From the IMG/VR virus record IMGVR_UViG_3300025889_000467, positions 1 through 34,183 of that record: a stretch of 34,183 nt of DNA; one strand, 5' to 3'. This document shows positions 1 to 34,183 of the stretch, one piece after another (the stretch's first letter is position 1; every line of letters begins with the position of its first letter). A program made the translations under genes and the position numbers. Source of the DNA: a virus. A model generated the notes under the pieces. That model had not been told where the DNA came from, searched no databases, and saw only the letters and a program-made list of their open reading frames with translations.

Positions 1-71
1 GCAGTCGCTTTTTTAATCCAGCGACCTCCCTTTTTTACATATACATTTTTTCCTGAAGTTTTATATGGCAT
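1..71 (-). CDS. Small basic phage protein, partial (runs off left edge)
   Basis: A start codon at 71-69 overlaps the stop of the upstream acetyltransferase-like gene by one base (TAATG). The frame stays open to the window edge, giving 23 codons that begin MPYKTSGKNVYVKKGGRW. The peptide is rich in Lys and Gly. Short basic proteins of this general look are common and uncharacterised in phage genomes. Translational coupling by the TAATG junction is the same arrangement used elsewhere in this operon, which supports it being a real gene. No function can be assigned and the C-terminus is not visible. Confidence 0.6.
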   Translation of the reverse strand, partial: MPYKTSGKNVYVKKGGRWIKKAT

Positions 72-712
72 TACAACCTCGTAGGTATTGATTTAGTAGG
101 TGTAGGAACTACTACACCATTTACTGAAAGAGAAAAAGGTGTCCATTCTTCTTCAGTGAAGGATGCTTCGAAACTTTCTCTGTCAAAAGTGTTGTCTACA
201 TATTCACTATAAGTAGGTACATTTTCTACAGATACCGTCTCTCTCTGTACCGAGGCTCTTTGGGCTACTTTTGTAGATACCTGCGGTGCACTATTAATAG
301 TATAAAACTGAGCTATATCTGCTTTCAAAAATTGATTTGAAAACCAAGCTAATAAGTTGAAGAAAATGGAAAAATAACCCTGTCCTCTATATTGCTGTTT
401 TATACATATTCTATGAACACAAAAACAACTATTTGATCCGCCACTAGTATAAGATAAACAGACTGCTCCTACCTCATCGCCAGAAGGGTTGCATAGAAAA
501 AACACTCCATGATTTATAACAGGTATAGAGTTTTTTACTATATAAATATCATTTAAAGTTTTTTCCGATCTTTCACACCAATCTAAAGATTGTCTTAAAT
601 TAAAGGAGTAGTGTAAGTATTCTTTAAAAATACTGTTTAATTTTTCCGCATCAGTAAAAGTCTCCGACACTTCTCTTAGATAAAAATTATTTTGACTGTT
701 TGATATTTTCAT
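71..712 (-). CDS. GNAT-family N-acetyltransferase-like protein
   Basis: This 213-aa protein sits directly downstream of the fibre-like gene, with a 3-base gap. Residues about 65-125 look like a GNAT core: two hydrophobic strands (around GVFFLCNPSGDEVGAVCLSY), then the acetyl-CoA pyrophosphate-binding motif Q107-Y-R-G110-Q-G112 (consensus Q/R-x-x-G-x-G/A) followed by a hydrophobic helix. The last 60 residues are low-complexity, rich in Thr, Ser, Glu and Val, and probably not part of the fold. GNAT enzymes transfer an acetyl group from acetyl-CoA to an amine. The substrate here is unknown; the position at the end of the tail operon suggests a virion protein or a host factor. It is shorter in its conserved part than many family members, so activity is not certain. 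Confidence 0.62.
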   Translation of the reverse strand: MKISNSQNNFYLREVSETFTDAEKLNSIFKEYLHYSFNLRQSLDWCERSEKTLNDIYIVKNSIPVINHGVFFLCNPSGDEVGAVCLSYTSGGSNSCFCVHRICIKQQYRGQGYFSIFFNLLAWFSNQFLKADIAQFYTINSAPQVSTKVAQRASVQRETVSVENVPTYSEYVDNTFDRESFEASFTEEEWTPFSLSVNGVVVPTPTKSIPTRL

Positions 713-715
713 AAA

Positions 716-1948
716 TTAGCCTTTTACATCCCCTGGGTTGATTGGTGCAGCATTATTTATTCCAGAAATAGAAACAGATACTGCTGTAACTGAGTTAGAG
801 GGGGTATGTGTTATGCTGCAAACATAACCTCCTCCAGATGCTCCATCATAGTTTTGAATCTGATCATATCCATTATTTTGACTTCCTCCAGTACCATAGG
901 ACTCGGTATGTGAAGTTCCATTAATATTTATAGTATAATTAGCCTCGTTTGTATAAGTAGCCCCTCCAGTTATGCCTGTAAAAGAGTAATATACTGATCT
1001 AACTTTACTTCCCTCTAAACCTCCTGAACTTGTAGTAGAACCAGGATTTCCAATATGTCTTAATCTGACTTCTGCAACTTTTGTAGATCCCGCAAAAAAT
1101 TCATGTAGTGTTTGAATCCAAGGTTCGCCATTACCATTCGTACCGCTCCCATGCTCGTATTCAAAGTCGTTTGTAGCAGTATAAGTATACTTATAATTAC
1201 TAGAAGATCTAGGCTGATAATTTGTTCCGTCATAGTTAAAACCGATTACTGTAGGACCGACCCATTTTGTTGAAGCGGCATTGATATCCGAAACATCTTC
1301 TGTTACGGAATTTCCGAAGCCATCTTGTACTCTAACGGGAATAGTGAAAGTCACAGGACCAGTACCCAAACCTGGAGTAGTTTCTTGTGCTAGAAAATTA
1401 GATTCCCAATAATTATTTGCATTCGAAGCAGTAATAGTAGGTCTTTCTAGAACCCAATTTGCATCAGATAAATTAGTAAAAGAGTTTGTAGAAAAATTAT
1501 AACTATCTGCTGTTGGAGCCACTCCCCCATTAGGAGCAGAAGCAGAAGCTACATTGTAATAAACAATTCCATTAGTTACTTGTAAACCTGCGCTGCCATC
1601 GGATCCTATAGAACCGTCCTTAGACTTAACTACAGTATATTTTAAGTCTACTGGTTGAGAATTATACTCCGCTCTCAAAACAAATTGTTCTGTATCGGAA
1701 ATCCAAGCACCAGTAGAAGATACGGAACCTGTCACATCTAAGGTTCCTGAAGCTTCGTCTGTAAAAGAAGCAGTATAAGATCCTCCACTAAAATTAGTAA
1801 CAGTGTATGTACCCGGACTATTTTGAGTACCTTTAGGGTTGACTGTACAATTAGTTTCTGAGCTAAAAGAAACAGTTGAACCGCTTCCTGCCTGTAAAAC
1901 TAAAGTAATTTTATCAAAAGTTTCTACATTTTGAGTTATAGTTGCCAT
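716..1948 (-). CDS. Putative tail fibre / tail-tip adhesin downstream of J
   Basis: This 410-aa protein is beta-rich, with many Ser, Thr, Gly, Asn and Tyr and only two cysteines. I see no catalytic motif. Residues 1-75 look like an immunoglobulin-like beta-sandwich. A short Gly-rich hinge (GSIGSDGSAG, around residue 115) separates it from the rest, and the C-terminus is Gly/Asn-rich. It starts 15 bases after the J stop with a good ribosome site, and in lambdoid phages this slot usually holds side tail fibre or accessory tip genes. I therefore infer a receptor-binding or tip-decorating role. I recognise no specific family, and a fibre role rests on composition and position only. Confidence 0.5.
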   Translation of the reverse strand: MATITQNVETFDKITLVLQAGSGSTVSFSSETNCTVNPKGTQNSPGTYTVTNFSGGSYTASFTDEASGTLDVTGSVSSTGAWISDTEQFVLRAEYNSQPVDLKYTVVKSKDGSIGSDGSAGLQVTNGIVYYNVASASAPNGGVAPTADSYNFSTNSFTNLSDANWVLERPTITASNANNYWESNFLAQETTPGLGTGPVTFTIPVRVQDGFGNSVTEDVSDINAASTKWVGPTVIGFNYDGTNYQPRSSSNYKYTYTATNDFEYEHGSGTNGNGEPWIQTLHEFFAGSTKVAEVRLRHIGNPGSTTSSGGLEGSKVRSVYYSFTGITGGATYTNEANYTININGTSHTESYGTGGSQNNGYDQIQNYDGASGGGYVCSITHTPSNSVTAVSVSISGINNAAPINPGDVKG

Positions 1949-1958
1949 TTATATATTT

Positions 1959-1964
1959 CTCCTT
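1959..1964 (-). promoter_or_regulatory. Ribosome binding site of the 410-aa fibre-like gene
   Basis: AAGGAG on the minus strand, 10 bases before the ATG at 1948. It overlaps the TAA stop of the J gene (1965-1963), so termination on J and initiation on the fibre gene are physically linked. Confidence 0.65.
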
Positions 1965-4900
1965 ACGGGCCTACAAAAGAGCTTAAACTTACAGATACAG
2001 AACAATCATTACTGCCAGCTCCCGCTTTTCTTATTGAAATAGTTACATTAGAGGAACGGCCATCAGGTTCATACCTACTACCTACTATTAAAGACCCTAT
2101 TTGTCTAGTATATTGTAAACTTGCCCAAGTATTTTCAGCCCAGCTTGCAAATGGAGCGTCTCCAGAATTTAATACCCACTTAATTTCATATAAGTCCCCA
2201 ATATCAGAAGCTCTATCTGCAACCGGAAGCCAGTCATCTGTAGCTGGAAAATCATTACAGAAACCTACTACAGTTCTGCCTAAGTCACCGCTTCTTAAAA
2301 AATTAAGTGTTACAGCAGCAGTATAATTAACCCCTGCTTGTGTTGCTTCTTCAGTAGCAAAATAACTAGTTGTAGCAATCTGAGCTGTTCCCGAAGCTGT
2401 TCCAGTATCTTGAATATTTACAGTTCCCAGAGAAGATAAAGAACTTCCTCCTGAAGCAGCTCCATAAATAGCGGGAACAAAACTTTCTCCAGAATCTGCT
2501 CCGTCTGAGGCAATATCAATAGTATAATCTTGCTGACCAGAGCTTAAGGTAATAGCGGTCCTAGCCACTACCCCATCTATAGGAGCATTCGTACCGTAAT
2601 TAGGATTAGAAAAGTCTGCTGTAGTTATTCCTACAGGGGAGTCAAAAGATAAATACATAGTAGAAACATTTGTATTATCTGTTTCAAGGTGAACTGTAAA
2701 AGTGGTTCCTTCAGACGGGGAGTTACTGCTAACTGAAAAATTAAAAGTTTGTTTAGTAATAGTTATAACAGAAGAAGTAGCTAGTTTTGTCCCATTAGAT
2801 GCTGCATCATATATTTCAGCATAAAAAGTTTCATTAGTAGTATCAAAGTTTATAGCAGTAGTAAAAGTAGTAGAAGTACCATTACCTCCAGTATCTAAAT
2901 TAATTTGCTGTCGGCTTCCTGAAAGTGGAGGAGTTGCAGTAAAATCAAGGTCTGAAGTAGTTACATGAACAAACTGTAAATAAACGGAAGTACTGGGAGA
3001 CCCAGAAACACTAAAACTAAAATTAACTCCTTCTTTAATGGTAGTGGTAGAGGGTGTTAAACTATACCCACTAGAGCTTGAACTTCCAACTGTCGCTAAA
3101 ATATTATAATTAGTAGGAGGGTCTAATTGAAATAAATCATATTCTCCCGTAGTTTCACTAACAACTAGCGTTAATCCATTCTGGGTTTTGCTACTGTTTC
3201 CAGCGGCGGAGGTTCCCCCAACTACAGAATATGAGGCAGTGTTTGAAACATCTTGTCCACTAAAAAATACCTCCCAGCCCCCTGAAGCATTTACAAAATT
3301 ACTTTCAAAAGTTTTTCCGAAAGAGTCTGTGTTTATAGTTTGATTTGGATTAGTTAAAACTCCAGTTAAATTTCCTGAACCTTGTTTAACCCTAACAATT
3401 GAAAGTCCATCTTGTAAAGCTACATTAGTTTCCCCGATATTTCTAACCTCTACTTTAATTACATCAGCTCCCTGAGACCATGTAGCTGGCACTGGATATA
3501 AATAGAAAGGGTTAGTAGTATACTCCGGATTAGTTACAGCTACGCCATTTAAAGTATATCTATACTCTGGATCTAATATTGTTGTAGATCTTGTTTCTAT
3601 TCCGATGGAAGTAGGGTCATCAGGACTTGGCTCATAAGAAGGATTAGACCCAGATTGATCATAAACAATAGAATAATCGGTGGCTATAATACCTACATTT
3701 TGTCCGCTTTCTCCTATAGGGCCTTTACCATTAATATATAATTCTAGTTGCCATCTAATTGGGCTTGAAGATACCGTATCTACTTTTCCTAGTATAGCAT
3801 CTCTCGAAACTTCTGGTCGAAATTCTTGTCCAAATAAATAACCACCATTTAGAGTACGAAGAAAAGGAATATTTACGTACATTTTAGTATCGCTATCTAT
3901 AGCTATGATTGTTCTATACTCTGAATTTATTTGTTCTAAATCTGGATTAGCATTAGGAGAAGTTTTTATTAAATCTCCTAAAGAAAACTCTGTTGTAAAT
4001 GATGTGCCTACACCAACTACTTCTGAAGACCCTATGGAGGTGGATACTGTACCGCTAGAAGTTTCTAGTCCTGTACCGGTATATCCTAAAGGAACTAAAT
4101 ATGTTCTTCTTAAAGGACTTCCTGAAGTATCTTGAACTATATTGTCTGTATATACTTGTACGGCTTTCCATGGATGAGTAGTATCCTCACTATCAGAAGC
4201 ATCAAAATATAAGTAACTAGTTTCATCAAAGCCCATAGCACTAAAATCTTCTTCTTTAGCGGGCGCTGCTACAGGAGTTGAAAATTCATATCTTTCTCCT
4301 GATGGAGCTGTATAACTATACCTATTTCCCCCTAAAGTTGCCACTCCCGTTGATTCGTCAAAAGAAAAACTGTCTCCAGAAATAACTCCTCCAACTGCTA
4401 TAGAATTAATTCTGGAATTTCCCGCCGGGCTTAAAGATACAAATCTTCTAATAAGTACCCAGGGAGATTTTATTCCTAAATCATTGACCGTTCTTACTCT
4501 AACACTATAAAAACCTTCGGAAACCCCAGATACAGAGAAAGATGTAGTGTTTCCTGGTACTCTTTCCGTTTTTAAAGTACTTAGTCCTTCTACCTCTGTA
4601 AAATTATGCTGTAGCTCAAATGTCGATAAAAATCTATATGGAATGGCAGTAGTCAATCCCTGACTATCCGTATAGTCTTCTGTCGGAGATACCCAGGAAA
4701 TAATTACTTTTTGACCTGTTGCATTACCAAAAGTTGATGTTCTAGCTTCGGGAACCATTTGAACAGAAAGACCTGTTGGCGGAGGGACATCGTCTAATCT
4801 TCCAGATACAGGTATATATGTTGTAGTATATACTGGAGGATCTACATCAATTTCATCAAATTTTTCGGGATAATAATTAGAGGCTGTAATACTATATTCA

Positions 4901-7689
4901 GTTTCACTATCTTCTGAAATACTTAAAATTCTATATTCTTTTATCTCCTCAGTGGTTGTGTCTGTTTTTCGTCCTACAGCCCACACAACATCTACGGTTG
5001 GAGCAGCGCTAAAAGCTCCTTGTACTGTTACCTGATTCAAAGCACTCAAAACTCCATCTATGCTTTTTACTTCTACTCTAGTATTATTAGAATATGTCGT
5101 ACTTACATAAGCTCCCTGATTATCGACTAAATTTATCGAATCTTCTAAAGTAGATATGGGATTGCCTCCATTATCTTCTATTAAAAGAGCTCCTCTAGTA
5201 TATGGTTGTCCGTTTAATGTAACTGAATCTTGGGCTAAGAAAATTCCAGGTTCTGGAAATATTAAATATAAAACGCAGTCACCAGCATTCCCGCCAGGAT
5301 AACTAATTACCCTATCTAAATTAATAACCGTAGAGGTTGAACCAGCAGCTACACGGCCACTAGATTCTATTCCTATATTGTCCTTATCCTGTATATTAAT
5401 TATCTCTCCGGGTCTAAGAAAAGAAGCATTAATAGAAGTGACAAAACTTACAATTTCGGTCTCGTTCAATAAAGTAGCTATCTGCCATTCCGCTACTCTT
5501 CTTGCCTGTCCTTCTGAGGTACAGCCAAATGCTACAATATCTTTAGAAACGATTTTTCCTTGTTTTGCAACATCGCCAGTATCCTCTACTGTTAATATAG
5601 TCTGCTTATAAAATTCGTCTGGATTATTCCACCTTACATTAATTTGATTAACCCTACTCTTGCTTCCGGTATATGTATAACTAAATAATCCGTCCTTTAC
5701 ATTAGATGAATTAAAAGTATAGACAGGTTCTTTAGGTCTATCCTGTACAGGAGTTATAGATCCGTCTATCCAATACATCATACCTCTAAAAACACTTGCT
5801 AAATCTTTTAAAACCTTATATGCTTCTTCCCTGCCTATTAAATAAACATTACAAGTAAATCTGGGTTCTTCAGACCCTTTTCCATTATCAACTAGTTCAT
5901 CACAATATCTAGCTATTTGATACAAGGTATATTTATCTATTTCATCCTCTTGTAAATATTCTCCTAGCCCATATTCTTTATTTGTCAAGATATCATAAAA
6001 AACCCATGCAGGATTATTACAATAAACTTTTGAGGCATTTATATCAGTAACAGCTAAAGTTTCGTCGCCTCTAAAAGAGCCATCCCAAGTTTGATACGTA
6101 CCAGCATCTAATCCTGTACCCTTTTGTCTAGTGTATAATGCGCCTACGCTACCCACTTCATCTCTAGGAAAATAGTTGGTCGGTACTTTTATTTTCATAC
6201 CCCTTAAATGATAAGCTCTGGTCGGAGGTTGTTGAAAATCTTCAGCAGAAAAACTTACCGCCCCATACGCTGTTAATGGGTAAGAGAATTTATCAAAAAT
6301 ATATGCAGTGACGTTTTTGATAAGACAATTAGCAATAAAAACATTATCTGAGGGGCAATACTCTCCTAAAACTTCTGGACTAAGCCTTCTTATTTCTATT
6401 TCCCAATCTTTAAAAGGTTTGTACCTATCTAAATTTATAGTAAATTCTTTTAAAAATGAACTATTTTTATTTTTACCAGAAACAACACCAGAACTATATC
6501 TACTACCGCCGTACCCATAATTATTATGGGCATAATTAATTAAATTACTAGCAGCATTTCCTTTGACATCTGTAGTAAACGGCCATGAAGGAATATTATT
6601 TGCAAATTTTGCACCACCGTTTCCCGCTCCTGTGCCATAGTCTTTTCCATATATAAGTCTAGATTGGGTAGTCGGAGTTCCTCCTATATCTGTTGTATAG
6701 TTTAAAATAATTTGAAATTCTACATACGTTGTTCTGGATTCTCCCTCTCTTCCCTGGTGCCTCAAACCCGCAGGAAATTCTATAGCTACTTTTACAGCAT
6801 CTATCTCTGTATAGGAATATTGACTAAAATTAAAAGTATTTCCATTAATTTTTATAGGATTCTGACTTCCTCCAGCATAGGAGGATCTTAGTAAATCACT
6901 ACCATTACCTATAATAACGGAAGCAGAGGGGGCTCCTGCACCCCTGTTCATTACTTCTAAAGGTTTTTGATATCTCGTACCTGTTTGAACATAACCGTAT
7001 GTGTCGTCATAACTGACAGAAGGTGTAGTGGAAGAAGGATATTGAACTGCTGGAGAAAGTCTACAATTTGCATCGGTGACGCTAGTAGAAATTGCACTTA
7101 CTAGTGTACAAGAATCATCTGTCAAACCTGAAGTGCTTAATTTTGTTATTTCATCTACCGTAACTATAATCCCTGCAGGTCTGGGAGTTTCTATAGGTGG
7201 ATATATATCTACAGAGTTTCCAGAAGTACCATTTAGCCCTATGATAATTCCAACATAGTCTTTACCGTCTATACCAGCTCCATTAATTCTTATAATATGC
7301 TTTAAAAAATCACTAGCGGCTACAGAATCCGTTCCAGTATAATTCAAGGTATATTTCTCTTCGAAAAATGAAGTAGCGGTTACATTTACAGTAGTAGCTC
7401 CTTTATATAATATATTAGTGGTGGTGGTTTGAGTTCCTGTACCAAAAATTTGTAAGTACCTATCTCCTTCATCAAAGTTTATATTGGCAAATAATCCATT
7501 TGCATTAGTTACAGAAGTTCCTGATGCTGAGCATTTTCCAGCAACCCCCCTTAAAGTATTATACTTTGTTTTGGATAGTAATGAAGTACTATTTAAATAA
7601 ATACCAGACATACCGCCAACTAAACCTTCTATTTCTCCACAAGAAAGTAAGTCTATTATATATCCATATTGTTTTTCTGTATAAGCCAT
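1963..7689 (-). CDS. J: Tail tip / host specificity protein, lambda gpJ-like
   Basis: This 1908-aa protein is the central tail-tip protein that closes the tail and contacts the receptor; lambda J is 1132 aa. The N-terminal two thirds read like the J family. They open with a LLSCGEIEGLVGG segment (residues about 15-27), common in J proteins. Residues about 650-690 (DRPKEPVYTF, SKSRVNQINVRWNNP) and about 755-770 (FLRPGEIINIQDKDN) are the phage tail-hub core. A fibronectin type III-like domain starts at PPPTGLSV (about 970-1090). Two Calx-beta-like repeats lie at about 1540-1640 and 1640-1760, followed by a short beta-rich C-terminal domain. It lies directly after I (one base between) and has a GAGGAG ribosome site inside the end of I. 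The long C-terminal half is the probable host-range determinant. Confidence 0.93.
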   Translation of the reverse strand: MAYTEKQYGYIIDLLSCGEIEGLVGGMSGIYLNSTSLLSKTKYNTLRGVAGKCSASGTSVTNANGLFANINFDEGDRYLQIFGTGTQTTTTNILYKGATTVNVTATSFFEEKYTLNYTGTDSVAASDFLKHIIRINGAGIDGKDYVGIIIGLNGTSGNSVDIYPPIETPRPAGIIVTVDEITKLSTSGLTDDSCTLVSAISTSVTDANCRLSPAVQYPSSTTPSVSYDDTYGYVQTGTRYQKPLEVMNRGAGAPSASVIIGNGSDLLRSSYAGGSQNPIKINGNTFNFSQYSYTEIDAVKVAIEFPAGLRHQGREGESRTTYVEFQIILNYTTDIGGTPTTQSRLIYGKDYGTGAGNGGAKFANNIPSWPFTTDVKGNAASNLINYAHNNYGYGGSRYSSGVVSGKNKNSSFLKEFTINLDRYKPFKDWEIEIRRLSPEVLGEYCPSDNVFIANCLIKNVTAYIFDKFSYPLTAYGAVSFSAEDFQQPPTRAYHLRGMKIKVPTNYFPRDEVGSVGALYTRQKGTGLDAGTYQTWDGSFRGDETLAVTDINASKVYCNNPAWVFYDILTNKEYGLGEYLQEDEIDKYTLYQIARYCDELVDNGKGSEEPRFTCNVYLIGREEAYKVLKDLASVFRGMMYWIDGSITPVQDRPKEPVYTFNSSNVKDGLFSYTYTGSKSRVNQINVRWNNPDEFYKQTILTVEDTGDVAKQGKIVSKDIVAFGCTSEGQARRVAEWQIATLLNETEIVSFVTSINASFLRPGEIINIQDKDNIGIESSGRVAAGSTSTVINLDRVISYPGGNAGDCVLYLIFPEPGIFLAQDSVTLNGQPYTRGALLIEDNGGNPISTLEDSINLVDNQGAYVSTTYSNNTRVEVKSIDGVLSALNQVTVQGAFSAAPTVDVVWAVGRKTDTTTEEIKEYRILSISEDSETEYSITASNYYPEKFDEIDVDPPVYTTTYIPVSGRLDDVPPPTGLSVQMVPEARTSTFGNATGQKVIISWVSPTEDYTDSQGLTTAIPYRFLSTFELQHNFTEVEGLSTLKTERVPGNTTSFSVSGVSEGFYSVRVRTVNDLGIKSPWVLIRRFVSLSPAGNSRINSIAVGGVISGDSFSFDESTGVATLGGNRYSYTAPSGERYEFSTPVAAPAKEEDFSAMGFDETSYLYFDASDSEDTTHPWKAVQVYTDNIVQDTSGSPLRRTYLVPLGYTGTGLETSSGTVSTSIGSSEVVGVGTSFTTEFSLGDLIKTSPNANPDLEQINSEYRTIIAIDSDTKMYVNIPFLRTLNGGYLFGQEFRPEVSRDAILGKVDTVSSSPIRWQLELYINGKGPIGESGQNVGIIATDYSIVYDQSGSNPSYEPSPDDPTSIGIETRSTTILDPEYRYTLNGVAVTNPEYTTNPFYLYPVPATWSQGADVIKVEVRNIGETNVALQDGLSIVRVKQGSGNLTGVLTNPNQTINTDSFGKTFESNFVNASGGWEVFFSGQDVSNTASYSVVGGTSAAGNSSKTQNGLTLVVSETTGEYDLFQLDPPTNYNILATVGSSSSSGYSLTPSTTTIKEGVNFSFSVSGSPSTSVYLQFVHVTTSDLDFTATPPLSGSRQQINLDTGGNGTSTTFTTAINFDTTNETFYAEIYDAASNGTKLATSSVITITKQTFNFSVSSNSPSEGTTFTVHLETDNTNVSTMYLSFDSPVGITTADFSNPNYGTNAPIDGVVARTAITLSSGQQDYTIDIASDGADSGESFVPAIYGAASGGSSLSSLGTVNIQDTGTASGTAQIATTSYFATEEATQAGVNYTAAVTLNFLRSGDLGRTVVGFCNDFPATDDWLPVADRASDIGDLYEIKWVLNSGDAPFASWAENTWASLQYTRQIGSLIVGSRYEPDGRSSNVTISIRKAGAGSNDCSVSVSLSSFVGP

Positions 7690-7690
7690 T

Positions 7691-8437
7691 TTACACTCCT
7701 CGAGTACTAACTATAAATACTCCATCATCTATTAAACTTTGACCTGTTAATACAGGGTTTACAGCTAAAGAGGTAGAAAAATTAAAAGAGTTTTCTGTTA
7801 CTGGAGGATTTGATCCTTCTCCACCATTAAAATTAAGAGCACTGTTACCTTGAGAAGTAGTAGTGTTTGTACCCTCTACAACATCGCCCCTTATTACTGC
7901 AGGTGCTGAAGAATAGTATGCAGAAATTGCTCCGCCCCCTACTATTAGTTCTCCATAAAGTACTGGAACAGGTAGCCCCTGGGTTATATTATTTACTGGA
8001 CCATCAAATAAATAACTTTGATCATTTTCGTTTTCTGTCTCTGGGCCTGGAGCGGTGAGTTCCGTAATACCTTGAGAAATAAGACTGATGCCTGCCGGTA
8101 TTAAGTACGGGGCTAATGGTTGAAAAAGAATCCCTACTACTACTAAAATAATTCCCGCTAATATTTTTAAACCTTTTTTTGCTCCATCTGGTACTTCTAC
8201 TATAATAATTTCTTCATTATCTATAGTTTTTAATAGAAGATCTTCAGGATTTTCTAAAATGTCCTTACCTTTTTTAATCTCATACGCTACTCCTAGTTTA
8301 TCGGCATTTATTAAGTATTGCTTAAACCCTTTAGTTTGACACTCTATAAGTTTAAAAATATCTCTGATATTACTACAATTAGTTTCCCAAACTTCTCCAA
8401 ATTTAGCAATATTTCCAACTAAACGAACTGTTTGCAT
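7691..8437 (-). CDS. I: Tail assembly protein I-like
   Basis: A 248-aa protein lying between K and J, as in lambda. Residues about 1-85 form a small alpha/beta region. A strongly hydrophobic segment follows (GLKILAGIILVVVGILFQPL, about residue 90-125), then the characteristic motif SYLFDGPVNNITQGLPVPVL and YGELIVGGGAIS, which lambda gpI and its relatives share (FxGPVNxxxQGxPVPxxYG). The last 60 residues are Gly/Ser/Asn-rich. In lambda, gpI is needed for tail-tip assembly and is not found in the finished virion. It overlaps the end of K by 19 bases, so the two genes are probably translationally coupled. Confidence 0.88.
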   Translation of the reverse strand: MQTVRLVGNIAKFGEVWETNCSNIRDIFKLIECQTKGFKQYLINADKLGVAYEIKKGKDILENPEDLLLKTIDNEEIIIVEVPDGAKKGLKILAGIILVVVGILFQPLAPYLIPAGISLISQGITELTAPGPETENENDQSYLFDGPVNNITQGLPVPVLYGELIVGGGAISAYYSSAPAVIRGDVVEGTNTTTSQGNSALNFNGGEGSNPPVTENSFNFSTSLAVNPVLTGQSLIDDGVFIVSTRGV

Positions 8438-9138
8438 CTGTTATACCTTTTTATATACTTATTCCACCCGGAATATATAGATTCTCTACAAGAAAGTCTA
8501 TTCTCTGCGTGATGCAAAAATAAACCTTCGCCTAAATAAATACCACAATGATTGGGGATATTTGAATAAACATTAAATGTAATTACATCATGGACTTCTG
8601 GCTCTTCTACTTCTATAAACCCAAATGATTCATATAAATCATCAAAATAATTCAATCCTTTTTCCCACCAATCATCTTCAAATTCTATACTTGGAAGTAT
8701 AATGCCTAACTTTTCTCTATAATAGTCTCGAACTAAAGAATAACAGTCATTTTTTCCAAACTCATATGTTCTTCCTAGTAGAGGGGCTTCTTTATACTTA
8801 GGTACATGGGTAAATTTTTTTAACTCTGGTATTGTAAAAACTATATAAGGAATATTTAAAAAATTACTTGTTGCAATATCTTTTTCACTCGGACCTTCGG
8901 TAGAATCCGGATGACTATGAATTATAGCATATATGTCTCCAGATAAACTTGCTTTAATATATTCACCTGGATCTATTTTAAAAGAGTTTTCTTTATCCTC
9001 AGCTACATTAGTACAAGGAACCCATTTTAGTTTTCCTCTTTGGTTTAATAATATTCCACAACCCTCTTCTGGATAACAATCTATAAAATATTCTACTATT
9101 TCTTTATCTTCTTTGCTGTACACCAGGAAACCCACCAA
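8419..9138 (-). CDS. K: Tail assembly protein K: JAB/MPN metalloprotease plus NlpC/P60 peptidase
   Basis: A 239-aa two-domain protein. Residues 1-110 are a JAB/MPN domain with a complete JAMM zinc motif: E25, H74-x-H76-P77 and S84-x-x-D87. Residues about 118-239 are an NlpC/P60 domain with the expected nucleophile C132 (in NDCYSLVRDYY) and a histidine at H197 (in NHCGIYLG), with a third polar position probably at H209/H210. In lambda, K is required for tail-tip assembly; the NlpC/P60 domain may also cut peptidoglycan cross-links. All visible catalytic residues are kept, so both domains could be active. The start at 9138 lies 35 bases inside the end of L; no later Met would preserve the JAB domain. 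Confidence 0.93.
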   Translation of the reverse strand: MVGFLVYSKEDKEIVEYFIDCYPEEGCGILLNQRGKLKWVPCTNVAEDKENSFKIDPGEYIKASLSGDIYAIIHSHPDSTEGPSEKDIATSNFLNIPYIVFTIPELKKFTHVPKYKEAPLLGRTYEFGKNDCYSLVRDYYREKLGIILPSIEFEDDWWEKGLNYFDDLYESFGFIEVEEPEVHDVITFNVYSNIPNHCGIYLGEGLFLHHAENRLSCRESIYSGWNKYIKRYNRCKQFV

Positions 9139-10294
9139 ATCTTAAGTATTCAGTCTTTCTCAGACTAGTGCTGGGGACGTCTGTAGAATTTAACTGAATT
9201 GCATGATATCTTAATGAACAAGAAGTTATTTTTTTGCCGCAACGATCCCCAATTGTCCAATACCTTCCTTCCTGTAAAGAATTTACTACATTAGTATCTA
9301 CTGAATATAGTTTTATTCTCCATAAAGTTCCGGAATCTAGTACATATTCATTAAATCTTTTGTTTTTATAGCCATAATAAGTTGTTCCTACAGAATAAGT
9401 TTTATAGGCTCTAACTCTTCTCCAATTAGTTTTATCAGTATCTGATGGAGTAGGAGGAAAAGCAGTTAAAGCCTGCCAATAGCTATAGTCAGATACAGGA
9501 GTTATCGTAAGACCATCTGTACTAAATCTATCTAGGTTTTCTGCTGTTCTTACTAAATCTCCCACAGCCTCGGAACCAGTATAGTTGGAAAAAGCCGTTA
9601 TATTTAAAACATATTCATCTAACTCATTTACATATAGTGCAATCCCATTAACATCACTATATTCTAAAAATTTGCTCTCCCAATCGCAGCCTCCAGTCCT
9701 AGTATTTCTTGGTCTTGATCTTGCTGCTTCTTTATATTTAAATGGGCATGCTCCCCCAATTACAACTCTTTTTGGAAGTTTTATCCCCTCTAAATCAAAA
9801 GGGGCCGCTAACTCAAAAGTTACTTTAATTATATTTTTTTCTTTAATTCTATCTATATAGTAAACAGTTCTTGGGTACTCTATAGGAGCTAGCCCTGGGC
9901 CTACATCGGAAGAACCTCCCACCAAATACTTTTCAAGAGTAGTTCTTTTTGTTAGTTTTGAACCTATCAATTCTTCGGGTCTTAGTCCTCCAACAGCATC
10001 AGATAGCACAGTACCCATATTTGCAATACTTAAAATAGGTCTAGAAATAGCTCCATCTGATGCAATGTCAAATCCTTCTGCCTCTATAGGTATAGCTACG
10101 TATTCTATCTCTGCCCCTAAACCATATTGAGCCCTCCACTCTCTAAAACGAATATTTTCTAAAGTTACACCGTCATATTCTGCCTTTCCAGCGTAAAAAT
10201 AAGCGAAAGCTCCCTCAGAGTATTCTAACTCATATAAAGTTACAAGGGCAGATCCCGGGTCTTGTAGTTGAGTTGTTTTTATAATATCTGTCAT
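9104..10294 (-). CDS. L: Minor tail protein L-like, predicted iron-sulfur tail-tip protein
   Basis: This 396-aa protein is longer than lambda L (232 aa). The N-terminal 170 residues resemble the phage minor tail protein L family, including the RTVYYIDRI and FELAAPFDLEG segments typical of it. There are exactly four cysteines, C183 (GGACPF), C203 (GGCDW), C352 (DRCGKK) and C359 (SCSLR), followed by the L-type ending FGGFPGV. In lambda gpL the C-terminal domain binds a 4Fe-4S cluster through four cysteines, so I infer the same here. Between the second and third cysteines there is an insertion of about 150 residues, which explains the extra length. It overlaps M by 4 bases (ATGA). Confidence 0.92.
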   Translation of the reverse strand: MTDIIKTTQLQDPGSALVTLYELEYSEGAFAYFYAGKAEYDGVTLENIRFREWRAQYGLGAEIEYVAIPIEAEGFDIASDGAISRPILSIANMGTVLSDAVGGLRPEELIGSKLTKRTTLEKYLVGGSSDVGPGLAPIEYPRTVYYIDRIKEKNIIKVTFELAAPFDLEGIKLPKRVVIGGACPFKYKEAARSRPRNTRTGGCDWESKFLEYSDVNGIALYVNELDEYVLNITAFSNYTGSEAVGDLVRTAENLDRFSTDGLTITPVSDYSYWQALTAFPPTPSDTDKTNWRRVRAYKTYSVGTTYYGYKNKRFNEYVLDSGTLWRIKLYSVDTNVVNSLQEGRYWTIGDRCGKKITSCSLRYHAIQLNSTDVPSTSLRKTEYLRFGGFPGVQQRR

Positions 10295-10686
10295 GTCACT
10301 GCACCGTTAAAAGTTGGAACATTAATTTTTCTTAAATTTACCGTACAGGAATAAGCACTATTTTCTGTAAAATAAGATTGAGTAAAATCTTCACAAACTA
10401 CTTGTATTGTTTCTTCTCCTGCTCCTGCGGAGGGTAAGGTTAAAGAAAATGCTATAGTGCCCTCCCTCTCTTGTAAAAAAGAGGTGAGAATGTCTATCTC
10501 TTGCCTACTTCTGTTATTAAAATTAAGAGTTAATTTTTCTGTAATCGGATTTAATCCTGCTTTTGCTCTTAGTTCAAAACCCTTAACCTTGTATTGTCTA
10601 GCATTAATCTCTATTTTTCTAGATACATTTTTATCTGGGTTTATAAAAGTAGGCGGACTAGTCTCTAAATCTATTCCTAAAGCCAT
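10291..10686 (-). CDS. M: Minor tail protein M-like
   Basis: A 131-aa protein in the M position before L. It matches the lambda M type: a beta-rich protein with NNRSRQEIDILTSFLQEREG in the middle, where the segment I-x-x-x-x-x-FLxER marks the helix conserved in all three M-like domains of this window. The C-terminal half ends with a beta hairpin around CEDFTQSYFTENSAYSCTV. This is the only stand-alone copy; the two others are fused to adhesion-like domains at 16280-18001 and 22412-24163. The role known for lambda gpM is building the tail tip after L. AAGGA lies 6 bases before the ATG. Confidence 0.85.
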   Translation of the reverse strand: MALGIDLETSPPTFINPDKNVSRKIEINARQYKVKGFELRAKAGLNPITEKLTLNFNNRSRQEIDILTSFLQEREGTIAFSLTLPSAGAGEETIQVVCEDFTQSYFTENSAYSCTVNLRKINVPTFNGAVT

Positions 10687-10695
10687 GATAATTCC

Positions 10696-13600
10696 TTATG
10701 GTAATACTAAATAGTTAATACCCTCTGTTCCCGTAGTTACAGTACTTCCACTGTCGGATGCAGAAAATCTTAAGTAGCCCTCTTCTGGGAAAAGAGAACA
10801 CTCTCCAGCATTTAAAGTACCTTTGAAACAGTCATCTACCCAAGTAACAAGAGTACCGTTTATTCTTACATTCAAAGCATCTTTATTTCTTCCAGAAATA
10901 ATAAGTAAATTGCTATCAAAAGAACCATCTGAACTACCAGAAGTTCCTATCCTAACCCAATAATCGTCTTCTTTTGTAGCCCACTTTTTGCAATAAACCC
11001 CACCATCCATACTATCAGTATAAATAGACCAACCTACAACAGAGTTATAAACCGCCGGTCTTATAGTACCGGTACTAGTTGCTGTAGTAGTAAATATTAA
11101 TTGATTATTAAGATAATATTTTATATTCCCAGAACCGGTACCTTCCCTATCAATTCTAAAAAACCAACCTCCGGATACTGAGGCTGTAGCTGCGTTACTT
11201 ACGGTGTCCCCCCCTGTAATAATTTGTCTCTCAATATCAGTACTATTACTTCCTTGAAAGCCTTCTCCAAGTCTAAGTTTGTTAGTTACTCGATTATATG
11301 TAACATCTGCTGCTACTGTATGTTGCACAAGACTATTTTCAAGAATTTCTATAGTTAGAGTCGGGCTGTTCAGCCCCCCATCACTAGCAGTTCTTCTAAG
11401 TCTAAATCCGTATGTAACATCCCCTAAACTGTCTGGAAAAGAGTTTCCAGCAAAAACAGTCTCTGTCAATCCAAAAATTGTTTGAGTTTCATGTGCTGAA
11501 GTATTTTGCAAATCTCCTAATTTTGTAGTACTATTGGTTTGTTGGATAAACCACTCGCTAGAACAATCTCCCGTAGTTGTGTATTCGTCTTTTAATCTGA
11601 ACCCTGAAGCAAAATCTAGAGTCCAGCCGAAGTTGCTGCCAGCAGAAGTTGTAAAACGAAAACTTGTACCTGTATCGGGCATATGCTCTCTAAGCTGTAA
11701 TTGTAAATAAGCAAAATAGTTACTGCCACCGGCTATTGCAGTTCCAGAGGTAGTTGTGGATATACCTCCTCCTATCCAATTATCTGATACTAACTCAGCT
11801 ATATTATCGTATAAGTAACTAGATACCACAGTGGCCCGATAATCATTAGGGTCTCCACATAACCTAGCTTGTGTGCTATTCCCCGCAGTTCCATCATTAT
11901 CTGTTGCCTGTTTAAATATATAACGTAATGGTTTGGCGGGACTATTTAGTGAAATTGTAGCTCCTGTTAATCCTGTAGTATTTTTTAAAGGGTATGGCAT
12001 AGACATTGAGTCTATATCGAAAGTCCATTCTTCATTATTGTCATTCCATATTCCTGCCATTACTCCAGTTGTGTGATACTCATTTGCTGTAAAAATCTGA
12101 GACTGTATTGCATCATCGAAAGAAATAGTAGTTCCTTGAAATAAGTTATCTTGACTGGCATGAACAGTTTTAGTTTGTATTGAATCTCCAGGTCCTGCCT
12201 TAACCCAAGAAGAGCCGTTCCAGCCATATTCATCCCACAACCATCTTCTATAGTTAGTAGGAACCCCATAAGGATCTGCGGCATTTGAAATGTGTCGGGT
12301 AGGCCATCTATCGCTTCTAGGATATATCTGCAATCCTCTCCAGTAAAAAGAGTCATAACATCTTGCAACATCATTGAAATCAAGAATTTTTTCATCTGTA
12401 TAAGTAACATTATCGAAAGGAAAAAAATACATAGTACAATCGTCATCCCAATACCCATAAGCGGTGTGGGGCCAATCTCCCCTAATTAATCCTTCTACTC
12501 CGTCGGCTCTTGTAAATGGTATAGGTTTCAATAATCTTGAATATCCATAGTGATACATACCATTTAAACCTCCGTAACTAATTATTAACCCGTGAAAATT
12601 TTGAGTTTCAGAAGGTCCCGATGCTGCATAACCTTCTGTACCTAACTTAGAAGTATTTCCTGGATTAGTCATATAAGTTCCTGTTAAACTTCCATAGGTC
12701 CATGTAGCTGGTCGTGTTGCTGCAATAGTACTAGAATTCGAAGCCATTCTGGTGCTGGAATCTGGTTGTCCAAACGCTTGCCACCATATAGTTCCTGAGG
12801 AGTTTACTCCAAATAAATTTCTATATCGTAATATAACGCTAGGATAAATTTCTCTAAAAGTACTTTGTGCTACATCTTGAAAACTACTTGACCAGCTATA
12901 ACCAATTAAATCATAACTATTATTATAGCCAAATGTCAGAGTTCTTATTCTTCCTATAGATGTTGAATCTGAAACAGGATTCCACCAATACCCAAAAGTT
13001 TGAGTCCAACGAAAGCCTGCACTAGAAGCCCAAGCATTATTAGAAACAATAATCCAAAGCCTGTCTTGTGTGGGGTCCGCTATTAGAGCCAGTATGTTGC
13101 CCCACTTACTATTTTGTAATTCGCTAATAGTGAAAGTCACTCCCCCGGTAGAGGTATTGTCATATCCTGCCCAAGTAGTTCCCTGATCTGTGGACTTAAC
13201 AAGGGCGCCTTCAATAATCGCCCAAACAGTTCTATGGGTTCCTCCTATAGAGGTTCCTAGCTCTAAAGTATATGCCTTATTTGTAGGATTAACCGCTAAA
13301 TCTGCTAATCCAGTTATTCCTGGAGCTATAAGATAAGCTTCTCCTATTTGTCCGGAAGCATAAGAAGCTCCTACAAGAAGTTTTGTGCTTGTTAGAGAAA
13401 TACTAGACCCGTAAAGACTTGTTATAGGGGAAGTATTCCCAATACCCGTAACAGTTTCTTCCAAAGTGTTTAAGGCAATATTATAAATATAAATATTCCC
13501 AGAACCCAATTCAGAAATAGCATATCTTTGTTTTTTAGTGTCTATAGATACTGACCACCCAAAGTTTGTGCTAGAAGGGCTTCCTGAAGTGCGGGTGTCT

Positions 13601-16275
13601 GACAAGGTTCCTGCTGTAGTGCTGTACACATATACTGCTCCCTCAGAAGAATTAATGCCTGGAGCTCCTACAAGAATAATATCTTCATTTGCTGCTAGTG
13701 ACTTTCCAAATTCATCTCCATTAGTAGCGCCAGGACTAGTTATTGTAGTTTGTAGGCCAGCATCTGTATAAGTAGTATTTGCAGAAGAGTATATGTATAC
13801 CACACCTTCATTGTTTCCATTTTTCATGGAAGGGCATCCTACTACAAGTCTTGCATTATTAGTTATAGCTAATACTTCTCCAAAGAGATCGTTGTCTCCT
13901 GTAGTATTATCTGGGTTTACTAATGTTTTTTGTAATACTGGGAAACTAAAACCATTAAGATCATAAATATAAACTACCCCAGAGTCTGTATTTAGTGTAC
14001 TTTCTTCATTTGTTGCAGAAACAGCAACATATTCAGCTACACCGTTTGAATAGACTGCTACTGCGCTTCCAAACCTATCTCCAGCAGTAGTTCCAACATT
14101 ATTTTCGTTGTTAATAGTCATAACTGGACTAGTGGGGCTACTCGCATCTAAATCATATATGAATACCTTTCCTGATTCAGCATTTGTATCGGCCTTTTTT
14201 GGGGCTCCAACAGCAAGAATATTATTTTCTGGAGAAATAGATATAGAATAGCCGAATTCTGTTGCAGTACCTGGGCTAGTAGGGTCTTGCAAAGTATGTA
14301 TTAGACTTCCTGAAGTATTATAAATATATACATACCCTGGCGCACTTAGAACGCTTCCAGGTGACGAAACTATAAAATAATTCTCATTTGAGCAAGTTTT
14401 ACTCGCATATAAATCTCCGGCAGTTGGGTGAGGATTAGATAAAGTATTATCAAGAGTAGAAGATTCAAAAGTTGTAGAAAACTGAGCATGTTTTGTAACT
14501 ATAATCCCGCTTCCTATATTTAACATATTTTGTATTCTATAAATACCGTTAAATGAGTCCGCTATCCACACATCCCCAGAAAGATCGTCTATCTGTAGCA
14601 TATTTATAGTAGTACAGTCAAAGGCAGGATATGGAGTTACATAACAATGTTTTAAAATTTCGGGAGTATTTGGATCATATATGTATAAGTAAGGTAATCT
14701 GTTACTAGGATCTCCAAGATCATTACCCACACCATATATAAGCATTGCATCTCTGCCATCTGATAAAGTAACCTCTAGCCTTTCTTCATATAAGCTAGGG
14801 TCTGTCGAACCATTAGTATCAATACTTAAACGATCTAAAGGGCCTCGCCACTGGTCGGTACCTTCTAATACAGAACCTTTGAAAATATTTGACCAATTAT
14901 TTGTTGAGTTATAATAGCCTGGGTGATCCAAATTTTCATTTCTTGGTGAATAAGTATTGGCAGAAGTTCCTGTAATGTACCTTCTTAAAGCATAATAATC
15001 TGCTTTTGTACCTCCAGTAACTGTTCCTGTAGAGGTATAATTTATTCTATATAATTGTGGTAAATAAGATCTATCCATAGAGGAAGAATCTAAATTAATT
15101 GTACCAGTAGTGTTAGCAATATTAGTCGCATCAAAAAAAGGCTTAGTTTTTGTGGCGCTATGGGCATATACATTTTGAGTTTTGTTGTCTCCAGGTTTAA
15201 GTATATTAAACCAAGTATAATAGTAGCTCGTATTATCATTTCTATTAGTATACGGAAATAAACAACCCCTAATTCTTCCTAAATCAGTATCCAATAAATT
15301 TTTTGTATAAGTAAGATATTTAACCTTATAGTACTTATCATAGCGGTAATAATCGGCTTGAGTAGAATAAGAACCATAGTTTGCTGTACTTCTATTCCAG
15401 ATATTATAATTATCTCCAGTTAAAGGAGTAGTACTAGCAGGACCGTTTAATTCTGCAGGCGTTGGCCAGCCCCCATGAAAACCCCCATCACGAAGACCCG
15501 CAAAAGGGAAATTATCTACCATCCCTGAAGTTCGATTTCCAGAGCCCGCGTGGGAGACAGCAGCGAACCAACTATATTTATCCATTGAAACGTTTGACGG
15601 TGCTGAAAAAGCTAATTTATAAGAAACTATTAGAGTTTCTGTAGGGCTTTGTACTATTGCAGGAGAAACAGTTGTAAAAGTATACAAAGGAATATGGCTT
15701 GAAGTACTAGTTATTCTATATGCTGCATGATAATTCTCAATCCAAGTACTATTTGGACTATAATAATTAGCTTCAAAACTAGAATTTCTTTGTACAGTTA
15801 ATGCCAGAGTATTTACAGTAAATGTAGAAACTGGCGGAGCGAATTGCTGAGTTAATCTAATATAATACTCTTGATTAGTTTCATCCCATTGTAGTCTTTC
15901 AATTTCTGAAACTCCTGTAATTTTTGCTCCAAATCGTGCAGAATAATCGTCTAGATTTAGTTCGCTAACTTCGTCATAATTTTCAGTTTTTGGCTCGTCA
16001 GTTATAATTATAAAGCCTGTACCTAATAAACTTGCGAGCTCAGAACCACGAATACTATCACTTATAACTTGTCCATTAGTATCCCAGGTGGCCTCACCAG
16101 AACTACTACCGTTATACCACGTATGCCCATACCACGGTTCACTTTGCTCTCTTGCGGACCAAGTACCCAGGTGCTCCAAACCTAATTTAGTGATAATATT
16201 TGGAATCCAGTCGCTTTCTTCTACAGTTTTTCCTTGACTATCTAATTTTTTATATTTATAATATCCTTTTTGCAT
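10696..16275 (-). CDS. Giant tail adhesin/spike B (paralogue of 18001-22407) with inserted beta-propeller
   Basis: A 1859-aa beta-rich protein paralogous to the 1468-aa protein at 18001-22407. Shared landmarks run in the same order: a similar start (short polar strand then EESDWIPNIIT), RRYITG, the segment NKAYTL...HRTVWAIIEGALVKS with the Asp-box STDQGTTW (about residue 1030), ISFDD, a concanavalin/LamG-like stretch FFRIDREGTGSGNIKYYLNN, and a C-terminal domain starting YWVRIGTSG and ending YLRFSASDSGS. Only this copy has seven FG-GAP-type repeats at residues about 612-983. No signal peptide or membrane segment is visible. It follows its M-like partner by 4 bases. I infer a virion adhesin or spike; no enzyme active site is recognised. 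Confidence 0.72.
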   Translation of the reverse strand: MQKGYYKYKKLDSQGKTVEESDWIPNIITKLGLEHLGTWSAREQSEPWYGHTWYNGSSSGEATWDTNGQVISDSIRGSELASLLGTGFIIITDEPKTENYDEVSELNLDDYSARFGAKITGVSEIERLQWDETNQEYYIRLTQQFAPPVSTFTVNTLALTVQRNSSFEANYYSPNSTWIENYHAAYRITSTSSHIPLYTFTTVSPAIVQSPTETLIVSYKLAFSAPSNVSMDKYSWFAAVSHAGSGNRTSGMVDNFPFAGLRDGGFHGGWPTPAELNGPASTTPLTGDNYNIWNRSTANYGSYSTQADYYRYDKYYKVKYLTYTKNLLDTDLGRIRGCLFPYTNRNDNTSYYYTWFNILKPGDNKTQNVYAHSATKTKPFFDATNIANTTGTINLDSSSMDRSYLPQLYRINYTSTGTVTGGTKADYYALRRYITGTSANTYSPRNENLDHPGYYNSTNNWSNIFKGSVLEGTDQWRGPLDRLSIDTNGSTDPSLYEERLEVTLSDGRDAMLIYGVGNDLGDPSNRLPYLYIYDPNTPEILKHCYVTPYPAFDCTTINMLQIDDLSGDVWIADSFNGIYRIQNMLNIGSGIIVTKHAQFSTTFESSTLDNTLSNPHPTAGDLYASKTCSNENYFIVSSPGSVLSAPGYVYIYNTSGSLIHTLQDPTSPGTATEFGYSISISPENNILAVGAPKKADTNAESGKVFIYDLDASSPTSPVMTINNENNVGTTAGDRFGSAVAVYSNGVAEYVAVSATNEESTLNTDSGVVYIYDLNGFSFPVLQKTLVNPDNTTGDNDLFGEVLAITNNARLVVGCPSMKNGNNEGVVYIYSSANTTYTDAGLQTTITSPGATNGDEFGKSLAANEDIILVGAPGINSSEGAVYVYSTTAGTLSDTRTSGSPSSTNFGWSVSIDTKKQRYAISELGSGNIYIYNIALNTLEETVTGIGNTSPITSLYGSSISLTSTKLLVGASYASGQIGEAYLIAPGITGLADLAVNPTNKAYTLELGTSIGGTHRTVWAIIEGALVKSTDQGTTWAGYDNTSTGGVTFTISELQNSKWGNILALIADPTQDRLWIIVSNNAWASSAGFRWTQTFGYWWNPVSDSTSIGRIRTLTFGYNNSYDLIGYSWSSSFQDVAQSTFREIYPSVILRYRNLFGVNSSGTIWWQAFGQPDSSTRMASNSSTIAATRPATWTYGSLTGTYMTNPGNTSKLGTEGYAASGPSETQNFHGLIISYGGLNGMYHYGYSRLLKPIPFTRADGVEGLIRGDWPHTAYGYWDDDCTMYFFPFDNVTYTDEKILDFNDVARCYDSFYWRGLQIYPRSDRWPTRHISNAADPYGVPTNYRRWLWDEYGWNGSSWVKAGPGDSIQTKTVHASQDNLFQGTTISFDDAIQSQIFTANEYHTTGVMAGIWNDNNEEWTFDIDSMSMPYPLKNTTGLTGATISLNSPAKPLRYIFKQATDNDGTAGNSTQARLCGDPNDYRATVVSSYLYDNIAELVSDNWIGGGISTTTSGTAIAGGSNYFAYLQLQLREHMPDTGTSFRFTTSAGSNFGWTLDFASGFRLKDEYTTTGDCSSEWFIQQTNSTTKLGDLQNTSAHETQTIFGLTETVFAGNSFPDSLGDVTYGFRLRRTASDGGLNSPTLTIEILENSLVQHTVAADVTYNRVTNKLRLGEGFQGSNSTDIERQIITGGDTVSNAATASVSGGWFFRIDREGTGSGNIKYYLNNQLIFTTTATSTGTIRPAVYNSVVGWSIYTDSMDGGVYCKKWATKEDDYWVRIGTSGSSDGSFDSNLLIISGRNKDALNVRINGTLVTWVDDCFKGTLNAGECSLFPEEGYLRFSASDSGSTVTTGTEGINYLVLP
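13325..14440 (-). repeat. Seven FG-GAP-type repeats: inserted seven-bladed beta-propeller domain
   Basis: Protein-level repeats of about 45-60 aa within the 1859-aa protein. Each pairs an opening FG-x-S-x-type strand with a V-x-x-G-A-P-type strand and a G-x-V-Y-I-Y strand. In order they are: GDLYASKT to GYVYIYN, FGYSISIS to GKVFIYD, FGSAVAVY to GVVYIYD, FGEVLAIT to GVVYIYS, FGKSLAAN to GAVYVYS, FGWSVSID to GNIYIYN, and YGSSISLT to GEAYLIA. Seven units fit a closed seven-bladed propeller of the integrin-alpha kind. The paralogue at 18001-22407 lacks the whole block. Confidence 0.85.
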
Positions 16276-16279
16276 TTTA

Positions 16280-16640
16280 TTAATACCTTATTAAATTAAG
16301 AGATCTTGAGGAAGAATTTACTCCTGAACTAATATTCAAAGAGTCTTCCTGATTTATATAGGCTGGAGAATATCTAATAACAAGAAGATCTGCTTGAGAA
16401 GATACTCCACTTTCCAAATTATGTTCGTCTTCTGGGGCTCCGAATTCAACCCCGTATCTTACAACACTAAGCTTAGAATTTGTTGTAACTCCGGATTCAA
16501 CACTTATAATAGCTTCCTCTACTAGTGGAATAGGAGTATATCTAGCTATACCTATTGCTCCGTTTGCGTATACACCGCTCTCTATAGTTTCTTCTGTATT
16601 GAAAGGAACATATATTCCAGTCTCACTTGTAGATACTGTA
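16280..16640 (-). repeat. Four imperfect C-terminal peptide repeats (SGV...RY type)
   Basis: The last 110 residues of the 573-aa protein contain four units of about 30 aa with the cores ESGVYANGAIGIARY, ESGVTTNSKLSVVRY, ESGVSSQADLLVIRY and SSGVNSSSRSLNLIRY. The final unit ends the protein. The repeats are visible at protein level but have diverged in DNA sequence. Confidence 0.8.
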
Positions 16641-18001
16641 ATAGGAGCTGTATCAACTACTGTTCCTCCGTAACCTCCGGTTTTAATCCTTAAAGTAAAA
16701 TTCTTAGGCTCTGCTAAGAGTTGAACTTCAGTGGTTAAATCAAACTGCCCACTTGCTAATGTAGTATTTCCTGTTGTTGAAAATGTTCCTTGAGTTGCTG
16801 AAAAATCTACACTAGTTGCAGCATCCTCTATAGTCCAATAGTAGATTCCTGGGTTTACAAATCCAGTGTCAAAATAAACTGTGTACGTTTTATTTTGAGC
16901 AAAGTAATAAGCGTTTGCCGAGGTTCCTCCAGGAGAATCTACTAATAAATAATAGGTATTTGGAGTAATAACTACAGTTATATTATCTTGTACAGGTCCG
17001 GTAGTGCTATCCTTATGAATAAAAAGAGTATAAGTAATATCAGAAGTGTTGCCTTCTATTTCTTTAACATTTAATGTTATAGTTCCTTCTCTGGAAAATA
17101 CGTTTCCTATCATAGAAAAGGAACCAAAAGTTTCTTCAAAATGAGTTGCTGGAGACGGTCCAGATATAGTCCAGTAAAGTACATCATAATCGGAACTTTC
17201 ACTCTCTACGTAAATGAAAGTAGTAGAAGGTTCCTGTACATATGTTAAACTTAAGTCTATTCCATTACCGTCTGTAATTCTAATAAATTCAGGACCTCTA
17301 GAGGTGTCTTGTACAGTTACAGTCGTAGAAGCTAATTCTAAGTTTCCAAAACCTCCGGAGGTTATAGATAGAGTAAATACTTCTGGCCCTTCTGTAGTAG
17401 AGTCGGCTGCAGGAGTAATATCGAATTGCCCTGTTCCGCTTTCTGTAGTTCCTGAAAGAGCAAAAATTCCGGCTAAAATGGGAACATCAAAAACTGTCGT
17501 ATCCGTTAACTGCCAGTATAAATTTTGTGGCTCAACTCCTATAGAAGTTACATTTACTGTTAAAGTGCTTCCTTCATTAACACTATAAGGAGCACTTACT
17601 AGAGTTAATCCTGCTGCATCGTCTGCCTCATTATATTCTCTATATAAAGTTACTGTTATAGAAGCAATTTCTGTATTAAAATAAGTTCTAGAATAATCTT
17701 TTACATATACTGTTATATCTTTTTCACCGTCTAATGTCACAGTATTATCCGGTAAGGTTAGTTGAAAGTTTTTTATAGAACTTCTTTCATCTAAAAACTG
17801 AGCTATTGAATCTATTTCTTCTATAGGACGATTTGTAAAAGAAAGAACATATGTTTCTTCTAGGCTATTAGTTCCGAGCGAAACTCTGGACTCATATCCA
17901 TCTCCGAAAGACATTAAAGAGTATATAGGTTTTGCGCTTTTGCGCGCTACCCTATCCGGCACTCTTTTTTTACTTGTTAAATCGGAGAATCCTATTGTCA
18001 T
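16280..18001 (-). CDS. M-like tail protein fused to three Calx-beta-like domains (copy B)
   Basis: A 573-aa chimera. Residues 1-125 are an M-like tail domain: GDGYESRVSLG, then TNRPIEEIDSIAQFLDERSS and KDYSRTYFNTEIASITVTLY, which align with both the stand-alone M and the 583-aa copy. Three Calx-beta-like domains of about 105 aa follow (about 130-235, 236-345, 346-455). Each carries a 'YWxI/L...F' strand, a GxFS/GxFALSGT turn and a PExFTL-type strand. Residues about 460-573 hold four short repeats (see separate entry). The start overlaps the stop of the preceding giant gene by one base (TAATG). I infer that the M-like end docks on the tail tip and the rest forms a stalk or adhesion arm for the 1859-aa protein. 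Confidence 0.75.
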   Translation of the reverse strand: MTIGFSDLTSKKRVPDRVARKSAKPIYSLMSFGDGYESRVSLGTNSLEETYVLSFTNRPIEEIDSIAQFLDERSSIKNFQLTLPDNTVTLDGEKDITVYVKDYSRTYFNTEIASITVTLYREYNEADDAAGLTLVSAPYSVNEGSTLTVNVTSIGVEPQNLYWQLTDTTVFDVPILAGIFALSGTTESGTGQFDITPAADSTTEGPEVFTLSITSGGFGNLELASTTVTVQDTSRGPEFIRITDGNGIDLSLTYVQEPSTTFIYVESESSDYDVLYWTISGPSPATHFEETFGSFSMIGNVFSREGTITLNVKEIEGNTSDITYTLFIHKDSTTGPVQDNITVVITPNTYYLLVDSPGGTSANAYYFAQNKTYTVYFDTGFVNPGIYYWTIEDAATSVDFSATQGTFSTTGNTTLASGQFDLTTEVQLLAEPKNFTLRIKTGGYGGTVVDTAPITVSTSETGIYVPFNTEETIESGVYANGAIGIARYTPIPLVEEAIISVESGVTTNSKLSVVRYGVEFGAPEDEHNLESGVSSQADLLVIRYSPAYINQEDSLNISSGVNSSSRSLNLIRY

Positions 18002-21000
18002 TACACGGACTCATAATAAGCGCAACCCATATTTATAGATATCGCTTTTCCTGCATCTGCCGAAGAAAATCTTATTAATCCTTCTAATGGATATATAGTT
18101 ACCTCTCCTGCTACCAAATTATTAGAAGAATTGTATCCAATTACGTCTGCTTCGACGCCATCAATAGTAATACTAAATGCTTGACGATAAGAACAAAGCA
18201 AATGGCTGAAATCAGTTCTATATGCTCCGGTTGCAGGACTAGCTTCCCCGACTTTCACCCAATAATCGTTTTGAGCGGGGGAATACATATTTAATAAGAG
18301 TCTTGTTTCAGAATGGTTAATATAACCATAAGTCCCTCCACCATAATATTCTTGTGTATTAGCTAAAGCAGGAATTAAAGATTCTGTACTGGACAATAAA
18401 GAAGTATATAAAAGAGTATCATTTAAATAATAGTTTATAGTTGTTCCTACCCTTTCTATTCTAAACATAGACCCAGTACCAATGTATCTAGGGGAAAAAG
18501 TATATCGGGCTGTACCACTCCAAGTATTACTGCTGTCCCATATATTTCCTTGAGTACCTGATGAAGTTTCTAGATCATAGTAACTACCATCAAAACCCTC
18601 ATTTCCACTCCCAATCAAATTACGATAATTATAATCTGTATTAGAATATTTTACCACTCCTGATTCAATTATTTGCAATTCTATTGGATAGCTATAACTC
18701 ATTTGACTACTGTATCTTTCTGAATAGTTTGTGGCATTGCCCGTATAACTACTCCAATTTCTTATACTACTACTAGCTCTTTGAACAGACGACTCCTCTG
18801 TGCCAAAACTACCTGTTGTATTATTTTGTTGTATTAACCTAAAGCCATATTTTATGTCCGTCCAACTTTGAATATTTGTATTAGCACTTTCTGGACTCGC
18901 TGAATCCGTATAATCCGCGGCATCTACTAGTCCCCAGGAAGAATATTTATTAGTGCCCTGTGTAAGAGGACTATTCCAAGTATCTGTATAGTTAAATACT
19001 AATTTATAGTAGTCTAGACTCGATATCTGCGACTCTTGAGGAGTACTATATAAATTAAAATCTCCGGAAAAACTATTAGAGGTTTTAAATCTAACAGCAT
19101 TTGTAAAAGTTCCCGGAGTACCATTATAATTAGTACTACCCCCATTATTTGCAGAAAACATATACTTAGGAAGACCGTCTTGATTATTGTCAGTATAGTA
19201 GTACTTAGTTGTTATAGGATAGTTTCCATTTTCTGCACTATATGTAAGTACTGTTTGACTTGTATTAATTGAATAAAAATTTCCTGCAGTAATGGTCGGG
19301 GTAGTAGTACTTTTTTGACTCGGATCTCCATCTATAATTTTATAAAAAGGAACTTGCTCAGTTGGGGTGTTTGCTGATAATGCTAAAGAAATATTTTCAT
19401 ATGTTGACGAGAGTCTAGAAGCTATAACAGAATATCCTGTCCATTCAGTAGCTTTATCATTTTGTATTCCATCACAGACTGTGGTTGCTATAAGCTCTCC
19501 TGATGTAAAGGATTGAGTAGCCCCGCTATCATCAAAAGAAATAGTGGCTCCGCCGATCAGATTATCTGTAGTAGCGTGAGTAGTTTTAACGGTTAGGGGA
19601 TCATTATCATCTACCCTACGTACCCAGGCAGACCCAGTCCACTTATAACGCTCCCAGATTTCTCCTATTAATTTTGCAGATACATCCCATCCATAAAAAG
19701 AGTCGCCAACGTGTTGAATCCCAGCCCCAACGTCACATAATCCTCTCCCTAGATAATACCCAGTTATACTATCTAATTTAGTGGTTGAATGGTTACTGAA
19801 CTCTAGTTTATAAAATCCAGGAATATCATAAGATCCTATAGGTGTTCCAAAATAAGCTCCATTTACAATAAGACAATCATTTCCATCATCATCTGTAGCT
19901 TCATAAAATACGTTATTATAATAGTTTCCCTGATTCGAGTTGGTGTTGGAATGTCTTCCTCCATCATAACGAGTCGATAGCTGCCAGTCATTAAGGTACG
20001 GGCTAGAAGTAGAAGAGTAGTTAAAATTATTTAAAGTAGTCGCTCCACCATTCCAGCTAGTCAAAAATTCTGGAGGGAAAATGTCATAATTATTTGGAGA
20101 TCCATCTATCTGTTGCTCAAAATAAATCTCTAGGGGGGTCCCTCCAACTAAATTATGTGTAGGAGTCGGGGTCTCTAAAGCGAGCACTCCCCAATAATTT
20201 CTTAACCACCAATGAGATTGATTCTTAGTACATCCAAATTGGTCTTTTAACTGTCTTCTGCTGTAAGAAGCGTAGCCATTATAATTAGTAACATTATCAG
20301 ACCAAAGAGATTCTACACTAGCAACAGTGTATCCTATATTAGCACTAATTATATTAGAGAAGTTACTAGTGAGATAGCTATTAGTTGGCAAAAAAGCTAA
20401 AGGAGAGTTTGTTGATAATAAGTTAGTAGAGTCATTTGTTGCGCTCCACCAAAAAGCGTATCCTTTATGAACTCTCAAACCACTATAAGTAGCACCTGCT
20501 GCACCAGAATCAACATATATTATTAATAATCTATTATCTGTTTGTTTGTCTGCGTTCATTGCGAGAGTATGTTCCCAAGAACTTTCAATATTGCTCTGAG
20601 TAAACGTTACTCCACCAGTGGATGTAGAATCATAAGCTGTCCAAGTACTTCCATTATTAGTTGATTTTACTAAAGCACCCTCTATTATTGCCCAGACGGT
20701 CCTGTGTGTGGTTTGAGAGGTTCCTAAAGCTAAAGTATATGCTTTATTTTGGGTTGTGGAAGCAACATCAGGTAAAGAGGATAGATTATAGCTATTAATA
20801 GATATAGAAGATTGGGTAGGATTAGTAACACTATATAACCCCGTTGTTGGACAAGCAACCCAAAAAGTGTCCGATAATTCATCATATTCAATTGCAGAAA
20901 TATATTCAGCACCAAAAACAGGATAATTTCTACCACTAATTCTTATAGGAATTTGATCTACCATATTATAAAATATTATCTCATCGGCTACAACATGATA

Positions 21001-22407
21001 AATCCAACTCGTGTCCCCCGAATATAACTTGAATGGAGACTGCAAGAGTTCAGCTGTACCACTCTGAGGTACAGGCCCGCTTTCTCTTATTCCATAATCA
21101 AAAAGTTCTCTGTAAACTGTTACTCCAGTAAGCATTGTTGCATCGTTGTATCCCTGATTATTGGATAACCCATAGGCTTGAATCGTTCTGCCAGAAAATG
21201 TATTCTCATTCCATCCTGTTATATATCTTTTCATAAAGGAGTATTCTGCAATACCTACTCCCCCCGTAGTTCCTGAAAAATCTATTTTCCAATACTCTGG
21301 TATTCTTGCTTCATAGTTTACTGTGTCTAGGAATAGAGTTGCATTTGTAGTAGGAATCTCTGAGATATTAAAATAAGGCGTAGTGGGTAAATTAATTTTA
21401 GTTTGATATGCTTGAGTTTTATTTGTAGTAGATCCTATAAGTGAACCCCACCAACCTGTATGTGTTCTTTGTTGACCATAAACAGCTATCATCCCTCGTA
21501 TCGCTCCTAGATCAGAGGCAGTTATGGTTTCAGTATTTTTCATTAGATATAAACCATCCCATCCACAATATACAGTTGGGACAGTCATAATGGCGTCTGA
21601 CGTACTATACATAAGAGGGAGCCGAGAAGATATATTTGGTTGATTTGCTACAAAAGTTCCAGACCAACTACTAGCCCTATTTTTAGTAGCATTTAAAGCG
21701 AAAGTACTATTACTAAGGCTAAGAGTGCTAGTGCTATTATTTGGAATATAAGTATTGAATTGAAATTCGCTATTACCTAAATAAGTATAAGTACTAGTAG
21801 TATTAGTGGCTGATGCTCCTCCAAATCTATAAGTAGCTTCAGAATATAAAGTCCACCAGTCTTGGGTAGTACTGGCTTCTATAGTAACCGTTATAGTGTA
21901 TTGTATTACAGCTATATCATTTGCTGTTTGTACTACAGGACTAGGAAAACTTGCGCAACTTAAATGCACAATACTAGAGCCCAACCTGCACAAAGATAAA
22001 GTGTGTAAATTTCTGCTTGAAATAGATAAAGGAGGTTGTAATTCTTTTGTAATTGTAATTGTAAAAGATTCATTATCTCTAGTTATAAGAACGGGCTCAA
22101 CCGAACTAGGATTTTCCGTTTGATAAAAATTTCCAGGTAATGTAAAAAAATTTTTATTTATAGTAGGTATATAAGTGTCTCCAACCATTAAAAGAAAACC
22201 ACCCATATTCACTGCAGCCTGTGTGTTTAAAGTACCGCCATTGAAACTACCGTTTATACTACTGGTATTGGTCAAAACTGGCATTCTTGGTAATGAAGTA
22301 GACCACCATACAGCATTTGTAAAGGAGTTTTCAATTACATCAGAAGTATAATGTATTTCACCTGTATCTTTATTTTTAAGTTGTACTAATACTTCGCCTT
22401 TTACCAT
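18001..22407 (-). CDS. Giant tail adhesin/spike A (paralogue of 10696-16275)
   Basis: A 1468-aa beta-rich protein. It shares with the 1859-aa protein KRYITGWNENTFS, the segment NKAYTLALG then HRTVWAIIEGALVKS with a degenerate Asp-box STNNGSTW (about residue 582), ISFDD, KYGFRL, a lectin/LamG-like stretch FRIERVGTTINYYLNDTLLY, and a C-terminal domain (DYWVKVGEASP to GLIRFSSADAG). It lacks the beta-propeller: the shared text jumps from GLYSVTN (about 525) to NKAYTL (about 553). It is very rich in Asn, Ser, Thr and Tyr, as many receptor-binding proteins are. The ORF is uninterrupted. Its role as an adhesin or spike is inferred; glycan hydrolysis is possible, but no catalytic residues are recognised. 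Confidence 0.72.
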   Translation of the reverse strand: MVKGEVLVQLKNKDTGEIHYTSDVIENSFTNAVWWSTSLPRMPVLTNTSSINGSFNGGTLNTQAAVNMGGFLLMVGDTYIPTINKNFFTLPGNFYQTENPSSVEPVLITRDNESFTITITKELQPPLSISSRNLHTLSLCRLGSSIVHLSCASFPSPVVQTANDIAVIQYTITVTIEASTTQDWWTLYSEATYRFGGASATNTTSTYTYLGNSEFQFNTYIPNNSTSTLSLSNSTFALNATKNRASSWSGTFVANQPNISSRLPLMYSTSDAIMTVPTVYCGWDGLYLMKNTETITASDLGAIRGMIAVYGQQRTHTGWWGSLIGSTTNKTQAYQTKINLPTTPYFNISEIPTTNATLFLDTVNYEARIPEYWKIDFSGTTGGVGIAEYSFMKRYITGWNENTFSGRTIQAYGLSNNQGYNDATMLTGVTVYRELFDYGIRESGPVPQSGTAELLQSPFKLYSGDTSWIYHVVADEIIFYNMVDQIPIRISGRNYPVFGAEYISAIEYDELSDTFWVACPTTGLYSVTNPTQSSISINSYNLSSLPDVASTTQNKAYTLALGTSQTTHRTVWAIIEGALVKSTNNGSTWTAYDSTSTGGVTFTQSNIESSWEHTLAMNADKQTDNRLLIIYVDSGAAGATYSGLRVHKGYAFWWSATNDSTNLLSTNSPLAFLPTNSYLTSNFSNIISANIGYTVASVESLWSDNVTNYNGYASYSRRQLKDQFGCTKNQSHWWLRNYWGVLALETPTPTHNLVGGTPLEIYFEQQIDGSPNNYDIFPPEFLTSWNGGATTLNNFNYSSTSSPYLNDWQLSTRYDGGRHSNTNSNQGNYYNNVFYEATDDDGNDCLIVNGAYFGTPIGSYDIPGFYKLEFSNHSTTKLDSITGYYLGRGLCDVGAGIQHVGDSFYGWDVSAKLIGEIWERYKWTGSAWVRRVDDNDPLTVKTTHATTDNLIGGATISFDDSGATQSFTSGELIATTVCDGIQNDKATEWTGYSVIASRLSSTYENISLALSANTPTEQVPFYKIIDGDPSQKSTTTPTITAGNFYSINTSQTVLTYSAENGNYPITTKYYYTDNNQDGLPKYMFSANNGGSTNYNGTPGTFTNAVRFKTSNSFSGDFNLYSTPQESQISSLDYYKLVFNYTDTWNSPLTQGTNKYSSWGLVDAADYTDSASPESANTNIQSWTDIKYGFRLIQQNNTTGSFGTEESSVQRASSSIRNWSSYTGNATNYSERYSSQMSYSYPIELQIIESGVVKYSNTDYNYRNLIGSGNEGFDGSYYDLETSSGTQGNIWDSSNTWSGTARYTFSPRYIGTGSMFRIERVGTTINYYLNDTLLYTSLLSSTESLIPALANTQEYYGGGTYGYINHSETRLLLNMYSPAQNDYWVKVGEASPATGAYRTDFSHLLCSYRQAFSITIDGVEADVIGYNSSNNLVAGEVTIYPLEGLIRFSSADAGKAISINMGCAYYESV

Positions 22408-22411
22408 TTTA

Positions 22412-24163
22412 TTAAATCCTATTTAAAGTTGCTATTCCAGAAAAACTTAAATTATTAATACCTCCCCTACCAGAAGAGGTATCTGTGGTTACTATTCCTT
22501 CTATTTTGTCAAATCGTTTAGTTACTTCCGCAGTTGAGAAGTTTAAATTATCTAAGGCTACTTCTGACGTTGCGCTATCTATAGCTGTAAATAGTATTTG
22601 ACCTTTTCTCTCTATATTAGTAGAGTCGAGTTTAGGATTAAAACTAACATTAAATAAACCTATAGAACTGGAAGCACTATCTGTAGTTATTATTCCTGGT
22701 ATTCTATTAAATCTTTTAGTTACTTCCGTAGTTGAGAAGTTTAAATTATATAAAGCGTGTGAAGAGCTTACTTCTTCTGAAGCTGTCAGGTATACATCTG
22801 CATATATTAAAGTACATACATCTATAATCGGCCCTGAAGCACTTCCTGTTCTTAAATATATAGTGTAAACTTCTGGAAAAGTGCCGCTTTGTTTAATTAT
22901 ATCAAAAGTTGCGGTGTTATTTTCAGTAGTTCCTGTAGGAAGAAAACTTCCAGAAACAAAATCAAAATCTGCTCCGCCGCCGATAGCGTTCTCGATTGTC
23001 CAGTATATAGTTTGAACATCGAAAAAGTTTGCTGTATAATATAAAGTTGTAGTAAAAGGGCTGCCTACCTCTAATACTACAAAGTCAATATCCTGGCCTT
23101 GAGAATTTGTAATTCTTGCCCCGATAAAAGTTTCGGGTATTACTGATAAAAGAAAAGAATCTACTATTTCTCCACTTATACTATTTTTTCTTAAATTTAC
23201 TGTTCTGAGTTCTTCTTTCGTTACCTCCGAAATAGAAGTAATAATCTGGGAAGTATCACTCTCAGCAAAAGTTCCTGTAAGGGTTAATTCACCATAAACG
23301 GGAGTAATTAAACCAACAGAAGAAACTATGGGGTCTATAGAAAAATATAGCTTTTCATTAGGATTAAAATTAGTTACTCCGACATACAAAGTAGTTTGTT
23401 TTGTAGCTTCTAATATTCCGGAACTTATATTAGCTCCACCACTATCTACAAAATTAAAAGTCTCTGCACCTAGAGAAGTATCCTCAATACTTATTCGTAT
23501 TGACGCTAAAATAAACCCCCCAACAGAACCCTGCCTTACGGATATAGTATATATTTCTGTTCCTTCTGTTTTAACATCTGCTAAAACTTCTACATCAAAA
23601 GAACCTGTACAAGATAATAAAGTTCCAGAAGTACTAAAAGAGCCATTTACAGCGGTAAAATCTGCTGTTGTGGCACCATCTATACTCCAATATAATAATT
23701 CCGGTCCTCTATTGTTTGTAGAAACATCTACAGTATTAACTGTTCCTTCGCCAGTAGATATATTACCAGAAGTTATAGCTACATAAGGAAGGTCTATTTG
23801 TTCTTCAAATACTTGTATAAATTTTGCGGAAATAGACCCTATAACATCTGTTACGTAAGTTCTGCTATACCCCTCACAATATACTACTACTGTTTTTTCT
23901 CCGGAATCTGTAGGTACTGTGAAATAAAAATTTTTGTGTTTTTCTCTTTCTTCTAAAAAAAGCGCTATATTATTTATTTCTTCAATGGATCTATTATTAA
24001 ATGTTACGTCATAGACCTCAATTGTAGCATTAGTTCCTATAGAGATTCTTGATTCGTACCCATCACCTAAAGTATTTAAACTATATACAGGTTTTACAGA
24101 TCTTTTTACTTCCCTGTCAGGAACAAATAAGTTACTGTTAGCGTCTGAAAATCCTATAGTCAT
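22412..24163 (-). CDS. M-like tail protein fused to three Calx-beta-like domains (copy A)
   Basis: A 583-aa chimera immediately after the tape measure gene, overlapping its stop by one base (TAATG). Residues 1-125 align with the 573-aa copy and with M: MTIGFSD start, GDGYESRISIG, NNRSIEEINNIALFLEERE, and EGYSRTYVTDVIGSISAKFI. Three Calx-beta-like domains occupy about 126-230, 231-340 and 341-455, with LYWSIDGATTADFTAVNGSF and IYWTIENAIGGGADFDFVSG as the clearest examples. The last 125 residues contain a tandem-like repeat (see below). The lambda tail-length protein H is normally followed by M, so this gene sits in the M position while carrying a long C-terminal extension. I infer a tip-anchored adaptor for the 1468-aa protein. 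Confidence 0.75.
   Translation of the reverse strand: MTIGFSDANSNLFVPDREVKRSVKPVYSLNTLGDGYESRISIGTNATIEVYDVTFNNRSIEEINNIALFLEEREKHKNFYFTVPTDSGEKTVVVYCEGYSRTYVTDVIGSISAKFIQVFEEQIDLPYVAITSGNISTGEGTVNTVDVSTNNRGPELLYWSIDGATTADFTAVNGSFSTSGTLLSCTGSFDVEVLADVKTEGTEIYTISVRQGSVGGFILASIRISIEDTSLGAETFNFVDSGGANISSGILEATKQTTLYVGVTNFNPNEKLYFSIDPIVSSVGLITPVYGELTLTGTFAESDTSQIITSISEVTKEELRTVNLRKNSISGEIVDSFLLSVIPETFIGARITNSQGQDIDFVVLEVGSPFTTTLYYTANFFDVQTIYWTIENAIGGGADFDFVSGSFLPTGTTENNTATFDIIKQSGTFPEVYTIYLRTGSASGPIIDVCTLIYADVYLTASEEVSSSHALYNLNFSTTEVTKRFNRIPGIITTDSASSSIGLFNVSFNPKLDSTNIERKGQILFTAIDSATSEVALDNLNFSTAEVTKRFDKIEGIVTTDTSSGRGGINNLSFSGIATLNRI
22483..22558 (-). repeat. 76-base imperfect direct repeat, unit 2 (coding)
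   Basis: This stretch is nearly the same as 22681-22756. It encodes the later peptide NLNFSTAEVTKRFDKIEGIV of the 583-aa protein. Both units lie near the C-terminus and DNA identity is high, so this duplication is more recent than the cassette duplication. Confidence 0.85.
22681..22756 (-). repeat. 76-base imperfect direct repeat, unit 1 (coding)
   Basis: This is the partner of 22483-22558, 198 bases away. It encodes NLNFSTTEVTKRFNRIPGII. The repeat preserves the reading frame. Confidence 0.85.
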
Positions 24164-27100
24164 TATGAAGCTCCATAAGGACTAAGTATTCCTCCCGGTC
24201 TTTTCTGGTTTTGTAGTTCTTCTTGAACTACCGCTGCAATTATTCTTCCTAAATTAGCACCAGCTTGAGAATCTTGTTCTACAGTTGTGTTTGCTTTTCC
24301 TTCATTATTGACCGAAACTGAAACATTAACATTATTTGTTTGTGCTCCTCCACCTAAATTTCCTTCTATTGGAATTGACTTTCCATCCGGAAGAGGAACT
24401 ACAGCTTCATTCATTCTTCCTTCGCCAATTAATCCAAGTGTTGGTCGATTTACAATCCCACCATTTGCATATGCTCTAAATCCGCCAGGAGCTATACCAC
24501 CCATTGCGAAGCCAAAAAATCCCATTATACCTTTAAGAATAGTGCTAAATATACCTCCACCTCCTCCAACGCCTCCACCGCCAAATAGATTGGAGAAAAA
24601 ACCACCTATCTTATCGAATAGTCCCTTGAATATTCCACCTAGTTTGCTAAGAAAAGTTCCTTCTCCACTAAATAATTCTCCCATTTTATCTTTAAAACTT
24701 CCAAAAATATCTTTAATTTTAGATAAAAAGCCACCGCTCTGTTTCCCGTCTGAAGGAAGAATAAAACTATCTTTGCTTAAAACATCTTTAACATTCGGAC
24801 CACTACTCTTTTGGGCAGATGCATCTATAATTCCTCTTGATATTTGTTCTGACAAAGAACCTTGCATACCGAGAGGATCAGCACCCAAAGCTAAAGTATT
24901 ATTATCCATTCCTTCATAAGGCATTGGCTTTAATTCACCAAAGGCTTCTGTACCAATAAACTGTCCATAAGTCATGTTTCTAGGAGTACCTTCTGGGTTA
25001 AAGGTACCTCCAATAGGATTTTCACCCGTTTGTCCAGAAGGAGAAGCGACCGCTTTTACAACACTAGCTAATATTTGTGCCGTTTCTCCGCTGCTGCTGC
25101 TGCTGCTTTCTCCTGTGCATTTACAGGATTTACAAGCATCAGTAATAGCTTGATGTAACATTTTAGAAGCTTTTGAAAAAGTATCCATCAAAGAAGAATT
25201 TAAATCTTCAGAACTATCTTTAATAGCTTTTGCCTGTCGCTTGAGGGGTTCCTCCACAGCTTTTTTATATTTATCTGTTTGTTCGGGACGAGTCATCTCA
25301 TCGCCAATAGCTTTTCCTACTTCTTTATACGCAGCAGGGTCTGGCTTCAATCCAAGAGCGATTTCAAGTTTTTCTGGTAGAAGTGCTTTGAGAATTGATA
25401 ATGCTAAAAGTTGCGAAATAAAATCAGCTATAGCTTGAGCAACCCCTCTCGTAAAATCAATTAAAGACTCTTTAAAAGATTTGGTGCCCTGTATATAAGA
25501 TTGAATAGCACTAGACAAATTACTGAGGAGAGATTCCCCAATAACTTTATTTAGCTTACTAAATTGATCTATTTCTTCCTTTATAGCAGCTACTCGTTGC
25601 TTTTGAACTTCTAGTAATCTTAGCTGATCTTGCTGCTGCAAAGCTAAGCCTGCACGAATTATAGGATTTTTCTCAATTTGTAACGATAGTCCTGTTTGAG
25701 TAATATCATTGTCAAGTTTTCTTAATGCTATATCTTCTTCGATTAGACGTAATTGGTCGTCATAAATCTCTTTTGCTTTACCTACTAGCTTATTTGTCTT
25801 TAAACGAGCTTTTTGAAGAGCTGTTTCGGCTTCTTTAACATTTCGAACTTTGTCTTCTAAAATGTCAATATTTACTGCAAGGCGTTCTATCTCTACAGTA
25901 GTTAATCCTGTTCTTTGTTTTATCTCCTTCGCAGTATCTACTAAGTCTCCCTGAAAAAGGGAAAGCTTTTTATTTACGTTCTCTGTCTCTCTATCTAAAG
26001 CTTGAATAGCTAGTTTAACAGCGATAAAATTATCTGCTCCACCCTTAAAATTACCCAGAGTCTGTACAAGACTTTCGTTGGCATTTTTAAAAGCTTCTAC
26101 CCCTCCTACAGCGGAACCTGCAACAGCTTCTATACCTTCAAAAGCGTATTTTAATGCAAAAAACTCTTCTAAAGTTTGTGGTTCTATTCCTCGGTTAATA
26201 ACAACCCCTGCAAGAGCAGCCTGTTTTGCCATATCCGGATATAATTTCTTCAGATTTTCTAAAATTTCTTCTCTATTTGCACCTTCTTTATTAGCAGTTG
26301 CTTCAGCTTTTCGTATAATACTAGAAGTGTTTAAAGTTGTCATTGCGTTAGCACGTTGTAGAGCAGTTCCACTATCTAATACGCGCCCTAACTCCTCAAG
26401 AGCAGTAGTATAACTTTCTATTTCGCTCTGTAATCTCTGCGCCGCTAAAGTAGCTTCTTTATCTACTGCAACCATTTTTTCTTTTTCTAGAAGATTTTTT
26501 GAGATTCCAGTTTGTGCAAAAGATTCCCCAAGAGTAATATTTCCCTTAGCTAACTGTTCTATATTAAAATAGCTTTCTCCTAAAATATCAGCGAATCTTC
26601 CTGCTGCATCACCAACAATAGGTAAAACAGAAAGTACTGTTGAAATTCCTTGAAGAAATCCAACTATAAGATTATTTATTAGACCGACTAAAGTAGCTAT
26701 ATATGTATTTCCAGTATCGAAAAATTCAAAAATAGATTGTATCCAGCCTCTCAGTTTAGTAGTCATTTCCCCAAACAATTCTGTAGCTAAACTAAATATA
26801 CCTACAAAGCTAACTAGACGAATAACCCTTCCAACCTGCTTTCCAACAAAAGCAAAGGCACCACCAATACTTTTAGCTACACCAATAGCTATCGACTTTA
26901 CTTCCAGAAAACGTCTTTTCATAAGTAGAAAAGTTTTTTCCCATATAGTCTGAGTTTTGACAGCAGCTTGTTGATTTGCCAGAACAATTTGGGCAAGAGC
27001 TTGTCTCATTGCTACTACAGCTTCTAAACTAGCGCCCTTGTAAACCCCTTTTATTACTTGCCCATTCTTAATAATTTGGGCCTCTACTCGGGCTAAGTCT

Positions 27101-28257
27101 TTATCAAATCTTTTTACATCGATAAGTTCGAGTTTTTCACCCCCTGCGAGTCTTTGTGCAAATTTAGAATCTGTTTGTCCAGCAAGAAGTTGACCTGCAT
27201 CTTTAGCCGCTGCTTCGCCTTCCATCTTCAAAATTCTAGAAGCATCGGCAGCGTCTAAAGAAGCTTGTCTGACTGCTTCTAATTGTGCTTCTGTATTTGC
27301 TAAGGCGGTGGTGGTTGCAGCACCCCAATCAGCAAAATCCTGTTTCCACCCCTCAATAGGAAGTGCTGATTTTGCGATAGAGAGACCAAGAGCACCGAAA
27401 GTAAGGAGAGCAGTAGTCGGGCTTTCATTAAGTACCTCTGCGACTGACTCTGCTGCGGGAAGGAGCCCCTTTTGAAGTATTTTAATTAATCTATCAAAAG
27501 TTACTTGTAATTTTACAAAAGGATTTGCACGAGGGTTAAAGTTAGCAAACTGTTCATCTAACTGTCGTTGTACTTCTACTAATACAGCCTGACTTTTTTC
27601 ATACGTATTTAAATCTTTGGCGGCTTTTCCAATTGCTTGAGAATACCTTCTAGTAGCATTCTCTAATCGAAGTGTAATGCCTAATTCGTCCAGAAGTTCA
27701 GGCTCTGCTTTTGAAACACCTCGAACCAATCGATCAAATGAATCTTCAAAGTCTCGTCCAAGTGCTGCAGAAGCTTTTCTAGCTCCGTCAGCTAAAGACT
27801 CTAACTGTTGAGCACTAAAGCCTTTTGCAACACCAATAGCGGCCGCTTCGGAGGCTTTCTGAAAAGTTAGCATTCCGCCCGAAGCTTCTTGAAGACCTTC
27901 TGCAACTCGACGTAAACCTACCCCCGTACTCGCAGCATATTGTTGCTGACTTTCAGTAAGAATACTTACATCGGCAGCTCTTTTAAAAAATCCAAAAGCT
28001 GCGGTAATAGCAAATATATTTGCGGCTAGAGTTGCATAAGCAGGGACTAACCCTCCTGTAATACCCTGAGCCATTTTTGAAAAGTTTTTCGTAGTATTTG
28101 ACGATGCTTGAGCAGTACCTTTTAGTCTTCTGTCTGCAGTGGCTGCAGCAACGCCTACACTATTTATAGACTTACCAAGCTTTTGAGCGCTTTTTTCAGT
28201 AAGGCGCATTGTTCCATCATCGTCTACAATGATGTTTACTTTAACTTCTCTAGCCAT
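24163..28257 (-). CDS. H: Tail tape measure protein
   Basis: A 1364-aa protein that sets tail length and is ejected with DNA. The N-terminus is Ala-rich and helical. Hydrophobic stretches lie at about 65-90 (LVPAYATLAANIFAITAAFG), 452-492, 518-552 and 1212-1260, separated by long charged coiled-coil segments. The C-terminus has the motif ANGGIVNRPTLGLIGEGRMN followed by EAVVPLPDG, typical of lambda-type tape measures. It starts on a TAATG overlap with the chaperone extension, as expected for G-GT-H order. At about 1.5 A per residue the tail would be near 200 nm. A cysteine cluster (CKSCKC, about residue 1042) and a run of six serines follow each other in the C-terminal third. No lytic transglycosylase or peptidase motif was seen. 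Confidence 0.95.
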   Translation of the reverse strand: MAREVKVNIIVDDDGTMRLTEKSAQKLGKSINSVGVAAATADRRLKGTAQASSNTTKNFSKMAQGITGGLVPAYATLAANIFAITAAFGFFKRAADVSILTESQQQYAASTGVGLRRVAEGLQEASGGMLTFQKASEAAAIGVAKGFSAQQLESLADGARKASAALGRDFEDSFDRLVRGVSKAEPELLDELGITLRLENATRRYSQAIGKAAKDLNTYEKSQAVLVEVQRQLDEQFANFNPRANPFVKLQVTFDRLIKILQKGLLPAAESVAEVLNESPTTALLTFGALGLSIAKSALPIEGWKQDFADWGAATTTALANTEAQLEAVRQASLDAADASRILKMEGEAAAKDAGQLLAGQTDSKFAQRLAGGEKLELIDVKRFDKDLARVEAQIIKNGQVIKGVYKGASLEAVVAMRQALAQIVLANQQAAVKTQTIWEKTFLLMKRRFLEVKSIAIGVAKSIGGAFAFVGKQVGRVIRLVSFVGIFSLATELFGEMTTKLRGWIQSIFEFFDTGNTYIATLVGLINNLIVGFLQGISTVLSVLPIVGDAAGRFADILGESYFNIEQLAKGNITLGESFAQTGISKNLLEKEKMVAVDKEATLAAQRLQSEIESYTTALEELGRVLDSGTALQRANAMTTLNTSSIIRKAEATANKEGANREEILENLKKLYPDMAKQAALAGVVINRGIEPQTLEEFFALKYAFEGIEAVAGSAVGGVEAFKNANESLVQTLGNFKGGADNFIAVKLAIQALDRETENVNKKLSLFQGDLVDTAKEIKQRTGLTTVEIERLAVNIDILEDKVRNVKEAETALQKARLKTNKLVGKAKEIYDDQLRLIEEDIALRKLDNDITQTGLSLQIEKNPIIRAGLALQQQDQLRLLEVQKQRVAAIKEEIDQFSKLNKVIGESLLSNLSSAIQSYIQGTKSFKESLIDFTRGVAQAIADFISQLLALSILKALLPEKLEIALGLKPDPAAYKEVGKAIGDEMTRPEQTDKYKKAVEEPLKRQAKAIKDSSEDLNSSLMDTFSKASKMLHQAITDACKSCKCTGESSSSSSGETAQILASVVKAVASPSGQTGENPIGGTFNPEGTPRNMTYGQFIGTEAFGELKPMPYEGMDNNTLALGADPLGMQGSLSEQISRGIIDASAQKSSGPNVKDVLSKDSFILPSDGKQSGGFLSKIKDIFGSFKDKMGELFSGEGTFLSKLGGIFKGLFDKIGGFFSNLFGGGGVGGGGGIFSTILKGIMGFFGFAMGGIAPGGFRAYANGGIVNRPTLGLIGEGRMNEAVVPLPDGKSIPIEGNLGGGAQTNNVNVSVSVNNEGKANTTVEQDSQAGANLGRIIAAVVQEELQNQKRPGGILSPYGAS
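25090..25107 (-). repeat. Trinucleotide repeat (AGC)6 in tape measure gene
   Basis: Six perfect AGC codons on the minus strand encode six serines, just after the CKSCKC cluster. The tract keeps the frame and may change length by slippage in steps of one residue. Confidence 0.9.
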
Positions 28258-28682
28258 TATCCTTGAACATTATGAGCGTATTGCTTTCCGCCGCTTCGAG
28301 ACTTTCTTTCTTCCGCTTTTCTTTTTTGTCTCATTTCATGATTTAATTTTTCGACTTGAAAGTTTTGTATCTTTGATATAAAGAATACTACAGTCTTTCT
28401 GTCTTCAATCTTAAATAAATCTAGAAAAAATTCTATACTAGACCAATCTTTTCCGAAGTAACTTCCAGACATGCCATCCCAACGATCCGGCATATAAGAA
28501 AAGATTGTAAAAGCATTTTGAACGTCTTCTGGTAGATTGTCTAACGTTGGCGGCAGTTTATCGGGATCAGGTTCTGTCCCTAACTGCTCGCACATTGCTA
28601 AATATTTTTCTACTGAGATGCCGGAATTGAAATTGATGGCTTTTTCGACAAGCCGGAGACATTCTTCGACTTGTTCTTGGTA
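28257..28682 (-). CDS. T: Tail assembly chaperone GT extension (reached by -1 frameshift)
   Basis: The frame -1 to G is open from the slippery site at 28682 to the stop at 28259-28257. Its first ATG is at 28595 (112 aa), but no ribosome site precedes it. Translated from the slip site it reads YQEQVEECLRLVEKAI and then VEKYLAMCEQLG, which looks like real protein sequence, not a shadow. Slipping on Phe134 of G gives a fusion of 134 + 141 = 275 aa. In lambda, gpGT recruits the tape measure and tube subunits: G binds the tape measure and T binds the tail tube protein. The C-terminus is basic (RQKRKAEERKSRSGGK). The stop overlaps the tape measure start. Confidence 0.85.
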   Translation of the reverse strand, partial: YQEQVEECLRLVEKAINFNSGISVEKYLAMCEQLGTEPDPDKLPPTLDNLPEDVQNAFTIFSYMPDRWDGMSGSYFGKDWSSIEFFLDLFKIEDRKTVVFFISKIQNFQVEKLNHEMRQKRKAEERKSRSGGKQYAHNVQG

Positions 28683-29083
28683 AAATTTTCAAGGTCACCT
28701 AGAGTTTCAGTAATCCAATTATCAAAATCGGATGAGTTTTTCATTAGAATCTCTGCCTCTTCTTGCGAATAGGGCAGTTCTGAATCTGGGTCTAAGGTTC
28801 CGATATCTACTAATAGAAGCTCTTCTAAATAAGATAATCTTAATCCTTTCCACCCTTTAATGATTGCAGAAACATAATTCGTTAAAAACTTGTCTTCGTC
28901 TAAAACTTCCTCTGCTTGGTGTGTGGAACGATTGAATTTCTTATTGATGCACTTCTTGCGCAAGGCAAGAAGCTCTTCTCTTGCTAAATAACATAAATCT
29001 ACTTCAAAACCTTCCATTCCCGGAAATTCAATCGAAACGGTCATGCTAGGCTTCATTAAAGTTTTTAGAGAAATTTCACTCAT
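28610..29083 (-). CDS. G: Tail assembly chaperone G
   Basis: A 157-aa acidic, mainly helical protein between the tail tube and tape measure genes. Position and size match lambda G (140 aa). The N-terminal half has SIEFPGMEGFEVDLCYLARE, then a helix rich in Lys, and an IIKGWKGL segment of the kind seen in phage tail assembly chaperones. A GAAGG ribosome site precedes the ATG at 29083. The last 23 residues (TKNKSKN...IPASQ) are read only by ribosomes that do not slip at 28682-28688. Made in excess over GT, it coats the tape measure protein until tube polymerisation. Confidence 0.88.
   Translation of the reverse strand: MSEISLKTLMKPSMTVSIEFPGMEGFEVDLCYLAREELLALRKKCINKKFNRSTHQAEEVLDEDKFLTNYVSAIIKGWKGLRLSYLEELLLVDIGTLDPDSELPYSQEEAEILMKNSSDFDNWITETLGDLENFTKNKSKNVSGLSKKPSISIPASQ
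28682..28688 (-). promoter_or_regulatory. -1 ribosomal frameshift slippery site A AAT TTT
   Basis: In the G frame the codons are GAA AAT TTT ACC. The seven bases AAATTTT fit X XXY YYZ exactly. After a one-base slip back, TTT is followed by TAC CAA GAA, which opens the GT frame with no stop before 28257. The site lies 23 codons before the G stop, as expected from the frameshift conserved in long-tailed phage tail assembly genes. Confidence 0.85.
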
Positions 29084-29105
29084 GTATTACACCTTCTTTA
29101 TTTTA

Positions 29106-29143
29106 GTAAAATAGGGGGAGCATAAACTCCCCCAATATTTTAC
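29106..29143 (-). terminator. Hairpin terminator or attenuator after the major tail protein
   Basis: The inner stem is GGGGGAG/CTCCCCC (29114-29120 and 29127-29133) with a 6-base loop. The outer arms GTAAAATA/TATTTTAC extend it across a 2-base bulge. In the minus-strand direction it is followed by TAAAATAAAG, a weak U-tract. It lies between the tail tube gene and G and could reduce transcription of the genes downstream. Confidence 0.65.
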
Positions 29144-29182
29144 AATTATACATAAGTGATGACTGAATGTCAAGATATTTTT

Positions 29183-30358
29183 TTAAGCTGCTGAATTATA
29201 AATTACTGTTATTTCATCAGTCTTATCTACATCCCCGCTAGACGTCTGACCATGGAATGCAATATCAAGAGTTAACAAGTCTTCTACATTAATTACAGGA
29301 ATCTCTAAATGTGCCTGTGGCAAATCAAAAACAACACTTGGATTACCGACACCGCCTACATTAATACCCATATCAAACTGATTACGAACAGTTGTAGTAT
29401 CCGCAACTAGGTCTTTAAACAATTCAGAGGATCTGTTTGCCGTTGTGTCTAGATAGCAAGTAAGATTTCCTGAAATAGAACGAGTTCCTGTAATATTCGC
29501 AATAGGCTGATTTACTTTTCCAAGTTCTTCAGGAGTAAGATACGTGATATTATTTTCTAGGGTAATACTTCCTCCTGTAAGAATGACGGTATATGTTGGA
29601 ATTGGACTTACATCGGATCTTGTTAAGTCCACTGTAGAGATACGGTTTCGAATGAAGCTTGAAGTATCTATTACATCAATTTCAGTAACGCTAACTGCTT
29701 TAGAACTTGCTTCTGCAATCTCTTTTGCAAACCCAGACCACTGAAGGGTGGCGATTCCATCAATATCAAAATCCATTGTAACTGAAGTAATTACTACATC
29801 ATTTAATTGATATGTTTTACCAGGATATTGAAACTGAAGTGTCCAACCGGAAGCAAAACTTGATACGTTTGACGCTTGAAAGTTAAACGTGTTAGTACGC
29901 GTAGTTGCAGCTACTGGAGGCGAAGGCGACACTGATGAATTGTCTGTAATTGCATTTATGATTCCAGTACTGCTCGCATACGCACTGTTAGAAAAAATAC
30001 CATCTGTATAAGTATCCGCACCACAAAACATTCCCCATAAAGCTTCTTCTACTGCACGAGCCTGGGGAATATCGTTCACTAAAGGACTTGCTAATTCTGG
30101 TGAAGTAACATCTGCAACAGGAAGAAGAGCCGTTTGAGGTCTTGCATAAGTGCTAAAACTCCACTCTACCGGTGCCAAAGCATCATTAAATAGCAACCTT
30201 GCTCTGCGAGAAAATGTTCCTGCTTCATTTACTGTAATTTCAGTAGAATTGATTGCCTGACTAAAAGAGTACCCGTCCAATACTGGTATCTCCCAATAAT
30301 TCGTATTAGCAGGGTCTCCAAGAACAACTTTTACGTCTCTTGTAAATAGTAACGCCAT
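29183..30358 (-). CDS. Major tail tube protein
   Basis: A 391-aa beta-rich protein that forms the tail tube by polymerising in hexamer rings. The start MALLFTRDVKVVLG and the segment SFSQAINSTEITVNEAG are of the kind found in large siphovirus tube proteins. Its length is above the lambda V size (246 aa), so it probably carries an extra C-terminal domain. It follows the tail-terminator-like gene and precedes chaperone G, which is the conserved order. It has the best ribosome site in the block, TAGGAGA, 5 bases from the ATG, and a hairpin at its 3' end, both fitting high expression. The DNA of this gene is less AT-biased than the fibre genes. Confidence 0.85.
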   Translation of the reverse strand: MALLFTRDVKVVLGDPANTNYWEIPVLDGYSFSQAINSTEITVNEAGTFSRRARLLFNDALAPVEWSFSTYARPQTALLPVADVTSPELASPLVNDIPQARAVEEALWGMFCGADTYTDGIFSNSAYASSTGIINAITDNSSVSPSPPVAATTRTNTFNFQASNVSSFASGWTLQFQYPGKTYQLNDVVITSVTMDFDIDGIATLQWSGFAKEIAEASSKAVSVTEIDVIDTSSFIRNRISTVDLTRSDVSPIPTYTVILTGGSITLENNITYLTPEELGKVNQPIANITGTRSISGNLTCYLDTTANRSSELFKDLVADTTTVRNQFDMGINVGGVGNPSVVFDLPQAHLEIPVINVEDLLTLDIAFHGQTSSGDVDKTDEITVIYNSAA

Positions 30359-30363
30359 GTTTA

Positions 30364-30390
30364 TCTCCTAATAAAAGATTTAATCTTTTA
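30364..30390 (-). promoter_or_regulatory. Leader of the tail tube gene: AT-rich stem-loop plus strong RBS
   Basis: A perfect 8-bp stem TAAAAGAT/ATCTTTTA (30372-30379, 30383-30390) with a 3-base loop is followed directly, in the direction of transcription, by TAGGAGA (30370-30364) and the ATG at 30358. It may protect the 5' end of a processed message. It is AT-only except for one G-C pair, so stability is modest. Confidence 0.4.
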
Positions 30391-30408
30391 TCTCTAACCT
30401 ACAAAAGG

Positions 30409-30861
30409 TTAATATCGAACTTCGCAGGTTATCTCTCCGACACCTAGAGGTTCTAGTGCTCCCTCATCAGTATCTAAACTTACGATAGTAATTTGTTGTA
30501 CTGACTGAGAATTTCCATTCTGATCTTTATAGAAAAGTACAGAATTATCTTCTAAAACTGTTTCTACATCTTCGAGTAGTTTTTCTAATGCTAAAACAGC
30601 GTCTTCTTGTTGAACGTACACTCGAATGGTTACGTTCATGTATCTATCTTTATAACCGCCGCCTTGATATTGGCGAGTCTCTCCTCCAGCATTTACATGA
30701 ATTGCTGGAAAGTCTTCTATTTCGTCCCAGAATTTTAATCTAGGAAGAACATTATTATATACATTTGATCTATACGGATTATTACCGTTTATCTGCTTTA
30801 GTTTCTCAACAAGAGCATTAATAATCGCCATTCTTCTTGATGTATAATCTCTTGTGGCCAC
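30409..30861 (-). CDS. Tail terminator / tail completion protein
   Basis: A 150-aa alpha/beta protein just before the tail tube gene, where lambda U-like terminators lie. The N-terminal helix (SRRMAIINALVEKLKQING) is followed by a strand FPAIHVNAGGET, then the strand MNVTIRVYVQQED and a helix DAVLALEKLLEDVETVLED. This alternation is the pattern of gpU-like tail terminator proteins, which cap the tube and join it to the head. It begins immediately after the stop of the long neck gene. It could also be described as a minor capsid or tail completion protein of the HK97 gp10 neighbourhood; position favours terminator. Confidence 0.72.
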   Translation of the reverse strand: MATRDYTSRRMAIINALVEKLKQINGNNPYRSNVYNNVLPRLKFWDEIEDFPAIHVNAGGETRQYQGGGYKDRYMNVTIRVYVQQEDAVLALEKLLEDVETVLEDNSVLFYKDQNGNSQSVQQITIVSLDTDEGALEPLGVGEITCEVRY

Positions 30862-32124
30862 TTACAGCTCCTTTGTTACAATAAACCTGTCTTTCATATA
30901 TTGTGTAGCTAATTGGCGTACACTTGTTGAAATTATTTTTTGTGGGTCTCTTTCACGAGTAGCTAAAGAAGACCTTCCTGGCTCAAATAACTGATAGGGA
31001 TCTTGCATATAAGTATAGTTTATCTGTCTCATCCCTTCCCGAGTTTCTGTAATACTTGTGACTCGTGCACTACTCGCAAAACGGCCTGTTCTATTTACAA
31101 GTGCCGGATACCCCATATTTTTATATACTTGTTTTGGTAATAAAGCACTCAATAATGCCACCAGTCTAGAAGGGCTTTCTTTAATTACTTTTTTCTTTGT
31201 TCTACCCTTAGCAATACTAGGGGAAGGCAGTCCTACAGGAACTTTTTCAAAAGTCATAAACTTAGAATAATTTGAAGCATTTTTTCTAGGTTTTTTTGGC
31301 ATACCAAAAACAAATATGTTTCTAGCAGTTTTAAACTTTGAAAAAATTTTATATTCTATATCGTCTCTAACTCTTTCAACTTTGCTTTTACTACCTTTTT
31401 GATTCGCTAAATCCCTACTTTCTAACCATACCTGTAAATCTTTTTCTAGGTCTGCACGTATTCTTGCAAAGTCTGTTGCTTGCTTTTTATCATTAATACT
31501 TTTTGGACCTAAAGTAATTTTTACATAGCCATCATATTTACCGCTTTGATAGTATGTAATTTTATACTGTTCTATTAGTTGGCGCATTTTAGTATAGTAT
31601 GCGCTTCCAACAAAACTTGTAAATCTACTATTTGAAAGGGCATCAAAATACGCTTCTAATCGTGCAGACCCTACTGTAGTATTTCCTTGATGTAATCTTA
31701 CTACTTGTCTGTTAAAAACAGATTCTGATAGCTCTTCGCCTAGTTCTGCTTCTAAAGAGCTTCTAGCTGCATTTCTTATAAGCTTCCAAACAGTATCACT
31801 ATTTTTTGGTAAATCAAAGTAAAGATTATGAGATGTTACTCTTTCCCCGGCAGATAGTCCTATACCGTTTCCCTTCTCAGACTGTAACTCTAACCAAGCT
31901 TTTATCTCTTTAAATACTTTACTTACAGCGTTATTTAGTTGTCGATCTGTAGGAACTACTTGACCATCCGTTGCGGCTAGTACTCCTTCTTGAAAAGCCA
32001 TTTTCATAAGCTTTCTATTCAATCGAATTTTTTGCTTATTTCTATCTACAGCTCTTCTTAAAGGTTTATCCCCTAAATCTTTATCAAGTTTTGCTAAAAA
32101 AGCGTCTAAACTTTTTTTACTCAT
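30862..32124 (-). CDS. Putative neck / head-tail joining protein (long, basic)
   Basis: A 420-aa Lys/Arg-rich protein between the connector and the terminator. Residues about 1-310 are helical and highly charged and match no family that I recognise. The last 90 residues (ALVNRTGRFASSARV, INYTYMQDPYQLFEPGRSS, ISTSVRQLATQYMKDRF) resemble small HK97 gp10-type or gpZ-type neck proteins, with the NRTGRFxxSxRV turn. It starts with a 4-base ATGA overlap with the connector gene. I infer a head-completion or joining role with an added N-terminal region. The assignment rests on position and this weak C-terminal resemblance. Confidence 0.5.
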   Translation of the reverse strand: MSKKSLDAFLAKLDKDLGDKPLRRAVDRNKQKIRLNRKLMKMAFQEGVLAATDGQVVPTDRQLNNAVSKVFKEIKAWLELQSEKGNGIGLSAGERVTSHNLYFDLPKNSDTVWKLIRNAARSSLEAELGEELSESVFNRQVVRLHQGNTTVGSARLEAYFDALSNSRFTSFVGSAYYTKMRQLIEQYKITYYQSGKYDGYVKITLGPKSINDKKQATDFARIRADLEKDLQVWLESRDLANQKGSKSKVERVRDDIEYKIFSKFKTARNIFVFGMPKKPRKNASNYSKFMTFEKVPVGLPSPSIAKGRTKKKVIKESPSRLVALLSALLPKQVYKNMGYPALVNRTGRFASSARVTSITETREGMRQINYTYMQDPYQLFEPGRSSLATRERDPQKIISTSVRQLATQYMKDRFIVTKEL

Positions 32125-32732
32125 GAGATTCTGTACATGTCCAGAACTCTTCGAATATGGTCTGGAAAGCCTGGATCGCTTCTAATAGAAGAAGAGGGCA
32201 CTCCTTCTCGAGTCGCAGTTCCAATAGTCTGTCTCTCTTTGTGTTCGTTATTATGGTAGTAAGTAATAATATCACCAACAGCAAGTTGCAAGTCTGCAGG
32301 TATTGTAGCATAGCCTGCCTGATAAACTACTTTTACCGAACCTACACCTCTTGGAAAATTTCTATAAGCTCCGCTCTCATTAGTTCTAAAAATAGAATCT
32401 GATACTCTATCTAAATACCAAGAGTACTGAGCCGGAGAACCATTACCATCTGCAAATAATTCTGTATACTCGGTTCCTTGCGATGATCTCTCAAAAACTC
32501 CTATAACCGAAATAACAGGACTTTGCTTTAATTGAACTACATAAGTATCCCACTGAATATTAAACTTTTCTTCATATCCAGGTGAGCCTACATAAGCATC
32601 AAACTCATTATTACAATAAGTTCGGACAAGCTGACTTACACTCGTAATTAGCGTCTCAAATTTATCGTCGTACTGAGTAGAATTTATGCCTTCTAAAAGC
32701 TTATACTCATCTAATGTAATTAAATCGGCCAT
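32121..32732 (-). CDS. Head-tail connector protein, gp6-like adaptor
   Basis: A 203-aa protein after the capsid gene. The start ADLITLDEYKLLEGIN and the helix FETLITSVSQLVRTYCNNEF resemble HK97 gp6/SPP1 gp15-type adaptors that bind under the portal. The centre has a strand region and PVISVIGVFE, and the last third (VKVVYQAGYATIPADLQLAV) is the pattern PADLxxAxxxxxxYxxN typical of this family. It is about twice the size of HK97 gp6, as in other phages with an extra beta domain. It overlaps the next gene by 4 bases. The ribosome site is weak (GAGAG), so translation may be modest. Confidence 0.78.
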   Translation of the reverse strand: MADLITLDEYKLLEGINSTQYDDKFETLITSVSQLVRTYCNNEFDAYVGSPGYEEKFNIQWDTYVVQLKQSPVISVIGVFERSSQGTEYTELFADGNGSPAQYSWYLDRVSDSIFRTNESGAYRNFPRGVGSVKVVYQAGYATIPADLQLAVGDIITYYHNNEHKERQTIGTATREGVPSSSIRSDPGFPDHIRRVLDMYRIS

Positions 32733-32750
32733 TTAATCTCTCAAAAGGCT

Positions 32751-32770
32751 TGGGAGCCCGGAGGCTCCCA
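32751..32770 (-). terminator. Strong hairpin terminator after the major capsid gene
   Basis: An 8-bp perfect stem TGGGAGCC/GGCTCCCA with a 4-base loop, followed on the minus strand by AGCCTTTTGAG. It lies in the 51-base gap between the capsid stop and the connector start. It would allow high capsid message relative to the genes downstream. Confidence 0.7.
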
Positions 32771-32783
32771 TCCTAAGTAGTTT

Positions 32784-34183
32784 TTACCAAACTGCTTCGA
32801 TAATTTGCTTATCAGCACCTTGGTCTGCAAACATGCAGTCAAAGCCACGACGCTGCGTAGCAACCAATACACGACGCTGGTTTTCAACATCATAATCGGT
32901 TTCAACAGTAGCACCACGCTGAACGGGTACTACGAAGTTACGAGGATTCACTGCAACGGCGCAAGGTGCACCATCTGCTGCTGCAGGGAATTCGTCACAT
33001 ACATATACGGGTGAGCCGTATGCGCTACCCATAGCACCAGTCAACTTCAGTGCCATGTCACTACCAACATCCGTGATGTTAGCAAATTGAGTATCCTCAA
33101 GCAATGAGTAGTAAGCTGCGAGAGATACGATAAACATTACGTCCGTAGGACGACGACCGTATTTACCCATCAAAGTACGCATTGTAAGTAAATCTGCTGC
33201 TGCAAAAGCACCAGAGGTTGAGAAAGGCGAAATAGGAGCACCTACTTCGTGAGTAGCGCCCTTACGAGCCAAAAGACCTTGATACTGGCTAGAGATAAGA
33301 TCGCTACCATGCTGACCCATCAAAAGTGAGTGTTCGATAGCGCGTGCGTGGGCACGAACCATAGACTCACGAATCAAAGGCAGTACGGGAATAATTGCGT
33401 CTTCTTCAGTTTCGTTAGCAATGTAAGACTTAGAAACCAACTTCGCAGTGGTAAGAACTTTAGAGCCCAAACCAATACCGCTATTAGTTCCGTGAGCAGT
33501 ATCACGATCCTCCAAGTCACCCTTGAAAGCAGAACCAGCACCTGAACCAGCAACGCTAGGGGGTGAGGCGGGGGATACGAATGAAGCGTAACCTGCATCG
33601 GGCATGGTCGGTACAACCAATGAAGCTGCATTCATCTGAATCTTACGGAACATCGGGTCGAGAATCAACTCCAACTCAATGTCACGCTCGAGAGCCGTAG
33701 AAATAACGCTCTCAAAATCAGACGTAGCAGAGGTAGGTACAGTAACACCAGAATCAATGTTTACTTTTTGGAACAATTGCTTACCAAGTTTCGTATCCCA
33801 ACCTTTCTTGGTAATCACACCAAGCATATGAGCCTCAACAAGTTCTGCTTCATACTTGTCTGCAAAAGATTTAACTTCGCTACGGTCAGCGAATACACGC
33901 TTACTTTCACGCATCTTTTGAATTTCTTCGGATTTTTCAGCAAGTTCTCTTTCGAACTGCTTTACAATCTCCATGTGGTCGGCATCTCTTTGAGACATTT
34001 TAGCCTCAACGTCAGCCATTAATTTTTCTGCACCGCTTGATACGGCGGTAACAATGCGCTGTTCTTCAGCAGCTTTCTGAGCTTCAGCTTCGGCAGCAGC
34101 TTTTTGTTCTGCTTCCATCTTAGCTTGCTCTTCTGCCTTGCGCTCAGCGTCTTTCATTGCCATTGCAGCCGCAGTCTTTTCGA
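32784..34183 (-). CDS. Major capsid protein, HK97 fold (N-terminus beyond right edge)
   Basis: The C-terminal 460 or so codons are visible. The last 20 bases of the window are open in frame (EKTAAA before the first Met at 34163) with no ribosome site, so the true start is probably outside. Residues up to about 100 are an Ala/Glu/Lys-rich coiled coil, like the scaffolding delta domain of HK97-type capsids. After KRVFADRSEVKSFADKYEAE comes the capsid shell: VPTSATSDFESVI, IPVLPLIRESMVRAHARAIE, MRTLMGKYGRRPTDVMFIVS and the C-terminal AVNPRNFVVPVQRG and RRVLVATQRRGFDC, as in HK97-fold capsids. Codon use differs from the tail genes (CGT and AAG in place of AGA and AAA). It could be a protease-capsid fusion; the edge hides this. 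Confidence 0.9.
   Translation of the reverse strand, partial: EKTAAAMAMKDAERKAEEQAKMEAEQKAAAEAEAQKAAEEQRIVTAVSSGAEKLMADVEAKMSQRDADHMEIVKQFERELAEKSEEIQKMRESKRVFADRSEVKSFADKYEAELVEAHMLGVITKKGWDTKLGKQLFQKVNIDSGVTVPTSATSDFESVISTALERDIELELILDPMFRKIQMNAASLVVPTMPDAGYASFVSPASPPSVAGSGAGSAFKGDLEDRDTAHGTNSGIGLGSKVLTTAKLVSKSYIANETEEDAIIPVLPLIRESMVRAHARAIEHSLLMGQHGSDLISSQYQGLLARKGATHEVGAPISPFSTSGAFAAADLLTMRTLMGKYGRRPTDVMFIVSLAAYYSLLEDTQFANITDVGSDMALKLTGAMGSAYGSPVYVCDEFPAAADGAPCAVAVNPRNFVVPVQRGATVETDYDVENQRRVLVATQRRGFDCMFADQGADKQIIEAVW

Follow-up and report, generated by a model that had tools for sequence, protein, structure and literature searches.

Two tandem cassettes of a gpM-fusion adaptor and a giant adhesin-like protein in the tail-tip operon of a clade of uncultured phages

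The window analyzed here, a whole IMG/VR virus record of 34,183 bases with its main genes all on the minus strand, carries two homologous cassettes between the tape measure protein (TMP) and the short gpM (M), each consisting of an adaptor that begins with a gpM-family domain and of a very large protein, hereafter the giant. Such a phage is probably equipped with two sets of host-gripping arms that can be swapped separately. The features on which the analysis rests are the following:

24163-28257, minus strand: TMP, the upstream border (phrog_3779, E 5e-43)
22412-24163, minus strand: adaptor of cassette 1, 583 aa (PF05939, E 2e-13; phrog_14, E 2.5e-16)
18001-22407, minus strand: giant B, the giant of cassette 1, 1468 aa
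16280-18001, minus strand: adaptor of cassette 2, 573 aa (PF05939, E 9e-11)
10696-16275, minus strand: giant A, the giant of cassette 2, 1859 aa (FG-GAP block, PF14312, E 1e-24)
10291-10686, minus strand: M, 131 aa, a third member of the gpM family (phrog_14, E 4e-9)
9104-10294, minus strand: gpL homologue, the downstream border (phrog_18, E 9e-27)
1963-7689, minus strand: gpJ homologue (central fibre), retained (phrog_31, E 4e-146)

Along the minus strand, the order was head-tail genes, TMP, adaptor-giant-adaptor-giant, M-L-K-I-J and a post-J protein. The two pairs, 22412-24163 with 18001-22407 (position 1) and 16280-18001 with 10696-16275 (position 2), are collinear, and the ORFs proved to be exactly as the initial annotation had described them, i.e., two pairs occupying about 13.5 kb of the minus strand between tape measure and M. 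The repeated junctions that it had pointed out were also identical at both cassettes, TAATG preceding each adaptor with a 1-base overlap and TTAATAAAATG preceding each giant with a 4-base gap. Both adaptors lie between the tape measure and gpL genes, which is the gpM-family neighbourhood. After the tail genes, at 71-712, lies a gene for a 213-aa protein whose match to GNAT acetyltransferases was weak and fell below the cut-off (E 0.01).

Profile searches placed the N-terminal domain of both adaptors in the lambda gpM family (PF05939/phrog_14; E 9e-11 to 3e-16), with PF05939 scores of 42.6 and 51.0 bits against a curated cut-off of 39, in keeping with the earlier description of the first gene of each pair as an M-like fusion. 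The short M belongs to the same family and has the size and single domain of a lambda-type gpM (~110-130 aa), from which the adaptors, fusions of 573-584 aa, depart. The two adaptors are homologues (34% identity over 461 aa, E 4e-70) with a common plan, which in adaptor 1 consists of a gpM-type domain (~aa 15-120), three beta-sandwiches (aa 127-454) and a repeat tail (aa 457-583). In an AF2 model from 10 sequences, residues 38-117 formed a beta-strand-plus-helix domain and residues 127-239, 248-352 and 361-454 the three beta-sandwiches, while the tail from 457 onward had no predicted fold (pLDDT under 30). The best solved matches to the stalk model were the tandem calcium-binding (Calx-beta) domains of sodium-calcium exchangers (NCX1/CALX), with Z of ~10.1-10.5 and ~200 residues aligned to the domain pairs at an rmsd of 8-10 over two domains. 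Since the Calx-beta Pfam profile returned no row for the stalk at E 0.1 or 0.05, we term it Calx-beta-like only. The tail of the cassette-2 adaptor comprises four 28-aa repeats, each ending in an [I/V]xRY-type motif. In contigs L010 (7677-8003) and L011 (7252-7578), the tail of adaptor 1 contains a near-perfect internal duplication of 129 bases, the halves of which are 95-96% alike across contigs; this suggests that the tail repeats expand or convert. A 41-aa segment of J (aa 1657-1697), located in its C-terminal part, is similar to the first of the adaptor-1 stalk domains (44%, E 0.009), and J may thus carry domains like those of the adaptor stalk.

The giants of the two cassettes are ~25% identical and share four collinear BLAST blocks (N-terminal part, propeller motif, middle and C-terminus), the best of which shows 51% identity over 139 aa (E 6e-28). 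BLAST therefore shows homology both between the giants and between the M-like domains, as a reading of the pairs as two copies of one cassette demands. The initial claim of colinear domains holds for these four blocks but not for the FG-GAP block, which is found in giant A and is absent from giant B. Giant B comprises an N-terminal domain, a beta-propeller (~aa 430-910), a beta-rich C-terminal part and a conserved stretch of the last ~85 aa. Its residues ~430-910 match WD40-type beta-propellers (Z 11.6-12.9, ~240 residues) in a low-confidence model; because the giant fragment model was poor (mean pLDDT 43), the propeller assignment alone is used here. No match was obtained at E 1 when the giant profile was compared with the sequences of solved structures, and the best row from a viral structure library (A0A292GCE6, E 8e-19) was set aside, as it showed 13% identity on a poor model. 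A 1420-aa protein of an unrelated phage contig (L015:8984-13246; also L016 and L017) has the propeller region alone in common with the giants, at 28%. The beta-propeller fold, an Asp-box-like motif in the sequence (STDNGSTW) and the large size would also suit enzymes that cut surface glycans (propeller hydrolases), anchored in the same manner but not pure adhesins. However, the giants matched no Pfam or PHROG enzyme family, no catalytic set was found in them and the profile revealed no solved relative, so we consider it unlikely that they are such enzymes.

The complete order TMP-adaptor-giant-adaptor-giant-M-L-K-I-J was found in the window, in the L009 group (3300025769_000595, supported by 3300025771_000322 and 3300025889_002961), in L010 (3300031519_000138) and in the L008/L011 pair (3300021957_000113, 3300021960_000228). 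Another contig, L012, was ~99.5% like the window, and the partial contigs L002 and L023 were consistent with the layout over the parts present. Every contig spanning the region possessed two cassettes, none having one or three, and the contigs sharing the layout represent divergent IMG/VR lineages from several samples. Judged from these contigs, the two-cassette layout is fixed in a whole clade of uncultured phages. Sister contigs L055-L071 (gpL 42-49% identical) and L075 (53%) have TMP-M-L-K-I-J with a single M of 120-125 aa, a count restricted to contigs that hold the upstream side (L054, gpL 55%, begins too near M); the cassettes are thus most simply explained as an insertion gained within one clade. 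In L075 (701-1853), the gpL gene lies in two frames around a gap of ~100 bases, which would reflect disruption of the gene, an insertion or faulty assembly.

Phylogenetic analysis resolved the giants of position 1 and position 2 into separate clades (support 100/99 and 99/99), which points to one old duplication that occurred before these lineages split. The gpM domains of the adaptors grouped together (100/100) and were separate from the M clade (100/99). This adaptor clade fell among the single M proteins encoded by the sister phages (94/87), a placement from a short alignment that calls for care; it agrees with an origin of the adaptor in a duplicated M. The position-2 adaptor of the window had a long branch and was placed in no well-supported set.

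Contigs L009 and L023 had a DNA identity of 98.4% across giant 1 and the part of adaptor 2 up to residue ~464, after which identity dropped to 24% in the adaptor 2 tail and 41% in the giant 2 body; it returned to 97.8% at the last ~85 residues of giant 2 and continued through M, L, K and I into J. This swap between near-identical phages was observed in one contig pair; the L023 frames are intact across both swap junctions, and an assembly chimera is possible for this single contig. In the tree, giant A grouped with the giant of L014 (100/100), a contig with the tail sheath, portal and terminase genes of a T4-like myovirus. The tail of the window's cassette-2 adaptor also matched that of the L014 adaptor (z 12.4, 0/200 shuffles; next best 3.5) and was the sole adaptor tail that clearly did so. 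On this sequence evidence, giant A of the window is a replacement related to the giant of a T4-like myovirus. Among eleven adaptor-giant pairs, which are not independent of one another, tail similarity tracked giant similarity with the stalk allowed for (partial Spearman 0.55, 0/2000 permutations). Covariation and joint exchange of tail and giant are most simply explained by binding between the two. Given that tail and body changed whereas the terminal 85 residues of giant 2 did not, the surface of the giant that meets the tail probably lies in the body or the N-terminus. As far as the compared contigs indicate, adaptor tail and giant are exchanged between phages as one piece, even with other tail types. 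In L014 (4866-14560), a 1386-aa adaptor with an FG-GAP part, several stalk domains and a repeat tail lies beside the giant-A homologue, the pair being situated between the tail sheath stabilizer and terminase genes; this is the same kind of adhesin with a contractile tail.

Between L010 and L011, dS was 1.2-1.7 in TMP, L and K, 0.06 in giant 1 and 0.21 in giant 2, and the low values of the giants relative to the backbone suggest that the giants were probably exchanged recently. The dN/dS ratio was 1.05 for giant 1 and 0.58 for giant 2, as against 0.06-0.20 for TMP, the adaptors, M, L and K; gene I was excluded because its dS was saturated and gave no ratio. Changes in giant 1 were clustered in short patches (82 close pairs vs. 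30 expected) and were most concentrated at sites also variable in other lineages; omega reached 2.0 in the most variable columns, which make up one of eight bins (p 0.03, uncorrected). Such clustering is typical of the surface loops of a recognition protein, although small recombination tracts could produce it as well. A diversity-generating retroelement was rejected as the source of variation in the giants, the base-change spectrum being even and not adenine-biased.

Taken as a whole, the sequence comparisons establish homology, domain identity, duplication, positional clades, joint exchange and clustered variation. We propose that each cassette is an anchor-plus-adhesin unit. The gpM domain of the adaptor would form an extra hexameric tube-type ring at the distal end, between the tube and the normal M ring, an order suggested by that of the genes; the three Calx-beta-like domains would project outward as a stalk, and the C-terminal repeat tail would serve as the socket into which the giant encoded by the same cassette docks. 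This giant would be a beta-propeller adhesin with variable patches that binds a receptor and so grips the host surface, and both giants would be present on one virion; adhesin function and docking to the adaptor tail are the well-supported parts of this inference. The ancestral cassette would have arisen by duplication and fusion of gpM and would have been duplicated before the lineages split, after which the two positions diverged. We regard this explanation in its entirety as reasonably likely, the adhesin on a gpM anchor being more secure than the stacking of rings. A bolder version is plausible but somewhat more apt to be wrong than right: three successive gpM-type rings, two of them position-specific sockets for independently exchanged giants, with specificity lying in the short tail that travels with the adhesin, even between a siphovirus and a T4-like myovirus. 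The two extra sets of tip-anchored spikes envisaged in the initial annotation agree with the homologous cassettes, the gpM-domain anchor in each and the adhesin-like giants, but that picture has to be amended in that the duplication is old and the second giant has been replaced.

The three gpM-family proteins might instead share one mixed ring, with the giants alternating on a single platform and no extra rings. Such mixing is conceivable, as the gpM domains of the adaptors are ~50-62% alike between positions and ~27-39% like M, but M constitutes a separate, strongly conserved clade and the T5 precedent is an added ring rather than mixing (PMC10038345). We therefore hold a mixed ring to be improbable and retain separate rings in the proposed architecture.

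Duplicated, exchangeable specificity genes can serve as alternatives elsewhere, and a single cassette might accordingly be used per virion or per host while the other is stored. Against this, the frames of both cassettes are intact, closely packed and all in the same direction, purifying selection acts on both adaptors (omega 0.17-0.20 between L010 and L011) and two cassettes occur in every contig that spans the region, which makes storage of one cassette very unlikely. The repeated gene order and junctions might suggest that the tandem duplication is recent or that it is an artefact of assembly; both readings are refuted almost beyond doubt by the divergence of adaptors (34% identical) and giants (~25%) and by the occurrence of the layout, with its positional clades, in independent contigs from several samples.

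The capsid and tape measure proteins were nearest to those of T5-like phages, and L and J were nearest to lambda-type tips, so a T5-like capsid and TMP (24163-34163) and a lambda-like tip (1963-10686) make the genome a mosaic of two classic siphophage types. Assignment of a host from the nearest cultured relatives was abandoned and no host is named, as the T5-like head and tape measure and the lambda-like tip point differently; likewise, bacterial genomes searched for the cassette gave no match, so no host could be drawn from prophages. By tblastn, cultured phages contained no match to giant B or the cassette-2 adaptor, and giant A was represented by its FG-GAP part alone, in cyanophages and one Sinorhizobium phage. 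A single-protein pattern search for relatives yielded one locus for giant B and none for adaptor 1, and alignments did better. The cassette was not found in ~50,000 phage records, and a search of largely open-access literature returned no description of the layout. The initial statement that no two-cassette tail had been described therefore stands for the cultured phages and literature searched; the layout is nevertheless not unique to this phage, being common to other IMG/VR lineages. No earlier description of it was found, although tails with extra rings, with dual receptor-binding proteins or with exchanged fibres are already known.

The way in which siphophage tails acquire extra receptor-binding arms is known from few cases (T5 collar, lactococcal baseplates), and in this uncultured clade the arms appear to have been gained through a distal ring protein that was duplicated and fused, twice. 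The paired genomes mark the border between anchor and specificity module and would supply a testable plug-in rule (tail plus giant) for swapping host-recognition parts between unrelated tails.

Among known systems, Pseudomonas phage ZQG1 (OQ504960) resembles the window in having a large extra gene beside M in a lambda-type tip operon, an SGNH hydrolase gene between M and L, but this is one gene, located after M, with neither a gpM-domain adaptor nor a duplication. The tail-fibre module common to distant families of Alteromonas phages is likewise an exchange of host-recognition parts; the module is a single fibre with a chaperone and not a gpM-adaptor-giant unit (PMC10579305). In lactococcal 936 phage Phi4.2, the siphophage tip bears two related receptor-binding proteins, as proposed here, but the gene for the second is a neighbour of the classical gene within one baseplate region, whereas each giant has its own gpM-type adaptor gene (PMC6315561). 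Lambda gpM, the hexameric distal ring that joins the tube to the gpL/gpJ hub, shares its domain family and its place after TMP and before L with the adaptors, from which it differs in being a single 109-aa protein with neither a stalk nor an adjoining adhesin gene (PMC10721106). The earlier contrast with a lambda tail of one M and a single J fibre is correct as to gpM but omits the side tail fibres (stf, tfa), which were lost in the laboratory strain (PMC10721106). A close parallel is T5, in which an extra ring of p140, a duplicated tube protein, sits within a collar of Ig-type p132 that holds the side fibres (PMC10038345); both systems would have a tube-type ring added near the tip by gene duplication, an Ig-type anchor and long side fibres (PMC10038345; DT57C, PMC10713586). 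In T5, the tube protein pb6 was duplicated once and the anchor is a separate protein, p132, so that the gpM-family adaptors with their fused stalks do not constitute a T5-type collar; in the cassettes, a gpM/Dit-type protein was duplicated twice, with ring domain and stalk in one chain. The authors of the T5 study expected lambdoid phages to anchor their fibres in another way (PMC10038345).
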